From Pseudonocardiaceae bacterium YIM PH 21723 (lineage in GTDB: Bacteria > Actinomycetota > Actinomycetes > Mycobacteriales > Pseudonocardiaceae): DNA of 64,000 nucleotides. The notes beneath the pieces were generated by a model. It did not search any database, had not been told where the DNA came from, and was given only the letters and a program-made list of their open reading frames with translations. The translations under genes and the position numbers were made by a program. The stretch is taken from positions 186,001-250,000 of the forward strand of contig QZFT01000023.1 in NCBI GenBank assembly GCA_003600225.1, in the 5' to 3' direction. Shown piece by piece: positions 1 to 64,000 of this stretch (position 1 is the stretch's first letter; every line of letters begins with the position of its first letter).

Positions 1-228
1 CCGGCGCTGTTCGTGGCGCACACCGAGGACAACGCGTGGCTGGTCGGTGACGGTGTCTCCGACCCCAACATCGAGGGCGCGTGCGTGGTCGCGCCGATGG
101 TCGATGTGCTGGCCAAGGACGAGAAGGTGACCGAGGTCGCCGACCTGCCCGTGGGCATGGCCGCGTACCGGGACAGCGCCGACGAGCCCTGGCAGCGCGA
201 ATCCTTCACCTGGGCCGAAGAAGGCTGA
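1..228 (+). CDS. C-terminal part of a small DUF2185-like protein (5' end outside window)
   Basis: The reading frame is open from base 1 and ends with TGA at 226-228, so only the last 75 residues are visible. The visible part has a Trp-rich beta segment (NAWLVGDGVSDPN), a helix (VDVLAKDEKVTEVADLPVG) and a final AAYRDSADEPWQRE segment. A Trp-containing strand followed by a 'dlPvG.ayxR' ending is what I recall for the DUF2185/Imm33-like families, which often act as immunity or housekeeping proteins of unknown activity. The assignment is tentative because the N-terminal half cannot be seen. A GC-rich hairpin follows the stop at 239-284. Confidence 0.45.
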   Translation, partial: PALFVAHTEDNAWLVGDGVSDPNIEGACVVAPMVDVLAKDEKVTEVADLPVGMAAYRDSADEPWQRESFTWAEEG

Positions 229-236
229 GCAGGTCG

Positions 237-286
237 CGAAGCCGGCGAGGTTCGGGCTCTGGCCGAACCTCGCCGGCTTCGCGGAC
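237..286. terminator. GC-rich hairpin between convergent genes
   Basis: GCGAAGCCGGCGAGGTTCGG (237-256) is mirrored by CCGAACCTCGCCGGCTTCGC (263-282), a 20-bp perfect inverted repeat with a 6-nt loop. It lies between the stop of the first gene and the stop of the convergent esterase, so it probably serves as a bidirectional terminator. No U-tract is visible, as is common in actinobacteria. Confidence 0.7.
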
Positions 287-294
287 GGTCGAAC

Positions 295-1296
295 TCAGGC
301 GGCCTGGCGTGAGGTGACGAACGCGGCGATGTCCGCGCTGGCCCTGCGGGCCTCCGGGGTGAGGCCGACGGCGGTGAACGCGTGCACCACGCCCTGCCAG
401 ATCTGCAGGATGCACGGCACTCCCGCGGCGGCCAGTTTCTCCGCCATGGCCTCCGCGTCGGCCCGCAGCACCTCACTGCCGCTGACCTGGATCAGCACCG
501 GCGGCAGCCCGGCCAGCTCGCCGTGGATCGGCGCGGCCAGCAGGTCCAGCGGCTCCGGGTGGAAGAACAGCGGCGTCAGGTTGTCCAGCTTGCGGACGGG
601 GATGTAGGCGTCCCGCTTGTAGTTCACGTGCTCCGTGCGCACCGAGTTGTCCAGGTCGACCAGCGGCGAACAGACCGCCAGCCCGGAGGGCATCGGCAGC
701 CCGGCCTTGCGGGCCTCCAGGGCCACCGCGAAGGACAGGTAACCACCGGCGGAGTCCCCGGCGAACACGATCGACTCCGGCTTGTGGCCACGGTCCAGCA
801 GCCACTGGTAGGCGGCGATGCAGTCGGCGATGGAGCCGGGGATTCCAGTCTCCGGAAGCTGGCGGTAGTCCACCGACAGCACCGGTAAGCCGGTCCGCCG
901 GGACAACGAGGACGTGAGCCGGCGATGGGTGCCGGGTCCACAGGCGACGAAGCCGCCGCCGTGCATGTACAGGATCGCCCCGCCGGATTCCGGCCAGTCC
1001 TGGGTGGCGGTGGTCAGCTCGCCCTTGAAGCCGTCGGCCCGGACCTTGGTGATCAGCACCCGGTCGTCCTTGGGCAGCAGGCGACTGGCGGCCAGCTCGA
1101 GCAGCGGGAAGAACCGCATGGTGAACGGGTTGATCGGAGCGACGGTGAGCACCGGGCGGACGAAGGTCTTCGCGATGACGAACAGCACCTTCGACTGCCA
1201 GCTACGGCCGCCGATGCGCTGGGTTCCGCTGGCAGATCTCGGTGAGCGGGCCGGTACGTCGTCGGGTTCAATCGGGGGGATCGACCGCAGCGCCAT
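295..1296 (-). CDS. alpha/beta hydrolase, hormone-sensitive-lipase type esterase
   Basis: A 333-residue serine hydrolase of the HSL (Abhydrolase_3) family, which cleaves short-chain esters in the cytoplasm. The oxyanion motif HGGGF, the nucleophile motif GDSAGG and a C-terminal His in VVHAFTAVG are all present, so the triad looks complete. The ATG at 1296 is preferred over the GTG at 1305 because GGAGGTGA lies 8 nt upstream of it. The N-terminal 60 residues (many Pro/Arg, then a hydrophobic stretch) form the cap region usual for the family. It is monocistronic and divergent from the PhoD-like gene. The shared upstream region carries a palindrome at 1339-1352. The physiological substrate cannot be told from sequence. 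Confidence 0.85.
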   Translation of the reverse strand: MALRSIPPIEPDDVPARSPRSASGTQRIGGRSWQSKVLFVIAKTFVRPVLTVAPINPFTMRFFPLLELAASRLLPKDDRVLITKVRADGFKGELTTATQDWPESGGAILYMHGGGFVACGPGTHRRLTSSLSRRTGLPVLSVDYRQLPETGIPGSIADCIAAYQWLLDRGHKPESIVFAGDSAGGYLSFAVALEARKAGLPMPSGLAVCSPLVDLDNSVRTEHVNYKRDAYIPVRKLDNLTPLFFHPEPLDLLAAPIHGELAGLPPVLIQVSGSEVLRADAEAMAEKLAAAGVPCILQIWQGVVHAFTAVGLTPEARRASADIAAFVTSRQAA

Positions 1297-1338
1297 GCTG
1301 GTCACCTCCGAGCCACAGTGATTTACATTTCATTAACT

Positions 1339-1352
1339 GAACCAAGTGGTTC
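1339..1352. promoter_or_regulatory. short palindrome in the esterase/PhoD divergent region
   Basis: GAACCA-AG-TGGTTC is a perfect 6+6 palindrome about 40 bp upstream of the esterase start. It is a possible operator for a small HTH regulator. No adjacent regulator gene is present. Confidence 0.35.
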
Positions 1353-1404
1353 CCCGAAACGCAATAAGGCATCGCACGGTCATCACCCGTTCACGTAGCG
1401 GACC

Positions 1405-1441
1405 TTGCCAAATTCGTGAATCTTCTTCATATTATGACCCG
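1405..1441 (+). promoter_or_regulatory. candidate promoter giving a near-leaderless PhoD-like mRNA
   Basis: TTGCCA (1405-1410), a 19-bp spacer and TATTAT (1430-1435) lie just ahead of the GTG start at 1441. The predicted transcription start would fall on or next to the start codon, which fits the absence of any Shine-Dalgarno sequence before this gene. The spacer is longer than ideal. Confidence 0.4.
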
Positions 1442-2988
1442 TGTCACATATCTCCCGCCGGGGCATGCTCACCGGAATCGCCGCCATGATGGTCCCCGGC
1501 CCAGTGCTGCGCACGGCCGCCGACGCCGCGCCTGACCTGGTGCGAGGGACGACCTTCCCCGAAGGTGTGATGGCCGGTGTGCCACGCACCGACGGCGCCA
1601 CGCTGTGGACCCGGGCCACGCTCGGCCTCCTGCAGAACAGCGGCAAGCTCGCGCTGCTGGTCTCCCGCAACGAGGACCTGAGTTCACCGGAGATCGTCAC
1701 CGAGGTGACCGCCGAAGCCCAGTGGGACGGGTGCATCCACTACCCGGCGACCGGCCTGCGCGCCGGGGAGCAGTACTTCTACCAGTTCCGCGGCAAGGAC
1801 ACCGAGTCCCCGGTCGGCCGGTTCCAGACCGCCCGGCCCGCCGACTCGCAGGCGCCCACCCGGATCGGCTTCTTCACCTGCCAGGGCTTCACCGAGGGCT
1901 ACTACGCGGCGCACCGGCACCTGGCCGCCGAGGACCTGGACCTGGTGGTCTGCCTCGGCGACTACGTGTACGAGGCCTCGGTGCCCGGGGTCCGGGGCAT
2001 CGACCTGAACCTGTATCCGCAGGTACTGCCCGCGATGCGGGCCAAGTACGCGCACTACCGCACCGACGAGAACCTGCGGGCCATGCACGCCCGGCACGCG
2101 TTCCTGCCGCTGTGGGACGACCACGAGTTCCGCAACGACTACACCAAGAACCGCTGGACCCTGGGCTGGGAACCGCTGTTCGCCGCCAAGCGGAGCGCGG
2201 CCTGGCACACCTGGTTCGAGCGGATGCCGGTCCCCCGGTTCTACCCGGACGACATGACCCGGACCTACCGCTCGGTGCGCCTGGGCGGGCTGGCGGAGAT
2301 CCTCACCGTGGACAGCAGGCAGTACCGCGACGACCAGCCGTGTGGCGACGGCGCGGGCGTGGTCTGCGCCGACGCGGACAATCCGGCCCGGGAGTACCTG
2401 GGCGCCGCACAGAAGGCCTGGCTGCTGGACTCGCTGCGTGGCTCCACCGCGCCGTGGAAGGTGCTGGCCAACCCGAACATGCTGATGGGCATGATCAGCG
2501 GAGCCCAGGGCGAACGGGCTTTCCTGGACAGCTGGGACGGTTACGGCGCCGACCGCACCGAACTGCTGTCCACGATCGCCTCCTCGGTGGACGACGTGCT
2601 GGTGGTGACCGGGGACGACCACAACTCGTTCGCCGGCGAGCTCTGGGACACCGGCTTCTCCCCCACCGTCCCGCAGGGCACCGCGCAGCCCAATCCGGCC
2701 GGCTCCCGGCGGGCGGGCGTGGAGTTCGTGGTGCCCTCGGTGAGCTCGCCGAACAACGGGGACGTGGAGGGCGCCGCCAAGGCGGGACAGTCCGCGCGGA
2801 ACCGACTGGATCGCAACGATCACCTGAAGTACTGCGAGATGGTGCAGCACGGCTACGGCGTCCTGGAGCTCACCCCGTCGGAGGCGCAGTTCCGCTTCCG
2901 CGCCGTCGACAAGCTCGACCCGCACGCCGGCGTGACCACCAGCGCCACCTTCACCGTCTCCCGGGGAGCCCCCGTGCTGCGGAGTTGA
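1441..2988 (+). CDS. PhoD-like metallophosphatase, Tat-exported
   Basis: A 515-residue secreted alkaline phosphatase/phosphodiesterase of the PhoD family. The N-terminus HISRRGMLTG is a twin-arginine signal followed by a hydrophobic stretch and an Ala-rich cleavage region near residue 30. An N-terminal beta-sandwich (about 35-130) precedes the metallophosphatase core, which carries LGDYVYE, WDDHEFRNDY and GDDHNSF, the usual Fe/Ca ligand segments. The role would be phosphate scavenging from extracellular esters. I see no PHO-box type direct repeats. The last codons CGG-AGT-TGA fall inside a copy of the dispersed repeat. The 3' end overlaps the convergent glycosyltransferase by 38 bp. Confidence 0.88.
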   Translation: MSHISRRGMLTGIAAMMVPGPVLRTAADAAPDLVRGTTFPEGVMAGVPRTDGATLWTRATLGLLQNSGKLALLVSRNEDLSSPEIVTEVTAEAQWDGCIHYPATGLRAGEQYFYQFRGKDTESPVGRFQTARPADSQAPTRIGFFTCQGFTEGYYAAHRHLAAEDLDLVVCLGDYVYEASVPGVRGIDLNLYPQVLPAMRAKYAHYRTDENLRAMHARHAFLPLWDDHEFRNDYTKNRWTLGWEPLFAAKRSAAWHTWFERMPVPRFYPDDMTRTYRSVRLGGLAEILTVDSRQYRDDQPCGDGAGVVCADADNPAREYLGAAQKAWLLDSLRGSTAPWKVLANPNMLMGMISGAQGERAFLDSWDGYGADRTELLSTIASSVDDVLVVTGDDHNSFAGELWDTGFSPTVPQGTAQPNPAGSRRAGVEFVVPSVSSPNNGDVEGAAKAGQSARNRLDRNDHLKYCEMVQHGYGVLELTPSEAQFRFRAVDKLDPHAGVTTSATFTVSRGAPVLRS

Positions 2989-5065
2989 CGAGTTCCCGGT
3001 CGGCGGCGCCGGTCCGGACATTGGACTGCCAGGGCAGCCGGGTGCCGTGCACGGCGGTGATCAGCGACTGGATCACCACCACGTACATCAGCTGCCGGTA
3101 CACCAGCTGCTGCAACGGATACGCCCACAGGTGCGCAAGTCGCTCGCCGTCCAGCCGCAGCGCATACCCGGCCGACACCGTCTGGATCAGCAGGAACGCC
3201 AGCCAGATGAACACCGCCATCGGCGCCTCGGCCAGGAACAGTCCATACAGGACATACACGTCCAGCACCGGGGCCAGCAGGGGCAGCAGCAGGTGGAAGG
3301 CGCCGACGTAGAGCAGGCCGTACCGGCCCATCCGGCCGCTGGCCCCGCTCTCGGTCAGCGACCGGCGGTGCTTCCACACCGACTGGAGGACGCCGTACGA
3401 CCAGCGGTAACGCTGCCGGTACAGCCCGCCGAGGGTGGACGGCACCTCGGTCCACGCCCGGGCGAACGGCTGGTAGGTCACCCGCCAGCCCAGCCGGCTG
3501 ATCGCGATCGTCAGATCGGTGTCCTCGGCGAGGGTGGCGGTGGCCAGGCCGCCCGCCGCCCGCAACGCCGCCTTGCGGAACGCCCCGACAGCGCCGGGCA
3601 CGGTGGTGATGCAGCCCAGCGCGTCCAGGATCTGTCTGTCCAAACTGGATCCGGAGCAGTACTCCAGGTGCTGCCAGCGGCCCAGCACGCCCTTGCGGTT
3701 GCCCACCTTGGCGTTGCCGGACACCGCACCCACGGCCGGATCCGCCAGCGGCTGCACCAGCTGTCGGATGGTGTCCGGTTCGAACACCGTGTCCCCGTCG
3801 ACCATGATCACGATCTCGTGCCTGGCGTAGCGGACGCCGGTGTTCAGTGCCAGGGGTTTGCCCGCGTTGGGCTGGCGGACCACGGTGACGCCGGGCAGGT
3901 CCAGGGCGGCCACGATGTCGCCGGTGCCGTCGGTGGAACCGTCGTCCACCACGATCACCTCCACCTCGGCCCGGTGATCACTGTCCACCAGCGACCGCAC
4001 GGCATTGGCGATGTTCGCCGACTCGTTGAAGGCCGGGATCAGCACGGACACCGGCGGCGCGTACTCCGGCGGCGGGTCGGCGGCCCGTTCGGCGCGCAAC
4101 CTGCGGGCGGTGTGCGCCAGGCCCAGCTGCATGATCGAGCGCAGTAGCGCGAGCAGTGCGATCAGGCCGATCCCCGCGTTCAACAGCACGATCAGCGTGC
4201 CGCCATGGCGTTGGGCCACGCCGAGGAAGGATCCGAGCAACCGGCTGAAGAGCCCGGCCGCCGAGTGGGTCGGGCCACCGGCGATGGGCTCGGAGACCGT
4301 GGTGAACCGAAATCCCTGCGGCTCCAGCACGGTCAGCATCCAGCGCACCGCGTCCGCGTCGACGCTGCCCCGGTCCCGCACCCGGATCACCGCACCGGAG
4401 GCGAGCTCGGCGGCCAGCTTTCCGGTGGTCGCCGCCTGATCCTGGTGGTCGTCCGGCCTGCTCGGCAGATCACCGCTGTCCCGGTCCGGGGTGACCAGCA
4501 CGTAGCCGTCCCCGGCGATGTCCGCCATGGCTTCCCGGGGCACCCCGACGGGCGCGCCGAACAGTCCGGTGTGCACACCGGCGGCCCCGGCCAGCGCGCC
4601 CTGCGCGAGGGTCAGTTCCAGGCCACGCCGGAGGCGGCTCACGGTGGTCGGATCGGGCTCGCGGAACCCGGCGATGGCCACCTCGTGGCCCTCGGCCACC
4701 ATCCGGCGCACCAGGTCCGGCTGCTCGTTGACCCGGGTGCCCTGGACGAAGAAGGTGGCGTGCGCCCGCCGCTCCCGCAACAGGTCGAGGATGCGCGGTG
4801 TCCACTTGGGATCCGGGCCACCGAAGAAGGCCAGCGTCACCGTCTTCGGTGGCATGCGCCGCATCCGCTCCCCCAGCGACGCGTTCCCCTGGGCGAGCGG
4901 ACCCTCCTCGCGGGCCTCGCCCAGTGCCCTCGAGGCGGGCAGGTGGCTAGGGGTGGCCGGCGCGGAGGCCGCGTAGGCGTAGAACCCCAGCACCGCCAGC
5001 AGCAGCACCAGGCCCGCGCACAGGGTCACCCAGTGCACCCAGGGGCCGCGGGCCGTCCGGCTCAT
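2951..5065 (-). CDS. membrane fusion of a degenerate polysaccharide deacetylase (NodB) domain and a GT2 processive glycosyltransferase
   Basis: A 704-residue membrane protein: one N-terminal TM (about 12-33), an extracytoplasmic NodB-like domain (about 74-262), a TM (290-310), a GT2 domain (about 337-570) and C-terminal TMs. The GT2 half is intact, with DD at 374-375, DGD at 423-425, ED at 514-515 and QRYRW at 551-555, like poly-GlcNAc or hyaluronan synthases. The NodB half is not: the TFDDGP motif reads AFFGGP (79-84) and the metal-binding His pair is replaced (Ala132, Glu136). The protein is therefore probably a polysaccharide synthase whose outer domain binds rather than deacetylates. It is the third gene of an operon, and its start overlaps the previous stop (ATGA). 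Confidence 0.85.
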   Translation of the reverse strand: MSRTARGPWVHWVTLCAGLVLLLAVLGFYAYAASAPATPSHLPASRALGEAREEGPLAQGNASLGERMRRMPPKTVTLAFFGGPDPKWTPRILDLLRERRAHATFFVQGTRVNEQPDLVRRMVAEGHEVAIAGFREPDPTTVSRLRRGLELTLAQGALAGAAGVHTGLFGAPVGVPREAMADIAGDGYVLVTPDRDSGDLPSRPDDHQDQAATTGKLAAELASGAVIRVRDRGSVDADAVRWMLTVLEPQGFRFTTVSEPIAGGPTHSAAGLFSRLLGSFLGVAQRHGGTLIVLLNAGIGLIALLALLRSIMQLGLAHTARRLRAERAADPPPEYAPPVSVLIPAFNESANIANAVRSLVDSDHRAEVEVIVVDDGSTDGTGDIVAALDLPGVTVVRQPNAGKPLALNTGVRYARHEIVIMVDGDTVFEPDTIRQLVQPLADPAVGAVSGNAKVGNRKGVLGRWQHLEYCSGSSLDRQILDALGCITTVPGAVGAFRKAALRAAGGLATATLAEDTDLTIAISRLGWRVTYQPFARAWTEVPSTLGGLYRQRYRWSYGVLQSVWKHRRSLTESGASGRMGRYGLLYVGAFHLLLPLLAPVLDVYVLYGLFLAEAPMAVFIWLAFLLIQTVSAGYALRLDGERLAHLWAYPLQQLVYRQLMYVVVIQSLITAVHGTRLPWQSNVRTGAADRELVNSAARGLPGRR

Positions 5066-5343
5066 TCCTTGTGCGCCGCCGTCCCGACGTGGACCCGGTC
5101 CCAGCCGGGCGTCTTGGCCTGTGCCGAGTCCAGCAGGGCGACCGCACCGATGACCAGGCCGGTCACCAGTACAGCCGCGAGGCCGACGCCGACCAGGGCG
5201 GTCACCGTCCGGCGGCGGCCTACGGAGTCGACGAAGACCGGGGTGTGTTCAGCGGGTAAATGGGCGCGCGCGAGTCGCACCGTCTGGTGTGCGTGCATGG
5301 TGTGGAGATCCCCCAGAGAACGAACGAAGCCACAGCATGTCAT
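5062..5343 (-). CDS. small single-pass membrane protein of the polysaccharide operon
   Basis: A 93-residue protein with a basic N-terminus and one TM segment (TVTALVGVGLAAVLVTGLVI), followed by a short outer tail. I do not recognise a family. It lies between a membrane protein and the NodB-GT2 fusion, with 4-bp ATGA overlaps at both ends. This suggests a small accessory subunit of a glycan synthase, by inference from position only. A second start, ATG at 5298 with GGGGGA upstream, would give 78 residues and is equally possible. Confidence 0.6.
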   Translation of the reverse strand: MTCCGFVRSLGDLHTMHAHQTVRLARAHLPAEHTPVFVDSVGRRRTVTALVGVGLAAVLVTGLVIGAVALLDSAQAKTPGWDRVHVGTAAHKE

Positions 5344-5765
5344 GACCGTCCGACACCGGCCGGGTCATTTCGCCTGCCCCGGTACATACGCACCAGCCGC
5401 ACCGCGCAGACCAGCACGGCGCCCGCCGTCGCCGACGCCATCACCGGGAACGCCTTGATGTAGAGCGGAACGGCCGCTGCCAGCAAGGACTTCGGCACCC
5501 ACGGCTCGGTGAACAGGACCTGGCCGCCGATCAGCAGCAGCACCGCGATCGGCGCGGCCACGGTGAGCAGCCACAACCCGACCCGGCGGACCAGCGCTGT
5601 GGTGAACATCGCACCCACCACCAGCCAGGACCCGGCCATCCAGCCCTGCCCCGAGGCGTCCAGCCACCGACCGACCCCGCCGAACACCAGGAGCAGGGTG
5701 AAGGCGGCCAGGGTGGGCAATTGCAGCAGGTCGATGGGGCGAAGTACGGGCGCGGCTGTGCTCAT
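5340..5765 (-). CDS. four-helix integral membrane protein, first gene of the polysaccharide operon
   Basis: A 141-residue hydrophobic protein with about four TM segments (starting LLQLPTLAAFTLLLVFGGVG) and a basic C-terminus (YRGRRNDPAG). The ATG at 5765 gives MSTAAPVLRPID. Longer in-frame starts would run into the divergent LCP gene. No known family is evident. It is translationally coupled to the next gene by ATGA at 5340-5343. It may assemble with or regulate the downstream glycosyltransferase. Its promoter must lie in the 37-bp gap shared with the LCP gene. Confidence 0.65.
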   Translation of the reverse strand: MSTAAPVLRPIDLLQLPTLAAFTLLLVFGGVGRWLDASGQGWMAGSWLVVGAMFTTALVRRVGLWLLTVAAPIAVLLLIGGQVLFTEPWVPKSLLAAAVPLYIKAFPVMASATAGAVLVCAVRLVRMYRGRRNDPAGVGRS

Positions 5766-5802
5766 GGACAGGTATTGTCCGTGACGACTTGGGGGAGGCA
5801 CA

Positions 5803-6864
5803 GTGCGCACGACGCTGCTCGTCGGGCTGCGCGCGATCTGGATCGTCGCCGCGGCGAGCCTGCTGATCGCCGCCGGGACCAGCTGGACGGTGTTCCGCGA
5901 CCTGGACGACGGTCTGGAGCGATCCGCCGCGCTGCACGGCGGCCCGAAGTCGGCGGACGGTTCGCTGAACATCCTGGTGATGGGGCTGTCCACCCGGCTG
6001 GACCGGACCGGCGAACCGCTGCCGGACGACGTGCTGGAGCAGTTGCGGGCCGGGGAGAGCGACCGCGGCGGCTACAACGCGAACACGCTGATGCTGGTGC
6101 ACGTGGCTCCCGGCGCCGCCCGCGCGGTCTCGCTGTCGATCCCGCGCGACTCCACGGCCGGCTTTCCGGGCGGCGCGGAGAGCGGCAAGATCAAGGAGGC
6201 CTACGGCCGGGCGAAGGCAGCCGAGGAACGCAGGCTGATCGACTCCGGGGTGCAGAACCGGCGGGAGCTGGAGTTTCGCAGCCGGGAGGCGGGCAGGCGG
6301 GCGCAGGCCGAGGTGGTGCACGCGGTCACCGGCCAGCCGATCGACCACCTGGTGGAGATCAGCCTGGTCGGCTTCTTCCACATCGCGCAGGCCCTGGACG
6401 GGGTGGACGTGTGCCTGAACCGTCCGGCGCGGGACCCCTACTCCGGAGCGGATTTCCCGGCCGGGCGGCAGACGCTGCGCGGCGCGGACGCGTTGTCCTT
6501 CGTCCGCCAGCGGCACGGCCTGGCCAATCAGGACCTGGACCGCACCAGGCGGCAACAGGCCTTCGTCACCGGGGTGATGGCCCGGCTCAAGGCCAGGGGC
6601 GCGTTCAGCGACCCGTCCGTGCTCAATGGACTGTTCACTGTGGCCAAACAAGATCTCGTTTTGGATGAAGGCTGGGACATCCTGGGTTTTGCGAACCAGG
6701 CGCCGGCGCTGTCCGGTGGCAAGATCGCCTTTCACACGTTGCCACTGACCGATTACACCGATGCCAAGGCCCGACGGACCATGCAGGCCCAGATCAGCGG
6801 CCTGCTACACCCCGCCGTCGAGCTCAAGGCGAACACCGTAGATGGGGTGCCCTGTGTCGATTGA
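5803..6864 (+). CDS. LytR-CpsA-Psr (LCP) family cell-wall glycopolymer ligase
   Basis: A 353-residue type II membrane protein: N-terminal TM (residues 7-27), then an LCP domain. The hallmark strands are visible: LNILVMGLSTRLD, NTLMLVHV, AVSLSIPRDS and VEISLVGFFHI, ending with ADALSFVRQRHGL and an Arg-rich QDLDRTRRQQAF segment. LCP enzymes transfer undecaprenyl-linked polymers to peptidoglycan or arabinogalactan. GTG start with GGGGGAGG just upstream. It is divergent from the GT2 operon with only 37 bp between, so the two may share control and act on one surface polysaccharide (inference). Confidence 0.88.
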   Translation: MRTTLLVGLRAIWIVAAASLLIAAGTSWTVFRDLDDGLERSAALHGGPKSADGSLNILVMGLSTRLDRTGEPLPDDVLEQLRAGESDRGGYNANTLMLVHVAPGAARAVSLSIPRDSTAGFPGGAESGKIKEAYGRAKAAEERRLIDSGVQNRRELEFRSREAGRRAQAEVVHAVTGQPIDHLVEISLVGFFHIAQALDGVDVCLNRPARDPYSGADFPAGRQTLRGADALSFVRQRHGLANQDLDRTRRQQAFVTGVMARLKARGAFSDPSVLNGLFTVAKQDLVLDEGWDILGFANQAPALSGGKIAFHTLPLTDYTDAKARRTMQAQISGLLHPAVELKANTVDGVPCVD

Positions 6865-7666
6865 CCGTCCACCATGGCCGATTCCGGTACCGCACGGCGG
6901 CGCGGCCGCCGAGGGCTTCGTGGCCGTGGACGACGCCCGGCTGTGGTTCTGGGACACCGGCGGCTCCGGCGCTCCCGTGGTGCTGCTGCACCCGGCCACC
7001 GGCAGCGGGCTGAGCTGGCCCTACCAGCAGCCGGTGTTCGCCGAGGCCGGCTTCCGGGTGATCTCCTACTCCCGGCGCGGCCACCTGGGCTCCACGCCGG
7101 GCGATCCCGGTGAGCCGGGCACCATGGCGGGTGACCTGTCGGCCATCGCCGACCACCTGGACCTGGACCGATTCCACGCGGTCGGCTGCGCACAGGGCGC
7201 CCTGGTCGGGCTGGACTTCGCGCTCACCTTCCCGCACCGGCTGCGCAGCCTGGTGCTGTCCGGCACCTACCTGGGCGTCGAGGAACCCGCGTACCAGGAG
7301 CTGATCGGCAGGCTGCGGCCGGACGGGATGCCCGCGGAGTTCCGCGAACTGGGCCCGTCCTACCGGGCCGCCGATCCGGAGGGCGTCACCCGCTGGGTGG
7401 CCCTGGAGAAGCGGGCCGTGCCGGTCAGGGTGAACCAACCGGGTGCGGCGAAGCGCACCTGGGCCGCGCTCGGTGAGCTGACCGAGCCGATCCTGCTGAT
7501 CGGCGGTGACGCGGACCTGTACGCACCGCCGGAGGTGCTCCGCACCCTGGCAGCCCACCTGCCGAGCGCCGAGACCCTGGTGATCCCGGAGTGCGGCCAT
7601 TCGCCGCACTGGGAGCGCCCCGACCTGTTCAACCCCACAGTCCTGGACTTCCTCCGCGAGCACTGA
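6854..7666 (+). CDS. alpha/beta hydrolase-fold protein lacking the catalytic serine
   Basis: A 270-residue alpha/beta hydrolase related to 3-oxoadipate enol-lactonase and haloperoxidase-like proteins. The nucleophile elbow, normally G-x-S-x-G, reads GCAQG (111-115), with Ala at the Ser position. The acid (GGDADLYAP) and His (ECGHSPHW) positions look normal. The protein is thus unlikely to work by the classical Ser mechanism and may be a binding protein or a divergent enzyme. The GTG at 6854 with GATGGGG upstream is preferred over the ATG at 6842. The start overlaps the LCP stop by 11 bp, indicating coupling. The fused intradiol dioxygenase follows after a repeat. Confidence 0.8.
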   Translation: MSIDRPPWPIPVPHGGAAAEGFVAVDDARLWFWDTGGSGAPVVLLHPATGSGLSWPYQQPVFAEAGFRVISYSRRGHLGSTPGDPGEPGTMAGDLSAIADHLDLDRFHAVGCAQGALVGLDFALTFPHRLRSLVLSGTYLGVEEPAYQELIGRLRPDGMPAEFRELGPSYRAADPEGVTRWVALEKRAVPVRVNQPGAAKRTWAALGELTEPILLIGGDADLYAPPEVLRTLAAHLPSAETLVIPECGHSPHWERPDLFNPTVLDFLREH

Positions 7667-7677
7667 TCCGCGGGCTT

Positions 7678-7730
7678 CCGGAGTTGACGATTTTCGCGCG
7701 AGGAACGAGCCCGAAACTCGTCAACTCCGG
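7678..7730. repeat. dispersed inverted repeat copy R1
   Basis: CCGGAGTTGACGATTTTCG (7678-7696) and its near-perfect complement (7712-7730, one mismatch) flank a 15-nt loop rich in CG/GAGGAACG. It sits 12 bp after the alpha/beta hydrolase stop and 26 bp before the dioxygenase start. It is probably a terminator-like member of the repeat family found also near 2979, 8965, 16216 and 29967. Confidence 0.8.
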
Positions 7731-7756
7731 GCACCGTCGGCCGTTAGGGTGGCCGT

Positions 7757-8947
7757 ATGTTCCCTGCCACCTGCGAAGACACCATCGGGCCGTACTACCC
7801 GTACTCGTTCACCGACACCGATCGGGATGACCTCACCGTGGTGCACCCCGGCGTGGTGCTGCGGCCGCAGGGCGAGGCCATCGAGCTCCGCGGCCGGGTG
7901 CTGGACATAGACGGGAAGCCGGCCCACGGGGTGCTGCTGGAGTTCTGGCAGGCCGACGCGCAGGGCAGCTACCGGGACTCGGCGGATCCGCACTTTCGCG
8001 GGCTGTCCCGGATCCATGCCCACGACGGCGAGTTCCGGCTGCGCACTATCAAACCGGGTGCCGAACCGGGCCGTGCGCCCTGCATCACCGTGACGCTGTT
8101 CTCCGACGGCTTCAGCCGCCTGGTCACCCAGTTCTTCCTGGAGGACACGGCCGATCCGGTGCTCGACTCGGTACCCGCGCACCGGCGAAACCTGTTGGTG
8201 CCGAAGCAGATCCGGCCCGGGGTGTACACGGTGGACATCGTGTTGTCCGGAAAGGACGAGACGCCGTTCTTCGAGGACCTGCACGAGACCCCGCGGGTCC
8301 ACGGCATCGGGCCCACCGACCGCACCTCGGAGCAGCGCACGCCCCGGGAGCGGCTGCTGCCCATCCCGGCCGTCGGCCTGGCCGGCTTCACCCCGCTGCA
8401 CACCGAACTGCCCGCGTTGCGCGCCGGGGAGAACGACCTGACCCGGCTGTCGGCGGGCAGGCAACGTGCGGCCGGTGAGGCCATCGAGATCATCGGCTCG
8501 GTGCGAGACGCCGCCGGGAAGCCGCAAGCCGGCGTGCTGGTCGAGGTGTGGAACGCGAACAGCTTCGGCCGGTACGCGCACGTCGCGGACGACCACGACT
8601 ATCCCCTCGATCCGCTGTTCCTCGGCGAGGGCCGCGGGATCACCGGACTGGACGGCGGATTCCGGTTCTGGACGGTCATGCCCGGCCACTACATCGCCCG
8701 GCCGGACATCAATCGCTGGCGCCCGGCGCACATCCACTTCTCGGTGCGCGGTGGCGGCAGCAGGTTGATCACCCAGATGTACTTCGACGGGGACCCCTAC
8801 AACGACACCGATCCGATGCGCGTGCTGATGGGCGCCGACTTCGTCCGGCAGATCGGGGTGCCCAGCCTGCCGTCCAGCCAGGAGGTGTCCCGCGCGTTCC
8901 GCTTCGACATCGTGCTGGGCCGCACCTACTTCGAACAGCCCGCGTGA
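7757..8947 (+). CDS. single-chain fused intradiol dioxygenase (protocatechuate 3,4-dioxygenase alpha plus beta-like)
   Basis: A 396-residue protein with two intradiol-dioxygenase domains in one chain. Residues 1-190 resemble the alpha subunit (PcaG: TIGPYYPYS, EFWQADAQG, LRTIKPG). Residues 195-396 resemble the beta subunit (PcaH) and carry the non-haem Fe(III) ligands: Tyr273 in GRYAH, Tyr312 in PGHYIA, and His325 and His327 in RPAHIHF. It would cleave a catecholic ring between the hydroxyls. In characterised enzymes alpha and beta are separate genes. No pcaB, pcaC or regulator lies nearby, so the substrate may not be protocatechuate. It has its own start 26 bp after a repeat hairpin. Confidence 0.85.
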   Translation: MFPATCEDTIGPYYPYSFTDTDRDDLTVVHPGVVLRPQGEAIELRGRVLDIDGKPAHGVLLEFWQADAQGSYRDSADPHFRGLSRIHAHDGEFRLRTIKPGAEPGRAPCITVTLFSDGFSRLVTQFFLEDTADPVLDSVPAHRRNLLVPKQIRPGVYTVDIVLSGKDETPFFEDLHETPRVHGIGPTDRTSEQRTPRERLLPIPAVGLAGFTPLHTELPALRAGENDLTRLSAGRQRAAGEAIEIIGSVRDAAGKPQAGVLVEVWNANSFGRYAHVADDHDYPLDPLFLGEGRGITGLDGGFRFWTVMPGHYIARPDINRWRPAHIHFSVRGGGSRLITQMYFDGDPYNDTDPMRVLMGADFVRQIGVPSLPSSQEVSRAFRFDIVLGRTYFEQPA

Positions 8948-8964
8948 AACAGCAGGACACAGAG

Positions 8965-9117
8965 TCCCGAACTTGACGATGTTCGGAACCAAGCTCGGCA
9001 GACGATCTTGCCTGAACGTGGCTTTCGGGCCGCCTGGCTGGATGAAACCACATCCAACGGTCCCGAACTTGACGATGTCCGGAAGCGTTCCTCCCCCGAA
9101 CATCGCCAACTTCGGAG
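8965..9117. repeat. dispersed inverted repeat cluster R2 (three half-units)
   Basis: Two direct half-units, starting TCCCGAACTTGACGATG at 8965-8988 and 9061-9082, and one inverted half-unit at 9096-9117 fill the gap between the dioxygenase and the convergent lectin gene. The second and third units form a hairpin. The 70 bp between the first two units show no coding signal. Confidence 0.8.
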
Positions 9118-9175
9118 GGCGCGGACAGCACTGAAGGGCACCTCCGATGCGGAGATGCCCTTCAGGGAGTTCGTC

Positions 9176-9724
9176 TTACGGGATGACCAGCGTCTGGCCA
9201 GGCTGGATCAGGTCCGGGTTGGAGATGCCGTTGGCGTCGGCGATCTTCTGGTAGGCGTTGCCGTCGCCGTAGAACTGCTGGGCGATCGCGGACAGGCTGT
9301 CACCGGGACGCACGGTGTAGCTCTGCTGCTCCGGAATAGCGGCACCGCCGCCACCGCCGCCGTTGCCACCCTGGTCGGCGCCCGCGACACGGGTGCCGGT
9401 CTCCCACAGGGTGCCCGCGTCGTCCTTGCACACGACAACGTTGCCATCGTTACCGACCACGACGTACGCGCCGTCGTTGCCGTTGGTGTTGGACGACCAC
9501 TTGGCGTCGTCACCGTCCGCGTAGACCACGAAGTTGCCGTCGCCCTGCATCTTGGCGGACTTGCCGGAGCCGTTGGTCTTGGACGACCAGATGGCGCTAC
9601 CGGAGTTCAGGTCCGCCAGCACCAGGTTGCCGTCGGGCTGCATGGCGAGCCGGAACCGACCGTTGTCCGACACGATGTTCTGGTCGTCGCGCAGTTCCTG
9701 GTTCGCGCGCAGAGTGTTCCCCAC
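9176..9724 (-). CDS. B-type lectin and LysM two-domain protein
   Basis: A 182-residue protein. Residues 1-110 form a monocot-mannose-binding (B_lectin) domain with three QxDGNxVxx-type sites (MQPDGNLVL, MQGDGNFVVY, GNDGNVVVC). A Gly-rich linker (GGNGGGGGG) leads to a C-terminal LysM domain (YTVRPGDSLSAIAQQFYG). The pair suggests binding to mannose-type sugars and to peptidoglycan. No signal peptide is visible, so export, if any, is non-classical or occurs on lysis. The GTG at 9724 follows GGAGG at 4 nt; a longer in-frame start at 9775 would add an unconvincing 17 residues. Monocistronic. Confidence 0.82.
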   Translation of the reverse strand: MGNTLRANQELRDDQNIVSDNGRFRLAMQPDGNLVLADLNSGSAIWSSKTNGSGKSAKMQGDGNFVVYADGDDAKWSSNTNGNDGAYVVVGNDGNVVVCKDDAGTLWETGTRVAGADQGGNGGGGGGAAIPEQQSYTVRPGDSLSAIAQQFYGDGNAYQKIADANGISNPDLIQPGQTLVIP

Positions 9725-9970
9725 TGCCCCTCCAAAGCTGATTTTTTGCTGGAATAGCTCGCAAAGAGCCGCCACCGAGGGCGGTCGAGCGAACCGTAAC
9801 CTTGATCGTTGCGGGTCGCTTGCCGAGGCTCACCACTCCCACGCCATAGGCCCAGCTCAACGAGGGTTTACCTTCACCCTTTCGGGGGTTTCCGGTTTAG
9901 CCTGCCACGCGATCACTCAGCGGGTGAATCCACGGATTTCACCGTGTCGTGGCGCACAGGACCACGCACC

Positions 9971-10867
9971 ATGGCGATCATGCGTGGATTGCGTCTGCTC
10001 CCCGTCGTCCTGACCGTGACCGCCGCCTTGCTCACCGCTCCGGTGGCGGGTGGTTCGGAGGATCAGCAGATCCTCGTCATGAAGATCGACAATTCCAAGG
10101 CGGCCCGGCCACAGACCGGAATCGCCGCCGCCGACCTGATGTACGTGGAGCCGGTGGAGGGCGGGCTGTCCCGGCTGATGGCGGTGTACTGGACGAACAC
10201 GCCGCAGGTGGTCGGCCCGGTGCGCAGTGCCCGCGAGTCGGACATCAACCTGCTCCAGCAGTTCGGCCGCCCGGCGCTGGGCTTCTCCGGCGGGGCGCCC
10301 GAGGTGCTGAACGCCTTGGGCCAGGCGGACATCAGCCTCGTCAACAAGGTCGCCGGCGGCTACGTCCGGCACGGCGACCGGCCCGCGCCGCACAATCTCT
10401 ACGCGGATCCGGCCAAGCTGCTGCAGGCGGCGGACGCCAATTCCCATCCGCCCGCCCTGGCCAGGGGCTCGGTGCGCCCGGACGGCGTCTCGACGGCGAG
10501 CTTCGACACCAAGGTCGCCGCCACGCCGATCACCGTGACCTGGGACGACACCAGGTCCCGCTGGATGATCGCGATGGACGGAGCACCGCTGCTGGACACC
10601 GCGGGCGGTCAGGCGAGCGCGGGCACGGTGATCGTGCAGCAGGTCCGGATCACCGACTCGGCGGTGCACGACGTCGCCGGGGTTCCGTCGCCGATCGCGG
10701 ACACCACCGGCGGCGGCAAGGCCACGGTGCTGCGCGACCGGATGCGCTTCGACGGCAACTGGACGTGGAACGCCGACCGGCGGATCACCGAGTTCAGCAC
10801 GGACGACCGGGAACCGATCCCGCTAGCCGAGAGCGGCCCCGTCTGGATCCTGCTGGCGAAGGCCTGA
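9971..10867 (+). CDS. DUF3048 (YerB-like) secreted protein
   Basis: A 298-residue exported protein with a signal peptide (MRGLRLLPVVLTVTAALLTAPVAGG) and the two DUF3048 domains. The N-terminal domain has KIDNSKAARPQTGIAAADL, VEGGLSRLMAVY and GPVRSARESDINLL. The C-terminal domain has the ITVTWD and WTWNADRRITEF strands. The family is widespread in Gram-positives; its biochemical role is unknown and it is thought to act in the envelope. The ATG at 9971 is used, and 9980 is an alternative. The 3' end overlaps the convergent MFS gene by 45 bp. Confidence 0.82.
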   Translation: MAIMRGLRLLPVVLTVTAALLTAPVAGGSEDQQILVMKIDNSKAARPQTGIAAADLMYVEPVEGGLSRLMAVYWTNTPQVVGPVRSARESDINLLQQFGRPALGFSGGAPEVLNALGQADISLVNKVAGGYVRHGDRPAPHNLYADPAKLLQAADANSHPPALARGSVRPDGVSTASFDTKVAATPITVTWDDTRSRWMIAMDGAPLLDTAGGQASAGTVIVQQVRITDSAVHDVAGVPSPIADTTGGGKATVLRDRMRFDGNWTWNADRRITEFSTDDREPIPLAESGPVWILLAKA

Positions 10868-12250
10868 CAGCAGCGCCAGCACCACGATCGCCACCCCGAA
10901 CCCGGCCAGCATCCACCAGACGCCGAGCGCGGCATGGGTGAACTCCGCGCCGTGCGCGCCGACGGCGGAGCCGAGGATGGTGCCGGCGATCGCCACGCCG
11001 AGCGCGGCGCCGGTCTGCCGGCCGGAGGAGGCCAGTGAGGCGGCCAATCCGGCCATGGCCCTGGGCATTCCGGAGACCGCGGTGTTGGTGATCGGTGTGT
11101 TGATCATGCCTTGGAACAGGCCGATCAACAGATAGATGGCCAGAATCGCGGGCAGCGGCGTGGCCGGGCCGATGTACAGCGAGGCCACGCTGCCGACGAT
11201 CAACGCGGTGCCGGAGATCAGCAGGGGTAACAACGGTCCACGCGCGGCGACCATCCGCCCGCTGAGCTGCGCGGTCAACACGACCACCGCGCCCAGCGGC
11301 AGCAGACACAGACCACTTTCCAAGGGCGACAGTCCGCGTACGTCCTGCAGGTACTGGGTGTTGACGAACAGGAACGCGGCGAACGCGCCGAACCCGCACA
11401 TGGCCAGCAGGATCGCCGCACTGAACGGCAGGCTGCGGAACAGCCGCAGCTCCAGCAGCGGTTCGTCCCGCCGCGGCTCGTAGATCAGGATTCCGGCCAG
11501 CGCGAGTACCGAGGCCACCAGCAGGCCGATCACCAGCGGGGATCCCCAGCCGAGCCGGTGCGACTCGATGATCGCGTAGACCACTCCGCCGAGCAGCACG
11601 ACCATGAACAGCTGGCCGATCGGATCGGGCCGACGGGCATGCGGGGCACGGGATTCCGGCACGAACAACGCGGCGCCGATGATCGCGGTGAGCACGATCG
11701 GCACGTTGATCCAGAACACCGCCCGCCAGCCGAACGCGTCGACCAGCGCGCCGCCCACGATCGGGCCCAGGGCCAGGGCCAGCCCGGACATCGAGGCGAA
11801 CACGCCGATGGCCTTGGCTCGTTCCCGCGGATCGGTGAACGTGGTGGCGACGATGCCCATGGCCACCGGGTTGAGCATGGTGCCGCCGACGGCCTGCACC
11901 ACGCGGGCGGCGATCAGCAGGCCGATGGTCGGGGCGAGGCCGCACAGCAGTGAGCCGATGCCGAAGATGGTCAGCCCGATCTGGAAGACGCGGCGCCTGC
12001 CGACCCGGTCGGCGGTGGATCCGGCGAGGACCAGGAAGCCGGCCAGCACCAGGGTGTAGGCGTCGATCACCCACTGCAGGCCGGTCACCGTGGCGCCCAG
12101 ATCGGTGCGCATGGACGGCAGCGCGACGTTGACGATGGAAATGTCCATCACCACGACGACCAGGGACAGGCAGCAGATGGCGAGCACCTTCAGGCGCTGT
12201 CGTCTGGTCAGTTCACCGGCGGGGTTCTCGGTCAGCGGCAGGGTTGTCAC
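10823..12250 (-). CDS. MFS drug exporter, DHA2/EmrB-QacA type (14 TM)
   Basis: A 475-residue proton-coupled exporter. Hydrophobic segments begin at LKVLAICCLSLVVVVMDISIVNVALPSM, containing motif D1-type VMDISIVNVALP. Motif A (GSTADRVGRRR) and motif C-like GLALALGPIVGG are also seen. Length and segment count fit the 14-TM DHA2 family that exports antibiotics, dyes or lipids. The GTG start at 12250 appears leaderless: a MerR-type promoter with a 19-bp spacer ends 7 nt upstream. No regulator gene is adjacent, so induction must come from elsewhere in the genome. Confidence 0.9.
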   Translation of the reverse strand: MTTLPLTENPAGELTRRQRLKVLAICCLSLVVVVMDISIVNVALPSMRTDLGATVTGLQWVIDAYTLVLAGFLVLAGSTADRVGRRRVFQIGLTIFGIGSLLCGLAPTIGLLIAARVVQAVGGTMLNPVAMGIVATTFTDPRERAKAIGVFASMSGLALALGPIVGGALVDAFGWRAVFWINVPIVLTAIIGAALFVPESRAPHARRPDPIGQLFMVVLLGGVVYAIIESHRLGWGSPLVIGLLVASVLALAGILIYEPRRDEPLLELRLFRSLPFSAAILLAMCGFGAFAAFLFVNTQYLQDVRGLSPLESGLCLLPLGAVVVLTAQLSGRMVAARGPLLPLLISGTALIVGSVASLYIGPATPLPAILAIYLLIGLFQGMINTPITNTAVSGMPRAMAGLAASLASSGRQTGAALGVAIAGTILGSAVGAHGAEFTHAALGVWWMLAGFGVAIVVLALLSGLRQQDPDGAALG

Positions 12251-12256
12251 CGCTCA

Positions 12257-12287
12257 ACGGTAGACGCTGGAGCACGCTCCAGGTCAA
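12257..12287 (-). promoter_or_regulatory. MerR-type promoter/operator of the MFS exporter
   Basis: On the minus strand TTGACC (12287-12282) is followed by a 19-bp spacer and TACCGT (12262-12257). The spacer holds the palindrome CTGGAGC-GT-GCTCCAG. A long 19-bp spacer with a dyad between -35 and -10 is the signature of MerR-family activated promoters. The start codon lies at the expected transcription start, so the message is predicted to be leaderless. Confidence 0.7.
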
Positions 12288-12356
12288 GCGCTTTCCAGCA
12301 GGTGAGCACTGTGTGCTCTCATCTGTCTCTCATGCCGTCCTGTCAGGTTGGCGGCC

Positions 12357-13328
12357 ATGCGCAGAATGAATTCGATACTGGTGACAGCGATCATCACCGC
12401 ACTCCTCGGCGGTTGTGATTCGGCCACGCCGCACACTCCAGCGGCGAACTATCTGTATACCTCCATCGGGGAATTCGACGAGCAGGCGAAACCGCTGCTG
12501 GACCGGCCCGATATCCAGGGCGTCCAGGTCGTGGTCCCGTGGGCGATGCTGGAGCGGGAGCAGGACAAGTACGACTTCTCCGAGTTCGACCAGGTCGTCA
12601 AGTATGTCGAGTCGAAGCACAAGAAACTGTTCCTCCAGTTACAGGACCGCTTCTTCGAACCCCCGGCACGAGTGCCCACATACCTACTGAACGATCCGAA
12701 ATACGCGGGCGGGGTCGCCGAGCAGAAAAATGAGGACGGCCCGGTTCCCGGTCCACCCGGATCCGTCGCCGCACAGTGGAACAAGCACGTGCAGGATCGG
12801 TGGCAACGCCTGGTGACGGCCCTCGCGGGCAAATTCGACGGCCGGATCGAAGGCATCAATCTGCCGGAGAGCGCGGTATCCATCGATACTGACAAGGACA
12901 AGTCCGGTTTCACCTGTGCGAGGTATTTCGACGCGACCCTGGAGAACATGGCCTTCACCAAGAAGGCCTTCACCAAGAGCCACGTGGTGCAGTACATCAA
13001 TTTCTGGCCCTGTGACGACCAGGGTGGCGGCACGAAGAACCTGGAACGGTCCTTCGCCTTCGCCAAGGAGCACGGCGTCGGGGTCGGCGGTCCGGATCTG
13101 GTCCCTTACAACGAAGCCCACATGGACAACGGCTACAAGTTCTTCAACCGGGACAAGGGCAACTTCAGCCTGGTGGCGATCGCCGTCCAGGAACCCGACT
13201 TCGAATACACCAGCCCGAAGACGGGGCAAAAGTACTCAAAACAGGAATTCGTCGACTTCGCCAACGACTACATGGGCGCGAACATCATCTTCTGGGCACT
13301 CAATTCCCCGTGGCTGCACGAGAAATGA
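12357..13328 (+). CDS. lipoprotein with a TIM-barrel glycoside-hydrolase-like fold
   Basis: A 323-residue predicted lipoprotein: MRRMNSILVTAIITALLGGC has a lipobox LGGC with Cys20. The mature part has alternating strand/helix pattern and segments such as GVQVVVPWAMLEREQDKYDF, KLFLQLQDRF, GKFDGRIEGINLPE and IIFWALNSPWLH, like GH5/GH10-type (beta/alpha)8 hydrolases. Glu in NLPES and Glu in AVQEPD are at plausible acid/base and nucleophile positions. I cannot place it in a named GH family. A less GC-rich composition is seen than in its neighbours. The 3' end overlaps the convergent exonuclease-like gene by 29 bp. Confidence 0.7.
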   Translation: MRRMNSILVTAIITALLGGCDSATPHTPAANYLYTSIGEFDEQAKPLLDRPDIQGVQVVVPWAMLEREQDKYDFSEFDQVVKYVESKHKKLFLQLQDRFFEPPARVPTYLLNDPKYAGGVAEQKNEDGPVPGPPGSVAAQWNKHVQDRWQRLVTALAGKFDGRIEGINLPESAVSIDTDKDKSGFTCARYFDATLENMAFTKKAFTKSHVVQYINFWPCDDQGGGTKNLERSFAFAKEHGVGVGGPDLVPYNEAHMDNGYKFFNRDKGNFSLVAIAVQEPDFEYTSPKTGQKYSKQEFVDFANDYMGANIIFWALNSPWLHEK

Positions 13329-14199
13329 AGCCGGCCGCAATGCCCAGGTGGTCACTCCCCCTGGCCGGTAACGTGTCCGAGTAAACAGCGGTCAAGCCCC
13401 GGCTCAGCAGGTGATCGGGCCGGGTCACCGGAAACGCGGCGGGCCAGGTGAAGCCGAAGCCGGTACCCGCTTCCCGCTGCGCATTCCGGTAACCGGTGAA
13501 CAGGTCGAACGCCCGGTCGGTGCTCGCGGTGTTGAAGTCCCCCGCCACGAGCACCGGACCGGGTGGCTCGGCAGCCAGAAGCCCGGCCAGCGCCCGCAGA
13601 CCGGCATCCCGGTCCACGGTGGCGCCCGGCCTGGCAGATGGCAGGTGCACCACGTACACGGTGATCGCACCGCGCGGCGTGGTCACCGTGGCCCGCAGCG
13701 CCCGTGGCCAGCCCAGCCCGAGCTCCAGCGGCGTGCTGCCGGTGATGGGGAACCTGCTCCACAGCGCGACGGTGCCCTTGCGGACCTGATGGGGAAGATC
13801 CATGTCACAGCCTTCGGAACGACCGGTGAGTTCCTCCACCGCGATCAGATCGGCGCTGTCCCGACCCAGCTCCCGGAGCGCGCCGCACGGGTCCGGGTTG
13901 GCCGCGTCCAGGTTCTGGCTGATCACCCGCAGCTCCGCCGTCCCGGAACCCTGCTTCGGCCACACCATCGGACCGAACATGATCAGCCAGATGACCAGCG
14001 GGACCGCCAGCACCGCGAGCACCGGGCGCCGTCCGGGGAACAACGCCACGACGATCAGGACCAGGATGATCAGTCCGCTCCACAGTAGGACGCTGTCCAG
14101 CAGGGTGCCGATTCCTTCGGCGGGCACCAGCCGGTGCCCGGCCAGCAGAATGGCTACGGCCAGCGCGAACGCGCTCAGCCAACGTGATCCGCTACTCAT
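13300..14199 (-). CDS. membrane-anchored endonuclease/exonuclease/phosphatase family protein
   Basis: A 299-residue protein with three N-terminal TM segments (about 5-85) and an extracytoplasmic EEP domain. Signature strands are RVISQNLDAAN, LIAVEEL, VVHLPSARPG, VLVAGDFNTAS and the final SDHLGI, so Asn, Glu, Asp/Asn and Asp-His are in place. Members of this three-TM plus EEP layout hydrolyse phosphodiesters outside the cell; the substrate here is unknown. ATG at 14199 was chosen because TMs start at once. It is divergent from the two-component system with a 58-bp gap. Confidence 0.82.
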   Translation of the reverse strand: MSSGSRWLSAFALAVAILLAGHRLVPAEGIGTLLDSVLLWSGLIILVLIVVALFPGRRPVLAVLAVPLVIWLIMFGPMVWPKQGSGTAELRVISQNLDAANPDPCGALRELGRDSADLIAVEELTGRSEGCDMDLPHQVRKGTVALWSRFPITGSTPLELGLGWPRALRATVTTPRGAITVYVVHLPSARPGATVDRDAGLRALAGLLAAEPPGPVLVAGDFNTASTDRAFDLFTGYRNAQREAGTGFGFTWPAAFPVTRPDHLLSRGLTAVYSDTLPARGSDHLGIAAGFISRAATGN

Positions 14200-14257
14200 G
14201 ACACGAACGGTGACAGAGCCCGGTGAGAGCCGGATGAGAACACTAGGCTCGGTACGT

Positions 14258-14929
14258 ATGCGGGTGCTGGTGGCCGAGGACGATCCCCGGGTGCGGGACG
14301 CGGTCGTGCTCGCCCTGCGCACCGAGGGCCACACGGTCGAGGTCTGCGGCGACGGCGCCACCGCGCTGCGGCTGGTGCGGGACCTGCGGCCGGACGCGAT
14401 CGTGCTGGACGTGCAGATGCCCTTCCTGGACGGCCTCACCGTGTGCAGGCGGCTGCGAGCCGACGGCGATCGCACCCCGATCCTGATCCTGACCGCCCGG
14501 GACGCCCTCGCCGACCGGGTCGAGGGCCTGGATGCCGGAGCGGACGACTACCTGGTCAAGCCGTTCGAGCTGGACGAACTGCTGGCCAGGACGCGGGCGT
14601 TGCTGCGCCGGGCGTTCCCCGGGGAACCGGCCGTGCTGCGGTTCGCCGACCTGGTCATGCGGCCCGGCGAGGGACGCGTGTGGCGTGGCGAGGAGGCCAT
14701 CGAGCTGACCAGGACCGAGTTCGCGCTCCTGGAAGTGTTGCTGCGCAACGCGGAGCACACGGTCAGCACGGACACGCTCACCGACCGGGTGTGGGGGTAC
14801 GACTTCGAGCCGACGTCCAACGCGCTCGCCGTCTACATCCGGTACCTGCGTCGGAAACTGGAGGCGGACGAGCGACCGCGACTGATCCACACCGCGCGCG
14901 GTATCGGCTACCGGCTCGGCCGCTCATGA
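14258..14929 (+). CDS. OmpR/PhoB-family response regulator
   Basis: A 223-residue regulator: receiver domain (1-115) with acidic pocket EDD at 8-10, phospho-acceptor Asp51 in IVLDVQMP and Lys in YLVKPF; then a winged-helix DNA-binding domain (about 130-222) ending IHTARGIGYRLG. It is closest in pattern to TcrA/MprA types. The ATG at 14258 follows a region that may also hold the promoter. The stop overlaps the kinase start by 4 bp (ATGA), so the two are co-translated. Confidence 0.92.
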   Translation: MRVLVAEDDPRVRDAVVLALRTEGHTVEVCGDGATALRLVRDLRPDAIVLDVQMPFLDGLTVCRRLRADGDRTPILILTARDALADRVEGLDAGADDYLVKPFELDELLARTRALLRRAFPGEPAVLRFADLVMRPGEGRVWRGEEAIELTRTEFALLEVLLRNAEHTVSTDTLTDRVWGYDFEPTSNALAVYIRYLRRKLEADERPRLIHTARGIGYRLGRS

Positions 14930-16227
14930 CCGGCCCGTCCCTGCGCAGACGCATCGTCGTCACGTGCGCGCTGACCATCACGCTCGCGCTCGCCGGCATG
15001 GCGGCGGCGGCATTCCTCGTGGTGCGGCACGAGTTGTACCGCTCCCTCGATCTCGAACTCGGCAGGCAGGTCACCGCGGTACGGAGCGGTCATGGCTCCT
15101 CCGGCCAGTGCCAGTACCTGGTCGAAGCAGCCTGCGTGCAGACGCTCGACAGCTCCGGCACGGTGTTGTCCCCCGCCGATATCCGGCTGCCGATCGACGC
15201 CGGTGCCCGAGCGGTCGCGTCCGGGGCCCAAGCCACCTCGTCCGTCGACATCACCGTCGGCGCCTTCCGCTACCGGGTGCGCACCGAACCCCTGCGACCG
15301 GAGGGCGCGGTCCAGGTCGCGCTGCGTACCGACAAGATCGACGCAAGCCTGCATCGCCTCGCCCTGGCCCTCGGGCTGACGACCCTGATCGGCATGGCCA
15401 TCGCCATCGCCGCCGTTCTGGCGGCCGCCAGGGCCGGGTTGCGGCCGTTGTCCGCGTTGACCCGCACCGCGGAACAGGTCGCCGTCACCGCCAATCCCGA
15501 TCAGCGGATCGAGGTCAGCGGCCGCGATGAGATCGCCCGGCTCGGCCGCAGCTTCAACACCATGCTCGCCGCGCTCCGGTCGGCCATGGACGCCCAGCGC
15601 CGGTTCGTCGCGGACGCGTCGCACGAACTTCGGACGCCGCTCACCGCACTGCGCACCAACGTCGACCTGCTGGACCGGCTGTCCCCCGCCGACCGCGCGG
15701 CCACCATCACCACGCTGCGCGGTCAGGCGAGCGAACTGACCGGCCTGGTCACCGACCTGATCGAGCTGGCCCGCAGCGACGATCCGCAGGCACCGCCGGA
15801 CGAGTCGGAGCCGATCAACGTGGATCAGCTCGTGCACCGCTGTGTGCGGACCGCACAGCGGAGCTGGCCGGCCATCACCTTCGACACCGACCTGACGCCG
15901 ACCGAGTGGATCGGTGTGGCCCCTCGGCTGGCCCGGGCGATCAGCAACCTGCTGGACAACGCGGCCAAGTTCAGCCCAGCCGGATCCGCGGTGCGGATCA
16001 CCCTGCGGGGCGGGGAGTTGACCGTCCGCGACCATGGCCCGGGGATCCCGGCGGAGTCGTTGCCGCATGTGTTCGACCGGTTCTACCGGGCGGTGCAGGC
16101 GCGGGACTACCCGGGATCGGGGATCGGGCTGGCGATCGTGAAGCAGGTGGCGGACGCGATGGGTGCGACGGTGACCGTCGAGTCCCCAGCCACCGGCGGG
16201 ACGCTGGTCCGGTGGTCCCGAAGTTGA
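14926..16227 (+). CDS. membrane sensor histidine kinase partner of the upstream regulator
   Basis: A 433-residue kinase with two TMs (about 9-30 and 145-170), a short outer sensor loop of about 110 residues containing two Cys (GQCQYLVEAAC), and HAMP. The HisKA box is FVADASHELRTPLTALRTN; the HATPase has N box NLLDNAAKFSP, G1 DHGPGIP and G2 GSGIGLAIV. TcrY/MprB-like. The final codons CGA-AGT-TGA belong to a dispersed repeat (R3), so the protein ends in WSRS. The signal sensed is unknown; the paired Cys may form a disulfide. Confidence 0.92.
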   Translation: MTGPSLRRRIVVTCALTITLALAGMAAAAFLVVRHELYRSLDLELGRQVTAVRSGHGSSGQCQYLVEAACVQTLDSSGTVLSPADIRLPIDAGARAVASGAQATSSVDITVGAFRYRVRTEPLRPEGAVQVALRTDKIDASLHRLALALGLTTLIGMAIAIAAVLAAARAGLRPLSALTRTAEQVAVTANPDQRIEVSGRDEIARLGRSFNTMLAALRSAMDAQRRFVADASHELRTPLTALRTNVDLLDRLSPADRAATITTLRGQASELTGLVTDLIELARSDDPQAPPDESEPINVDQLVHRCVRTAQRSWPAITFDTDLTPTEWIGVAPRLARAISNLLDNAAKFSPAGSAVRITLRGGELTVRDHGPGIPAESLPHVFDRFYRAVQARDYPGSGIGLAIVKQVADAMGATVTVESPATGGTLVRWSRS

Positions 16228-16274
16228 CGATGTTCGGGGCTCGTTCCTCGCCGCGAACATCGTCGACTTCGGAG
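16216..16274. repeat. dispersed inverted repeat copy R3, overlapping the kinase stop codon
   Basis: TCCCGAAGTTGACGATGTTC (16216-16235) is mirrored by GCGAACATCGTCGACTTCGGA (16253-16273) across a loop containing CTCGTTCCTCG. The kinase stop TGA (16225-16227) is inside the first arm. The ABC transporter gene ends just after, at 16280. It is a likely bidirectional terminator. Confidence 0.85.
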
Positions 16275-16279
16275 CGCGA

Positions 16280-17932
16280 CTACAGGGCGCGCCAGGCCTG
16301 ACGGCGGGCCGCCTGCACCACCGGATCGGCCACCGGGGCGGCCGCGATGAGCCGCCGGGTGTACGCGTCCTGCGGCGCGTAGAGCACCGACGCGGTGGGC
16401 CCGGTTTCCACGATCCGCCCGTGGTGCATGACCACCACGCGGTTCGCCAGCCGTTCGATGACGGCCAGGTCGTGGCTGATGAACAGGCAGGCGAAGCCCA
16501 GCTCGTCCTGCAGGCGCAGGATCAGCTCCAGCACCCTGGCCTGCACGGACACGTCCAGTGCGCTGGTCGGTTCGTCGGCGACCAGCAGGTCCGGGTCCAG
16601 GGCCAGCGCGCGGGCGATGCAGGCCCGCTGCCGCTGGCCGCCGGACAGCTCGTGCGGGTACCGGCGGCCCAGCGCCGGATCTAGCTGCACGGATCGCAGC
16701 AGGTCGGCTACCCGATCCTCCAGCGCGGATCCGCTCAGCACCCGGTGCAGGCGCAGCGGCTCGGCGATGCTGTCGCCGATGGTGGCCCTGGGATTCAACG
16801 CGGACGCCGGGTCCTGGAAGACCACGCCGATGCGTCTGCGTAGCGCCTTGTCCGCCCGGTTCATGTCCGATCCGTCGAAGTGGACGGCGCCCGCGGTGGG
16901 CTTGACCAGCCCGGTCACCGCACCGGCCACTGTGGACTTGCCGGAGCCGGATTCGCCGACCAGGCCAAGGATCTCGCCGGGGGCGATGTCGAAGGACACG
17001 CCGTCCGCCGCACGCACCTTGCCGTACACCACGGAAAGGTCCCGCACCCGCAGCACGGGCTCCGCCGCGGACTCGACGGTGTCGATCTCCATCGGCTGGG
17101 CGGACAACGCGATCACCGAGCCGAGCAGGTCGCGGGTGTACTCCTGGCTGGGCGCGTTGAAGATGGTGTGCACGTCGCCCTGCTCGATGACCTCGCCGTC
17201 GTGCATCACCACGACCCGGTCGGCCAGGTCGGCGACCACGCCCATGTCGTGGGTGATCAGCAGGATCGCGGTGTCCAGCCGGGATCGGAGGTCCCGCAGC
17301 AGCTCCAGGATCTCCGCCTGCACGGTGACGTCCAGCGCGGTGGTCGGCTCGTCGGCGATGAGCAGCTTCGGCTCGTTCGCCACGGCCATGGCGATGACCA
17401 CCCGCTGCAGCTGACCACCGGACAGCTCGTGCGGGTAGCTGCGCAGCACGCGCGCCGGGTCCGGCAGTTCCACCAGCCGCAGCAGCTCGGTGGCCCGGTC
17501 CCTGGCCTGTGCCCTGCCCAGGTCCCGATGCACCCGGATGGCCTCGATGAGCTGGTCATCGATGCGCAGCACCGGGTTCAACGCGCTCATCGGCTCCTGG
17601 AAGATCATGCCGATCTCGTTGCCGCGCACCCGGCGCAGTTCCTCGGCGGTCAGTCCGTAGAGGTCCCGGCCGGCCAGCACCGCCCGGCCGGAGACGGCCG
17701 CCGTGCGGGGCAGCAGGCCGAGCAGGGACATGGCGGTGACCGACTTCCCGGAACCGGATTCGCCCACCACGGCGAGCACCTCCCCGGCGGCGAGTTGCAG
17801 GTTCACCGAGCGGACGGCGTCCACCGCGCCGCCGCCGGTGGCGAACCGGACGGCGACGTCGGTGAGTTCCAGCAAGGGTGCCCCGCCGGCCAGTTCCGCG
17901 GCCGGCGCTCCGGCCGGCAGGGCCCCACTCAC
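16280..17932 (-). CDS. oligopeptide/nickel-type ABC importer ATPase, DppD-DppF fusion
   Basis: A 550-residue protein with two complete ABC domains in one chain. Domain 1 (about 20-265) has Walker A GESGSGKS, signature LSGGQ and Walker B LLIADEP. Domain 2 (about 290-545) has Walker A GESGSGKST, signature LSGGQRQR and Walker B LLVADEP. It energises uptake of peptides or similar solutes. The split Dpp/Opp ATPases are often fused like this in actinobacteria. The start overlaps the stop of the binding-protein gene by 4 bp. It is the last gene of a four-gene operon (permease, permease, binding protein, ATPase order in transcription). Confidence 0.93.
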   Translation of the reverse strand: MSGALPAGAPAAELAGGAPLLELTDVAVRFATGGGAVDAVRSVNLQLAAGEVLAVVGESGSGKSVTAMSLLGLLPRTAAVSGRAVLAGRDLYGLTAEELRRVRGNEIGMIFQEPMSALNPVLRIDDQLIEAIRVHRDLGRAQARDRATELLRLVELPDPARVLRSYPHELSGGQLQRVVIAMAVANEPKLLIADEPTTALDVTVQAEILELLRDLRSRLDTAILLITHDMGVVADLADRVVVMHDGEVIEQGDVHTIFNAPSQEYTRDLLGSVIALSAQPMEIDTVESAAEPVLRVRDLSVVYGKVRAADGVSFDIAPGEILGLVGESGSGKSTVAGAVTGLVKPTAGAVHFDGSDMNRADKALRRRIGVVFQDPASALNPRATIGDSIAEPLRLHRVLSGSALEDRVADLLRSVQLDPALGRRYPHELSGGQRQRACIARALALDPDLLVADEPTSALDVSVQARVLELILRLQDELGFACLFISHDLAVIERLANRVVVMHHGRIVETGPTASVLYAPQDAYTRRLIAAAPVADPVVQAARRQAWRAL

Positions 17933-19581
17933 TTGGTGAGCCCGAACACGCGGTAGTCCACATAGGACGGGTAGTCGCCGATGACGACGTTGCCGACCTT
18001 GGAACCGTGCAGGAACGAGTTACGGGTGTAGATCAGCGGGACGACGGGCGAGTCCTCCAGGATCCGCTTGTCCACGGCGGCCCACTTCTTACCGGCCTCG
18101 ACCGGGTCCACAGTGGACTGGGCCTCGGTGATCAGCCGGTCCACCTCGGGATTGCGGTACCGGGAGCTGTTATACCGGCCGCCACCGATCTCCGAGGACT
18201 GGAACAGCGGCTGGATGTTGCCGTTGGCCGAGGGGATGTCCGGCTGCCAGGACGTCAGGTCCAGGTCAAAGGTGGGGTTCGCGGCGTTGATGGTCTCGGC
18301 GTAGTACGCCTCTTCCTCCAGGGTCTTGAGGGTCACCTTGATGCCCGCGCGGGCCAGCCCAGCCTGGATCGACTGGGCCTTCTCCGGGTAGCCCTGCTCG
18401 GACCTGGTGACCAGGGTGAGTTCGAGGTTCTCCGCCCCGGCTTCCTTGAGCAACTGCTTGGCCTTCTCGGGATCACCGGCAGCGGGCGCCTTGTAGAGGT
18501 CGAACTGGTCGCGGCCCTGGATACCCGGGGTGATCAGCGTGGTCGCCACGTCACCGGCCAGTTCGGCGCCGCCGGCGCTGGCCACCTGGTAGGAGGCCTT
18601 GTCCACCGCGTACTGGAAGGCCTTGCGCACCTTGGGATCGGCGAGCTTGCCGCGTTCGGTGTTCAACGCCAGGTAGGCCAGCGCGCCGCCTTTGGAGGTC
18701 ACCAGGCGCTTCTTGGCGTTCTCGTTGCGCTGGATCTGCGCCAGCTGGGCGGGCGAGGCGAACGAGGTACCGAAGGCGTTCTTGTCGTCGCCGGAGTCGT
18801 CGATCAGCCGCTTGGAGATGACGCCGGTCTGCTGGCCGAGGACGTAGGTGATGGTGTCCGGGTAGGCCTTGCGGCTCGGGTCGCTCGCCGCGTCCCAGTT
18901 CGGGTTGCGGGTCAGCTTCGCCTCGACGCCCCGCTTGTAGCTGTCGATCTGGTACGGCCCGGAGGCCAGGGGCTTCTCGCCGTAGTTGGCCTCGGTTCCC
19001 TTGCCCTTGGGTACCGGGGCGAAGGCCGGGGTGCTGGCCACCCAGTTGAAGTCACCGTAGGGCCGGGTCAGCTTGAAGACGATCGTCTTGTCGTCCGGCG
19101 TCTCGATGCTGCTCAGCTCGGTGCCCTCGAAGGGACCCTTGTACGCGTTCGACGCGTCCAGGAGGTCCTTGTGATAGGCCAGCCCGGTGGCGAACGTCGG
19201 CGAGTAGGACCGTTCCAGGCCCCACTTGATGTCGGCGGACTTGATCACCGTGCCGTCGTTGTACTTCTGGTCGTCCTTCAGGGTGAAGGTCCAGGTCTTA
19301 CCGCCGTCGGAGGCCTTGCCGGTGTCGGTGGCCAGGTCCGGGACGATCGTGGTGGTCTTCCCCGGTGCCACGTCCCAGGAGGTGAGCCGCCGGTGGATGA
19401 GGCTCAGCCCGGTGACCACCAGGCTCTGGCTCTTGGCCGGGTCCGCCTGGTAGGTGGTCTTGTCGTCGAGCAGCCGCAGGTCGCCGCCCTTCGCCACGTC
19501 TCCCCCGGTTGAGCCGCTGTTCGCCCCACAGCCGGCGAGCACCATGGTGATCGCGAGTACAGCCGTCGCCTTACTTTTCAT
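17929..19581 (-). CDS. ABC importer substrate-binding lipoprotein (SBP family 5)
   Basis: A 550-residue extracytoplasmic solute-binding protein of the dipeptide/oligopeptide type (SBP_bac_5). The lipobox is LAGC at residues 15-18 of MKSKATAVLAITMVLAGC. Typical segments include WTFTLKDDQKYNDGTVIKSADIKWGLER, near the family consensus for peptide binders. The ATG at 19581 has GAGGGGAG nine bases upstream, so six residues of the longest frame are dropped. It lies between the permease genes and the ATPase gene; the ligand is probably a peptide but cannot be proven. Confidence 0.92.
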   Translation of the reverse strand: MKSKATAVLAITMVLAGCGANSGSTGGDVAKGGDLRLLDDKTTYQADPAKSQSLVVTGLSLIHRRLTSWDVAPGKTTTIVPDLATDTGKASDGGKTWTFTLKDDQKYNDGTVIKSADIKWGLERSYSPTFATGLAYHKDLLDASNAYKGPFEGTELSSIETPDDKTIVFKLTRPYGDFNWVASTPAFAPVPKGKGTEANYGEKPLASGPYQIDSYKRGVEAKLTRNPNWDAASDPSRKAYPDTITYVLGQQTGVISKRLIDDSGDDKNAFGTSFASPAQLAQIQRNENAKKRLVTSKGGALAYLALNTERGKLADPKVRKAFQYAVDKASYQVASAGGAELAGDVATTLITPGIQGRDQFDLYKAPAAGDPEKAKQLLKEAGAENLELTLVTRSEQGYPEKAQSIQAGLARAGIKVTLKTLEEEAYYAETINAANPTFDLDLTSWQPDIPSANGNIQPLFQSSEIGGGRYNSSRYRNPEVDRLITEAQSTVDPVEAGKKWAAVDKRILEDSPVVPLIYTRNSFLHGSKVGNVVIGDYPSYVDYRVFGLTK

Positions 19582-19602
19582 TGCTTGTGCTCCCCTCATT
19601 TC

Positions 19603-20598
19603 TCACAGCAGTCGCGCACGCGGATCGAGCGCGCCGTAACACAGGTCCACCAGGAAGTTGGCGAACGTGATCAGGAAGGCGGAGAACAACGTCACGCCGA
19701 GCAACACGGGCAGGTTCAGCTGCGCGGTGGCGTCCACCAGCAGCTTGCCGACCCCGGCCATGCCGAAGATCCGCTCGGTGATCACGGTTCCCGCCAGCAG
19801 GGAACCCAGGTCGATGCCCAGCAGCGTGATCACCGGCAACAGCACGTTGCGCAACGCGTGCTTGCCGATCACCTTCTTCTCCGGGAGTCCCTTGGCCCTG
19901 GCGGTGCGGATGTAGTCCTCGCCGAGGGTCTCCAGCATCTGGCCCCTGGTCAGCCGGGCGTACAGCGCGGCGTGCAGGAAGGCCAGCACGAACCACGGCA
20001 GGACCAGATGCCAGGCCCAGTCGAGCGGGTTCTCGGCGATCGGGGTGTAGCCGCCCTTGGGCACCACGTCCAGCCAGAAGGCGAACACGGTGATGCCGAG
20101 GATGCCGGCCAGGTACGCGGGCATGGACACCCCGGCGATGGCCCCGGCCATGGTGATCCGGTCGACGGCGCTGCCGCGCTTCAACGCGGACAGCACGCCG
20201 AGCCCGACGCCGATGATCAGCCACAGCACGGCGGCGCCGATGGCCACCGAGAAGCTGACCTCGACCCGCTCGCCGATCAGCGTGAGCACGTCGACGTTGT
20301 CCTGGAACGAGTAGCCGAGGCAGGGCGCCGCGCAGGTGATGGCGGCGGCGCCGGTACCGAAGGTGCGGCCAGCCACGATGCCGTACAGAAAGTTCCAGAA
20401 CTGCTGGTACCAGGGCACATCCACGCCCATGAAGAGCCGGGCGTTGGCCAGCCCCTCCGGTGAACACGGTCGCCCGCAGGCCAGCCGGGCCGGGTCGGCG
20501 GGCAGCAGGAAGAAGACCAGGTAGGAGATCAGCGTGACCACCAGCAGGACCAGCAGCATGCCGGCCAGCCGGACGGCGGCGAAGCGGAGCAGGCGCAT
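19603..20598 (-). CDS. ABC importer permease, DppB type
   Basis: A 331-residue integral membrane subunit with about six TMs and the conserved BPD coupling loop EDYIRTARAKGLPEKKV. The N-terminus RLAGMLLVLLVVTLISYLVFFLLP and the P-x-D-P-x-R motif (PADPARLACG) are typical of DppB/OppB. The outer loop has an unusual insert with four Cys (CGRPC, CAAPC). The start ATG at 20598 overlaps the upstream stop (ATGA). Confidence 0.92.
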   Translation of the reverse strand: MRLLRFAAVRLAGMLLVLLVVTLISYLVFFLLPADPARLACGRPCSPEGLANARLFMGVDVPWYQQFWNFLYGIVAGRTFGTGAAAITCAAPCLGYSFQDNVDVLTLIGERVEVSFSVAIGAAVLWLIIGVGLGVLSALKRGSAVDRITMAGAIAGVSMPAYLAGILGITVFAFWLDVVPKGGYTPIAENPLDWAWHLVLPWFVLAFLHAALYARLTRGQMLETLGEDYIRTARAKGLPEKKVIGKHALRNVLLPVITLLGIDLGSLLAGTVITERIFGMAGVGKLLVDATAQLNLPVLLGVTLFSAFLITFANFLVDLCYGALDPRARLL

Positions 20599-21485
20599 CA
20601 GATCCGGCCCGCCGATCGGGGGTCGATGGCGTCGCGCACACTGTCGCCGACCACGTTGAACCCCAGGGTGACCAGGAACAACGCCGCGCCCGGGAAGATC
20701 AGGTACAGCGGGTCGACCTCCACGTAGTCGATCGCCGTGCTGATGGTGCGGCCCCAGCTCGCGGTGGGCGGCTGGATGCCGACGCCGAGGAAGGACAACG
20801 CCGCCTCCAGGCCGATCATCGACGGGATGGACAACGTTGACACCACGATGACCGGCGCCCAGAGGTTCGGCAGCAGCTCGGTGCGGAACACGTGCCACGG
20901 CCCGGCGCCCATGACCCGGGCGGCGGCCACGAACTTGCGTTGGGTGAGCGTGAGCGTCTGCGCCCGGACCACCCTGGCGATGCGGGGCCAGCCGAAGAAG
21001 CCGAGCACGATGACCAGCAGCAGCGGCTTGGGCACGCTGGGCGGGGTGACCGCGGACAACGCGATCAGGAAGATCAGGTACGGGAAGCCGAAGATCACGT
21101 CGGTGGTCCAGCCCACGATCCGGTCCCACCAGCCGCCGAGGTAACCGGCGCTGGCCCCGATCAGCAGGCCGAGGAGCACGGCGACCACGGTGGCGGCCAG
21201 CCCGATCAGCAGCGAGGTGCGGGCGCCGTGCACGACCAGGGCGAACAGGTCGATCCCGGTGAGCGGCTCCACGCCGAACCAGTGGTCGGCGCTGGGGCCT
21301 TCGGCGGGCAGGCCGGTCGGGCCGAGCACGGAGGTGTCCGGGCGCAGGCTCTGCCCTTCGAGGGAGACCAGCAGGTCGGCGGCCAGGGCGAGGCCGATCA
21401 TCAGCAACACGGTGAGCGCGGACAGCCGCGTCCACCAGTCGGCCCAGACGGCGCGGCGGACCGTGGTCGCCAACGGATCAGACAT
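20598..21485 (-). CDS. ABC importer permease, DppC type (first gene of operon)
   Basis: A 295-residue permease with an N-terminal OppC-N helix, six TMs in all and the coupling loop KFVAAARVMGAGPWHVFRTE. It pairs with the DppB-like subunit to form the channel. The characteristic DELGRD of DppC is here replaced by HWFGVEPLTGID, a common actinobacterial variant. Its promoter should lie in the 170-bp region shared with the divergent methyltransferase. Confidence 0.92.
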   Translation of the reverse strand: MSDPLATTVRRAVWADWWTRLSALTVLLMIGLALAADLLVSLEGQSLRPDTSVLGPTGLPAEGPSADHWFGVEPLTGIDLFALVVHGARTSLLIGLAATVVAVLLGLLIGASAGYLGGWWDRIVGWTTDVIFGFPYLIFLIALSAVTPPSVPKPLLLVIVLGFFGWPRIARVVRAQTLTLTQRKFVAAARVMGAGPWHVFRTELLPNLWAPVIVVSTLSIPSMIGLEAALSFLGVGIQPPTASWGRTISTAIDYVEVDPLYLIFPGAALFLVTLGFNVVGDSVRDAIDPRSAGRI

Positions 21486-21655
21486 GCGTTCTCACAGGCT
21501 GGAAGGGCAGGGTCGCCAGGGAGCCTAAGCGAACTCACGTCCCGGCGCTGCCACCTGTGAGATCTATGTTCTGCGGAATAGGACTTTCGGGTTTTCGCTG
21601 GTTAGACCGGTCGGCCCAACTTTTCGGGTGAACCCGGCAAGTTAGGGTCTGACGT

Positions 21656-22300
21656 ATGAGTTCCCTGTCTCCTGATCAGCACTCTCACGCGCTGGCCGCG
21701 CGTTTCCTCGCTCAGGACGATCCGACCGGCTGGTTCGAGCCGCTGTACGCGCAGGCCGCAGCGGGCGAGGCCCGGTTGCCCTGGCACCGCGACGAGGCCA
21801 ATCCGCTCCTGCAGGAGTGGATCGCCGGCCGCTCCGGTGCGGGCAAGAGCGCGGTGGTGATCGGCTTCGGTACCGGAGCCGACGCCGAGCACGTGGCTTC
21901 CCTGGGGTACCGCACGACCGCGTTCGAGATCTCGCAGACCGCCGTGGTGACCGCCCGCGAGCGGTGGACCGGTTCGCCGGTGGACTACCTGCGGGCCGAC
22001 CTGCTGGACCTGCCGGAGTCCTGGCACCACCGCTTCGACCTGGTGGTGGAGATCCTCAACGTGCAGGCGCTGCCGCTGTCGTTGCGCGCCGAGGCCACGG
22101 CGGGCGTGCGTTCACTGGTGGCCCCCGGCGGCACGCTGGTGGTCATCTGCCGGATCCGCGCCGACCACGACGTCGAGCCGGATGGCCCACCGTGGCCACT
22201 GTCCCGCCAGGAGATCGAGGCCTTCGGCGAGGACCTCACCCTGATCAACCTGGAGACCGTCGGCGACGGCGGCTGGTGGCGGGCGGAATTCACCCGTTAA
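21656..22300 (+). CDS. class I SAM-dependent methyltransferase, TPMT-like
   Basis: A 214-residue methyltransferase. Motif I reads VVIGFGTGADAEHVA, and the adenine-pocket region is FDLVVEILNVQALP. The N-terminal WFEPLYAQAA and the general layout resemble thiopurine-methyltransferase-like proteins, which methylate thiols, halides or tellurite/selenite. The acceptor cannot be predicted. It is monocistronic and ends in front of a strong hairpin. Confidence 0.75.
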   Translation: MSSLSPDQHSHALAARFLAQDDPTGWFEPLYAQAAAGEARLPWHRDEANPLLQEWIAGRSGAGKSAVVIGFGTGADAEHVASLGYRTTAFEISQTAVVTARERWTGSPVDYLRADLLDLPESWHHRFDLVVEILNVQALPLSLRAEATAGVRSLVAPGGTLVVICRIRADHDVEPDGPPWPLSRQEIEAFGEDLTLINLETVGDGGWWRAEFTR

Positions 22301-22313
22301 CAGGGTGAGAGTG

Positions 22314-22364
22314 GGAGCATGGGCACCTTTCTCGCATCCAGTGAGAGAGAAGCGCCCATGCTCC
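22314..22364. terminator. bidirectional hairpin terminator
   Basis: GGAGCATGGGC (22314-22324) and GCCCATGCTCC (22354-22364) are perfect complements. The loop itself contains an inner TTCTC/GAGAA pairing. It separates the methyltransferase from the convergent secreted-protein gene that ends at 22374. Confidence 0.8.
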
Positions 22365-22373
22365 TGTCCGGTT

Positions 22374-23075
22374 TCAGCCAGTGATGTACAGCTTCTGGGT
22401 GAACACGTCCGCCGTGGCCTCACCGTGTACGGCGAAGTTGCCGTTCAGGGAGAGCGTGGGGGCGCAGCCGGTGTCACTGGGGCGGGCGGCGTCCAGGGTC
22501 AGGACGGCGTTCTTCAGCTGGGCCTGAAGGTCGTCGGTGGCGGTGACGGGACGGGTGGCGTTGTCCCGGTTGTAGAGGGCGAAGACGATCCGGCCCTTGT
22601 CACCCGCGCCACCGTAGTAGCAGCTCAGCGTGCTGCCGGTGCCGCTGGTGGTGGTTCGCAGCTGGACTCCGGACGCGTTCAGCACGCCGTCGGCGCCGCC
22701 GGCCTTGGCGTACACGATGGACGCACCGGCCCAGGGCAGGCCCAGGTCCCAGACGATGGTGCGGCCCGCCGGGCTGGTCGGGCAGGATTCCTCGACGGTG
22801 TCGCTGGTGTCCTCGATCAGGGTGTCGACGATCGACGCGGTAGCGCCGTCCGCGGTGCTGGTGCCGTCGAATGAGGCGTCGTTGCAGCTCGCCGTGGTCT
22901 TGCCGGCCAGGGTCAGCGCGCTGCCCTTGATCACGTCGACCTCGAACTTCCCGGCGTACGCGGCGCCGGTGGCGGTGTCCTTGTGCAGGGCGGTGCCCGC
23001 GGGTCTGGCATGTGCCACTCCGGCACAGAGCAGCAGCGCGGCGCCGAGCACAGCGATCATGGTTCTGTTTCGCAC
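22374..23075 (-). CDS. secreted protein of unknown function
   Basis: A 233-residue exported protein: the signal peptide MRNRTMIAVLGAALLLCAGVAHA is cleaved after AHA. The mature part is beta-rich and has four Cys (CND, SCPT, SCYYGG, GCAP) likely paired. No domain is recognised. It lies 121 bp downstream of the RR-HK pair on the same strand and may be part of that regulon. The alternating hydrophobic strands suggest a jelly-roll or immunoglobulin-like fold (inference). Confidence 0.65.
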   Translation of the reverse strand: MRNRTMIAVLGAALLLCAGVAHARPAGTALHKDTATGAAYAGKFEVDVIKGSALTLAGKTTASCNDASFDGTSTADGATASIVDTLIEDTSDTVEESCPTSPAGRTIVWDLGLPWAGASIVYAKAGGADGVLNASGVQLRTTTSGTGSTLSCYYGGAGDKGRIVFALYNRDNATRPVTATDDLQAQLKNAVLTLDAARPSDTGCAPTLSLNGNFAVHGEATADVFTQKLYITG

Positions 23076-23196
23076 AGGGTTCTCCTCGATAAGCGGGAAA
23101 ACAGCTGAGCACTCTCCGGGAACCGAAGTCCACGACCTGTCCCGTTATGGACATAACCGCAGGTCAAGACGCTACGAGCCGGTAAAAGGGTAAAAG

Positions 23197-24921
23197 TTAA
23201 TCGTGTTTTGGCAAGGAAATGGTGAACGTGCTTCCCTCGCCGAGAGCACTGCGCACGCTGACGTCGCCGCCATGCGCGCGGACCAGTTGGCGGACAATCG
23301 CCAGGCCGAGTCCACTGCCGCCGGTCGCCCGGTTGCGGGACTTCTCCGCCCGCCAGAACCGGTCGAAGACGTGGGGCAGGTCCTCGGCGGCGATCCCCGG
23401 CCCGGAATCGGCCACCTCGATGCTGACCCGGTCGCCGTTCTCCTTGGCGCGCAACGTGATCGGCGCGCCGTCCGGGCTGTACCGCACCGCGTTGGTGACC
23501 AGGTTTCCCACCACCTGACGCAGCCGGCCGGGATCGGCGAACACCCTCGGCTCCCCGCTGACCCGCACGGTCACCTCGGCGTCCGGTGAGGCCATCGCCG
23601 CCTGATCCAGGACCTCCCGCACCAGCACGTCCTGCCGGTGCAGCGGCAGCCCGCCCGCGTCGGCGAGCGCCAGGTCCTGGAGGTCGTCCACCAGCCTGCC
23701 GAGCAGCATGGTCTCCTCCAACAGCGACCGGGTGAGCCGGGGCGTCATCTCGGCGACCCCGTCTTCCACTGCCTCCAGCCAGCCGCGGATGTTGGACAGC
23801 GGGGAACGCAGTTCGTGGGACAGGTCGCTGACCATGCTGCGCCGCAGGTCGGCGAGCTTGCCCCGGTGCTCGGACAGCTCGTTCAACGCGGCGGCCAGTT
23901 CACCGATCTCGTCCCGGGACCGCACCGGGACCGTGGTGGGCACGTCCTCCCGCCGCATGCGTACCGCGGCCGAGGTGAGCTCGCGCAACGGGCGGGTCAG
24001 CCGAGTGCCGATCAACACGGTGACGCCGCCGGTCAGCAACAGCACGATGAGCGCGGTGAGCACCAGGTTCGCGGTGCCCACATTGGACAGTGGGTAACCC
24101 GGACTGCGCTCCGGATGGTTGATGAACAGCAGCGCGGCCGGGGCCACCGACGGGGTGAGCAGCTGCCTGCGCGCGGCGGTCAGGCACTTCTGCCGCCCTG
24201 GACCGTCCGCTTTGGACAGCAGGCCGTCCGCGCTGGGTTCCAGGGTGTAGGGCCGGTAGTCCGGATCCGCCAGGCACTGCTGCACGTAGCGGTTGAGCAG
24301 TTCCAGCGCAGCGGCCTCGGTCGGTGTCGCGGCCTGGAGGGCCTTGCGATCCGCCGTGCACTGGGTGACGCCGGTGCCTCGCACGTAGGGGTGCCGGTTG
24401 GGCGCGTAGTCGATGGCGACGTCCTTGCCGAGGCACTCGCGGACCCGGGCCTCCTGGGCCTCCAGCTTGCGGCGCTCCGGCTCCGGCAGGGTGAACGGCC
24501 CGGTGGCCCGGCGGTCCACGCCGTCGGTCCCGGCGTTGGCCGAGGAGCTGACGTCCACGGCGAGGGGGTCGATGTTGGCGGTGGGGGTGGCCGTGAGCGG
24601 CGTGCCCGAGCTGCCCGCCGACTGGAGCATGACCTCGCGCTTGTCGGTGGCCAGGATGATCCGCTTGCCGGTCTGCCTGCTCAGCTGGTCGACGAGGGCC
24701 TGAGCGCCCGCCCAGGTGGAGTTGACGGACGCGTAACCCAGCAGTTCGTCGTAGATCCGGTTGTCGGTGCCGAGTTCCTTGCCCTGCTCGGTGCGGATGG
24801 CCCCGGAGGTACTGCGCGAAGCCAGCCACGCGGTGGCCGCGATCGAGCACGCCGCCACCGCGATGGACCCGGCCAGTAGCCGGAAGACCAGGGATTTTCG
24901 CCGATCAGGCCGGTCTCGCAC
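23197..24921 (-). CDS. BaeS-type membrane sensor histidine kinase with a large outer domain
   Basis: A 574-residue kinase: TM1 (about 12-30), a periplasmic-side sensor of about 260 residues with four Cys (ECLGKD, TQCTAD, QQCLAD, QKCLTA), TM2 (about 285-305), HAMP, then HisKA SDLSHELRSPLSNIRG and HATPase (NLVTNAVRYSP, ADSGPGIA, GSGLGLAIV). The regular spacing of Cys in a helical sensor hints at disulfides or redox/metal sensing (inference). The start overlaps the response-regulator stop by 17 bp. Confidence 0.9.
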   Translation of the reverse strand: MRDRPDRRKSLVFRLLAGSIAVAACSIAATAWLASRSTSGAIRTEQGKELGTDNRIYDELLGYASVNSTWAGAQALVDQLSRQTGKRIILATDKREVMLQSAGSSGTPLTATPTANIDPLAVDVSSSANAGTDGVDRRATGPFTLPEPERRKLEAQEARVRECLGKDVAIDYAPNRHPYVRGTGVTQCTADRKALQAATPTEAAALELLNRYVQQCLADPDYRPYTLEPSADGLLSKADGPGRQKCLTAARRQLLTPSVAPAALLFINHPERSPGYPLSNVGTANLVLTALIVLLLTGGVTVLIGTRLTRPLRELTSAAVRMRREDVPTTVPVRSRDEIGELAAALNELSEHRGKLADLRRSMVSDLSHELRSPLSNIRGWLEAVEDGVAEMTPRLTRSLLEETMLLGRLVDDLQDLALADAGGLPLHRQDVLVREVLDQAAMASPDAEVTVRVSGEPRVFADPGRLRQVVGNLVTNAVRYSPDGAPITLRAKENGDRVSIEVADSGPGIAAEDLPHVFDRFWRAEKSRNRATGGSGLGLAIVRQLVRAHGGDVSVRSALGEGSTFTISLPKHD

Positions 24922-25600
24922 TGAGTTTGTACCCCACTCCGTACACAGTGGTCAGATAGATCGGATTGCGTGGGTCCGGCTCGATCTTCTTCCGCAGGTT
25001 CATCACCCGCGCGTCGACGGTGCGCTCGGTGATGAACCCGTCGAGCCCGTAGGCCTGTTCCAGCAGCTGGCGCCGGGTGAACACCCGCTCCGGCTGCGCG
25101 GCCATGGCCAGCAGCACCTGGAACTCGGACGGCGTGCACTCCACCTGCCGGTCGCCGACCCGCACCTCGTGCCGCACCGGATCCACCGTCAGGTCGCCGA
25201 CCAGCAGCGGCCGCTCGCCGTCCCGGCTCAGCTTGCTGGCCCGGCGCAGCAACGCCCGCACCCTGGCCATCAGCTCGCGGGGGCTGTACGGCTTGGTCAG
25301 ATAGTCGTCGGCGCCCAGATCCAGGCCGAGCAGCAGGTCGTCCTCGGTGGACCGGGCGGTGAGCATGAGCACCGGCACCCGGTTGTCCTCGGCGCGCAGC
25401 ACCCGGCACACGTCGAGGCCGTCCACCTTGGGCATCATCACGTCCAGCACCAGCAGGTCCGGCCGTCCTGCTCTGGCGTGTTCCAGGGCGGCGCGGCCGT
25501 CGTGCACCACGGTCACCTGGTGGCCTTCACGTTCCAGATACAGCCGGACCAGTTCCGCCTGCTTGCTGTCGTCATCCGCGACCAGTACCTGCGCACCCAC
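24905..25600 (-). CDS. OmpR/PhoB-family response regulator
   Basis: A 231-residue regulator with receiver acidic residues DDD at 9-11, phospho-acceptor Asp in LLVLDVMMP and Lys in YLTKPY. The C-terminal winged helix ends YLTTVYGVGYKLS. It is first in the pair with the BaeS-type kinase. The intergenic region upstream (25601-25943) contains notable inverted repeats that could be its own operators. Confidence 0.92.
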   Translation of the reverse strand: MGAQVLVADDDSKQAELVRLYLEREGHQVTVVHDGRAALEHARAGRPDLLVLDVMMPKVDGLDVCRVLRAEDNRVPVLMLTARSTEDDLLLGLDLGADDYLTKPYSPRELMARVRALLRRASKLSRDGERPLLVGDLTVDPVRHEVRVGDRQVECTPSEFQVLLAMAAQPERVFTRRQLLEQAYGLDGFITERTVDARVMNLRKKIEPDPRNPIYLTTVYGVGYKLSARPA

Positions 25601-25740
25601 CGCTCACACCTCCCTGACCCGGCATTATCTCCATCCCTGCCCGACCGTGCCCGGCGGCGTACCCGGTCGGCAAGCGCATCACCGAACGCGAACCCCATGC
25701 GCACAGGATCATCACAAGTCAGGGCGACGATGCTGAACTA

Positions 25741-25768
25741 GTGGACCGGGAGTTCCCGCCCGGTCCAC
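25741..25768. promoter_or_regulatory. inverted repeat in the RR/small-protein divergent region
   Basis: GTGGACCGGG (25741-25750) and CCCGGTCCAC (25759-25768) are perfect complements with an 8-nt loop. It lies 140 bp upstream of the response regulator. It may be an operator or a terminator of a transcript not seen. Confidence 0.5.
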
Positions 25769-25781
25769 CGGCTGAAAAGCG

Positions 25782-25840
25782 GCCATTCGCGCGATGAATG
25801 TGCCCATTCATCGCATTCGGAAAATCATGACGCGAATGGC
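25782..25840. promoter_or_regulatory. nested inverted repeats upstream of a secreted inhibitor-like gene
   Basis: An outer pair, GCCATTCGC (25782-25790) and GCGAATGGC (25832-25840), encloses an inner pair, GCGATGAATG (25791-25800) and CATTCATCGC (25805-25814). All arms are perfect. The 343-bp gap 25601-25943 holds nothing else that I can identify. Such a stacked structure could be a regulatory RNA fold or two overlapping operators. Confidence 0.6.
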
Positions 25841-25943
25841 GTTACGGAGTGGTCACAGATTCTCTGTTAACTCTCAAAAAGAGGCGCTTTGAAGGTGCAT
25901 TCGGCTGATCGACCACCCACAAAAGCCGATCGATACTTGCTCC

Positions 25944-26249
25944 ATGAGACGCCCCTTCCGTGTTTTCGCAACAGTATTCGCCAGCGCTTCGCTGGCCCTT
26001 CTCGCCCCGCTGTCCGCACACGCGGCGTCCGGCGAGTTCCTCTACCAGGTCAACTATCAGCAGCAGACGCTCGAGGACCCGGCGGGCGGCCGCTGCTACA
26101 ACGTCGGTCAGGCCAACGGCTTCCTGCAGAACCGGACAGACAGCGACGTGCGCATCTACAAGGAGGCGCGCTGCCGGGGCACCTACACCATCGTTCCGCG
26201 CGGTGGAACCCACATCCTGCAGTTCCAGAGCGTCCGGTTTGCCGACTAG
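25944..26249 (+). CDS. small secreted protein, peptidase-inhibitor I36/crystallin-like
   Basis: A 101-residue precursor with signal peptide MRRPFRVFATVFASASLALL...SAHA, leaving about 74 residues. The mature part has two Cys (RCYNVG and ARCRGTY) and segments LQNRTDSDVRIYKEARCRG and a final hydrophobic strand, resembling one Greek-key motif of the I36 (SMPI-like) or beta/gamma-crystallin families. The target is not known. A strong hairpin follows directly. Composition is slightly AT-richer than neighbours upstream of the gene. Confidence 0.65.
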   Translation: MRRPFRVFATVFASASLALLAPLSAHAASGEFLYQVNYQQQTLEDPAGGRCYNVGQANGFLQNRTDSDVRIYKEARCRGTYTIVPRGGTHILQFQSVRFAD

Positions 26250-26255
26250 TACCCT

Positions 26256-26286
26256 GCCCCCGGTGCCACCTCCCAGCACCGGGGGC
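26256..26286 (+). terminator. strong hairpin terminator after the secreted inhibitor-like gene
   Basis: GCCCCCGGTGC (26256-26266) and GCACCGGGGGC (26276-26286) are perfect 11-bp arms with a 9-nt loop, seven bases after the stop codon. TTCC follows. Confidence 0.9.
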
Positions 26287-26342
26287 GTTCCAGATCGATC
26301 ACATAGCTGGGCAATCGAGTCGGTGACCGACAGCATGATCAG

Positions 26343-27725
26343 GTGGATTTGATCACGCTGAACGAGGTGTTCGGGATCTCCCGGACGGTGCCCGCCAACT
26401 ATGTGGAGCGCACCGACGTGGAGCTGCGGTTCCTCCAGGCCCTGGGCCGGGGGCAGCACGTGGTGCTGCACGGCAGCTCCAAACAGGGAAAGACCTGCCT
26501 GCGCAAGTGGATGCTGGCCCGCGACCAGCACATCGTGATCACCTGTGCGAACCGCTGGACGCTCGGCGACATCCACAGCGCCATCCTGAAGCTGGCCGGC
26601 TACACCGTCGAGCAGTCGACCAGCCGGACCAGCGGCGGCGAGCACAAGATCGTCGCGAAGTGGGCGCAGGCCGCCGAGATCGGTAGCGAGCGGGTCATCG
26701 GGCAGTACCGGGAAGTGGTGCGGGCACCGCTGGAACTGGATCCGTTCGACGTTAACGACATCATCCGGGCACTGGCTGAAATCGGATTCAACAAATACAT
26801 CGTGCTGGAGGATTTCCATTATCTTCCGCATGAGGTCCAGCAGGACTTCGCTGTAGCCCTGAAAGCGTTTCATGAATCCGCCGACCACTGCTTTGTGGTG
26901 ATCGGTGTCTGGCTCGAGGCCAATCGGCTGGTGCAGTTCAATGGGGATCTGACCGGCCGGGTGCAGTCGATCGACGCCGACGCCTGGACCAGGGAACAGT
27001 TGCGGCAGGCGATCACCAACGGGGAACGGCTGCTGAACGTCGAGTTCCCGGCCCACTTCGTCGAGGAACTCCTGGACCACTGCTGCGACAGCATCTGGGT
27101 GGTGCAGGAGGTCTGCCGCACGGTCTGCGAGCTGGCCGGCGTACTGGCCACCCAGACCGAGCCGCTGCCACTGCGGCCCAGCCGATCGGTGCCGGACCTG
27201 GTCCGCATGGTGGTCGACACCCAGACGGCCCGGTTCGCCACCTTCGTCTCCGGCTTCGCCGCCGGGTTCGGCAGCACCGACCTGGAGATGTACAAGTGGC
27301 TCCTGGCGGCGGTGCTGGTCAGCGAACCGGAGATGCTCACCGCGGGGCTGACCTACCAGGACTTGAAACGCTTCGTCGAGCAGCACCACCCGCTGCGGCC
27401 GATCAATCCGGGCAACCTTACGCACGCGCTCAAGTCGGTCACCACCCTGCAGGTCACCCGCTGCATGATCAATCCGATCGTGCTGGACTACGACCAGAGC
27501 CTGCGCAAACTCACCGTGGTCGATCGCGGTTTCCTGATCTGGCTGGGCAGGCAGGACATCGAGGACCTCCTCGATCAGGCCGATCTGCCCGCCGCCTTCG
27601 TCCGTGACTGGCGGCGTGGGCGGACCATCGGTGCGCACGCGTTGCCGGCAGGCGGGAGAATGGCGACGTGGACGCCGCAACCTGGGATGACCGCTACGCC
27701 GCCACCGATCAACTCTGGTCGGTGA
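26343..27725 (+). CDS. P-loop ATPase (AAA/STAND-like) of unknown role
   Basis: A 460-residue ATPase. Walker A is GSSKQGKT (44-51) and Walker B is YIVLED (152-157). A sensor-type strand FVVIGVWLEANRL follows, then a helical C-terminal region with winged-helix-like segments (LTYQDLKRFVEQ, LTVVDRGFLIWLG). This resembles Orc/Cdc6-like or STAND ATPases seen in bacterial signalling and defence loci, but I cannot name the family. GTG at 26343 is taken; no clear ribosome site is visible. The last 58 bp overlap the methyltransferase gene in another frame, which suggests coupling. It was formerly preceded by nothing but the terminator, so it has its own promoter. Confidence 0.7.
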   Translation: MDLITLNEVFGISRTVPANYVERTDVELRFLQALGRGQHVVLHGSSKQGKTCLRKWMLARDQHIVITCANRWTLGDIHSAILKLAGYTVEQSTSRTSGGEHKIVAKWAQAAEIGSERVIGQYREVVRAPLELDPFDVNDIIRALAEIGFNKYIVLEDFHYLPHEVQQDFAVALKAFHESADHCFVVIGVWLEANRLVQFNGDLTGRVQSIDADAWTREQLRQAITNGERLLNVEFPAHFVEELLDHCCDSIWVVQEVCRTVCELAGVLATQTEPLPLRPSRSVPDLVRMVVDTQTARFATFVSGFAAGFGSTDLEMYKWLLAAVLVSEPEMLTAGLTYQDLKRFVEQHHPLRPINPGNLTHALKSVTTLQVTRCMINPIVLDYDQSLRKLTVVDRGFLIWLGRQDIEDLLDQADLPAAFVRDWRRGRTIGAHALPAGGRMATWTPQPGMTATPPPINSGR

Positions 27726-28237
27726 CCCCGAACCGTTTCGTCGAAGAGCAACTGGCCGGCCTGCCGCCGGGCCGGGCACTCGACCTGGCCTGCGGCGAGG
27801 GGCGCAACGCCGCCTGGCTGGCCGACAAGGGCTGGCAGGTGACCGCCGTCGACTTCTCCGCCGTGGCCGTGGACCGGGGGCGTACCGCCCGTCCCGGCGT
27901 CGACTGGCAGGTCGCGGACGTGCTCACCTATCGGCCGCAGGAGTCGTTCGACCTGGTGTTGATCGTGTACCTGCAGCTGCCGGAAGCCGAGCTCGCCCAG
28001 GTACTCGGCACGGCGGCCCGCGCACTGTCCCCGGGCGGAACGCTGCTGGTCGTCGGGCATGACCGGGACAACCTGGAGCATGGCACCGGCGGGCCGCAGG
28101 ACCCGGCCGTGCTCTACACGGCGGCGGAGATCACCGCGGCGCTACCCGGCCTGCGCGTTCTCGATGCCCGCCAGGTCCTGCGGCCGGTCGAGCCGCGATC
28201 GGCCATCGACACCCTTGTCCGGGCCGTCGCCGGTTGA
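27668..28237 (+). CDS. class I SAM-dependent methyltransferase
   Basis: A 189-residue methyltransferase with N-terminal WDDRYAATDQLWSVTPNRFV, motif I ALDLACGEGRNAAWLA, the acidic end of strand 2 VTAVDFS and motif post-I FDLVLIVYLQLP. This is the TehB/Methyltransf_25 pattern of small-molecule enzymes. GTG start at 27668 with GGGAG upstream lies inside the ATPase gene. The 3' end overlaps the convergent EamA transporter by 96 bp, the largest overlap in the window. Acceptor unknown. Confidence 0.82.
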   Translation: MDAATWDDRYAATDQLWSVTPNRFVEEQLAGLPPGRALDLACGEGRNAAWLADKGWQVTAVDFSAVAVDRGRTARPGVDWQVADVLTYRPQESFDLVLIVYLQLPEAELAQVLGTAARALSPGGTLLVVGHDRDNLEHGTGGPQDPAVLYTAAEITAALPGLRVLDARQVLRPVEPRSAIDTLVRAVAG

Positions 28238-29068
28238 CCGGCTGAACACAACACCGGCACTGGCGATCACCACGAGCCCGATCGCGACGAGCTCGATCGG
28301 GTTGAGCCGCTGGTCCAGGATGAGGAAGCCGGCGGTGGCAGCGACCGCGGGCGCCAGGCTCATCAGCACGCCGAAGATCGTCGATGACAGCGTGCGTAAG
28401 GCGAGCAGCTCCAGGCTGTACGGGATCGCCGAGGACAGCAACGCCACGGCGGCACCGATGCCCAGCACCCGCGGTTCGAGCAACGCGCTGCCCGCCGAGG
28501 CGATGCCCAGCGGCAGGCTGATCAACGCGGCGAAGGTCATCGCGAACGCGAGGCCGTCGACCTTGGGGAACCGGCTACCGGCCCGCTGGGACAGCAGGAT
28601 GTAGAAGGCCCAGCATGTCCCGGCGACCAGGGCGAACAGCACGCCGGGCAGGTTCAGGTCGTGCATCCCGCCCCGGCCCAGCAACGCGACCCCGGCCAGA
28701 GCCAGTCCGGCCCACAGCCAGCTGTCCGCCCGCCGTCCGGTGATGATCGACAACGCCAGCGGCCCGAGCACCTCCAGGGTCACCGTCGCGCCCAGTGGGA
28801 TCCGGGAGAGGGCTTCGTAGAACGTCATGTTCAGCGACCCGAGGACCACGCCGAAGGCCACGGCGACGGCCCAGTCGGCGCGGCTGTAGCCACGGACGCG
28901 GGGCCGCAGGATCACCAGCATCAGCACGGCGGCGATCGCCAGCCGCAGGGTCACCGCGCCGATCGGGCCGACCATCGGGAACAGTCCCGCCGCCACCGCG
29001 GAGCCGAAATTGAGCGAGAACGCCCCGCCCAGTACCAGCGCCACCGCGCCCAGCCGTCCCTGTGTCAT
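28142..29068 (-). CDS. EamA/RhtA-type drug/metabolite exporter (10 TM)
   Basis: A 308-residue transporter with ten TM helices in two EamA repeats (one starting LGAVALVLGGAFSLNFGSAVA, the other LPGVLFALVAGTCWAFYILLSQ). RhtA/YdcZ-like members export amino acids such as threonine or homoserine. The last 35 residues form a charged tail read across the 3' part of the methyltransferase gene. ATG at 29068 is preferred over GTG at 29074. It is divergent from a LysR gene 69 bp away, the usual layout for regulator and target. Confidence 0.88.
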   Translation of the reverse strand: MTQGRLGAVALVLGGAFSLNFGSAVAAGLFPMVGPIGAVTLRLAIAAVLMLVILRPRVRGYSRADWAVAVAFGVVLGSLNMTFYEALSRIPLGATVTLEVLGPLALSIITGRRADSWLWAGLALAGVALLGRGGMHDLNLPGVLFALVAGTCWAFYILLSQRAGSRFPKVDGLAFAMTFAALISLPLGIASAGSALLEPRVLGIGAAVALLSSAIPYSLELLALRTLSSTIFGVLMSLAPAVAATAGFLILDQRLNPIELVAIGLVVIASAGVVFSRSTGDGPDKGVDGRSRLDRPQDLAGIENAQAG

Positions 29069-29092
29069 GCGCACGACGCTAGGCGGCTTCCG

Positions 29093-29104
29093 TTCATCGG
29101 TGAA
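29093..29104. promoter_or_regulatory. putative LysR operator between EamA and LysR genes
   Basis: TTCATCGGTGAA has inverted TTCA/TGAA ends separated by four bases. It lies in the 69-bp divergent gap where LysR proteins normally bind their own promoter and the target promoter. Confidence 0.4.
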
Positions 29105-29137
29105 ATAGATACTTCCCCGTGGTTATGCTTCTCACGA

Positions 29138-29977
29138 ATGACCATCGAGCTGCGACACCTGCGGGCCTTCCTGGCCATAGCCGAGGAGGGCACGCTGACG
29201 CGCGCCGCCGGCCGGCTGCACCTGAGCCAGCCCGCGCTGTCCCGGACCCTGCGCCAGCTGGAGGACCACCTGGGTGTCCGGCTGGCCGACCGGTCGACCC
29301 ACCACCTGGAGCTGACCCGGGCCGGCCAGGCCTTCCGGCTGCGGGCCGCCGCCGCGATCTCCGCGGTGAACGCGGCGCTGGACCCTCGCCTGCTGGCGAC
29401 CTGGCCACTCCGGCTGGGCCACTCCTGGTCCGCCTTCGGCGCGGACACCACCACGCTGTTGCGGCGCTGGCAGGACGAGCATCCGGATGTCGGGCTGGAA
29501 CTGCTGCGGGTCGACGACCGCACCGCGGGTCTGCTGGCGGGCAAGGTGGACGTCGCGGTGCTGCGCGGACCGGTCACCGGGGTGGAATCGGTGCTGCTGC
29601 GCGAGGAGGCCAGGGTCGCGTGCCTGCCGGCCGATCACGCGCTGGCCGCGCGCGAGGTGCTGACGATGGCCGATCTGGCCGGGCAGACGATCGTGGTGAA
29701 CCCGGTCTCCGGCATCACCAGCGCGGACCTGTGGTCCACGTCGATGAGCACGTTGCCGGTGGCCAACACCGACGACTGGGTGGCCACCATCGCCGCGGGC
29801 CGGGGCCTCGGCGTGACGACGACCGCGACACCGGACCTGTATCCGTATCCGGGCGTGGTCTACCTACCGCTGTCGGACGGCCCACCGGTACCGGTGCACC
29901 TGGCCTGGTGCGCGCCGCCCAGCCACCCGTCGGTACCCGACCTGGTGGAACTGGCACTGACCCTGCTCCGGAGTTGA
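29138..29977 (+). CDS. LysR-family transcriptional regulator
   Basis: A 279-residue regulator: N-terminal winged HTH (ELRHLRAFLAIAEEGTLTRAAGRLHLSQPALSRTLRQLE; family hallmark) and a C-terminal periplasmic-binding-like effector domain (LRLGHSWSAFG onward). It probably controls the divergent EamA exporter. The last codons CGG-AGT-TGA are part of repeat R4, so the protein ends LLRS. The ATG at 29138 was chosen because the HTH begins at once. Confidence 0.92.
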   Translation: MTIELRHLRAFLAIAEEGTLTRAAGRLHLSQPALSRTLRQLEDHLGVRLADRSTHHLELTRAGQAFRLRAAAAISAVNAALDPRLLATWPLRLGHSWSAFGADTTTLLRRWQDEHPDVGLELLRVDDRTAGLLAGKVDVAVLRGPVTGVESVLLREEARVACLPADHALAAREVLTMADLAGQTIVVNPVSGITSADLWSTSMSTLPVANTDDWVATIAAGRGLGVTTTATPDLYPYPGVVYLPLSDGPPVPVHLAWCAPPSHPSVPDLVELALTLLRS

Positions 29978-30071
29978 CGATGTTCGGGCGCCCTCGCCGT
30001 CCCGAACATCGTCAAGTTCGGAACACTCGTTCCCCGAACATCGCCAAGTTCGGGCGCTCTCGCCGTCCCGA
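29967..30071. repeat. dispersed inverted repeat cluster R4, overlapping the LysR stop codon
   Basis: One direct half-unit (29967-29988, TCCGGAGTTGACGATGTTCG) is followed by two inverted half-units (30000-30021 and 30032-30054). The spacers GCGCCCTCGCCG and GCGCTCTCGCCG are also duplicated. The LysR stop is inside the first unit. The end of the convergent hydrolase gene at 30084 follows. Confidence 0.85.
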
Positions 30072-30083
30072 AGGTCAGCGGGC

Positions 30084-30941
30084 CTATTTCTGGTGATCCA
30101 GCAGGCGCAGGATCTCGTCGGCGATGATCTGCGGCTGATCGGTGGGCACCATGTGCCCGGCCCGCTCGGCGACCACGTGCCGCCCGCCCGCGCACCGCGC
30201 GGCGCGGTAGCGGTGCGAGATGTCCGCCTGCTCCCGCACGTGCTTGCTCATCCCCGCCGAGGTCCGGCCCGCGGAGATCACCGTCACCGGGATCTCGCCC
30301 AGGTCCAGGGGCTGGTCCAGCAGCTGCTGCAGGTCGGTGACCACCGATTCCAGTTCGGCGGCGCGGGTGCGCATGGCCTGCCGGGTGAAGCCCTCGGCCA
30401 GCATGTCGGCGCGCGCGTCCGCGGGCAGCGCGGCCAGCAGTCCGCCGTACAACCTGTGCAGCAGGCCGAACCGGGCCAGCAGGCTGCTGGCCACCTGACC
30501 GATGCGCTCCGCCCGGCGCATCGACGGGTGGAACAGCAGGTCACAGGCCTCATCACTGGGGTCGACCAACACGAGCCCGGCGACCCGTTCCGGCTGTACG
30601 GCGGCCGCGACCCGGACGATCGGGCCACCCCAGCTGTGTCCGACGAGCAGGAAAGGTCCCTCGCCCAGCTGGTCCAGCAGGCCGCTCAGGTCGGCGGCCA
30701 GCCGGGGCAGGCTGCGCCCGCCCGGATCCGGTTCGCTGCGCCCCAAGCCGCTGCGGTCGTAGACCACGGTGGGCGCCCGATCCGCGACGAGGACCTGCAC
30801 CGCGGCCCAGTAGGACCGGTTCGCTGCGAGCCCGCTCTCAAAGACGACGGTCGGCACATCGGCGACACCGTTACGCCGTTGGAAGTACAGCGTCCGGCCG
30901 TCTGCGGTCAGCGCGGTCGCGGGGATCCCTTGGCTGTGCAT
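30084..30941 (-). CDS. alpha/beta hydrolase (haloperoxidase/epoxide-hydrolase-like fold)
   Basis: A 285-residue hydrolase with an intact nucleophile elbow GHSWGG, strand TVVFESGLAANRSYW (oxyanion region), DRSGLGRS loop, and a final AERAGHMVPTDQP with the catalytic His. Ester or lactone hydrolysis is likely but the substrate is unknown. ATG at 30941 is used. Monocistronic, divergent from the FAD oxidoreductase with an 79-bp gap. Confidence 0.85.
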   Translation of the reverse strand: MHSQGIPATALTADGRTLYFQRRNGVADVPTVVFESGLAANRSYWAAVQVLVADRAPTVVYDRSGLGRSEPDPGGRSLPRLAADLSGLLDQLGEGPFLLVGHSWGGPIVRVAAAVQPERVAGLVLVDPSDEACDLLFHPSMRRAERIGQVASSLLARFGLLHRLYGGLLAALPADARADMLAEGFTRQAMRTRAAELESVVTDLQQLLDQPLDLGEIPVTVISAGRTSAGMSKHVREQADISHRYRAARCAGGRHVVAERAGHMVPTDQPQIIADEILRLLDHQK

Positions 30942-31020
30942 TGTGGACACATCATCGAGGCTAGCCCGAACCGATCAACGAAGGTCGGCCGGGGAAACGG
31001 AATTCACAAGGAGTCCGTCC

Positions 31021-32202
31021 ATGTCACGCGCTGTCGGCGAGATCCTCATCGTGGGTGCCGGAGTCACCGGTGCGGCCCTCGCCTACCACCTCACCCGGCT
31101 CGGCCATGACCGGATCACCGTGGTGGACGCCAGGGACCGGCACACCCTGTCCGGATCCACCGGCCTGGCACCGGGATTCATCGGCAGGCTCAGCGGCAGC
31201 CCCGGCCTGACCGAGCTGGCCATGGACAGCGTGGCCACCTACCGCGAACTCCCCGGCCCGGTGTTCCGGCCGGTCGGCAGCCTGCAGATCGCCACGTCCA
31301 AGGCCCGGCTGAAGAAGGCGCACAAGGAGGCCGAGCGGGCCGCCGACCTGGGCATCGAGGCCACGGTGATCGACGGCGAGCAGGCGGTGCGGCTGGCCCC
31401 GGAACTGGTCGACCCGGCCCACACGCTGGGCGCGCTGCACGTCCCCGGTGACGGCGCTGCCGATCCGGTGGCGCTGACCCACGCGCTGGTCACGGCGGCC
31501 GAGCAGGCGGGCGCGGAATTCCTGTGGAACACCCCGGTGCGTGACCTGGAGATCGTCGGCCGCCGGGTGATCGGCGTGCGCACCGGCGAGCGGAACACGT
31601 TGCGCCGGGCGAAGAAGGTCGTCCTGGCGGCGGGGATCTGGGGGCCGGTCCTGGCGGCGAAGGCCGGCATCCGGCTGCCGATGGTCGCGGTGCAGCACCC
31701 GTACGTGTTCACCCCCGACCTGGACACGCTGGACGACACCCCGATCGACGAGCCGATCGTCTTGTACCCGGACGAGCACGTCTACACCCGCAGGCACGGC
31801 ACGCGGTACGGCCTCGGCAGCTACGCACACCGGCCGCTGCCGTTCACCCCGTCCACGGTGCTCAGCGCGGAACTGCCGTTCGACCACGCCGATTTCGGCT
31901 CGGCGATCGAGGACGCCACCCGACTGATCCCCGCCTTCCGCGGTACGCCACTGGGCCGCAGGCTGAACGGCGTCTACGCGCTGACCCCGGACGAACTCCC
32001 CATCGCCGGCCCCGCCACGGGCCTGCCGGGGCTGTGGTTCGCCGAGGCCTGCTGGGTCACCCAAGCCGGCGGCGTCGGCAAGTACCTGGCCGAACTGCTG
32101 CTGGACAAGCGCGAACCCCTGGCCTCGCTGGCCCCGGAACGGTTCGACTCGTGGAGCGCCGACCGCGTCTGGGACACCGCCCTGGAGAACTACGCGGGTT
32201 GA
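31021..32202 (+). CDS. FAD-dependent amine oxidoreductase (DAO family)
   Basis: A 393-residue flavoprotein: N-terminal Rossmann fold EILIVGAGVTGAALAYHL, then the DAO segments STGLAPGFIGRL and KKVVLAAGIWGPVLA. It resembles the N-terminal oxidase part of dimethylglycine/sarcosine dehydrogenases without the folate (GcvT) domain. AAGGAG before ATG 31021 confirms the start. It oxidises a secondary or tertiary amine, substrate unknown. The adjacent polysaccharide-deacetylase-type gene follows after 35 bp and may be co-expressed. Confidence 0.88.
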   Translation: MSRAVGEILIVGAGVTGAALAYHLTRLGHDRITVVDARDRHTLSGSTGLAPGFIGRLSGSPGLTELAMDSVATYRELPGPVFRPVGSLQIATSKARLKKAHKEAERAADLGIEATVIDGEQAVRLAPELVDPAHTLGALHVPGDGAADPVALTHALVTAAEQAGAEFLWNTPVRDLEIVGRRVIGVRTGERNTLRRAKKVVLAAGIWGPVLAAKAGIRLPMVAVQHPYVFTPDLDTLDDTPIDEPIVLYPDEHVYTRRHGTRYGLGSYAHRPLPFTPSTVLSAELPFDHADFGSAIEDATRLIPAFRGTPLGRRLNGVYALTPDELPIAGPATGLPGLWFAEACWVTQAGGVGKYLAELLLDKREPLASLAPERFDSWSADRVWDTALENYAG

Positions 32203-32237
32203 CCTTCACACCAGTGTGAGCGTCCTAGCGTGGCGGC
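32200..32237 (+). promoter_or_regulatory. candidate promoter and CACAC/GTGTG operator before the PuuE-like gene
   Basis: TTGACC (32199-32204), an 18-bp spacer and TCCTAG (about 32223-32228) form a weak sigma-70-like promoter. The spacer holds the dyad CACAC-CA-GTGTG (32207-32218). The -35 overlaps the stop of the FAD oxidoreductase. Confidence 0.4.
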
Positions 32238-33086
32238 ATGTTCTTCGACTACAGCCCGATCACCGAGCGCCCACCGATCAGCTGGCCGGGCGGCGCCCGG
32301 GTGGCCGTCTACGTGGGCCTGAACATCGAGCATTTCCTCATCGACAAGCCGTCGGGCGCCATCCATCCCGGCACCTCCCACCTGGTGCCCGACCCGCTCA
32401 ACCACGGCTGGCGGGACTACGGGGTCCGGGTGGGTATCTGGCGCACCATCGAGAGCCTGGACCGGCACGGGTTCCGGGCCAGTGCCCTGATCAACTCGAT
32501 GGTCCCGGAACAGTATCCGCAGATCATCCGCGCGGGCCTCGACCGGAACTGGGCCTGGCTGGCACACGGCCGGACCAACTCCGAGTACCACAGCGGCTTC
32601 GAACGGGAGCGGGAACGCGAGGTGCTCACCGAGATCGTGGACACCATCGCCGCCGCCACCGGGACCAGGCCGCAGGGCTGGCTGGGCCCCGGGCTGACCG
32701 AGACGTTCCACACCCCGGAACTGCTGGCCGAGCTGGGACTGAGCTACGTGCTGGACTGGACGAACGACGACCAGCCCTACCGGCTCAACGTCCCGGGCAT
32801 GCTGAGCGTCCCGTACACGGTGGAGCTCAACGACCTGGTCATCTTCAGCAGGGTGCACACCGGTCCGGAGTACCTGCAGATGGTGATCGACCAGTACGAG
32901 CAGCTGCGCGCCGACTCCATCCACAGTGGACGCGTGATGTCGATTCCACTGCACCCCTTCGTGATCGGCCAGCCGTTCCGGGCGAAGTACCTGGACCAGG
33001 CGCTGGAATTCCTGGCCGCGCAACCGGATGCCTGGATCACCACCAGCGACGAGATCGCCGCCCACTACACGAAGATCACGAGTTGA
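32238..33086 (+). CDS. polysaccharide deacetylase-fold hydrolase, PuuE/allantoinase-like
   Basis: A 282-residue cytoplasmic NodB-fold protein (no signal peptide). Segments WPGGARVAVYVGLNIEHF, FRASALINSMVP, WAWLAHGRTNSEYHSG and GTRPQGWLGPGLTETFHTPEL match the PuuE type, which cleaves C-N bonds such as in allantoin rather than acetylated sugars. Beside an amine oxidoreductase it may serve nitrogen-compound catabolism (inference). Followed 39 bp later by the caspase-EccC gene with its own good ribosome site. Confidence 0.82.
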   Translation: MFFDYSPITERPPISWPGGARVAVYVGLNIEHFLIDKPSGAIHPGTSHLVPDPLNHGWRDYGVRVGIWRTIESLDRHGFRASALINSMVPEQYPQIIRAGLDRNWAWLAHGRTNSEYHSGFEREREREVLTEIVDTIAAATGTRPQGWLGPGLTETFHTPELLAELGLSYVLDWTNDDQPYRLNVPGMLSVPYTVELNDLVIFSRVHTGPEYLQMVIDQYEQLRADSIHSGRVMSIPLHPFVIGQPFRAKYLDQALEFLAAQPDAWITTSDEIAAHYTKITS

Positions 33087-33125
33087 TATCTTGGCCCGAC
33101 CATATGCAGCAGTGGGGGTAGGCCA

Positions 33126-36100
33126 ATGGCAGGACAACGCCGTGCACTGATCATCGGCTACTCACGTGGTCCCGAGGATCTGCGACAGGTCACCGACGAC
33201 GCCAACCGGCTCGCCCTGCTGCTGCGACATCGGCGCATCGGCCGCTTCGCCTCGGCGAACGTCCTGCTCCAGCCGGACAGGGCCACCGCCGAGCGCGCCC
33301 TGGAGCGCCTGCTCGAGGGCTGCCAGGCCGAAGACACGGTGCTGGTCCACGTGATCGGCGAGCTGCTCGCCACCCGCAGGCAGAACGACCGGTTCTACCT
33401 GCGGGTGGCGGACACGGCCCTCGACCAGCCACAGTCCACCGCCCTCCCGGACGTGCGGTTGCAGGAGATGCTGGACCGCTGCCAGGCGAGCCGGAAGGCG
33501 GTCTTCCTGGACTGTGTGCTGCAGGACCTGGACCCGCCGGTGGGCATGGCGCCCGTCACCGCGGTGCCGGACCTCGGTGACGCCACCTTCCTGACCGCGG
33601 CGACCGGCCGGTTCAGTCCCGCTCAGGCTCCGGTGACCGCGTACGACCATCCGTTCACCGCGGCGCTGGCCGACGTGCTCCGGTCGGGCAGCAACACGCC
33701 GACCACGGCGGCGGATCTGGTGCGGCGGGCGGCCGGCCAGGTCTACGAGCAACCAGTGGGTTCGGCGCACACCAGCGGCCTGTTCACCATCGCCGAGGCC
33801 CGCCAGCCCCTGCCGCCGCAGACCTGGCGACGGCCGACCGTGCTGGAGCTGACCGGCGGTCCGTGGACCGCGGACCGGATCGGCCGCAAGCCCGGCTACC
33901 GGGTCCCGATCGGCGTGAACCTCATCGGCCAGCCGGTCATGCTGGACCTCACTCCGGTGTTCCGGCACGGCGACGGCCCGCACGGCCTGATCATCGACCG
34001 CACCGGCGATCGCTGGGTGGGCGTGCTGCGCGACATCATCGGCGGGCTGATGGCGACGCACTCGCCGGAGGACCTGGAGTTCCTGTTCCTGCACGCCGGA
34101 GCGCCCACTACCTTCATGAACGTGGCCCAGCTGCCACACGGCATCGCGACGATCGACGCCACCGACCAGCCCGCCCGGGTGGCCGATGAGCTGTGGGCCG
34201 AGCTGCGCCGACGGCAACGGATGCTGGAACAGGCCGGCGCGAAACACGTCGACGACTACCGGCAGCGCCGGGCCGGGGACCCCGGACTCCCGGCCATCCC
34301 CGAGCTGGTCGTGGTGCTGGTGCAGGCGGATCGGTACGCGGGTGGTCCCGAATTGCGGGAGACCCTGTTCACCCTGTGCCGGATGGGGCGTTCGGTCAAC
34401 GTGCACCTGCTGTTCGAGATGGCCGAGCCGGACGCGGTTCCCGGACTGGACGCCTACTTCGCCTTCCGGATCGAGGTCGACCGGGACCAGGCCCGGCTGA
34501 CCACGCAGAACCAGGGCACGACCAGCTATCTGCCGCTCGGCATGGTCCCGTTCCAGCAGTGGGACGAAATGATCGTCGCGATGGCCGAGGCCGGCTGGCT
34601 CACCCCCATCACGCGCACCGAACCCCCGCGCAGGCCCATCCCCCTCGGCACGACCGAGGACGGCGGGCGGATCGAGGTGGACTTCGCCGACGACCAGCAT
34701 CTGTCGATCTTCGGAGACCGGGAGTCCGGCAAGACGACCCTGCTGCGAACGGTGATCAAGGGCATCACCGGGCAGTACACCCCGGAGCAGGCGATGTTCC
34801 TGGTACTCGACCCGCACCACTCGCTGTCCGGCCTGGTCGACGAGGAGCACCTGCTCGGTCACGCGGTCACCACGAGGTCGATGGACCACATGCTGGGTGA
34901 CGTCATCACGTCGCTGCGCAAACGCGTGCCGGGGTCACACATCACCCAGCGGCAGAGCCGCAACCAGGCCTGGTGGACGGGGCCGGACGTGTTCGTCGTC
35001 GTCGACGACTACGAGCAGCTGATGAACGGCTTCCAGCAGCAACTGGCGCCGCTGGGCGAGATGCTCGGCCTGGCCGGCAGCATCGGCCTGCACCTGATCG
35101 CCGCGTGTTCCGCGGAGGCCGCGTACAAGCAGCTGTACGACCGGGTGCTCGGTGCGGCGCGGGAGCGCTCCCTCGCGATCGTGCTGCCCGGTATGCCCGG
35201 CGGTGGCAGGCTACCCGATTCGATCGAGGTCTCCGAGGGCCCGGCCGGTCGGGCCGACCTGGTGCGTCCCGGCGGTGGCGAACCGGTTCGCTTCCAGGCA
35301 CTGGACACCCCTGACCCGTCCGAACCGGCGGCTGCCGGGGCGACGACCGCCACCACTCCCCCGCTGAGCCTGGAGCATCACCTGCTGGCCTTCGGGACCA
35401 GCCTGTCCGAGCACGCCGCGCTGCTGCGCGCGGCAATCAGCGGCATTACCCAGCGGTACACCGCGGCGGAAGCGCTCATCCTGGTGCTCGACGGCGAGAA
35501 CACCCTGGGAGGCGCCGTCCCGGAGGACTATCTGCTGGCGTATCACCGCAGCGATGACGAGCTCGAAACGACGCTGTCGGACGTGGCCAAGTCAATGGAA
35601 CACCGCGTGCGCACCGCGTGGCGCGGTCCGAAACTGTTCATCATCGTCAACGGCCTGCCTAACTATCGGCGGCTGGTGCAGTGGGAGCCGTTCCTGCCGC
35701 ACGCGCGGCACATCGGCCTGCACCTGATCGTCACCGCGCGCCCGGAGGCGTTCCACAGTGCGCGGCACGCCCAATTGCTGGGCGATCTCAGGCAGCGTCG
35801 TATCCCGACGCTGCTGCAGGCCGGCTACCCGGTGCACTACCGGCCGAGCAACATGAAACCGGACATACCGGGGGAACCCGCCCTGGTGCTGGAGCAGGGT
35901 CGCCAGGCCAGGATCGTGGACCTCGGCTTCCCGGATACCGGGCGGCGCATCGCCATCGGCACCGGCGAGGACGGTGGGCCCGTGGAGGTCGATTTCAGCA
36001 TCCACCAGCACCTGATGGCCTTCGGTGCGGCGAAGACGGGCCGGTCCACGTTGCTGCGCACCGTCATGAAGGGCATCACCGAGCGGTACACCGCCCAGGA

Positions 36101-36632
36101 AGCCCTGATCGTCGTGATCGACTATTCGGGGTCCCTGAGGGACGTGGTCGACGGAGAACACCTGCTGGCCCATGTCGGCGAGCGGGACGACCTGCCCTCG
36201 ATTCTGCCGGACGTGATCACGAGTATGACCAAGCGGCTGGCCGGTCCATGGACGGGTCCGGAGCTGTTCCTGGTGATCGATGACCTCCACGCTGTACGGG
36301 AGCCGGAGTCCCCCATGGCCCAGTGGCCCTTGGAACCACTGCGCTCGGTCATCCAGCGGGCAGCGGAGGTCGGCCTGCATCTGGTGACCACCGATCGGAC
36401 CGCCACGGGTGGCAAGCACATCGAACACTGCACCGTGCTGTCCGCCGTGAAGCGGGCGAGCAGCCCGGCGGTGTACCTGCCGTGTGGCGAGAACGAGGGC
36501 CGGTGGCAGGACGTCCCGGAGTTCTCCGGCGAGCCGGGTCAGGCCGTGCTGTCCCGCTGTGTCGGCGTCTCGACCCCGGTCCGGCTGCACGACACCCCGC
36601 CCGCCGGATCGGCGGACGGGGTGACCGGGTGA
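33126..36632 (+). CDS. pseudo-caspase fused to an EccC-type FtsK/SpoIIIE ATPase with triplicated last domain
   Basis: A 1168-residue soluble protein. Residues 5-225 form a caspase (C14)-like domain (ALIIGYSRGP, DDANRLALLL, KAVFLDC). The catalytic His segment is HVIGE (75-79) instead of SGHG, and DCC becomes DCV (129-131), so the dyad looks lost. Residues 255-490 match EccC ATPase domain 1 but with a broken P-loop (DRTGDRWV, 291-298). Three similar EccC domain-3-like units follow, each with GITxxYT: P-loop GDRESGKT (530-537, intact, Walker B VVVDD 624-628), GTSLSEHA (757-764, dead) and GAAKTGRS (967-974, Lys to Arg). No TM or ESX partner is present. Start ATG follows GGGGGTAGG. Confidence 0.88.
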   Translation: MAGQRRALIIGYSRGPEDLRQVTDDANRLALLLRHRRIGRFASANVLLQPDRATAERALERLLEGCQAEDTVLVHVIGELLATRRQNDRFYLRVADTALDQPQSTALPDVRLQEMLDRCQASRKAVFLDCVLQDLDPPVGMAPVTAVPDLGDATFLTAATGRFSPAQAPVTAYDHPFTAALADVLRSGSNTPTTAADLVRRAAGQVYEQPVGSAHTSGLFTIAEARQPLPPQTWRRPTVLELTGGPWTADRIGRKPGYRVPIGVNLIGQPVMLDLTPVFRHGDGPHGLIIDRTGDRWVGVLRDIIGGLMATHSPEDLEFLFLHAGAPTTFMNVAQLPHGIATIDATDQPARVADELWAELRRRQRMLEQAGAKHVDDYRQRRAGDPGLPAIPELVVVLVQADRYAGGPELRETLFTLCRMGRSVNVHLLFEMAEPDAVPGLDAYFAFRIEVDRDQARLTTQNQGTTSYLPLGMVPFQQWDEMIVAMAEAGWLTPITRTEPPRRPIPLGTTEDGGRIEVDFADDQHLSIFGDRESGKTTLLRTVIKGITGQYTPEQAMFLVLDPHHSLSGLVDEEHLLGHAVTTRSMDHMLGDVITSLRKRVPGSHITQRQSRNQAWWTGPDVFVVVDDYEQLMNGFQQQLAPLGEMLGLAGSIGLHLIAACSAEAAYKQLYDRVLGAARERSLAIVLPGMPGGGRLPDSIEVSEGPAGRADLVRPGGGEPVRFQALDTPDPSEPAAAGATTATTPPLSLEHHLLAFGTSLSEHAALLRAAISGITQRYTAAEALILVLDGENTLGGAVPEDYLLAYHRSDDELETTLSDVAKSMEHRVRTAWRGPKLFIIVNGLPNYRRLVQWEPFLPHARHIGLHLIVTARPEAFHSARHAQLLGDLRQRRIPTLLQAGYPVHYRPSNMKPDIPGEPALVLEQGRQARIVDLGFPDTGRRIAIGTGEDGGPVEVDFSIHQHLMAFGAAKTGRSTLLRTVMKGITERYTAQEALIVVIDYSGSLRDVVDGEHLLAHVGERDDLPSILPDVITSMTKRLAGPWTGPELFLVIDDLHAVREPESPMAQWPLEPLRSVIQRAAEVGLHLVTTDRTATGGKHIEHCTVLSAVKRASSPAVYLPCGENEGRWQDVPEFSGEPGQAVLSRCVGVSTPVRLHDTPPAGSADGVTG

Positions 36633-36636
36633 TCGA

Positions 36637-36918
36637 TCAGCAGTCGACGAACTTCCGGTACTTCCAGCCGTAGCCCCAGCTCTTCTCCTCACCGCGGTTG
36701 AGCGACTTGCACGCGCCGGCGGTTCCGTCGGTGTACTCCGCCCGGATCCGGATGGTGTAGTCGCAATAGGAGTTCCTGGCCCAGACATAGAGCTGGTTGT
36801 TCGACCGGGCCGTGCATTTCTCCGCATTGCTCTGCACACCGGCAGGCTCGGCAGTGGCCACGCTCGTTCCCAGAAAACCGAGCGCGACGACAATTCCCAG
36901 AATGGTCTTCCGATACAT
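36637..36918 (-). CDS. secreted tendamistat-like (alpha-amylase inhibitor family) protein
   Basis: A 93-residue precursor with signal peptide MYRKTILGIVVALGFLGTSVATA. The mature part has four Cys spaced 16, 17 and 22 residues, close to tendamistat's 15, 17, 27. The middle block C-DYTIRIRAEYTDGTAGA-C parallels tendamistat's second disulfide connection. The inhibitory WRY triplet is not conserved (the loop reads YVWARNSY), so it may not inhibit amylase. GGAGAAGGA precedes ATG 36918. It ends five bases from the convergent caspase-EccC stop. Confidence 0.7.
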   Translation of the reverse strand: MYRKTILGIVVALGFLGTSVATAEPAGVQSNAEKCTARSNNQLYVWARNSYCDYTIRIRAEYTDGTAGACKSLNRGEEKSWGYGWKYRKFVDC

Positions 36919-37029
36919 GTTCCTTCTCCCCTGTAGGACGAGGAGACCAGCGGACCACGACCCCCATCCCGCCGGAAGGCGTCGCCCTGTCCAGGCATGC
37001 GCCGGACAGTCCGGCGACACGCCTACCAG

Positions 37030-37770
37030 CTACAACGCCTGCCCGGCCACGGCGACGAGCCCGCCGTCCACGACGAGGTCCTGACCGTTGACATACCCGG
37101 ATTCCACCGATCCGAGAAAGCGCACGACATTCGCCACCTCCTCGGCGGAACCGATCCGGCCCGCCGGAATTCCTTTCACCACGGAGGCCGCGGTATCGGC
37201 GGACACATTCGCCGTGTACATGGGCGTTTCGATGTAACCGGGACTCACCGAATTGACCCGGATACGGCGGGGCGCCAATTCGGCGGCGAGGGTGCGGGTG
37301 AGGTTGTGCACGGCCGCCTTGGTCGCCGAGTACAGCGAGCCGCCGTCCAGGCCGCGGTGCAGGGTCCAGGACGCGTTGATCACGATCGAGGCGCCGTCGG
37401 CGAGCAGTGGAAGGGCGCGCTGGATGGTGAAGTAGACGCCCTTGAAGTTGATCCCGGTGACCCGGTCGAACTCGGACTCGGTGACCTCCGGCATCGGCTG
37501 GAACGACGCCACCCCGGCATTGGCGAACACCATGTCCAGGTGCCCGGCCCGGTCCCGGACGACCGTCATCAGCCGATCGATGTCCGCCAGGTCCGCCACG
37601 TCCCCGGGGACCGCGATCGCCCGCTCCCCCAGTTCGGCGGCCGCCTTGTCCAGCCGTTCCCGGTCCCGGCCGGTGATCACGACGCGGGTGCCGTCGGCGA
37701 CCAGCAGGCGAGCCAGCGCGAGGCCCATGCCGCTGCCGCCGCCGGTGATCAGTGCAGTGCGTTCACTCAT
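37030..37770 (-). CDS. short-chain dehydrogenase/reductase
   Basis: A 246-residue classical SDR: NAD(P)-binding TGGGSGMG, NAG motif FANAGVASF, catalytic Ser in INASW, YSATK (Tyr-x-x-x-Lys) and the PG motif SPGYIETPM. It reduces or oxidises an unknown carbonyl/alcohol. It follows the XRE regulator gene on the same strand after 43 bp and is probably co-transcribed with it. Confidence 0.88.
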   Translation of the reverse strand: MSERTALITGGGSGMGLALARLLVADGTRVVITGRDRERLDKAAAELGERAIAVPGDVADLADIDRLMTVVRDRAGHLDMVFANAGVASFQPMPEVTESEFDRVTGINFKGVYFTIQRALPLLADGASIVINASWTLHRGLDGGSLYSATKAAVHNLTRTLAAELAPRRIRVNSVSPGYIETPMYTANVSADTAASVVKGIPAGRIGSAEEVANVVRFLGSVESGYVNGQDLVVDGGLVAVAGQAL

Positions 37771-37813
37771 GGCACCAGCCTGCGTCGAACCGGCGATACC
37801 CGGCAGTGCCTGG

Positions 37814-38581
37814 TTATCCGGGGACCGGCACCACCACGCTGGGCTGATAGAGCTCCAGCCGCCAGTCCGGCTGGCCGGGCACCACCAGGGTGGTCACGTC
37901 GAACGTCAGGCCACCGGCCACCCGCTTCACCGCGCGGGCGTGCGTGCCGACCTCGTGCCGGTCCCACAACCGGGCGAACTCCGGGCTGCGCGCACCGAGT
38001 TCGGCGGCCAGCCGGTGGTATTCGGGATCGTCGGGCGACTGCGCGGCGAGGGCCCGGTAGCCGGCGACGACCTCGGCCGCCGTGGATTCCCGGGCGTCGC
38101 GGAAGTTCTCGCTGGTGAAGAAGGCGACCAGGCAGTTGGTGTCCCCGGCCCGGTAGCCGAAGATCGTGCGTGCCGGCTCGTTGACCGCGAGGAGGTTCCA
38201 GTAGCGGTCCAGCAGCAGCGCCGGGTTGGGCGCCCAGCCGTCGACCAGGCGGCGGATCTCCGGCGGCGGCGCCGCGACGCCGGGTGGCCGGAGGATCGGC
38301 GGGTTGAGCCCGGCCAGCAGGTACAGGTGCACCCGTTCCGGCTCGGTCAGCCGCAGTGTCCGGGCGATGGCGTCGAGCACCCCGGCCGACACGGTGATCT
38401 CCCGGCCCTGTTCCAGCCAGGTGTACCAGGACACGCCGACCCCGGCGAGCAGCGCGACCTCCTCGCGGCGCAGCCCCGGCGTGCGCCGCCGGGTACCCGG
38501 TGGCAACCCGACGTCCACGGGCATCAGCCTGGCCCGTCTGCTGCGCAGGAACTCCTGCAACTGCTCCCGTCGATCCCCCAT
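37814..38581 (-). CDS. XRE/MmyB-type helix-turn-helix regulator
   Basis: A 255-residue regulator: an N-terminal HTH_XRE (LRREEVALLAGVGVSWYTWLEQGR) and a C-terminal MmyB-like ligand-binding domain (LLLDRYWNLLAVNEPA... WDRHEVGTHARAVKRV). Such proteins typically repress adjacent SDR genes and bind fatty-acid-like ligands. The ATG at 38581 gives MGDRREQLQEF. A 7+7 palindrome lies in the 66-bp gap to the divergent SDR gene. Confidence 0.9.
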   Translation of the reverse strand: MGDRREQLQEFLRSRRARLMPVDVGLPPGTRRRTPGLRREEVALLAGVGVSWYTWLEQGREITVSAGVLDAIARTLRLTEPERVHLYLLAGLNPPILRPPGVAAPPPEIRRLVDGWAPNPALLLDRYWNLLAVNEPARTIFGYRAGDTNCLVAFFTSENFRDARESTAAEVVAGYRALAAQSPDDPEYHRLAAELGARSPEFARLWDRHEVGTHARAVKRVAGGLTFDVTTLVVPGQPDWRLELYQPSVVVPVPG

Positions 38582-38606
38582 GCCGGCACCATAACGGACG
38601 GGGAAT

Positions 38607-38625
38607 CCTGACACGATCTGTCAGG
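38607..38625. promoter_or_regulatory. palindromic operator between XRE/MmyB regulator and SDR
   Basis: CCTGACA-CGATC-TGTCAGG is a perfect 7+7 dyad with a 5-bp centre, midway between the two divergent starts. It is the natural binding site for the adjacent XRE regulator. Confidence 0.65.
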
Positions 38626-38647
38626 GTTCACGCCCAGGGTGTCCGAT

Positions 38648-39565
38648 ATGGACACGAACCTGAACGGCAAGGTCGCGGTGGTGGCCGGCGGAACCCGGGG
38701 CGCCAGCCGGGCCATCGCGGTGGAACTGGGGCGCGCCGGGGCGACCGTGTACGTCACCGGGCGCAGCAGCGGAACGCACAGGTCCGAAGTGGACCGTCCG
38801 GAGACCATCGAGGACACCGTCCGGCTGATCACCGAGGCGGGCGGCACCGGAATCGCGTTGCGGGTGGATCACCTGGAACCGGACCAGGTCCGCGGGCTGG
38901 CGGCGCGGATCGACGCCGAGCACGGCGGGCTGGACATCCTGGTCGACGGGATCTGGGGCGGCGATCACCTGATGGAGTGGGCCAAACCCGTGTGGGAGCA
39001 CTCCCTGGACGCCAGCCTGCGGATGATCCGGCTGGGCATCGACGCGCACATCATCACCAGCCATGTGCTGCTGCCGCTGGTGATCCGCAAACCGGGTGGT
39101 CTGCTGATCGACCTGACCGATGGCACCGCCGAGTACAACGCGAAGTTCCGTGAAGGCTCATGCCTGGCCTACTACCTGGCCAAGGTCAACGGCAATCTGC
39201 TGGCGATGGCCCAGGGGCACGAGACGAAGGAGTACGGCACCACCGCGGTCGCCGTGACCCCGGGCTGGCTGCGTTCCGAGGCGATGCTGACCCACTACGG
39301 GGTGACGGAACAGAACTGGCGGGACGCGGCGGCCAAGGAACCGCATTTCGTGATCTCCGAGTCCCCGGTGTTCGTCGGCCGCGGAGTCGCCGCCCTGGCC
39401 GCCGATCCGGACCGGGCGCGGTACACCGGCCAGACACTCAGCAGCTTCCAGCTGGCTCAGACCTACGACATCGACGACACCGACGGCAGCCGTCCGGATG
39501 CCTGGCGGTACATCGCCGAAGTGGAAGCGGCGGGGAAACCCGCGGACGCCACCGGCTACCGGTGA
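38648..39565 (+). CDS. short-chain dehydrogenase/reductase, DHRS1-like
   Basis: A 305-residue SDR variant: cofactor motif AGGTRGASRAIA and TGRSSGT, with the active-site Ser/Tyr region divergent (LIDLTDGTAEYNAKFREGSCLAYYLAKVN: Tyr-x-x-x-Lys as YYLAK). The substrate lid TPGWLRSEAML is present. DHRS1-like proteins are frequently partnered with MmyB regulators, as here. ATG at 38648 with AGGGTG upstream is preferred over GTG 38639. Overlaps the convergent WYL gene by 10 bp. Confidence 0.88.
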   Translation: MDTNLNGKVAVVAGGTRGASRAIAVELGRAGATVYVTGRSSGTHRSEVDRPETIEDTVRLITEAGGTGIALRVDHLEPDQVRGLAARIDAEHGGLDILVDGIWGGDHLMEWAKPVWEHSLDASLRMIRLGIDAHIITSHVLLPLVIRKPGGLLIDLTDGTAEYNAKFREGSCLAYYLAKVNGNLLAMAQGHETKEYGTTAVAVTPGWLRSEAMLTHYGVTEQNWRDAAAKEPHFVISESPVFVGRGVAALAADPDRARYTGQTLSSFQLAQTYDIDDTDGSRPDAWRYIAEVEAAGKPADATGYR

Positions 39566-40509
39566 CGGTCGGCCATCCGCCGTGCGAGGTCGGCGAACTC
39601 GGCGCGCACGGCGGGTGGCGACAGGATCTCCACCCCCGCGCCGAGCGGCAATAGCTGGTCCGCGGCGATGTGCGGCTCCTCCAGGCCCAGCTCCACCTCG
39701 ATCCACCCCTCGGCATCGGGCGCCCCGGCCCCGGCCAGCGCGACAACGGCTTGGTCGGCACCCAGCACGGCGGGCAACGTGCGCACCCCCTGGGGGCTGA
39801 GCCGCACCAGCACCCGGGTGCGCACCAGCGATTCGGCGAACTCGGCGGAGGACCGCGCCCACCATCCGGCCAGGTCGAAATCGGCCGGCCGGTCGAAGTG
39901 CTCGTCGAGGGGCTCGGCCCACTCGACCCGGCCGACCCGGTAGGTCCGCACGGTGTCCTCGACCCCGGCGACCAGATACCAGCTGCCCGCCTTGAGCACG
40001 AGGCCCAGTGGTTCCAGCTCCCGCTCCTTTCCCCGGTAGCCGACCAGGACCCGGTGCTGCTCCCACACCGCACGGGCGAGGACCGCCAACTGCTCGGTGG
40101 AGTCCGGATCGCGGAACCAGCCCGGGGCGTCCAGGTGGAACCGCTGCGCCAGGTGTTGTGCCTGGTCCCGCAGCGCGGCGGGCATGGCGGCGGCCACTTT
40201 GGCGTGCGCGGCGGAGACGGCGGTGCCCAGCCCGAGCTCGGTCAGCGCCCGGGGCACACCCATCGCGAAGATCGCCACGGCCTCCCGGGAGGTCAGCCCG
40301 TCCAGCCTGCTGCGCCAGCCGTCCACGAGGCGGACCCCGCCGTGCCTGCCCGGCTCCGTCCACAGTGGAACCCCGGCGGCCTGCAACGCCGCGACGTCCC
40401 GGCTCATCGTCCGCTCGGACACGTCCAAGGCCTCGGCGAGCTCGCCGATCGTCGCGCTGCGCCTGCTCTGCAGGGTGAACAACAACGCCACCAGCCGCTC
40501 CGCTCGCAT
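39556..40509 (-). CDS. WYL-domain transcriptional regulator (DeoR-type HTH)
   Basis: A 317-residue regulator: N-terminal HTH_11 (ATIGELAEALDVSERTMSRDVAALQAAGVPL) with a G-rich wing (EPGRHGGVRL), then a WYL domain (LKAGSWYLVAGVEDTVRTYRVGRV) and a WCX end. WYL proteins sense nucleic-acid or nucleotide ligands and often regulate stress or defence genes. It is divergent from the PPOX-type gene, its likely target. Confidence 0.88.
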   Translation of the reverse strand: MRAERLVALLFTLQSRRSATIGELAEALDVSERTMSRDVAALQAAGVPLWTEPGRHGGVRLVDGWRSRLDGLTSREAVAIFAMGVPRALTELGLGTAVSAAHAKVAAAMPAALRDQAQHLAQRFHLDAPGWFRDPDSTEQLAVLARAVWEQHRVLVGYRGKERELEPLGLVLKAGSWYLVAGVEDTVRTYRVGRVEWAEPLDEHFDRPADFDLAGWWARSSAEFAESLVRTRVLVRLSPQGVRTLPAVLGADQAVVALAGAGAPDAEGWIEVELGLEEPHIAADQLLPLGAGVEILSPPAVRAEFADLARRMADRHR

Positions 40510-40543
40510 ACCGATCACCGTACTGGCTGGTTAGGCTGGCCTC

Positions 40544-41548
40544 ATGGGGATCATCTGTAACGTGGGGGAACTCGAAAAGGCCGTGGGCAGCAGGATGCTG
40601 CCAGTCATGATGAAGTCGATCGACCGGCTCGACGAGCACTGCGAGCATCTGCTCTCGCTGTCGCCCGCCATGGTGCTCGGCTATCTCGACGGCGACGGCA
40701 GGCCACGAGCCGAGGTACTCGGCGGTGCCGTGGGCTTCGCCGTCCCGGAGAGCCCGACCAGCCTGCCGCTGCCGCTGCCCGCCGACGCCGCACCCGGAAC
40801 CGGCGCCGCGTTGCTGGTGCTGATCCCCGGCTGGCGGGAGACGCTGCGGATCAACGGAACGGTGCGGGCCGGCGGCTTGACCGTCACCGAGGCGTTCCTG
40901 CACTGCGGCAAGGCGGTGCTGCGGTCGAATCTCTGGTCGCCGGCCACCCCCTCGGCGGCGGACACGGCCGAGGAGGGTCTCGGTGCCGCCGCGACCGCGT
41001 TCCTGGCGGCCGCCCCCTTCACGGTGATCACCTCGCGGGACGGCGCGGACAACGCGGACGCCAGCCCGAAGGGAGATCCGCCCGGCGTGATCCGGCCGAT
41101 CGGCCCGACGACCGTCGCGATCGCCGAGCGGCCGGGAAACCGCCGGACGGACACCTTCCACAATGTGCTGGAGCACCCCGAGGTGGCCGTCGTGGCACTG
41201 TGCCCCGGCGACGACCGGACCCTGGAACTCAGCGGCACGGCGTCACTGAGCACCGACCCCGAGCTGCTGGAATCCATGGCCGAACGCGGGAAGGCCCCCA
41301 AGGCGGTCCTGCTGCTGGAGGTCGTGCACAGCCGGCTCGCGGTGAGCGCCGCCATCCGGGACAGCCGGCTCTGGGACACCGACCGGCATGCCGATCCCGC
41401 ACAGCTGCCCCGGGCGTCGAAGGTCTGGGCGGACCACATGAAACTGAACGAGACCACCGGCTTCGCCGCCAAGCTGATCCGCGGCATGAGCAACGAACGA
41501 CTGCTCCGCGCCGGTGTCGAGATGGACTACAAGCAGAACCTGTACTAG
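40544..41548 (+). CDS. PPOX-class FMN-binding split-barrel protein (MSMEG_1061-type)
   Basis: A 334-residue flavin-binding protein. Segments LSLSPAMVLGYLDGDGRPRAEVLGG and TVAIAERPGNRRTDTFHNVLEHPEVAVVALCPG match the pyridoxamine-phosphate-oxidase-like split barrel. A duplicated barrel layout fits its length. These proteins bind FMN or F420 and reduce small molecules; the specific reaction is unknown. The stop overlaps the convergent cupin by 4 bp. Confidence 0.78.
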   Translation: MGIICNVGELEKAVGSRMLPVMMKSIDRLDEHCEHLLSLSPAMVLGYLDGDGRPRAEVLGGAVGFAVPESPTSLPLPLPADAAPGTGAALLVLIPGWRETLRINGTVRAGGLTVTEAFLHCGKAVLRSNLWSPATPSAADTAEEGLGAAATAFLAAAPFTVITSRDGADNADASPKGDPPGVIRPIGPTTVAIAERPGNRRTDTFHNVLEHPEVAVVALCPGDDRTLELSGTASLSTDPELLESMAERGKAPKAVLLLEVVHSRLAVSAAIRDSRLWDTDRHADPAQLPRASKVWADHMKLNETTGFAAKLIRGMSNERLLRAGVEMDYKQNLY

Positions 41549-41880
41549 CCCTCCGGGTAGAAGACGAACAGGGTGCAGCCGGTCGCGGTCTGCGGCACGT
41601 GCCAGGACCCGGCCGGAGCGTGCAGGAAGGTCCCGGCCGGGTAGTCCCGCGCGCCGTCGTTGAAGGTGCCGGCGGCGACGTAGACCTCCTCCGGGCCGGG
41701 TGTGTGCTCGTCCCGGTGCGGCCAGCGGGCGCCGGGATCGAGCTCCAGGAGGTTGGCCGTGGCGCCACCGGTTCCGGTCCACAGCAGGCGATGCCGGACC
41801 CCGGGGAACAGCTCGCGGGCCGGGACATCGGCGGGCGAGACGGAGACGTAGTCGCGCTGAGCGAGGATCTCTGGGTTCAT
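41545..41880 (-). CDS. small cupin-domain protein
   Basis: A 111-residue single-cupin protein. Cupin motif 1 reads GARWPHRDEHTPGPEEVYVAAG (metal ligands His, His, Glu) and motif 2 PAGTFLHAPAGSWHVP. It resembles the ChrR-type anti-sigma cupin fold, possibly a small dioxygenase or Zn-binding sensor. It is divergent from the AraC-type regulator, which is likely to control it. Confidence 0.8.
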   Translation of the reverse strand: MNPEILAQRDYVSVSPADVPARELFPGVRHRLLWTGTGGATANLLELDPGARWPHRDEHTPGPEEVYVAAGTFNDGARDYPAGTFLHAPAGSWHVPQTATGCTLFVFYPEG

Positions 41881-41951
41881 ATCTCCACCTTGCCGATCAC
41901 CCGATACGGCGAGACAGTGTCAAGAAAGACACCCTGGGGTACTTTTCTGCC

Positions 41952-42887
41952 ATGCATCGCGTGGTGGCCGTGGTCCGGCCGGTACAGTCGATCTTCGAGC
42001 TCGCTTGCGCGTCCGAGGTGTTCTCCCGTGAGCCGCCAGGCACACAGCGGTACTACGAGTTCGAGGTGTGTACCGAGACGCCCGGCTCCATTCCGACCAC
42101 GGCCGGGTACGACATGTCGGTGACGCGCGATCTCTCGGCGCTGACCAGCGCAGACACCGTGCTCATCCCGGGCTGGCAGCCGAAGAACGCCCCACTGCCG
42201 GGTGAACTGCGCCGGGCCCTGCTGGCCGCCCACTCCCGGGGTGCGCGGCTGATCACCATCTGCTCGGGGGCGTTCGCACTGGCCCAGACCGGCCTCCTGG
42301 ACGGCCGCCCGGCGACCACCCACTGGGCGGCGACCGCCGAACTGGCGGCCGCCTTCCCCCAGGTCCGGGTGGAACCGGACGTGCTCTACGTGGACAACGG
42401 GGACGTCGCCACCAGCGCGGGAGCGGGCGCGGGCATCGACCTGTGCCTGCACCTGGTCCGCCGGGATCACGGCGCCGCACACGCCGCCCTGGTGGCCAGG
42501 CACCTGGTCATGCCGCCCCACCGGGAGGGCGGCCAGGCCCAGTACGCACCGCCGGCACCACCCGGGGACGCGCTCGACGGCCTGCTGACCTGGGCGGGCG
42601 AGCGGCTGGGCGGCACCCTGTCGGTCACCGAGCTCGCCGACCGGCTGAGCATCTCCCCACGCACCCTAGCCAGGCGTTTCACCGAGCAACTGGGCATGAG
42701 CCCCGGCGCCTGGCTGCTGTCCCGCCGGATCGCCGAGGCCCGCACCCTGCTGGAGACCACGGATCTGCCGGTGGAGGCGATCGCCACCCGGGTCGGTCTG
42801 GTCTCGCCGGTGAACCTGCGGCGCCGGTTCCGCGCCCAGGTCGGCACCACTCCCGGTGCCTATCGCCGGGCGTTCCGGATGCGGTAG
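41952..42887 (+). CDS. GlxA-type regulator: DJ-1/PfpI domain plus AraC HTH
   Basis: A 311-residue protein: N-terminal DJ-1/PfpI-like domain (about 1-180, with ITICSGAFALAQTGLLDGRPATTHW) and two C-terminal AraC HTHs (LADRLSISPRTLARRFTEQ and VEAIATRVGLVSPVNLRRRF). GlxA-like activators often regulate adjacent metabolic genes; here the divergent cupin is the best candidate. ATG at 41952. Confidence 0.92.
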   Translation: MHRVVAVVRPVQSIFELACASEVFSREPPGTQRYYEFEVCTETPGSIPTTAGYDMSVTRDLSALTSADTVLIPGWQPKNAPLPGELRRALLAAHSRGARLITICSGAFALAQTGLLDGRPATTHWAATAELAAAFPQVRVEPDVLYVDNGDVATSAGAGAGIDLCLHLVRRDHGAAHAALVARHLVMPPHREGGQAQYAPPAPPGDALDGLLTWAGERLGGTLSVTELADRLSISPRTLARRFTEQLGMSPGAWLLSRRIAEARTLLETTDLPVEAIATRVGLVSPVNLRRRFRAQVGTTPGAYRRAFRMR

Positions 42888-43372
42888 CTGGTCTGGCCGT
42901 GGGGTTGTTTGGCGAAGGCCAGCACCTTGTCCGGCTCCACCCGGAACAACGCGGCGACGTTCTCGTCATCCGGGTGGGTGAGAACTCCGTCGCCGGCGGT
43001 GAAATTCCAGGGCTCGCCGTACTTGTCCAGGTAGGCCCCGGCGACCTTGTGCAGCGTCGGCCGGTCCTCGATCCGCCGGGCCGTGCCCTCCACGACCACA
43101 TCCAGCCCGGCGGCCCAGGAGTTCCCGCCGGTGGTGATCGCGACCTGGGCGGCGTGCGCCAGGTTGCGGGTCTTCTGCTCGTCGAGCCCGGTGCAGAAAT
43201 GCACCGCATCGTCGACGAAGACTCCGATCAATGGGGTGACGTGTGGCCTGCCGTCGGCACGTACCGTCGTGAGCCAGTACAGCTGCGCCGCACGCAGCAC
43301 CCGTTCGGTCTCGTCCCACGGCGTGGCCACGGCACTGGGGTCACTGAATCGCCGGTCAAGATGAATGGTCAT
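42860..43372 (-). CDS. pyridoxamine 5'-phosphate oxidase-family protein
   Basis: A 170-residue split-barrel flavoprotein. Visible segments are LYWLTTVRADGRPHVTPLIGVFVDDAVHFCTG and KTRNLAHAAQVAITTGGNSWAAGLDVVVEGTARRI, the family signature in PPOX/DDN-like proteins that use FMN or F420. Overlaps the regulator's stop by 28 bp on the opposite strand. Substrate unknown. Confidence 0.82.
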   Translation of the reverse strand: MTIHLDRRFSDPSAVATPWDETERVLRAAQLYWLTTVRADGRPHVTPLIGVFVDDAVHFCTGLDEQKTRNLAHAAQVAITTGGNSWAAGLDVVVEGTARRIEDRPTLHKVAGAYLDKYGEPWNFTAGDGVLTHPDDENVAALFRVEPDKVLAFAKQPHGQTSYRIRNARR

Positions 43373-43433
43373 ACCGGGACTGACCGTCCGGGCGGTGTGA
43401 ATTCATCGGTCGCCCGGGTACAGCGCAGTTAAT

Positions 43434-43511
43434 TGGTGGGGAAGGTGGGGCTCGAACCCACGACCTGACAGATTATGAGTCTGCTGCTCTGACCAGCTGA
43501 GCTACTTCCCC
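43434..43511 (-). tRNA. tRNA-Met(CAT)
   Basis: The minus strand folds as a cloverleaf: acceptor GGGGAAG/CTTCCCC, D stem GCTC/GAGC, anticodon stem GCAGA/TCTGT with loop CTCATAA (anticodon CAT) and T arm GTGGG-TTCGAGC-CCCAC. CCA is encoded (43434-43436). CAT could also serve tRNA-Ile2 after lysidine modification; the overall sequence looks like elongator Met. Confidence 0.92.
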
Positions 43512-43854
43512 CGGTACGGGAAACCCTACTGGATGACCACGGGCGGGATCATAGCCCTAAGACACTTTTTTGATCTTCCCACCCACACGAATCGATCAAG
43601 AAAGCCCCCATTCCTCCCACCGAATAACCCAACCGGAGGACAGAAACCCAGAGGTCAAGACCCAGAGAGCACCACAGCCCGATGAGCGCCCGCCCATTCC
43701 CCCATAACCACCAGAAGCCCCCGAGCAAGATGGCGTCGGGGGTCCAGGGGGCCGAAGGCCCTCCTGGCTTGGGGCGTGGGGCGAGAGCCCCACAAAACAC
43801 AGAGGAAAGCCCCCGTCTACGCTATTCGTAGACAGGGGCTCCCTAGGCTTTCCG
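43512..43854. other. spacer between two tRNA genes with GC hairpins and no convincing gene
   Basis: The 343-bp stretch includes a T-run (43566-43571), a region with two small hairpins (GGGCC-GAA-GGCCC near 43749-43761 and GTGGGGC-GAGA-GCCCCAC near 43775-43792), and the terminator at 43808-43840. An 83-codon open frame on the minus strand lacks the third-position GC bias of the real genes. Similar GGGGGTCC...GGCC motifs are common around actinobacterial tRNA genes. Confidence 0.55.
43808..43840 (-). terminator. terminator of the tRNA-Asn transcript
   Basis: AGCCCC-C-GTCTACG and CGTAGAC-A-GGGGCT form a 14-bp stem with one mismatch and a 5-nt loop. On the minus strand it is 15 bp after the tRNA end and followed by TTTCCTCTGTGTTTTG, a U-rich tract. 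This is a classical intrinsic terminator. Confidence 0.85.
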
Positions 43855-43927
43855 CTCCTCCTACTGGACTCGAACCAGTAACCCTTCGATTAACAGTCGA
43901 ATGCTCTGCCAATTGAGCTAAGGAGGA
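43855..43927 (-). tRNA. tRNA-Asn(GTT)
   Basis: The minus strand gives a 73-nt cloverleaf: acceptor TCCTCCT/AGGAGGA with discriminator G, D stem GCTC/GAGC, anticodon stem TTCGA/TCGAA with loop CTGTTAA (anticodon GTT), and T arm ACTGG-TTCGAGT-CCAGT. CCA is not encoded. Confidence 0.95.
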
Positions 43928-44094
43928 AGGTCTGTAGTTGTCAGAACCGGGGCTGTGAGGCCCGCTGCCCTGTTGAGAAGAACTTTACAGCATCCCGGAA
44001 GCACGTTTTCACCACCCCCCTGTTTCGATGTTCCGCCGAGGGTTGCGGTGCGCCAGGATGGGTATGTCCTGGGGGAGAACGCGAGGAGGTCGCC

Positions 44095-44316
44095 ATGCTG
44101 AAACTCCTGCTGGGAGTCGCCGTGGGTTATGTACTCGGGGCGAAAGCGGGTCACGAGCGCTACGAACAGATCATGAAGCTGTACCGCCAGGTCGCCGACC
44201 ACCCCGCCGTGCAGGGTGCCGCCGGAGTGGCGCGGGCGAAGGTCAGCGAGTTCGTTCCGGGCACCCTGGAACACGACATGACGGTGCCGGAACCGCGGGA
44301 CACGGTGATCCGCTAG
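44095..44316 (+). CDS. small YtxH-like membrane protein
   Basis: A 73-residue protein with an N-terminal TM (LKLLLGVAVGYVLGAKAGHERY) typical of YtxH-domain proteins, then a basic amphipathic helix. The ending EPRDTVIR is polar. Family members are stress- or envelope-related with unknown function. GAGGAGG-type ribosome site precedes ATG 44095. Ends 4 bp inside the convergent methyltransferase gene. Confidence 0.75.
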   Translation: MLKLLLGVAVGYVLGAKAGHERYEQIMKLYRQVADHPAVQGAAGVARAKVSEFVPGTLEHDMTVPEPRDTVIR

Positions 44317-45071
44317 ACCTTGCGGCCGACGGCGAAGACCCGGCGGAACGGCAGCCAGGTCGTCCCGTCGGACCGGACCGGGTATTCCTCCCGGTACCGG
44401 GGTGCCAGCTCGGCGGTGAACCGGGCCCACTGCTCGTCGTCCAGTTTCGCCCGGATCGGCCGCAGGGCTGTGCCACTGACCCAGTGCAACACCGGATCCT
44501 CGCCAGTCAGGCGGTGCACATAGGTCGTTTCCCAGACGTCGGTGGCCATACCGGCGACGGCCAGGATGTCGCCGTAGCGGGCCGCCGCCGGCACACCCCG
44601 TTCCGGGCGGAACCCGTCCAGCAGACCGGACCAGCGCTGGGTGGCCGCCAGTTCTCCGATGATCTGGTGCGTGCGGTCGCCGTGATTTCCCGGCACCTGC
44701 AACGCGAACCAGGCTTCCGGGGGCAGCGCGGCCACCCAGCCCGGCAGCAGCTCCTCGTGTTCCGGAATCCACTGCAGCACGGCATTGCTGATCACCACAT
44801 CGGTGTCGGCGGCCGGCTGCCATTCCCGGATGTCGAGCACCCGCGCGTTCAGGCCGCGCTCCCGAGCCTGGGCGACCATTTCCGGCGAGGAGTCGAAGGC
44901 CTCCAGCTCGGCCTTCGGCCAGCGCTCGGCCAGCAACCCGGTTACATTGCCCGGGCCGCAGCCGGCGTCCACCACCCGGCGCGGATCGACGGCGCCGACC
45001 CTGGCCAGCAGATCATGGAACGGCCGGGCGCGGTGGTCGGCGAAGTCGAGGTAGGTCGTCGGATCCCACAT
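44313..45071 (-). CDS. tam: trans-aconitate 2-methyltransferase
   Basis: A 252-residue SAM methyltransferase. The N-terminus MWDPTTYLDFADHRARPFHDLL, motif I VVDAGCGPGNVTGLLA, ISNAVLQWIPEHEELLPGW and VPGNHGDRTHQII are the Tam signature. It methylates trans-aconitate (a spontaneous aconitase by-product) to a monoester, keeping it from inhibiting the TCA cycle. ATG 45071 with AAGGAGG upstream. A GTACGTACGTAC tract lies just before the ribosome site. Confidence 0.9.
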   Translation of the reverse strand: MWDPTTYLDFADHRARPFHDLLARVGAVDPRRVVDAGCGPGNVTGLLAERWPKAELEAFDSSPEMVAQARERGLNARVLDIREWQPAADTDVVISNAVLQWIPEHEELLPGWVAALPPEAWFALQVPGNHGDRTHQIIGELAATQRWSGLLDGFRPERGVPAAARYGDILAVAGMATDVWETTYVHRLTGEDPVLHWVSGTALRPIRAKLDDEQWARFTAELAPRYREEYPVRSDGTTWLPFRRVFAVGRKV

Positions 45072-45090
45072 GAGCCCTCCTTAGCAAACC

Positions 45091-45102
45091 GTACGTACGT
45101 AC
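45091..45102. promoter_or_regulatory. self-complementary GTACGTACGTAC tract before tam
   Basis: A 12-bp perfect palindrome made of three GTAC units, 20-31 bp upstream of the tam start and near a CATAAAGT -10-like box on the minus strand. TetR-family regulators favour such sites. Confidence 0.45.
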
Positions 45103-45143
45103 TTTATGCCGATCGAGGGCCGAGGGAAAGTCCCCTGCCCGGG

Positions 45144-45677
45144 TCAGTGACCGAGTTTACGAGCGACCTCGGCGGCGAGGTCGGCGACGACCGCCGGGTC
45201 CGTGCCGGGGTCGGGGCGGACCTGGAGGATCACGCCATCCCGGCCGGGGACCTTGCGCTGCACGAACCAGGCCGCGCCGCCGGGCAGTTCCTGCCGGTGG
45301 GTGGACCGGATGGATCCGGTGACCCGGTCGTACACCGCCTTGGGCAGCGTGCCCGGCTGGTCGAGGGGATACCGCCGCACCGCGCGATCGGTGAGCAGTA
45401 CCGCCGCGCCCAGCTCGCCGGTCTCGTCGGCGACGGTCAGCTCCAGCGCACCGGACCGCCACTCCGCCTTGCTGATCAGGTGCCAGCCGGTCCGTCGCGG
45501 CTCCGGCTCGGTGCCATCGGTGATCCACAGGCCGTACTGGGTGGCGATCAGGTGCCTGTTCCCGGACCGGGCCTGCGCCACCACGTGCTCGTCGTCGGTC
45601 AGCGGCAGCCGTACACCGTCCGGCAGCAGCGGGCGACCGGTCAGCACGGCGCCGAGCCTGCGCAGGAACGTGGCCAT
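45144..45677 (-). CDS. conserved actinobacterial hypothetical protein next to dnaG
   Basis: A 177-residue cytoplasmic protein. It begins MATFLRRLGAVLTGRPLLP and contains beta strands (HLIATQYGLWITDG, WHLISKAEWRSGALELTV) in a PH-like pattern, ending in an Asp-rich helix (DPGTDPAVVADLAAEVARKLG). Length and position after dnaG match a protein commonly found there in actinobacteria. The start overlaps the dnaG stop by 1 bp (TGATG), so it is translationally coupled. Function unknown. Confidence 0.72.
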   Translation of the reverse strand: MATFLRRLGAVLTGRPLLPDGVRLPLTDDEHVVAQARSGNRHLIATQYGLWITDGTEPEPRRTGWHLISKAEWRSGALELTVADETGELGAAVLLTDRAVRRYPLDQPGTLPKAVYDRVTGSIRSTHRQELPGGAAWFVQRKVPGRDGVILQVRPDPGTDPAVVADLAAEVARKLGH

Positions 45678-47584
45678 CAGAGGGCGCCCATCGCCTGGGA
45701 ACGCAGCGCCGTGCGGTACTCCTCCATGGCCACGAGATCGCCGTAGATCGCGTAGTACTCGTCGCGATCCTCCAGGGGGTTGACCCGCTGCAGCTTGGAC
45801 TTGATGTCGGCGATCTGCTTGCCCACGAGGGCCTCCTGCAGGCCCGCCAGCACGCTGCCGACATACCTGCTGTCCGGCTCTCCCCTGGTCGGCAGGCCCT
45901 CGACCGCGAGCTCGGTGACCAGCGAGCGCATGCTCTGGTACTGGATCCGCTTGCTGACCGCGTCGACCAGCCCCGGGCCGGCCAGGCCGGAGGCGGTGCC
46001 ACCCGCCGCGAGGATCGCCTTGTGCACCAGCAGATAGGCGGGATTGTCGAACGCCTCGTCCGGCAGCGAGTCGTACACCGGACCGGCGAACGCCGGGTAC
46101 TGCAGCGCGACCTTGAGCGCCTGGCGCTGGGAGAGCAGCCGCGGGTCGTTGCGCCGGGGCGCCGCCGGGCCGTCGACCGCGACCTCCAGCGCGTGCTGGT
46201 TCGGGTCGACCAGCTGACGGCGCGGCTTGGGCGCGGGTTCCCCGCCACCCATGGAGATCTGCCGGACCCGCTTCACCACTCCGCTGACGTCCTCCCAGCC
46301 GACCCAGCCGGCCAGCAGCCGGGCGTAGTCGTCCCGGAGTGAGATGTCCTTGATCTTGGCCACCTCGGGGACAGCGAGGCGCAGGGCGTCGACCCTGCCC
46401 TCCGCGGTGTCCAGGTTGATCTGCTTGAGCATCGACTTGATGGCGAACTCGAACAGCGGGGTACGCCGGGCCACCAGGTCCTTGACCACCGCGTCACCCT
46501 TGGCCTGCCGGAGCTCGCAGGGATCCATGCCGTCCGGCGCGATCGCGATGTAGGTCTGGGTGGCGAACTTCTGGTCGTCCTCGAAGGCCTTCATGGCCGC
46601 CTTCTGCCCGGCCGAGTCCCCGTCGAAGGTGAAGATCACCTCACCCCGGTACGACGCGTCGTCCATCAGCAGCCTGCGCAGCACCGAGATGTGGTCGGCG
46701 GCGAAGGCGGTGCCACAGGAGGCGACCGCGGTGGGCACACCGGCCAGGTGCATGGCCATCACGTCGGTGTACCCCTCGACGACGACGGCCTGGCGGCGCT
46801 TGGCGATCTCCCGTTTGGCCAGGTCGAGGCCGAAGAGCACCTGCGACTTCTTGTAGATCGGCGTCTCGGAGGTGTTCACGTACTTGGCCTGGATCGGGTC
46901 GTCCTCGAAGATCCGCCGGGCGCCGAAACCGACCGTGTCACCGGACAGGTCCCTGATCGGCCACAGCAGCCGCTTGTGGAACCGGTCCATCGGCCCCTGC
47001 CTGCCCTCGCGGGACAGGCCGCACTTGTACAGCTCGTCCACGGTGAAACCGCGGCCGATGAGGTGCTTGGTCAGCCGGTCCCAGCCGCTGGGCGCGAAGC
47101 CGCAGCCGAAGGTCGCCACGGCGTTCTGGTCGAAGCCCCGCTCCTCCAGGTACTTGCGGCCCAGTTCGGCCTCATTGGTGACCAGCTGTTCCTGGTAGAA
47201 GAGCGCGGCGACCTTGTGCGCCTCCAGCATCCGGATCTTGCTGCCCCGGTCCCGCTGGATGACGCTCTTGCCGTCCCCGCCCTCGTAGGTGAGCTGGAGG
47301 CCGATCCGGTCGGCCAGCCGCTGCACCGACTCCTGGAAGCTGAGGTGGTCGATCTTCTGCACGAAGGCGATCACGTCGCCACCCTCGCCACAGCCGAAGC
47401 AGTGGAAGGTGCCGTGGGACGGCCGCACGTTGAACGAGGGCGACTTCTCGTCGTGGAACGGGCACAGGCCCTTGAGCGAGCCACCGCCGGCCCTGCCGAG
47501 GGTCACATGGTCGCTGATGACCTCGTCGATCCGGACGCGATCCCGAATCGCCGCGATGTCACTTTCCCGGATCCGTCCTGCCAC
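45677..47584 (-). CDS. dnaG: DNA primase
   Basis: A 635-residue primase that makes RNA primers at the replication fork. The N-terminal zinc-binding domain has CPFH...CFGC (Cys/His/Cys/Cys). The TOPRIM catalytic core shows VVVEGYTDVMAMH and FTFDGDSAGQKAAMK. A C-terminal helicase-interaction domain follows. GTG at 47584 gives VAGRIRESDIAAIR, matching the usual start; 72 upstream codons in the long frame are dropped. It is divergent from the GH18-like array. DnaG-typical downstream tRNAs lie 1.7 kb away. Confidence 0.97.
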   Translation of the reverse strand: MAGRIRESDIAAIRDRVRIDEVISDHVTLGRAGGGSLKGLCPFHDEKSPSFNVRPSHGTFHCFGCGEGGDVIAFVQKIDHLSFQESVQRLADRIGLQLTYEGGDGKSVIQRDRGSKIRMLEAHKVAALFYQEQLVTNEAELGRKYLEERGFDQNAVATFGCGFAPSGWDRLTKHLIGRGFTVDELYKCGLSREGRQGPMDRFHKRLLWPIRDLSGDTVGFGARRIFEDDPIQAKYVNTSETPIYKKSQVLFGLDLAKREIAKRRQAVVVEGYTDVMAMHLAGVPTAVASCGTAFAADHISVLRRLLMDDASYRGEVIFTFDGDSAGQKAAMKAFEDDQKFATQTYIAIAPDGMDPCELRQAKGDAVVKDLVARRTPLFEFAIKSMLKQINLDTAEGRVDALRLAVPEVAKIKDISLRDDYARLLAGWVGWEDVSGVVKRVRQISMGGGEPAPKPRRQLVDPNQHALEVAVDGPAAPRRNDPRLLSQRQALKVALQYPAFAGPVYDSLPDEAFDNPAYLLVHKAILAAGGTASGLAGPGLVDAVSKRIQYQSMRSLVTELAVEGLPTRGEPDSRYVGSVLAGLQEALVGKQIADIKSKLQRVNPLEDRDEYYAIYGDLVAMEEYRTALRSQAMGAL

Positions 47585-47660
47585 GTCCGTCAGTTTAGGC
47601 CTGTGCACCGACAACCCCGGATGTGCCCGTCGGTTTACGAGCCGGGATCTTGACGACGGC

Positions 47661-47676
47661 CATGGTCTGGTCCACT
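47661..47676. promoter_or_regulatory. dre-like (DasR) operator upstream of GH18-like gene 1 and dnaG
   Basis: CATGGTCTGGTCCACT resembles the DasR consensus ACTGGTCTAGACCACT (12 of 16 by eye). It sits 123 bp before the first GH18-like gene and 77 bp from the dnaG start. A second, better site precedes gene 3 at 49894. Confidence 0.6.
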
Positions 47677-47692
47677 TTGAGAGGGCGCGCTC

Positions 47693-47724
47693 CCCCGCCG
47701 GACCGCCGTGGTCTCTCCCTGCAC
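47693..47724 (+). repeat. conserved leader block, copy 1
   Basis: CCCGCCGGACCGCCGTGGTC...CTCCCTGCAC is shared with 49925-49955 and 52052-52084, each 40-110 bp before the first gene of a GH18-like transcription unit. It is probably a duplicated promoter or 5' leader. Confidence 0.6.
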
Positions 47725-47798
47725 TCCACCGGCCCCAGCCGGTGGGCCACGCGGCGCCGCCTGTCCGGCCGGTGAGTGCGCGGTGGAAAGGCGCCATC

Positions 47799-48803
47799 AT
47801 GCGCAGACTTCGCTATGCCCTGATATCGGCCGTCCTGGCGGCCTCGGCACTGGTCACCGCCCAGCAGATCGGCCAGTCCCCCGCGGCCCATACGGCCGCG
47901 GCGGTGGATCCGGTGATCAACTCGCCGTACATCTACCTGGGGAACTGGGTGAAGCCCGACATCCCCAAGCTGGTCGCCGCGACCGGCGTCAAGTCGTACA
48001 CGCTGGCGTTCTTCACCGACCCCGGCGGCAACTGCAGCCCCGTGTGGGCCAACGGCGGCGGCACCACCCCGGAACAGGTGATCAGCGCGATCCGCGCCTC
48101 GGGCGGTGAGATCACCGTGTCCGTCGGCGGTTACAGCGGTGAGGGTGTCCGCGACAAGCTCGGCCAGAACTGCGCCAGCGCCACCGCACTGGCCGCCGCC
48201 TATCAGAAGATCGTCACCAGCACGCGGACCGTGGCCCTCGACATCGACATCGAGGACAAGGAGGTCCTGGACAAGGCGGCGCGGGACAAGGTCGTCGCGG
48301 CGCTGAAGATCGTGAAGCAGAACAATCCCGGCCTGCGGACCGTGGTCACCTTCGGCAACCACCTCGACAGCCTGCCGACCGAGAACGTGGACATGATCTC
48401 CGTGGCCGCCGCCACCAGCGCGAACATCGACCTGTTCACCCTCATGCCGTTCGACAACGGCAACGCGGGCACCGACATGTTCGCCCTCACCAAGACCAGC
48501 GTGGACCGGTTGAAGGAGGCGGTGAAGGGCTCGTTCAAGCTCACCGACGAGCAGGCGTACCGGATGATCGGCCTGACCTCGATGAACGGCATCACGGACA
48601 AGCGGGAGAAGGTCTCACTGGCCAACTGGAAGCAGATCATCGCCTGGGCCAAGGAGAAGCACCTGAGCCGGGTGAGCTTCTGGTCGGTCAACCGCGACTA
48701 CCAGTGCGCGGGCGGCGAGACCGGCGAACTCAGCGCCACCTGCAGCGGCGTCGCCCAGCAGGACTGGGACTTCACCAGGGCACTCGCCTCCTTCAACGGC
48801 TGA
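47799..48803 (+). CDS. secreted GH18 chitinase-like protein, paralogue 1 of 5
   Basis: A 334-residue exported TIM-barrel protein with a signal peptide (MRRLRYALISAVLAASALVT) and no carbohydrate-binding module. Family signatures are SVGGYSG, then ALDIDIED (Asp148, Asp150, catalytic Glu152), LMPFDNG and SFWSVNRD followed by a Cys pair. The first Asp of the GH18 D-x-x-D-x-D-x-E box is Val. Hydrolysis of chitin or GlcNAc-glycans is the likely activity. A dre-like site and conserved leader lie upstream; gene 2 follows after 22 bp, so the two form one unit. Confidence 0.85.
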   Translation: MRRLRYALISAVLAASALVTAQQIGQSPAAHTAAAVDPVINSPYIYLGNWVKPDIPKLVAATGVKSYTLAFFTDPGGNCSPVWANGGGTTPEQVISAIRASGGEITVSVGGYSGEGVRDKLGQNCASATALAAAYQKIVTSTRTVALDIDIEDKEVLDKAARDKVVAALKIVKQNNPGLRTVVTFGNHLDSLPTENVDMISVAAATSANIDLFTLMPFDNGNAGTDMFALTKTSVDRLKEAVKGSFKLTDEQAYRMIGLTSMNGITDKREKVSLANWKQIIAWAKEKHLSRVSFWSVNRDYQCAGGETGELSATCSGVAQQDWDFTRALASFNG

Positions 48804-48825
48804 CCGAGCGAAAAGGCACAAGACC

Positions 48826-49818
48826 ATGCGCAAGCTCCGCTATGCCCTGGCGACCGCCGCTCTGGCCGGCGCCACCCTGACCGCGACCCACCAGGTGCAC
48901 CCGTCCCCGACCGCGGCGACGGCGGCGGTGGACCCGGTGATCAACTCTCCGTACCTCTACCTGGGGCTCTACGCCCAGCCCGATCCCGCCAAGATCATCC
49001 CGGCCACCGGCGTGAAGGCCTACACCATCTCGTTCATCAACAGCAGGACCAAGGGCACCTGCGATCCCACCATCGAGGTCAACAGCGGCCCCAACGAACT
49101 GACCGGCGCCAAGCCCCTCGTCGACCGGATCCGCGCGGCGGGCGGCGACGTGATCCTGTCCGTCGGCGGATGGGGCGGCAACAAACTGGGCGAGAACTGC
49201 ACCACGGCCGAGGCTCTGGCCGCCGCCTACCAGAAGGTGATCGACGCCTATCAGCTGAAGGCGCTCGACATCGACATCGAGGACCAGGAGATAGCCATCC
49301 AGGCGGCCAGGGAGCGGGTGGTGGCCGCCCTGAAGATCGTCAAGCAGAAGAACCCCGCGGTGAAGACCGTGGTCACCATGAGCAACGCCAAGGACGCGCT
49401 GCCCGCCGTCGCGCAGGCGCTCATCACCAAGGCCAGGGAGACCGACGCGGGCATCGACGTGTTCACCCTGATGCCGTTCGACAACGGCAACGCGAGCACC
49501 GACATGGCCGCCTTCACCAAGACCAGCGTCGACCGGCTCAAGGAGGCGGTGAAGACCGCCTTCGGCCTCACCGATGACCAGGCCTACCGGAAGGTCGGGC
49601 TGTCCTCGATGAACGGCATCACCGACCCGCCCTACCTGGAGAAGGTCACCCTGGACGCGTGGAAGCAGATCGTCGCCTGGGCACAGGAGAAGCACCTGGG
49701 CCGGGTGAGCTTCTGGTCGGTCAACCGCGACTACGGATGCGGCGCGGGCCCGACCTGCAGCGGGATCCCGCAGAACGACTGGGACTTCACCAAGGTCCTC
49801 GGTACCTACCAAGGATAA
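48826..49818 (+). CDS. secreted GH18 chitinase-like protein, paralogue 2 of 5
   Basis: A 330-residue paralogue of gene 1: signal peptide MRKLRYALATAALAGATLTA, SVGGWGGN, ALDIDIED (Glu152), LMPFDNGN and RVSFWSVNRDYGC. It belongs to the DIDIE/LMPFDNG subtype together with genes 1 and 4. The first Asp of the box is Lys. A long hairpin follows the stop, closing the first transcription unit. Confidence 0.85.
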   Translation: MRKLRYALATAALAGATLTATHQVHPSPTAATAAVDPVINSPYLYLGLYAQPDPAKIIPATGVKAYTISFINSRTKGTCDPTIEVNSGPNELTGAKPLVDRIRAAGGDVILSVGGWGGNKLGENCTTAEALAAAYQKVIDAYQLKALDIDIEDQEIAIQAARERVVAALKIVKQKNPAVKTVVTMSNAKDALPAVAQALITKARETDAGIDVFTLMPFDNGNASTDMAAFTKTSVDRLKEAVKTAFGLTDDQAYRKVGLSSMNGITDPPYLEKVTLDAWKQIVAWAQEKHLGRVSFWSVNRDYGCGAGPTCSGIPQNDWDFTKVLGTYQG

Positions 49819-49825
49819 TAACGTT

Positions 49826-49870
49826 ATACCGGTTGGCCGTAGGTGCTATGACCCTGCGGCCAGCCGGTAT
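49826..49870 (+). terminator. long hairpin closing the first GH18-like unit
   Basis: ATACCGGTTGGCCGTAGG (49826-49843) pairs with CCTGCGGCCAGCCGGTAT (49853-49870), 18 bp with two mismatches that are G-U pairs in RNA, and a 9-nt loop. Confidence 0.8.
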
Positions 49871-49893
49871 ATGTCAGTTGTCTTGACGACGCC

Positions 49894-49909
49894 ATTGGTC
49901 TAGTCCACT
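49894..49909. promoter_or_regulatory. dre-like (DasR) operator upstream of GH18-like gene 3
   Basis: ATTGGTCTAGTCCACT matches the DasR-response consensus ACTGGTCTAGACCACT at 14 of 16 positions, centred on the TCTAG core. DasR is the GlcNAc-responsive GntR repressor of chitinase genes in Streptomyces. Confidence 0.72.
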
Positions 49910-49924
49910 TTGGAGAGGCGCGCT

Positions 49925-49955
49925 CCCTGCCGAACCTGCGTGATGACTCCCTGCA
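49925..49955 (+). repeat. conserved leader block, copy 2
   Basis: CCTGCCGAACCTGCGTGATG...CTCCCTGCAC matches the leader of gene 1 (47693-47724) and gene 5 (52052-52084). The flanking CACTCCACCG also matches copy 1. Confidence 0.6.
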
Positions 49956-50033
49956 CTCCACCGAACCCGACGGTGGGTCACGCCGGTGCCGCCTTCTCGG
50001 CGTTGTGGCGCGCGAGTCGAAAGGCGTATTCGT

Positions 50034-51026
50034 ATGCGCAAGCTTCGCTACGTGCTGGCCTCGGCCGCCCTGGCGGGTGCCGCGGTGCTGACGGCACAGC
50101 AGATGACCGTCGGTTCCGTCGCCCAGACCGCGGCGGCCGCCGATCCGGTCCTCAACTCCCCCTACCTCTACCTCGGCGACTCCGCGCCCACCGACATCCC
50201 GGGCCTGATGACGGCCAGCGGTATCAAGTCCTTCACCCTGGCCTTCGTGATCAGCGGCGCCACCTGTGCTCCCATCGTGGACGGTGCGGGCGGGACCTTG
50301 GACGGCTTGGCGAAGGTGGTCGGCACCATCCGCGCCGCAGGTGGTGACGCGACGGTCTCCATCGGCGGCGCCGCGGGCAAGAAACTGGGTGACACCTGCG
50401 CCGACGCCACGGCCCTGGCCGGCGCCTACCAGAAGGTGATCGACACGACGAAGGTCACGGCGATCGACATCGACGCCGAGGGCACGGAGTACAAGACCGC
50501 GGCCATCCGCGACAAGATCACCAAGGCCCTGAAGATCGTGAAGGACAAGAACCCCGGCCTGAAGACGGTCATCACGCTGCCCACCGCCGCCAGCGGCCCC
50601 ATCGAGGGCGGCAGCGACTACATCCAGAAGGCGAAGGCCAACGGCTCCAACATCGACCTGATCACCGTCATGCCGTTCGACTTCTACGACGGCCAGACCA
50701 GCAATATCGCCGCAGCGACCCGCACCGCGGTGGACGGGCTGAAGAACCAGGTGAAGGCGGCCTTCGGCCTGACCGACGCCGAGGCCTACAAGCGGGTCGG
50801 CTTCTCCGGGATGAACGGCTCCGACGACGAAGGCAAGATCACCGACTTGAACGGCTGGAACCAGATCCTCGCCTACGCGAAGGAGAAGCACGTCGGCCGG
50901 GTGAGCTTCTGGTCGGTCAACCGCGACCACAAGTGCACGGGCCAGGACCCGACCGGCAACTCGTGCAGCGGCACCGAGCAGACCGACTGGGCCTTCACCA
51001 AGGCACTCGCCGGCTTCCAGGGCTGA
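50034..51026 (+). CDS. secreted GH18 chitinase-like protein, paralogue 3 of 5
   Basis: A 330-residue paralogue of a second subtype: signal peptide MRKLRYVLASAALAGAAVLT, SIGGAAGK, AIDIDAEG (Glu149), VMPFDFYDG and RVSFWSVNRDHKC. It groups with gene 5 by DIDAE and PFDFYDG. The first Asp of the box is Thr. It starts a new unit with the best dre-like site in the window. Gene 4 begins five bases after its stop, implying translational coupling. Confidence 0.85.
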   Translation: MRKLRYVLASAALAGAAVLTAQQMTVGSVAQTAAAADPVLNSPYLYLGDSAPTDIPGLMTASGIKSFTLAFVISGATCAPIVDGAGGTLDGLAKVVGTIRAAGGDATVSIGGAAGKKLGDTCADATALAGAYQKVIDTTKVTAIDIDAEGTEYKTAAIRDKITKALKIVKDKNPGLKTVITLPTAASGPIEGGSDYIQKAKANGSNIDLITVMPFDFYDGQTSNIAAATRTAVDGLKNQVKAAFGLTDAEAYKRVGFSGMNGSDDEGKITDLNGWNQILAYAKEKHVGRVSFWSVNRDHKCTGQDPTGNSCSGTEQTDWAFTKALAGFQG

Positions 51027-51031
51027 TAGGT

Positions 51032-52018
51032 ATGCGGAAACTCCACTACGCCCTGGCATCCGCGGCCCTGGCCGGCGCCACCCTGTTCACCACGCACGAG
51101 GTTCGGGTCGGCACGGTGGCCCAGACCGCCGATTTGGTGCTGAATTCCCCCTATCTGTACTCCTGGAGCGATGGCAATCCACAGGACCCGGTCGCGGTGA
51201 TGAACACAACCGGGATCAAGGCGTTCACGCTGGCTTTCGTGGTCGCGGACCGAGACCGTCCGGTGTGCGAACCCACTCTCGACGGCGCGGACCGGCTGGA
51301 CCGGGACGTCACCCTGGTGCAGAAGATCCGGGCGGCCGGTGGCGATGTCACCTTCTCGATCGGCGGCTGGGCGGGCAACAAACTCGGTGAGTTCTGCTCG
51401 ACTCCGCAGGCACTGGCGGATGCCTATCAGAAGGTGATCGACACCTACCGGCTCAAAGCGATCGACATCGACATCGAGGACCGCGAGTTCACCGAGCAGG
51501 CCCAGCGAGACCGGGTCGTCGAGGCACTGAAGATCACCAAACAACGCAACCCCTCAGTACGGACCGTGATCACCTTCGGGAATCACCTCGACAGCCTGCC
51601 CACCGAGGCCCAGGAGATCATCACCAAGGCCAAGGAGATCGACGCGGGCATCGATCTGTACGCGTTGATGCCCTTCGACAACGGTGACCCTGCCACCGAC
51701 ATGGTCGCCCTGACGAGGAACGGTGTCGACCGGCTGCAGAAGGCGGTGAAGACCACCTTCGGCCTCACCGATGACCAGGCCTATCGCAAGATCGGCTTCT
51801 CGTCGATGATCGGCCTCACCGACAGGTCCGAGGTGGTGACCCTCGACGGCTGGAACCAGATGCTGGCCTACGCCAAGGACAAGCACCTTGGCCGGGTGAG
51901 CACCTGGTCGGTGAACCGGGACTACCCATGCCCAGGGCAACCGACGGGCAACTCCTGCAGCAGCATCGACGCCCCCGCGTTGTCCTTCACCAAGGCACTC
52001 GCGTCCTTCCAGGGCTGA
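51032..52018 (+). CDS. secreted GH18 chitinase-like protein, paralogue 4 of 5
   Basis: A 328-residue paralogue of the gene 1/2 subtype placed after a gene 3-type copy: signal peptide MRKLHYALASAALAGATLF, SIGGWAGN, AIDIDIED (Glu149), LMPFDNGD and RVSTWSVNRDYPC. The first Asp of the box is Lys. A perfect 10-bp hairpin follows the stop. Confidence 0.85.
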   Translation: MRKLHYALASAALAGATLFTTHEVRVGTVAQTADLVLNSPYLYSWSDGNPQDPVAVMNTTGIKAFTLAFVVADRDRPVCEPTLDGADRLDRDVTLVQKIRAAGGDVTFSIGGWAGNKLGEFCSTPQALADAYQKVIDTYRLKAIDIDIEDREFTEQAQRDRVVEALKITKQRNPSVRTVITFGNHLDSLPTEAQEIITKAKEIDAGIDLYALMPFDNGDPATDMVALTRNGVDRLQKAVKTTFGLTDDQAYRKIGFSSMIGLTDRSEVVTLDGWNQMLAYAKDKHLGRVSTWSVNRDYPCPGQPTGNSCSSIDAPALSFTKALASFQG

Positions 52019-52023
52019 TGACG

Positions 52024-52049
52024 GTGGGCGCCCCTGACAGGGCGCCCAC
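52024..52049 (+). terminator. hairpin closing the second GH18-like unit
   Basis: GTGGGCGCCC (52024-52033) and GGGCGCCCAC (52040-52049) are perfect arms with a 6-nt loop, followed by TTCCCC. Confidence 0.85.
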
Positions 52050-52051
52050 TT

Positions 52052-52084
52052 CCCCTGCCGATCCGCCGTGGTACCTCCCTGCAC
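52052..52084 (+). repeat. conserved leader block, copy 3
   Basis: CCCCTGCCGATCCGCCGTGG...CTCCCTGCAC, ending 16 bp before the start of gene 5. No dre-like site is seen here, so gene 5 may rely on read-through or on this block alone. Confidence 0.6.
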
Positions 52085-52099
52085 CGAAAGGCATCCACC

Positions 52100-53071
52100 A
52101 TGCGAAAGCTTCGCTATGCCCTTGCCGCTGCCGCCCTCGCGGGAGCCACCGTCATCACGACCCAGCAGATCCAGCTGAGCCCGGTGGCGCAGACCGCCGT
52201 CGACCCCGCGCTGAACTCGCCGTACCTGTACGACTGGGAGAACAAGCAGGACCCGGTGAAGGTGATGGCCGCGACCGGCATCAAGAGCTTCACCCTGGCC
52301 TTCATCACCGACAAGCCGAACGGCCAGTGCACCCCGGGCTGGGACAACACCGGCGACCTGACCCGGGACGTCGCCAAGATCGCGGCCATCCGGGCGGCCG
52401 GCGGTGACGTCACGGTGTCCATCGGCGGCGCGACCGGGCCGAACATCCAGAAGAACAAGCTCGGCGTCAACTGCGCCGACGCGAACGCCCTCGCGGCCGC
52501 CTACCAGAAGGTCATCGACACCCTGAAGGTCACCGCGATCGACATCGACGCGGAGAACGAGGAGTACAAGGACCTCGCCGTCATCGACAAGATCACCAAG
52601 GCCCTGAAGATCGTCAAAGACGACAACCCCGGTCTGAAGACGGTGATCACCGTGCCGACGACCAAGAACGGCCCCATCGCGGGCGGTACCGAGTTCATCA
52701 AGAAGGCCAAGTCCAACAACTCGAACATCGACCTGATCACCGTCATGCCGTTCGACTTCTACGACGGCACCAGCGACATCCCGGCAGCGACCAGGACCGC
52801 GGTGGACGGGCTGAAGAAGCAGGTCCAGGACACCTTCGGGCTGACCGACGCCGAGGCCTACAAGCGTGTCGGCTTCTCCGGGATGAACGGAAAGGACGAC
52901 GAGGGCAAGATCACCGACCTGAACGGCTGGAACCAGATCCTCGCCTACGCCACGGAGAAGCACGTCGGCCGGGTGAGCTTCTGGTCGGTCAACCGCGACT
53001 ACACCAGCGGTAGCGGTGTCCCGCAGACCGACCTGGCCTTCACCAAGGCCCTCGCCGGTTTCACCGGCTGA
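52100..53071 (+). CDS. secreted GH18 chitinase-like protein, paralogue 5 of 5
   Basis: A 323-residue paralogue of the gene 3 subtype: signal peptide MRKLRYALAAAALAGATVIT, SIGGATGP, AIDIDAEN (Glu152), VMPFDFYDG and RVSFWSVNRDYT. It lacks the C-terminal Cys pair kept by the other four. The central 150 residues are nearly identical to gene 3, showing recent duplication. A perfect 11-bp hairpin follows. Confidence 0.85.
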   Translation: MRKLRYALAAAALAGATVITTQQIQLSPVAQTAVDPALNSPYLYDWENKQDPVKVMAATGIKSFTLAFITDKPNGQCTPGWDNTGDLTRDVAKIAAIRAAGGDVTVSIGGATGPNIQKNKLGVNCADANALAAAYQKVIDTLKVTAIDIDAENEEYKDLAVIDKITKALKIVKDDNPGLKTVITVPTTKNGPIAGGTEFIKKAKSNNSNIDLITVMPFDFYDGTSDIPAATRTAVDGLKKQVQDTFGLTDAEAYKRVGFSGMNGKDDEGKITDLNGWNQILAYATEKHVGRVSFWSVNRDYTSGSGVPQTDLAFTKALAGFTG

Positions 53072-53082
53072 TAACCGCAGTT

Positions 53083-53112
53083 CGGCGGGCACCACGCGCC
53101 CGGTGCCCGCCG
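53083..53112 (+). terminator. hairpin after the GH18-like array
   Basis: CGGCGGGCACC (53083-53093) and GGTGCCCGCCG (53102-53112) are perfect complements with an 8-nt loop. It insulates the array from the MoxR operon. Confidence 0.88.
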
Positions 53113-53129
53113 GACGGCACTATGGGTGG

Positions 53130-53171
53130 TTGCTGCTGGCGCAACGCGGCCTAACATGGTGGACTAGGCCG
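53130..53171 (+). promoter_or_regulatory. promoter of the MoxR operon with a dre-like half match
   Basis: TTGCTG (53130-53135), 16 bp and TAACAT (53152-53157) form a plausible promoter 43 bp before the start. TGGACTAGGCCG (53160-53171), just after the -10, matches 9 of 12 bases of the dre core TGGTCTAGACCA, weakly. Confidence 0.5.
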
Positions 53172-53199
53172 TCCTGGGGAGCACTCAAGGGGGAACACC

Positions 53200-54165
53200 G
53201 TGCGCGACGCGGCCATCCTGCAGCGCCGTTTTCAGCAGCTGACGACGAACATCGAAGACTTCATCCACGGCAAACCCGAGGTGGTGAAGCTGGCCGTGGT
53301 GTGCCTGCTCGCGCAGGGCCACCTGCTGATCGAGGACGTGCCCGGCGTCGCCAAGACCTCCCTGGCGAAGGCCATCGCCCGATCGATCGCCGGCGCCACC
53401 GTGAAGCGGATCCAGTTCACCCCCGACCTGCTGCCCTCGGACGTGACCGGCGTGCAGGTGTACGACCAGTCGACCGGCGGTTTCGAGTTCCGCCAGGGCC
53501 CGGTGTTCACCAACATCCTGCTCGGCGACGAGATCAACCGGGCCTCACCCAAGACGCAGTCCGCGCTGCTGGAGGTCATGTCCGAGTACCAGGTGACCGT
53601 GGACGGCGAGCCGCTCGGCGTGCCGTACCCCTTCCTGTGCGTCGCCACCCAGAACCCGGTGGAGTACCAGGGCACCTACGCGCTGCCCGAGGCACAGCTG
53701 GACCGGTTCATGATGCGGATCAACATCGGCTACCCGGAGAACCTGGAGGACGAGGTCCGGATCCTGGCCGACGGCGTCGCCCGGCGGAAGCCCGAGGAGC
53801 TCAAGTCGGTGATGGAACTGGACGACCTGCGGCTGATGATCCAGGCCGTCCAGGGTCTGCACATCGCGCCCGAGCTGCAGAACTACATCGCGACCATCGT
53901 CCGGTCCACCCGCAGCCACAACGACGTCCGGCTGGGCGCCAGCCCGCGTGGTGGCATCGCCCTGGCCGCCGCCGCGCAGGCCTACGCGGCGGGTTCCGGC
54001 CGGCCGTATGTGCTGGCCGATGACGTGAAGGCGGTCGCGGTGCCGGTGCTGAACCACCGGCTGCTGCTGACCGCGGAGGCCCGGGTGCAGCAGCAGACGC
54101 CGGAGTCGATCGTCCGGGAGATCCTCAAGACCACCCCGGTGCCGCGCCAGCCGATGGACTCCTGA
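53200..54165 (+). CDS. MoxR-family AAA+ ATPase
   Basis: A 321-residue chaperone-type ATPase: Walker A EDVPGVAKTSLAK, Walker B LGDEINRASPKTQSALLEVM, sensor 1 VATQNPVEYQGTYALPEAQLDRF and C-terminal lid with the RxxSPRG-type SPRGGIALA. MoxR ATPases assemble or activate partner protein complexes with DUF58/VWA proteins. GTG start with AAGGGGG upstream. First of a four-gene operon with 2-bp and ATGA junctions. Confidence 0.93.
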   Translation: MRDAAILQRRFQQLTTNIEDFIHGKPEVVKLAVVCLLAQGHLLIEDVPGVAKTSLAKAIARSIAGATVKRIQFTPDLLPSDVTGVQVYDQSTGGFEFRQGPVFTNILLGDEINRASPKTQSALLEVMSEYQVTVDGEPLGVPYPFLCVATQNPVEYQGTYALPEAQLDRFMMRINIGYPENLEDEVRILADGVARRKPEELKSVMELDDLRLMIQAVQGLHIAPELQNYIATIVRSTRSHNDVRLGASPRGGIALAAAAQAYAAGSGRPYVLADDVKAVAVPVLNHRLLLTAEARVQQQTPESIVREILKTTPVPRQPMDS

Positions 54166-54167
54166 CC

Positions 54168-55271
54168 ATGCTGACACCGACCGGATGGGGCATCGCCGCC
54201 TCCTCGGCGGTCCTGCTGGCCGCGGGCTTCGCCGCCGACTACCCCGAGCTGGTGATGATCGGCATCACCGGCGCCGCCCTGCTGCTGCTGGCCTCGCTGT
54301 GGCTGCTGGCCAAACCGGAACTGTCGGTCAGCAGGCAGATCAGCCCGGAACGGATCTTCGAGGGCACCGAGGCACGCGGCAGGCTGACGGTGACCAACAC
54401 CGGCCGCCGGCGCACCCCACCACTGGCCGTCGTGGAGGAACTGGACGGCACTCGCAGCACGGTGTGGCTGCCCGACCTGGCCACCGGAGAGAGCTGGGAG
54501 ACCGACTACCCGCTGCCCACGACCAAGCGTGGCCGGTACGCGATCCCGGCGCCGATCGTCGGCCACACCGATCCGCTGCGGCTGATCCGCCGTGGCCGGG
54601 CCGCGGGCGTGGACAGCACACTGCACGTCTATCCGCAGGTGCACGAACTGCGCACGGTGTCCCTGGGCGGCCCGCAGGACGAGGAGGGTCCGACGTCCAG
54701 CCTGGCCCCGCAGGGCGGCGTGGCGTTCCACAGCCTGCGGGAATACGAGCCGGGCGACGACTGGCGGCTGATCCACTGGCCGTCCTCGGCCCGCACCGGC
54801 ATGCTCGTCGCCCGGCACACCGTCGTCCCGGATCAGCCACGTCAGCTGGTACTGCTGGACACGTCGGACGACCGGTCCTTCGAGGACGCCGTCCGGGTCG
54901 CCGCTTCGCTGACCGTGGCCGCCGAGCGAGCCGGCCATCCGGTGGAGCTGCGCACCACCGCGGGCCAGACGATCACCGGCGACATGGCGACCGTGCTCGA
55001 CTCGTTGTCCACGGTCACGCCCTCGGCCGAGGATCGGGGCACCGACGTGCTGCTGGACGTCGCCTCCGCGGATCAGGGGGTGGCCCTCACGGTGATCACC
55101 GGCGATCCGGATCCGACGAAACTGGAGTCCCTGGCCATGGTCCGGGGCCGGTTCCTGAACATCACCGTCGTCCACTTCGGACAGCCGCGCACCGCCCCGG
55201 GGCTCACCGTCATCCGCGCGGAATCCAGCGAGGACTTCGCCAGGCAGTGGAACAACCTGGTGCTGAGATGA
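54168..55271 (+). CDS. DUF58 membrane protein
   Basis: A 367-residue protein with two N-terminal TMs (7-50), an Ig-like beta region, and the DUF58 core with the signature LREYEPGDDWRLIHWPSSARTGMLVARH followed by a vWA-like fold (QLVLLDTSDD). DUF58 proteins are the usual partners of MoxR. ATG starts two bases after the MoxR stop; ATGA overlap with the next gene. Confidence 0.92.
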   Translation: MLTPTGWGIAASSAVLLAAGFAADYPELVMIGITGAALLLLASLWLLAKPELSVSRQISPERIFEGTEARGRLTVTNTGRRRTPPLAVVEELDGTRSTVWLPDLATGESWETDYPLPTTKRGRYAIPAPIVGHTDPLRLIRRGRAAGVDSTLHVYPQVHELRTVSLGGPQDEEGPTSSLAPQGGVAFHSLREYEPGDDWRLIHWPSSARTGMLVARHTVVPDQPRQLVLLDTSDDRSFEDAVRVAASLTVAAERAGHPVELRTTAGQTITGDMATVLDSLSTVTPSAEDRGTDVLLDVASADQGVALTVITGDPDPTKLESLAMVRGRFLNITVVHFGQPRTAPGLTVIRAESSEDFARQWNNLVLR

Positions 55272-57259
55272 TCCGGACCGTCGGCACAACCCTGCTGTGT
55301 GCGACGGCCGCCGCCTCGTCCGCACTCTTATGCCCGGCGTTGTTCGGCGATCGGGGTTACGTTCCGCTGCTGCTGATAGCCGCCGTACTGTCGGCGACGC
55401 TTCCGCTGCTGGGCCGCTGGGCGCCTGTGCCGGCCCTCGCCGGTCTGGTCGTGTTGCCCTGGCTGACGAACAACCCACTGTCCGCGCTGCTCACCGGCTG
55501 GGCCCACCTGCTGTCCGTGGGCCTGCCCACGGATCCCGCCGGGGATCTGCTGTTACCACCGGCCGTCCTGGTGTGGACCTCGGGATTCCTGGGTTCCTGG
55601 CTGACCCGCCGCCGCGCCCGGCCGCTGCTCGCCCTGCTTCCCGCCGTGCTGGCGTTCATCGCGATGTTGCTGCTTGTCGGCGAACAGCCGGGCGCTCATC
55701 CGCTGGCGGCCCCGGTGCTGACGGCGACCTGCCTGCTCCTACTGCTTCGTCCCACCCCGACCAGCGCGGGCGCACTCCTGGCGGTCACCGGCCTGGTCGC
55801 CGGGTTGCTGCTGGCTCCTACGCTGGTCACCGGTGAACACCGCTTCGACCCGCGCCGGTTCCAGCCCGGCCCCACGATCATCGCGGACACGGTGACCCCG
55901 CTGTCCACCGTCACCCGGCAACTCAAGATCGCCCCACCCGTGGATCTGTTCCACGTGCGCATCGCGCCGGAACAGGCATCCCGGGTCGACCGCATCCGCA
56001 TCGCCGCGCTGGACCACTACGACGGTGTGCTGTGGGCCGATTCCAGCCACTACCGCCCGGTCGGCAGGCGTGTCCTCGACGAACAACCCCAGGGCGGACA
56101 GTTCGAGGCCCTCGTCGACGTCCATGGCCTCACCGGCCCCTATCTGCCGCTGCTGACCGGCACCAGCCAGGTGGATCTGCCGGAATCCGCGATGGATCCA
56201 CTGAAATTCGGTAAGACCAACGGCAATCTGGTGGTCAGCGGCCCCCGGCCCGCCGAACTGAGCTACACCACACATGGCACCCTGCCGCCGCGGCAGGATC
56301 AGTTGACTGCCGGGACCGTGGTCCGGCAGGTTGGTCCACCGCCCGGAATTCCGGTGGATCTGGCGGCCAAGGCTCGGGAGTACGTTCCCTCGGACAACCC
56401 GGGCTACCCCGCCCTCAGCAGCCTGGCGGCAAAACTGCGGTGGGCAGCCTCCTCCACCCGGGTCGATTCCGGTCAGTCCTACGCGGATATCAAGCAACTG
56501 GTGAGCACCGGCAACGGCGACGGGCCCGAGCCCCGGGTCTCCGGCTTCGCCGTTCTGGCCCGCTCACTCGGCCTGTCCGCCAGGGTGGCCGTCGGCTACC
56601 GCCTGCGCAGCTACCACCAGGATCACTTCGCGGTCACCTCCGCCGACGCGCAGGCCTGGCCGGAAGTGCACTTCGCCGGCCTCGGCTGGATTCCGTTCGA
56701 TGTCACGGATCCCCCGTCCCCACCGATCGACCAGACCGTCACGGAGATGGTCCAGCCACCGGCCGGCGGCGATGGCACCACCTCGGCACCGCAGACGCGT
56801 CCCACCGACCTGCCGCAGGGCCGGCCGGACACCGATCCGTCACCGATGACCGCCACCGGGCCGGCCGGTGCCGCTTTGCTGCTGGTGCTCGCGCTCAGCA
56901 CAGTTCCGGCGGTCAAGGCCATCCGCCGGCACCGGCGGCGCTCCCGGCCCGGCCCGGCCGGACAGATCATGGGTGCCTGGCTGGAGATCTGTGACCGGCT
57001 GACGGAACGCGGCCTGCGGGTCACCGTGTCGATGACCGCACACGAGATCGCCACCCGGGCACGTCCGCTGGGGATCACCCTGTCCGAGGCGGCCGACGCC
57101 GCCGACGCCGCCGTGTTCGCGCGGGTCATACCGGCATCCGACGCCGTCGCCCGGGTCTGGGAACACGAAGCACAGCTGAGGAAGGCCTCGTATCAGGACC
57201 GGATCCGCGCGTTGTTCGATCCGCGTCCGCTGCTGAACCACCTGGGGAGACGGAGATGA
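55268..57259 (+). CDS. TgpA-type membrane protein with a catalytically degenerate transglutaminase domain
   Basis: A 663-residue protein: six to seven N-terminal TMs (to about 188), an outer transglutaminase-like domain (about 385-482), a Pro-rich linker, a TM near residue 545 and a C-terminal DUF4129-like helix bundle. In active relatives the box reads CEQFA...FAVLARSLG and HAWPEV. Here the Cys position is Pro420 (PEPRVSGFAVLARSLG) and the His is Gln462 (DAQAWPEV); only Asp478 is kept. It therefore cannot use the Cys-His-Asp mechanism. ATGA overlaps at both ends mean it is still co-translated with the operon. Confidence 0.9.
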   Translation: MIRTVGTTLLCATAAASSALLCPALFGDRGYVPLLLIAAVLSATLPLLGRWAPVPALAGLVVLPWLTNNPLSALLTGWAHLLSVGLPTDPAGDLLLPPAVLVWTSGFLGSWLTRRRARPLLALLPAVLAFIAMLLLVGEQPGAHPLAAPVLTATCLLLLLRPTPTSAGALLAVTGLVAGLLLAPTLVTGEHRFDPRRFQPGPTIIADTVTPLSTVTRQLKIAPPVDLFHVRIAPEQASRVDRIRIAALDHYDGVLWADSSHYRPVGRRVLDEQPQGGQFEALVDVHGLTGPYLPLLTGTSQVDLPESAMDPLKFGKTNGNLVVSGPRPAELSYTTHGTLPPRQDQLTAGTVVRQVGPPPGIPVDLAAKAREYVPSDNPGYPALSSLAAKLRWAASSTRVDSGQSYADIKQLVSTGNGDGPEPRVSGFAVLARSLGLSARVAVGYRLRSYHQDHFAVTSADAQAWPEVHFAGLGWIPFDVTDPPSPPIDQTVTEMVQPPAGGDGTTSAPQTRPTDLPQGRPDTDPSPMTATGPAGAALLLVLALSTVPAVKAIRRHRRRSRPGPAGQIMGAWLEICDRLTERGLRVTVSMTAHEIATRARPLGITLSEAADAADAAVFARVIPASDAVARVWEHEAQLRKASYQDRIRALFDPRPLLNHLGRRR

Positions 57260-59754
57260 ACCGACGCCGGACGGCCATCGGTCTGGCCATCATCGGCTGC
57301 GTGGCGGCCGCGCTGCTCACCGGAATCGACATGTCGCCTGCGGCACAGGTCCGGCTCCGTACCGGCGCCCTCTGGCTGGCGTCCAACCAGACCGGCGAGC
57401 TGACGCTGGTGAGCGGTGGTGCCGCCACCGTCGCCGCGAAGGTCCAGGTGGCTCCGGCCGGCACCTCCATCGAATCCGGGCAGCTGAGTGACACCGGCTA
57501 CGCGTTGAACAGGAACGACGGATCGATCACCCGCATCGACCCCGCGACCCGGCGTCCCCTCAGGTCCACCATCAGCGCGCCGGGCGCCACCCACCTGCTG
57601 GCCGGCGATCGGACGGTCTACGCGGTGAATCCGGATCGTGGCACGGTCACCGGTTTCGATCCCGCACGGCTCACCCCGACGACCTCGGGGATGCCCTCCG
57701 CCGTCGGTGAATCCCTGCTCGACGGGCGCGGACACGTCTGGACCCTGGACCGGAGCAACGGGTCGCTGATCTGGTTCGACACCGGCACCCGGCACAGCAG
57801 GCGGTCAGCGGGCACGCCGGGGCGCTCGGCGCTGGCCATGGTCGACGGCAAACCGGTCATCGCGGACGCCGGACGTCAGGTGATCGAGTCGGTGAACCCG
57901 GATTCCGGCGATGTCGAAAGCGGCATGCATTGGGCCGCGACGGACTCGGGTGAGATAGCGGTGACCGGTTCGGCGGGCCGGGTGTCGATCAGTGCCGGAG
58001 ACCGGTTCACCAGCTGCGACCTGGGCGCACAGCGCTGCGCGGACCCGATCGGGCTGGGAGGCCGGCTGGGTCCGGCGGTGGTGGTCGGGACCAGGGCGAT
58101 CGTGCCCGATCACCAGTCCGGCCAGGTGACGATCATCGATCTCTCCGGCATGCGGGTGGTCGGAACCAAGCGGCTGTTCGACCGGCCGGTGCGGTTCGAA
58201 CTCCGCGAACACGACGGGTTCGTGTTCTACAACGACCCGGACAGCGCCCAGGCCGGTGTGCTGGACGTGAACGGCTCCGTCACCCCCATCACCAAATACG
58301 ACTCCCCCACCAAGGGCCCCGACGCGACCGTGATCGCGGGCGAGGTCGCCAAGTCCGGGCAGGAACCCGGGACCGGAACGCGTCCCGGTCCCGGCCCGGT
58401 CGCCGGCCCGCAGACCGGGCTGCCGGGCCCTGGACGTCCTGGCGATCCGGCCGGCCTGTCCATTGCGGTCTCGCCGCAGGCCTTCGGTCTGGTCGGCGAC
58501 CAGCTGCGCTTCTCGCTGCGCGGAGCCGACGTCCCGGCGGACACCGCGCAGTGGACCTTCGGCGACGCCGGGCGGGCCACCGGGGCACAGGTGACCCACA
58601 GCTGGAACAACCCCGGCACCTTCCAGGTCCGGGCGGCGCTGGGCTCCCTGGTGGCCCAGACCTCGGTGGTCATCGACCGGCCGGGAGCCAAACCGGAGAT
58701 CGCCACGCTCGACTTCTCCCCCGCGCGACCGGTGATCGGCCAACGGGTGCGGTTCACGGCCGGCCTGCGCGGCGGCGTGGCGGAACACGGCATCTGGACC
58801 ATCAGCGGACACGGCGATCCGATCACGATGACGACCAAGGACATCGGAACACTGGAGTACGCGTTTCCCGCCTCCGGTCAGTACACCGTCACGGTCACCA
58901 CCACATCCGCCGGCCAGAGCGCCAGCCGGTCGGTGGACCTCCCGGTGCGGGCGGGACGGGTCACCGCCTGGACCGGACTGGATACCGTCCCGGAACAGGG
59001 CCTGCCACCCGAGGTGGCCGGCGGCGTGGTGGCCATCTCATCCGGGAGCGCGCACGACCTCGCGTTGAAAGCCGACGGCTCGGTGTACGCCTGGGGAGAG
59101 AACGGCCATGGCGAGACGTCGGTGCCCGACGCGGCACGCCGCGATGTGGTCGCCATCGCGGCCGGCGATCTGCACAACCTGGCCCTGTCCTCGAATGGTG
59201 TCGTCACCGCTTGGGGGCAAGGACCAGAAGGCCAGGTGCCCGCACAGGCGCAGACCCAGGTGAAGGCCATCGCCGCCGGCTCGGGTTTCAGCGTGGTGCT
59301 CAAGGCGGATGGCACGACCATGAGCTGGGGCCGGAACAATCGGGTGAACTCGCCGAACGCCAACGGACCGGAGACCGATTTCGACCATGTCATCGCCATC
59401 GCCGCGGGCGTCGACTTCTACCTGGCGCTCAAGTCCGACGGGACCCTGGTCGGCAAGGGCCGGGCGCCGGTAGAGAACCAGCCGGACAGCGGAATCGTGT
59501 CGCTGAGCAGCGGTGGTTTCTCCACCATGGGTACCGGGCGGGACGGTTCGGTGCACGCCTGGGGCCGCTACTCGATACCGGAGGGGCAGAACGTGCGGAG
59601 CGCGGTTGCCACGGCGAACAACGGCAAGGCCTACGTGGCCATCCTCGCCGATGGCTCCTGGGCGTGCTGGGGACCCCAGCGATGCGTCGCACCCGCCGTG
59701 CGTCATCCGCTGGCGGTGTCCGGGCGGTACACCCATCTCCTGGTGATCGACTAG
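57256..59754 (+). CDS. extracellular multi-domain protein: propeller-like region, PKD domain and RCC1 repeats
   Basis: An 832-residue protein with one N-terminal TM (RTAIGLAIIGCVAAALLTGI), a beta-propeller-like region (about 35-370), a PKD domain (about 400-475, WTFGDAGRA...HSWNNPGTF), a second Ig-like domain (about 480-565), and six RCC1-type repeats (from 575, e.g. AIAAGDLHNLALSSNGVVTAWGQ) completing a seven-blade propeller with the segment at 567-572. In related operons an Fn3-type surface protein occupies this slot. It probably works outside the membrane with the DUF58/TgpA-like complex. It overlaps the convergent TIR gene by 4 bp. Confidence 0.85.
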   Translation: MNRRRTAIGLAIIGCVAAALLTGIDMSPAAQVRLRTGALWLASNQTGELTLVSGGAATVAAKVQVAPAGTSIESGQLSDTGYALNRNDGSITRIDPATRRPLRSTISAPGATHLLAGDRTVYAVNPDRGTVTGFDPARLTPTTSGMPSAVGESLLDGRGHVWTLDRSNGSLIWFDTGTRHSRRSAGTPGRSALAMVDGKPVIADAGRQVIESVNPDSGDVESGMHWAATDSGEIAVTGSAGRVSISAGDRFTSCDLGAQRCADPIGLGGRLGPAVVVGTRAIVPDHQSGQVTIIDLSGMRVVGTKRLFDRPVRFELREHDGFVFYNDPDSAQAGVLDVNGSVTPITKYDSPTKGPDATVIAGEVAKSGQEPGTGTRPGPGPVAGPQTGLPGPGRPGDPAGLSIAVSPQAFGLVGDQLRFSLRGADVPADTAQWTFGDAGRATGAQVTHSWNNPGTFQVRAALGSLVAQTSVVIDRPGAKPEIATLDFSPARPVIGQRVRFTAGLRGGVAEHGIWTISGHGDPITMTTKDIGTLEYAFPASGQYTVTVTTTSAGQSASRSVDLPVRAGRVTAWTGLDTVPEQGLPPEVAGGVVAISSGSAHDLALKADGSVYAWGENGHGETSVPDAARRDVVAIAAGDLHNLALSSNGVVTAWGQGPEGQVPAQAQTQVKAIAAGSGFSVVLKADGTTMSWGRNNRVNSPNANGPETDFDHVIAIAAGVDFYLALKSDGTLVGKGRAPVENQPDSGIVSLSSGGFSTMGTGRDGSVHAWGRYSIPEGQNVRSAVATANNGKAYVAILADGSWACWGPQRCVAPAVRHPLAVSGRYTHLLVID

Positions 59755-61148
59755 AGATAGCGCCCCTGCAAGGTCTCGTCCAGCTGCCGCCGGGCGGCGA
59801 CCACCGCCTGCGGGTCGCCGTCGAACGCGCCGTGCCGGAGCAGCGGTGAGTCCGCGCCGAGCCGCAGGTTGAGCCGCTGCGGCACGGTGCTGGCCCCGGT
59901 GTGCAGCTGGTAGGCGAACTCGCCGAGCGAGGTGAACGCGCCCTGGTGCAGTTCCAGCAGGCTGCGCAGGTACTCGTACTCCTCGAAGGCGTTGTCGTAC
60001 TCCGCCTCCAGCAGCACCGGGTTGAACACCTGGCGGAGCACCCGGTGCAGGTGCCTGCTGAGCGCGTGCCGGCTCCGGTGTCCGCCCCATTGCGGGAACT
60101 CGGCGGCGTGCTGGGGATCGATCACATGGCGCAGGGCGAGCGCGTGCAGCGCCGCCTCCTCCCGCCTGCCCGCCCGGATGGAGGTCGAGGTGAGCATCCG
60201 GTAGACGAGGTCCTCCCGGCCGGCCGACATACCGGCGATGCCGACCGTGTAGGCCAGCAGCAGGGCCGGATACGACTCGGCCCGTAGCCACACCTCGCGG
60301 GCCGAGCTGGGCGGCGCCGAGGAACGGCGGTTCGCGATCCGGTTGATCAGGCTGATCCACAGTTCGTCGTGCCGGTTGCCACCGAAACAGGCGCCGACGG
60401 CGACCAGCCGCAGCAGCTGTCCGAGGTCCCGCTCGTAGCCGGTCAGCCGCTGTTCCAGCACCGCGGGGACGTCCACCCCGGACATGCTCACCGGGTATCG
60501 ATGCTCGCCGATGGCCTCCACCGCCTCGGCCGCCGCCAGGTGCACGATGTCCTGGCCGACCGCCTTGCCGCCGGGGTCCACCAGCGACTGCCGCAGCCGG
60601 GTCACCTCGCTGCGCAGTTCCCCTTCGACCTCGGGCGCCACCGAGACAGAGGGCGCGGGGCGGGTGCTCGCCGTGGGCACGGTCAGGCTCGGCACCAGAT
60701 CGGTGAGCTCGTCCAGCAACCGGGTCAGGTCGAAGTCGTCGCTGCGGTGATGCATCCGCAGGTACTGGCAGCGGGCCAGCCGGGTGATCTCCGGGGGCAG
60801 GTCGGGTTCGATGAGTGGCGGGATGCCGTCCAGCAGCACCGGGATGACCCGGATGCCCCGGTCGAAGGCGGCCGAGACCTCCCGGCGCACCCAGTCCGTC
60901 GGGCTGTCCAGCCTGCGGCCGCCATTGCGGTCCTGCGCGGTCAGCCAGCGCGGCCCGATGACCGCCAGCAGCACGTCACTGCGCCGCAACCGGGACTCGA
61001 TCTCCTCGGCGAAGTCCTCGCCGAGCCGGATCGACTTGCTGGCGTAGAACACCTTGTCCATGCCGAAGTGGCTGCCGAGCTCCCGCTTGATCAACGCGGC
61101 GGCCCACTCACCATCACCGGTGCGGTAGTTGATGAAGACCCCGCTCAT
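59751..61148 (-). CDS. TIR-domain protein
   Basis: A 465-residue protein: N-terminal TIR domain (1-150) with VFINYRTGDGEWAAALIKREL, DVLLAVIGPRWLT and a conserved acid Glu90 in DWVRREV (the NADase catalytic position). The remaining 300 residues are helical with no clear family (ALLLAYTVGIAGM, HALSRHLHRVLRQV). TIR NADases are effectors in bacterial antiphage systems, so a toxic NAD-depleting role is possible but unproven. ATG 61148. It follows the XRE-TPR regulator after 50 bp on the same strand. Confidence 0.85.
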   Translation of the reverse strand: MSGVFINYRTGDGEWAAALIKRELGSHFGMDKVFYASKSIRLGEDFAEEIESRLRRSDVLLAVIGPRWLTAQDRNGGRRLDSPTDWVRREVSAAFDRGIRVIPVLLDGIPPLIEPDLPPEITRLARCQYLRMHHRSDDFDLTRLLDELTDLVPSLTVPTASTRPAPSVSVAPEVEGELRSEVTRLRQSLVDPGGKAVGQDIVHLAAAEAVEAIGEHRYPVSMSGVDVPAVLEQRLTGYERDLGQLLRLVAVGACFGGNRHDELWISLINRIANRRSSAPPSSAREVWLRAESYPALLLAYTVGIAGMSAGREDLVYRMLTSTSIRAGRREEAALHALALRHVIDPQHAAEFPQWGGHRSRHALSRHLHRVLRQVFNPVLLEAEYDNAFEEYEYLRSLLELHQGAFTSLGEFAYQLHTGASTVPQRLNLRLGADSPLLRHGAFDGDPQAVVAARRQLDETLQGRYL

Positions 61149-61198
61149 ACCCTGAGACTGGCACGTGGTCCGACCGGGTGACAAGTTCAGCGAGCGCA

Positions 61199-62491
61199 CT
61201 ACTGGATCGGCACGTGCAGCGCCGCCGACAACCGCTCCTGCAAGATCCGGACTTCGCCGTGGTTGTGCCAGCGGGCCAGGGTACGGGCCAGCCTGCGCAG
61301 ATCGGTGCGGATGGTCGCGGAGTCCACCACCTCGGCCGAGTTCAGCACGCCGTGGGCCAGCCCGCAGGCGTGGTCCACCTCGCCGGCCGAGGCGTGCGCC
61401 AGGGCCTGCCTGGTGCCGAACCGGGCGTGTGCCCGGAGCGAGTCGGCCGGGATGCGGGAGACCTGGTCGTCCAGGATCTCCGCCGCCTCGCCCGGCCGGC
61501 CGAGGTCGTGCAGGCACCAGCCGGTGACCATGCTGGTCAGGTCCGTCACGCTGGACTGACCGAGTGCGAGCTCACCGGGCTGTTCGCCCGCCGCCAGCAG
61601 CACCGCGGCCCGGTCCAGCGCCCGCCGGCACGAGTCGTAGTCGCCCGCCAGGGCGTGTCCCTGGGCCTCACGCAGCGCCGCCTGTCCCCGGGTACGGGCG
61701 GAGGCGCGGTTGCTGGCCTGCGCCTGGGCCGCCAGCTCGATCGTCTGCCTGGCGTCGTCTCGGTACAGCGTGATCAGGGCCCGGCGAATCAGGCCGTGCG
61801 CGGCCAGATCCCGGTCCTCGGCGGCATCGGCCAGATCCACCGCCGCGTTGGTCCAGTTCAGCGCCGCGCGGTCGTCGCCGGCCTCCTGCGCCAGCCAGCC
61901 CGCGTACTCCTGGTAGCGGGCGGCCAGCCGTAGCAGCTCGATCTGTTGCGGCCCCGACGCGCTCTTCGCCATGCCGCGGACGGTGTGTCCCTGGGCGACG
62001 ACGGTGGGCAGCACGATGCCCGGGCTGGCCATCTGACCGAGTTTGCGGGACTGGTTGAACAGCTGTTTAAAGGCGGCGATGGTGGATTCCTGGCGGGCTC
62101 CTGCGGGCAGGGCGCCGGGAGTCAGTTTGGTGGCCATCAGGGACACGGCGCCCGCGGCCAGTGCCTGGCGGCGGTTCATCGGGACCAGCCAGCTGGTCCC
62201 GTCCGGGGCGAACGTCATCATCAACACCTCGTCGTCGGCCTCGGCGACCGGGGCGGGTGACGACGGTTCGACACGGTCCTCAGTGACCATGGCGGCTAGT
62301 TCGCCACCCGCGTCCAGCGCCGCATCGCAGAGCCGGGCGAGGTCGATTCCCGCTCGTTTGTCCCCAGTCTCGATCTTTCCGAGGTGGCCTTTGCTGTAGT
62401 GGACCAGCTCCGCCAGGCCGGTCAGCGACAAACCTGCCGCCAACCGGTAGCGCCGCAGCTCCCTACCGAAGAGTGTGGACGAATCGGTCAT
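61199..62491 (-). CDS. XRE helix-turn-helix regulator with TPR-like C-terminus
   Basis: A 430-residue regulator: HTH_XRE (YRLAAGLSLTGLAELVHYSKGHLGKIETG), an internal Tat-like NRRQALAAGAVSLMA segment that is usual in this family, and TPR-like helices (LRLAARYQEYAGWLAQEAGDDRAAL onward). Such proteins bind peptides or other effectors in the TPR. It lies upstream of the TIR gene on the same strand and probably regulates or escorts it. Start ATG 62491; the 238-bp upstream region 62492-62729 has no other clear feature. Confidence 0.88.
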   Translation of the reverse strand: MTDSSTLFGRELRRYRLAAGLSLTGLAELVHYSKGHLGKIETGDKRAGIDLARLCDAALDAGGELAAMVTEDRVEPSSPAPVAEADDEVLMMTFAPDGTSWLVPMNRRQALAAGAVSLMATKLTPGALPAGARQESTIAAFKQLFNQSRKLGQMASPGIVLPTVVAQGHTVRGMAKSASGPQQIELLRLAARYQEYAGWLAQEAGDDRAALNWTNAAVDLADAAEDRDLAAHGLIRRALITLYRDDARQTIELAAQAQASNRASARTRGQAALREAQGHALAGDYDSCRRALDRAAVLLAAGEQPGELALGQSSVTDLTSMVTGWCLHDLGRPGEAAEILDDQVSRIPADSLRAHARFGTRQALAHASAGEVDHACGLAHGVLNSAEVVDSATIRTDLRRLARTLARWHNHGEVRILQERLSAALHVPIQ

Positions 62492-62729
62492 GTCTCCCCC
62501 AGGTGTCTCCCGTCGTCTCCAGCCGAGGACGACGGACGAACACTGTTGCCGGAGTGGCTACCCCGGCAAGCTGAGTTTTGCGAGCGCAGGGCTCGCACTG
62601 AGCAGGTTACGCGGACTTCCACTCCCCCCGGGAGTCCGCGTGACCGCGGGGTGCGGCGAGTCGGGGCTACCTGGGGGTGCTCCGAATCGCCCACCCCGCC
62701 GCTGTGAAGCGGATCCGCATCGGCGTTAA

Positions 62730-63695
62730 ATGGACGATGTGACGATCGGGCTGGACGAACTCGCCAGGGATTTCACCGCGCACCGCAGCCATCTGATCGG
62801 TGTCGGCTACCGGCTGACCGGGACCGTTTCCGACGCCGAGGACGCCATTCAAGAGGCCTGGCTACGGCTCTCCGCACTGGATGAGACCGACCGGGACCGG
62901 ATCCTGGAACTCCGCGCCTGGCTGACGACGGTCGTCGCCCGCATCTGCCTGGACCGGCTGCGGTCCGCGCCGGTCCGCCGGGAGAAGTACGTCGGCCCCT
63001 GGCTTCCCGAACCCCTGGTGACCACGTCCGGGCCGGATCCGCTCGACGACCTGGTCGCCGATGAGGGTGTGCGGATGGCCGCCATGGTGGTACTCGACCG
63101 GCTCGGTCCCGAACAACGCGTGGCCTTCGTCCTGCACGACAGCCTCGGCGTGCCGTTCCCGGAGATCGCGTCGATCCTCGGCTGCGAACCGGCCGCGGCA
63201 CGGCAGTACGCCTCCCGGGCCCGCAAGCTGGTGAACGACGCCCCACCGAAGCTGCCGGCCGCCGAGCAACGACAGCTCATCGCCGATTTCGTGGCCGCCC
63301 TGACCTCAGGCGACGTGCTGGCGGTGGCGAAACTGCTGCATCCGGATGTGGTGGCGCTGGGCGACGGCGGCGGCAAGGCCTCGGCCGCGCGGGTTCCGCT
63401 GGTGGGTGTGGAGAAGGTCGCGACCTTCATCCACGGGCTCTACACCAAGTTCGCCAAGAGCCAGGCCGAGATCACGCCGGTCGTGGTCAACGGCGAACCC
63501 GGCCTGTTCATCCGCGCCGAGCGCAAGGTGCGGGACGGGGTGGCGGTGGACAGCGCCACCTCCACCTTCGTCGTCCGGGACGGGCTGATCATCGGCATCT
63601 ACAACGTGGTCAACCCGGACAAGCTCACGCGCCTGCCCCGGGAACTCGGTGAGCGCGAGGAACCGGATTACCTGGTGGGCTCCAGTGAGGTGTAG
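62730..63695 (+). CDS. ECF41-type RNA polymerase sigma factor (SigJ-like)
   Basis: A 321-residue sigma factor: region 2 (YRLTGTVSDAEDAIQEAWLRL), region 4 (LGPEQRVAFVLHDSLGVPFPEIASILGCEPAAARQYASRAR) and a C-terminal SnoaL-like domain (about 205-310) ending NVVNPDKL. The ECF41 group carries this extra domain, which tunes its own activity. No anti-sigma or the oxidoreductase partner usually adjacent is seen. ATG 62730. Overlaps the convergent MmpS-like gene by 28 bp. Confidence 0.9.
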   Translation: MDDVTIGLDELARDFTAHRSHLIGVGYRLTGTVSDAEDAIQEAWLRLSALDETDRDRILELRAWLTTVVARICLDRLRSAPVRREKYVGPWLPEPLVTTSGPDPLDDLVADEGVRMAAMVVLDRLGPEQRVAFVLHDSLGVPFPEIASILGCEPAAARQYASRARKLVNDAPPKLPAAEQRQLIADFVAALTSGDVLAVAKLLHPDVVALGDGGGKASAARVPLVGVEKVATFIHGLYTKFAKSQAEITPVVVNGEPGLFIRAERKVRDGVAVDSATSTFVVRDGLIIGIYNVVNPDKLTRLPRELGEREEPDYLVGSSEV

Positions 63696-64000
63696 GCGCA
63701 CTCGACCGAGGTCATCGTCCCGGTCTGCGGCGCGCTCTCCTTGACGACCTTGCCGTCAACGGTGATCTTGCAGGCCAGTGGGCCGTCGCCCCCGCTGCGG
63801 ATCGCGTTCACCGCGAAGGCGATGCCCTTGACCTTGACCTCTTTCTTGAACGGCAACGGAGCATCGGCCGCCGCCGATGCCGAGTCCAGGTCACCTTCGG
63901 TGAACCCGATGTTCGCGCTACCGGCTCCGATGACCTCGTACACCACGGAGTGCTCGGCGTTCAGGTCGTTGTTGACCTTGTTGGCGATCGAGCCGACCAC
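63668..64000 (-). CDS. C-terminal part of an MmpS-like membrane-transport accessory protein (5' end outside window)
   Basis: The frame is open to the window edge, so only the last 110 residues are visible. Segments VVYEVIGAGSANIGFTEG, LPFKKEVKVKG and ACKITVDGKVVKESAPQTG match the outer beta-sandwich of MmpS proteins, which assist MmpL lipid or siderophore exporters. The N-terminal TM should lie beyond base 64000. Confidence 0.8.
   Translation of the reverse strand: MVGSIANKVNNDLNAEHSVVYEVIGAGSANIGFTEGDLDSASAAADAPLPFKKEVKVKGIAFAVNAIRSGGDGPLACKITVDGKVVKESAPQTGTMTSVECAYTSLEPTR

Follow-up and report, generated by a model that had tools for sequence, protein, structure and literature searches.

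The third ATPase domain (D3) of EccC, the motor of type VII secretion, binds the tail of EsxB, and EsxB binding promotes multimerisation of EccC; caspases are commonly activated when they are brought together. In the crystal structure of the third ATPase of Mycobacterium tuberculosis EccCb1 with the EsxB tail (PMC6954902), the binding pocket is formed by Leu423, Ala425, Glu437, Ala441, Leu442, Asn445, Leu446, Arg449, Phe469 and Val471. Bacterial caspases also occur in the two-gene EACC1 conflict systems predicted by Kaur, Burroughs, Iyer and Aravind (2020; their System 4; PMC7159879), who suggested that the caspase is activated by EACC1. In the text of their paper, about 50 C-terminal modules are listed by name, but not EccC, and the terms EccC, ESX and type VII do not occur there. 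Our literature search found EACC1 mentioned with a caspase only in two papers of the Aravind group and found no description of EccC-caspase fusions, although the supplements of PMC7159879, which lay outside the search, may list this architecture. EACC1-caspase systems with variable tails are known; subject to the content of those supplements, EccC as the tail appears to be new.

The gene described here lies in a window of 64,000 nucleotides from Pseudonocardiaceae bacterium YIM PH 21723 (contig QZFT01000023.1, positions 186,001 to 250,000). It is an uninterrupted open reading frame of 1168 codons with a plausible ribosome-binding site upstream of its ATG and a high third-position GC content across all of its domains (0.87-0.92), encoding a caspase-like domain followed by several EccC-like units (Table 1). 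FtsK_SpoIIIE was matched three times in a Pfam search of the protein, and in an NCBIfam search the protein scored 421 bits with TIGR03925 (EccCb equivalog), above the cut-off of 347. The N-terminus is the caspase, no transmembrane segment is present, and the highest 19-residue hydropathy is 1.51, in agreement with an earlier note, written from the DNA letters alone, that had taken the protein to be soluble.

Table 1. Features of the caspase-EccC gene, in window coordinates
Feature	Residues	Coordinates	Strand	Evidence
Whole gene: pseudo-caspase, dead EccC D1, three EccC D3 units	1168 aa	33126..36632	+	ORF, profiles
Caspase-like domain, probably EACC1-associated type, MALT1-like fold	1-245	33126..33860	+	NF047832, model, Foldseek
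Catalytic His site, lost: VIGELL, family (S/T)GHG	76-81	33351..33368	+	sequence comparison
Catalytic Cys site, lost: FLDCVLQD, compared with LDCCYSG	127-134	33504..33527	+	sequence comparison
EccC D1-like unit; dead Walker A DRTGDRWVG, dead Walker B VLVQAD	251-475	33876..34550	+	profile
EccC D3-like unit a (D3a); intact Walker A GDRESGKT and Walker B FVVVDD	493-726	34602..35303	+	profile
EccC D3-like unit b (D3b); both Walker motifs gone, pocket 8/10 consensus	745-931	35358..35918	+	profile, model, Foldseek (4n1a top)
EccC D3-like unit c (D3c); Walker A GAAKTGRST (K->R), Walker B LFLVIDD kept	936-1145	35931..36560	+	profile

Residues 5-194 matched NF047832 ('caspase, EACC1-associated type') at E 1.3e-21 with 77 bits, against a cut-off of 140 bits. 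An AlphaFold2 model of residues 1-250, made from an alignment with 38 relatives, had a mean pLDDT of 82 and a pTM of 0.83, and a Foldseek search of this model against the PDB placed the MALT1 paracaspase at the top (E 5.9e-9) and caspases next. In sequence searches of solved structures, no caspase was found with the window sequence alone; MALT1 was found when the query was a profile of the intact relatives described below. Profile, model and structure search thus uphold the caspase-like N-terminus read by the earlier note, including its residues 1-225, which it had singled out as decisive and which adopt a MALT1-like fold in the model. The two catalytic changes it had reported are likewise correct, GH to GE at residues 78-79 (Glu79) and DCC to DCV at 129-131 (Val131), and because both catalytic residues are absent, the domain is predicted to be proteolytically inactive.

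The unit that follows scored 129 bits with the EccC D1 profile and 33 bits with the D2 profile, consistent with the domain 1 with a broken P-loop that had been read from the letters. The next three units scored 200, 84 and 131.5 bits (D3a, D3b and D3c) with the D3 profile and 37, 3 and 24 bits with the D2 profile, which rules out a mixed series of D2 and D3 repeats, and GITxxYT is found exactly at residues 546-552, 773-779 and 983-989, so that the three D3-like units proposed on the basis of this motif stand. Going by their motifs, two units have kept the means to bind ATP, plausibly at least (D3a and D3c), and two are dead (D1 and D3b). D3c is counted among the former because the Walker A motif of the third EccC ATPase is defined as GXXXXG[K/R][T/S] (PMC6954902), which allows the arginine; the GDRESGKT unit is intact, as first described, and calling it the only intact ATPase was too strict, given GxxxxGRS and DD in D3c. 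The three D3 units form one clade (SH-aLRT 87, a moderate value, with long branches) and share about 40% identity or less, from which we conclude that the triplication was probably an event of this lineage, but an old one. A PADLOC assignment of the protein to mad8 of the MADS defence system (106 bits) was rejected: the ordinary ESX EccC of the same genome scores higher (187 bits), so the match reflects only the shared FtsK/EccC ATPase fold. A generic SspH match was dismissed on the same grounds.

Intact versions of this gene were found in 37 distinct other actinomycete genomes, from Pseudonocardiaceae, Streptomyces, Glycomyces, Nocardia and a Micromonosporaceae genome. Their architecture is an EACC1 gene of about 95-150 aa, encoding a small hydrophobic protein, and then a gene for a protein of 1380-1550 aa made up of the caspase, an extra D2-like unit and EccC D1-D2-D3; the profile of the extra unit matches EccC ATPase 2. 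Each of the 37 retains both catalytic residues and the extra unit, and EACC1 lies directly upstream of every intact fusion by its family profile (in two cases only by six-frame search). Against PF19953 (EACC1), one of the small upstream genes matched over the cut-off and three near or under it. The family-level scan covered 297 Pseudonocardiaceae genomes, with the caspase part and then a full-length profile, and did not favour intact copies; the GTDB contig scan, with a profile of the caspase and first unit, did so since its patterns included the catalytic motifs. Long caspase reading frames of 1200-1400 aa in other family genomes mostly carried other C-terminal modules, and two were further true EccC fusions. 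A free-standing D3 gene (L057_6) adjoins one intact fusion (L057_7), so D3 has been duplicated elsewhere too. When the genes called near the intact fusions were compared with this genome's own ESX proteins (EccB, mycosin, EccD-like and Esx), no match was obtained, which rules out the intact family as a component of ESX loci; homologues in complete ESX loci, which would have spoken against the earlier note, were not found among them. The window gene is not a stand-alone invention, but an offshoot of a family that combines EACC1, an active caspase and a full EccC.

The extra unit is missing from six proteins: the window protein, a 907 aa paralogue in the same genome (contig C19; L052 9494-12217), and four from one other genus (L070, L080, L081 and L082). 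A profile search found no EACC1 near any of the six. The catalytic cysteine is lost in all of them (replaced by V, S, A, A, A and A), the catalytic histidine in five and the D1 P-loop in three. In the other genus, the four stripped genes lie between prcA and pafA in the proteasome cluster, and at the same site a congener (L069) has an intact EACC1 and an active fusion; the L069 protein and the four stripped ones form one clade (support 96/99). The tree requires at least two independent losses, so the correlated loss seen in six copies rests on two or three events. A search for further stripped copies in 399 genomes of the order returned mostly ordinary ESX EccC D1 matches. Relative to the intact family, the window gene is without EACC1, D2 and the extra unit, both of its catalytic residues are replaced, its D1 is dead, and its D3 is present three times; its origin as a stripped, decommissioned member of the two-gene EACC1 and caspase-EccC family is well supported.

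The ten positions of the substrate pocket read L H H D V S L R P V in D3a, L Y T D V S M R P L in D3b and L H S D V S M R P L in D3c; in the genome's own ESX EccC (contig C68) they read I Y G D I S M R P L. The family consensus is matched at 7, 8 and 7 of the 10 positions in D3a, D3b and D3c, with 3.1-3.7 expected, an excess over conservation-matched columns at P 0.035, 0.0013 and 0.022 that rests on three related copies and ten positions and to which structural constraint could contribute. An initial run of the test, against a background that differed slightly, yielded 6, 9 and 8 of 10. Elsewhere in D3b, little of the consensus is left: ATP-site positions agree with it in 5 of 16 cases and the remaining positions in 58 of 216. 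Controls showed no pocket excess (the D3s of Streptomyces, Glycomyces, T. curvata and M. tuberculosis, and the D3 of L110, a very divergent fusion), and it was likewise absent from D1, D2 and extra units. The model of D3b has a pLDDT of 71 and a well-ordered core, and its top Foldseek match is EccC bound to a signal peptide (4n1a). The substrate-recognition surfaces of EccC that the earlier note supposed to have been borrowed are thus retained in all three units, with pocket positions above matched controls. The evidence that selection kept specifically the substrate pocket in the window D3s is good, though not conclusive, and from the retained residues we infer that the three pockets would bind signal peptides.

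The genome holds one ESX locus, on contig C68, with EccB, mycosin, EccD-like, EccC and an Esx pair; this is the only contig matching EccB, and all WXG100 matches lie on contigs other than that of the window gene. The lack of an ESX locus around the window gene, part of the earlier reading, is confirmed by these locations. On contig C24 of the same genome, an intact EACC1 lies beside a divergently placed active caspase (SGHG and LDCCYAG intact). With this pair and the C68 locus, both kinds of possible partner exist in the genome. Closer to the gene, a six-frame profile search of window positions 20001-50000 found no EACC1, and the window has no second caspase-EccC gene. An EAD2 profile search gave no match in the genome and none in the controls either. 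Two other window genes match candidate defence families, at 26343-27725 (PDC-S59, 218 bits) and at 59751-61148 (a TIR gene, PDC-S65, 116 bits), and give mild support to a conflict setting. The suggestion that the gene might belong to a conflict system also gains from its relation to the predicted EACC1 systems (PMC7159879).

Our main reading, to which we give a probability of about 0.5, is that the window protein is a decommissioned family member that acts as a soluble, protease-dead adaptor, decoy or dampener with three D3 pockets. In the intact fusion, the D3 pocket would serve to sense a helical signal peptide. With the peptide bound, the fusion would oligomerise in the way EccC does on EsxB, bringing the caspases together; EACC1 may be its membrane-side partner, which would place the coupling next to the membrane. 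The window protein itself is soluble and carries three D3 pockets in series behind a pseudo-caspase, with ATP motifs kept in two of the units; it might capture Esx-type C-terminal signals or pair with an active caspase, itself free of protease and motor activity. A bolder version, speculative and on balance doubtful, makes the intact family an inflammasome-like receptor, with the type VII motor as a ligand-triggered platform for caspase oligomerisation that responds to Esx-type signal peptides, for instance those of an incoming or misrouted substrate; the window gene would then have evolved, like cFLIP in its role, into an inhibitor or decoy that combines a dead caspase with three pockets.

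The same losses could have another cause. A former intact EACC1-caspase-EccC system that has lost its purpose and is drifting towards a pseudogene, its D3 tandem being incidental, would account for the missing parts (EACC1, the extra unit, D2, the catalytic dyad and the ATP sites of D1 and D3b), and would fit the very long branch of the gene in the tree and the search results: neither the 297 family genomes nor the GTDB pattern scan yielded an orthologue, and pattern scans of viral contigs and genome contigs gave no close relative. We nevertheless think such decay unlikely, as the 1168-codon frame is unbroken with normal third-position GC in all domains, the caspase fold is good in the model, and the D3s were first multiplied and then diverged to the low identities given above with their pocket residues kept.

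A housekeeping role is another candidate, with the protein as an accessory of the C68 type VII system, a soluble factor for targeting that gathers Esx-type substrates and has no part in conflict. In its favour, C68 holds the genes from EccB to the Esx pair, and the pocket of the C68 EccC D3 resembles those of the window units; however, the window gene is unlinked to the ESX locus, its intact relatives are all EACC1-caspase fusions away from ESX genes, and the intact family occurs in about 1/14 of the family genomes searched, yet EccC in every one, so this role too seems a poor bet. Regulation of the intact EACC1-caspase pair on C24 by the pseudo-caspase, in the manner of cFLIP and through caspase-caspase contact, would make use of an active caspase present in the genome and of the fold kept by the window domain, but the two caspase domains belong to different subgroups and the C24 pair has no EccC part, which leaves this the least probable of the alternatives.

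If the main reading of a decommissioned family member holds, evolution has made a receptor out of a secretion motor, and the substrate recognition of EccC, normally used for export, would gate a caspase. The stripped copies amount to a natural experiment in which the caspase dyad was lost along with EACC1 and the extra ATPase unit; because the three go together, the predicted link from EACC1 to the caspase becomes directly testable. The retained pockets would indicate which part of EccC carries recognition. The widely used label 'type VII secretion protein EccCb' misleads for these genes, as the window protein passes TIGR03925 although it probably does not work as a secretion motor.

Among described proteins, EccC (T. 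curvata 4NH0/4N1A; M. tuberculosis EccCb1 6J19) resembles the window protein in D1 and D3 by profile, by sequence search of solved structures and by fold, with the pocket positions kept; the window protein differs in having no transmembrane N-terminus, no D2 and no ESX locus, a dead D1, a tripled D3 and a caspase in front. Residues 1-250 share the fold of the MALT1 paracaspase and of caspases (clan CD), but probably belong to the bacterial EACC1 subgroup and have both catalytic residues replaced, whereas the intact relatives retain the His-Cys dyad. Compared with the EACC1 systems (PMC7159879), the window copy stands without EACC1 and its caspase is dead, yet it keeps a variable C-terminal module, here D1 and three D3s, behind an N-terminal caspase-like domain that is probably of their EACC1-associated type, and its intact relatives share with them an EACC1 gene (PF19953) directly upstream.

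Caspase-EccC genes recur at a few chromosomal positions. The slot between prcA and pafA in the proteasome cluster is common to five loci (L069, L070, L080, L081 and L082), at which four of the genes are stripped (without EACC1, the extra D2-like unit and the catalytic cysteine) and one, from a congener, is intact and accompanied by EACC1. Other intact EACC1-caspase-EccC pairs adjoin the lon protease gene (L057, L059, L060 and L065, in four genera or species) or are found within the mur/cell-division cluster (L063, L066-L068 and L085-L089), and these two locations are stable sites for such pairs. At L057, the free-standing D3 gene is immediately downstream of the intact fusion.

The genome of YIM PH 21723 itself carries a second stripped protein (L052), in which the catalytic histidine is retained, cysteine is replaced by serine, and D1, D2 and D3 are present with intact P-loops; EACC1 is absent at this locus. 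On another contig (L079), adjacent caspase and EACC1 genes are transcribed divergently, and the caspase looks active from its SGHG and LDCCYAG motifs.

Features at related loci (L) and in the window
Feature	Location	Strand	Remarks
Stripped caspase-EccC paralogue, 907 aa	L052 9494-12217		own genome, contig C19
Separate EccC D3 domain gene, 232 aa	L057 4700-5398	-	
Caspase gene	L079 6170-7504	-	own genome, contig C24
EACC1 gene	L079 about 7690-8100	+	own genome, contig C24
ATPase, 460 aa	window 26343-27725	+	PADLOC PDC-S59, 218 bits
Five secreted proteins in tandem, about 320-340 aa each	window 47772-53071	+	
MoxR-type ATPase, DUF58, TgpA-transglutaminase, 832-aa PKD + RCC1-repeat protein, in order	window 53200-59754	+	
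TIR-domain protein	window 59751-61148	-	TIR_2, 57 bits

Two window genes match PADLOC candidate defence families. The PDC-S59 match spans almost all of the 460-aa ATPase, for which Pfam gives AAA_22 alone, weakly, and PDC-S65 matches the C-terminal portion of the TIR-domain protein (116 bits), whose gene adjoins one for a helix-turn-helix protein (61199-62491).

A 66-aa ORF (36637-36837, minus strand) has a weak alpha-amylase inhibitor match (PF01356, E 9e-4, under the cut-off). The five secreted proteins share similar N-termini (RKLRYAL...) and are apparent tandem paralogues; a Pfam search with the first matched nothing. The MoxR-type ATPase weakly matches bpMoxR of MoxR-vWA-beta-propeller systems.

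Follow-up and report, generated by a model that had tools for sequence, protein, structure and literature searches.

A caspase-like domain that appears to have lost both of its catalytic residues may be a protease retained for another role, an enzyme with a displaced active site or a gene in decay. Such a domain lies at the head of an ORF of 1168 aa in the soil-type actinobacterium Pseudonocardiaceae bacterium YIM PH 21723, within a stretch of 64,000 nucleotides (contig QZFT01000023.1, positions 186,001 to 250,000) referred to here as the window, and raises the question of which of these it is and what the protein attached to it might do. Dead bacterial caspases are known, as are EACC1 systems with many C-terminal parts. 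In a literature search by title and start of abstract, with subscription papers and supplements outside its scope, we found no caspase-EccC fusion, no co-loss with EACC1 and no caspase gene in a proteasome locus.

The caspase-like domain

The features of the gene are listed in Table 1. Over its whole length the frame has a codon-position GC content of 0.72/0.48/0.89, and the coding composition is uniform in every module. Residues 5-195 matched the NCBIfam model NF047832 (caspase, EACC1-associated) with 81.5 bits against a cut-off of 140, and no match to the Pfam C14 model was found in the protein. When the domain was aligned with 35 other actinobacterial caspase domains of the same family, the GHG and DCC columns fell on Glu79 and Val131, a placement that was the same in a second alignment (A3) and in a 93-row set. 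An AlphaFold model of residues 1-240, built on a 50-row alignment, reached a mean pLDDT of 79.5 and a pTM of 0.83, and its best solved neighbours were the MALT1 paracaspases (VIA-align Z 20.2, rmsd 2.9, 191 aligned residues; Foldseek E 2.5e-9). The alignment feeding the model consisted largely of true caspases, which favours a caspase fold; the sequence match is independent of the model. Modelled strands 71-83 and 123-134 pass through both dyad positions, and the loop at 163-172 was poorly predicted. A PDB sequence search with the first caspase profile gave chance matches only, and the same search with a deeper profile led to MALT1. As a first-pass annotation had proposed, the domain has lost both residues of the catalytic His-Cys dyad and, judging by model and sequence, kept its fold, and residues 1-225 would be a pseudo-orthocaspase by the criterion of a p20 domain without the dyad.

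Table 1. Features of the fusion gene and of the gene upstream, in window positions
Feature	Position	Strand	Basis
Whole gene, 1168 aa: pseudo-caspase head and four EccC-like ATPase modules	33126-36632	+	ORF, profile and module matches
Caspase-like domain, residues 1-225, N-terminus of the ORF	33126-33800	+	NF047832, E 5.6e-23, sub-threshold; AlphaFold model and MALT1 match
Glu79 codon, catalytic His column	33360-33362	+	Alignments
Cys130 codon, non-catalytic first Cys of LDCC	33513-33515	+	Alignments
Val131 codon, catalytic Cys column	33516-33518	+	Alignments
E1, EccC ATPase1-like module, P-loop lost (DRTGDRWVG)	33894-34478	+	Best match E1, 91 bits; Walker table; aligns to ATPase1 of T. curvata EccC (4nh0)
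E3a, EccC ATPase3-like module, P-loop and Walker B intact (GDRESGKTT, VVVDDY)	34617-35288	+	Module match, structure match, Walker table
E3b, second ATPase3-like copy, P-loop and Walker B lost (GTSLSEHAA, IIVNGL)	35367-35912	+	Module match, Walker table
E3c, third ATPase3-like copy, P-loop GAAKTGRST (Lys to Arg), Walker B LVIDDL	35940-36500	+	Module match, Walker table
Allantoinase PuuE/polysaccharide-deacetylase-like gene, in the usual position of EACC1	32238-33086	+	TIGR03212, 109 bits, sub-threshold; Polysacc_deac_1, sub-threshold

It had also been suggested that the active site might have shifted by one residue, to Cys130, and that the conservation of this residue should be checked. The column was occupied by Cys in 35 of the 36 rows of the first alignment and in 50 of 50 rows of another (A5); it is conserved, but as the ordinary first Cys of DCC in active relatives, the residue that precedes the nucleophile in active enzymes. 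Since Cys130 is shared with active relatives and no His replaces His79, a shifted active site finds no support. A local frameshift at the Cys site was considered and rejected because neither of the alternative reading frames contains a DCC-x-SG motif there; the His is gone too.

The EccC-like ATPase modules

The remainder of the protein, absent from the first-pass description, is an EccC-type multi-ATPase. The NCBIfam equivalog TIGR03925 (EccCb) spans it with 421.5 bits against a cut-off of 346.55, and its structure matches were to the EccC crystal structures 4nh0, 4n1a and 6j19, the best solved matches being ATPase1 and ATPase3 of T. curvata EccC and ATPase3 of EccCb1. When the four modules of L050, an intact relative, served as queries, the protein reads caspase-E1-E3-E3-E3. 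Intact caspase fusions read caspase-E0-E1-E2-E3, in which E0 resembles E2; the other dead forms read caspase-E1-E2-E3, with one split gene that shows only E1-E2, and the genuine EccC of the same genome (contig C68) reads E1-E2-E3. The Walker motifs of the window protein are broken in E1 and in the second E3, intact in the first E3 and altered from Lys to Arg in the third. Broken E1 P-loops were found in 5/8 dead proteins versus 5/43 intact ones. No transmembrane-like stretch was detected in the window protein, the maximum mean hydropathy being 1.51.

The gene starts 39 bp after the PuuE-like gene and also follows an FAD oxidoreductase gene. No protease genes lie near it, no EACC1 gene is found directly upstream, where the PuuE-like gene stands instead, and no type VII secretion (T7SS) family was detected among the 13 neighbours scanned by Pfam or NCBIfam. 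Directly downstream and convergent with the fusion gene lies a small predicted secreted protein (window 36640-37020, minus strand), of which a 104-residue part had no match in a Pfam scan.

Relatives of the fusion gene

We surveyed 51 caspase-EccC fusions, of which 43 have an intact dyad and 8 a broken one. At the family level (390 genomes, seven candidates per genome scored) the 38 top matches to a profile of the dead form, with E 6.3e-42 or better, were exactly the 38 fusions analysed; 30 of these carry His-Cys and eight do not. Order and class surveys (397 and 394 genomes) yielded 13 and 17 fetched loci, and 13 more intact fusions came from those 30. A further 29 fusions, retrieved by patterns that require an intact dyad, overlap the survey set and stand outside the 43/8 count. 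The alignment check put forward with the first-pass annotation, on whether the loss is lineage-wide, thus came out negative, with only 8/51 fusions broken. The broken dyads read Glu-Val in the window protein, His-Ser in L042, its paralog in the same genome, and Arg-Ala (twice), Cys-Ala (twice), Cys-Ser and Arg-Gly in one other genus.

Loss of the dyad was accompanied by two further losses. An EACC1-like gene lies directly upstream of 43/43 intact fusions versus 0/8 broken ones (Fisher p 1.6e-9, kinship ignored); nine of these loci had served as seeds for the EACC1 profile. When 30 of the upstream genes were scanned with the EACC1 model of Pfam itself, 20 were confirmed, and the assignment of the others rests on the seeded profile. 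Module E0 was assigned in 42/43 intact fusions versus 0/8 broken ones; the one intact fusion with no assigned E0 shows a gap of 263 residues at that place. In the window genome, PF19953 matched only on contigs C68 and C24, adjoining neither the window gene nor L042. The relatives with an intact dyad thus belong to two-gene systems of the EACC1-caspase type, in which the fusion has the architecture caspase-E0-E1-E2-E3.

No close ortholog of the window gene was found, either in the 390-genome family search or in a scan of genome contigs with the whole window protein, in which none of 13 pattern matches was confirmed. Two other genes of the same genome were seen. One, on contig C19 (L042:7395-10214), is a second EACC1-less caspase-EccC gene, with three intact ATPase P-loops. 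The other, on contig C68 (L043:7044-11843), is an EACC1-type caspase, itself intact, joined to nSTAND1 and WD40 repeats; the match to EACC1 is divided between this frame and a second one, which points either to overlapping EACC1 and caspase genes or to a disturbed frame.

The Pup-proteasome locus

ATP-dependent protease genes adjoin 11 of the 51 survey fusions, four being neighbours of a divergent Lon gene and seven lying inside a Pup-proteasome locus, and none was found beside 91 non-fusion caspase loci; because the protease-neighbour loci are interrelated and the flanks vary in length, no probability is attached to these counts. The Lon neighbours belong to intact EACC1-caspase-EccC systems (L046, L047, L051 and L142), and Pfam confirms Lon for L046.

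In the genus of Kibdelosporangium banguiense (g27, eight genomes) the slot after prcA holds an intact system in one species, a dead form in six and nothing in one. In K. banguiense (G150) an intact pair of EACC1 and caspase-E0-E1-E2-E3 genes sits between prcA and pafA. In the six, a dead form without E0 and without EACC1 follows prcA, with pafA beyond it in five and the contig end in the sixth (L132). In the four loci that were measured (L057, L059, L132 and L133) the gap from prcA to the dead gene is 54-83 bp, which is too short for an EACC1 gene. The eighth genome (G130) has no fusion there; between prcA and pafA stands a PAP2/DAGK-like gene. For L057, Pfam confirmed the Pup ligase (twice), Pup and two proteasome subunits. 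In a caspase tree made by a quick method with the dyad columns masked, the intact domain of K. banguiense was sister to the six dead ones (SH-aLRT 99). Given the same-slot series and this sister placement, conversion in place is the simplest reading of these dead forms.

The caspase domains of the dead forms in this genus also appear to be under purifying selection, as would suit a role in binding or regulation. For the dead domain the two closest pairs gave dN 0.020/dS 0.164 and dN 0.089/dS 0.369 (simple counting, GC-rich genes), a dN/dS no worse than that of the rest of the protein in these pairs. The first-pass suggestion that a maintained dead protease points to a regulatory or binding role gains from this as far as the dead domains of that one other genus are concerned; for the window gene itself, which has no close ortholog to compare, it stays where it was. 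One of the six dead genes (L133:7193-10233, genome G151) is split into two overlapping frames and may be a pseudogene or an assembly error. The Pup-proteasome locus of the window genome holds no caspase-EccC fusion. A GQYL-like ending is the motif of a proteasome-docking C-terminus; none was seen, by eye, among the C-termini inspected, and docking of this kind seems unlikely.

Origins of the dead forms

A single origin of all dead forms was rejected, the one-clade hypothesis having an AU p of 0.010 on quick trees, in a 33-row subset with 7/8 dead rows from which 18 fusions, one of them dead, were left out. The window protein and L042 as one clade gave an AU p of 0.055, not rejected at 0.05. 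The branch of the window row is very long in both the caspase tree and the E1 tree (2.07 and 2.7 substitutions per site), so that its placement is tentative, and the E1 tree does not resolve it. Loss of the dyad appears to have arisen in more than one lineage.

Discussion

We propose, with a probability of about 0.5, that the window gene is a pseudo-caspase/EccC fusion derived from an EACC1 two-gene system and is now a non-proteolytic binding or regulatory protein. Its ancestor would have consisted of a membrane EACC1 protein and an active caspase fused to EccC-type ATPases in the order E0-E1-E2-E3, and the loss of EACC1 would have been accompanied by that of E0 and of the His-Cys dyad. Because the three were lost together, EACC1, E0 and proteolysis may act as one unit, the co-loss being what was observed and the coupling what it suggests. 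What is left would be a soluble, non-cutting protein whose caspase fold might offer a surface for binding peptides or proteins, and whose ATPase3-type modules might serve as an ATP-responsive part for recognition and assembly. In EccC, according to the portion of PMC6954902 cited here, ATPase3 modules recognise substrate signal sequences and bind ATP, that of EccCb1 recognising the EsxB signal, with a pocket that varies between systems. Since the dyad is lost, the ATPase1 motor module is dead too and ATPase3 is triplicated, the protein would be expected neither to cut nor to translocate. Most likely it would bind, in an ATP-dependent manner, the proteins that active caspase-EccC or EccC machines target or partner with, perhaps as a decoy, an inhibitor or an adaptor; its ATPase3 copies retain one intact and one near-intact nucleotide site.

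The main rival to this proposal is that a partner-less EACC1 system is drifting and that its remnant, though still an open reading frame, makes a protein without a selected function. The very long branches of the window row and the failure to find an ortholog also fit relaxed constraint, and the broken motifs of ATPase1 and E3b and the split state of a gene of the same type elsewhere (L133) point the same way; nevertheless 1168 codons are open with a coding composition uniform across modules, E3a retains strict Walker motifs, the caspase domain of dead relatives in another genus evolves under purifying selection and the window genome has two such genes, and we regard decay as rather unlikely. 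An enzyme that is still active through another catalytic pair, such as Cys130 and His75, is highly improbable: although the protein has Cys130 and also a His four positions ahead of the missing one, active relatives share Cys130 without exception and use the residue after it as their nucleophile, and His75 lies in a modelled strand and has a counterpart in only some of the other dead forms.

It is also possible, but unlikely, that the protein is a receptor for ESX signal peptides, in which three ATPase3-like pockets would capture WXG100-type substrates and either supply them to the genuine EccC of contig C68 or keep them from it. The presence of that EccC and the match of E3a-c to the EsxB-binding ATPase3 module would suit such a role, but the pocket residues are described in the cited portion of PMC6954902 as hypervariable, so that binding cannot be read from sequence, and neither a T7SS gene among the annotated neighbours scanned nor a transmembrane-like stretch was found. 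A wider extension of the binding-protein reading, which we consider doubtful, would make the caspase-EccC class ATP-driven protein-quality-control machines, placed beside Lon or in the Pup-proteasome operon, and the dead EACC1-free forms, the window gene being the most remodelled, non-cutting recognition rings that hand substrates over to proteases or secretion motors or withhold them.

Several known systems resemble parts of the window protein. EACC1 systems, predicted to be immune or cell-death devices, have up to 50 different C-terminal parts, and EccC and FtsK are unnamed in the text of the section that describes them (Kaur et al. 2020, PMC7159879). As in these two-gene conflict systems, the window protein joins an N-terminal caspase-family domain to a variable C-terminal effector, and its intact relatives have EACC1 upstream; the window gene itself, however, has neither EACC1 nearby nor the dyad. 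Pseudo-orthocaspases likewise have a bacterial caspase fold without the His-Cys dyad and are read as pseudo-enzymes. In the part of the survey of Klemencic et al. (2019, PMC6426788) used here, 862 pseudo-forms were counted, with 3/636 in Actinobacteria, and most had Tyr-Ser and came from Alphaproteobacteria and Cyanobacteria, whereas the window protein has Glu-Val on an EccC fusion. Dominant-negative or peptide-binding roles were proposed, in the part of Kaur et al. 2020 (PMC7159879) that treats vWA-MoxR systems, for their inactive caspase effectors, which are dead as well but fused to vWA rather than to EccC modules. The window protein shares with EccC and EccCb of type VII secretion the ATPase1- and ATPase3-type FtsK/SpoIIIE modules and an EccCb model match above cut-off, but it has a caspase head in place of the membrane part, has lost the ATPase1 P-loop, lacks ATPase2 and carries ATPase3 three times.

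In the relatives, loss of the protease accompanies loss of the membrane partner gene and of one ATPase module, which suggests that the window protein was once a protease of cell defence and has become a binding protein that does not cut. The occurrence of intact, dead and empty versions in one slot, together with three features that vanish jointly in more than one lineage, amounts to a natural experiment on which parts of caspase systems belong together. The dead caspase-EccC proteins also make a concrete set for testing whether a dead caspase can act as a regulator in the way that cFLIP does for caspase-8; the cited parts of PMC6426788 and PMC8195603 mention cFLIP.

Degenerate caspases of another kind were met in class-level genomes (L204-L210 and L214). 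In these the His is replaced by Tyr and the Cys is kept, the frames are 1323-1390 aa long and not fused to EccC, and no EACC1-like gene was found upstream; L204, the one member of this Tyr-Cys group scanned with Pfam, is fused to AAA_11/AAA_12 helicase-like domains.
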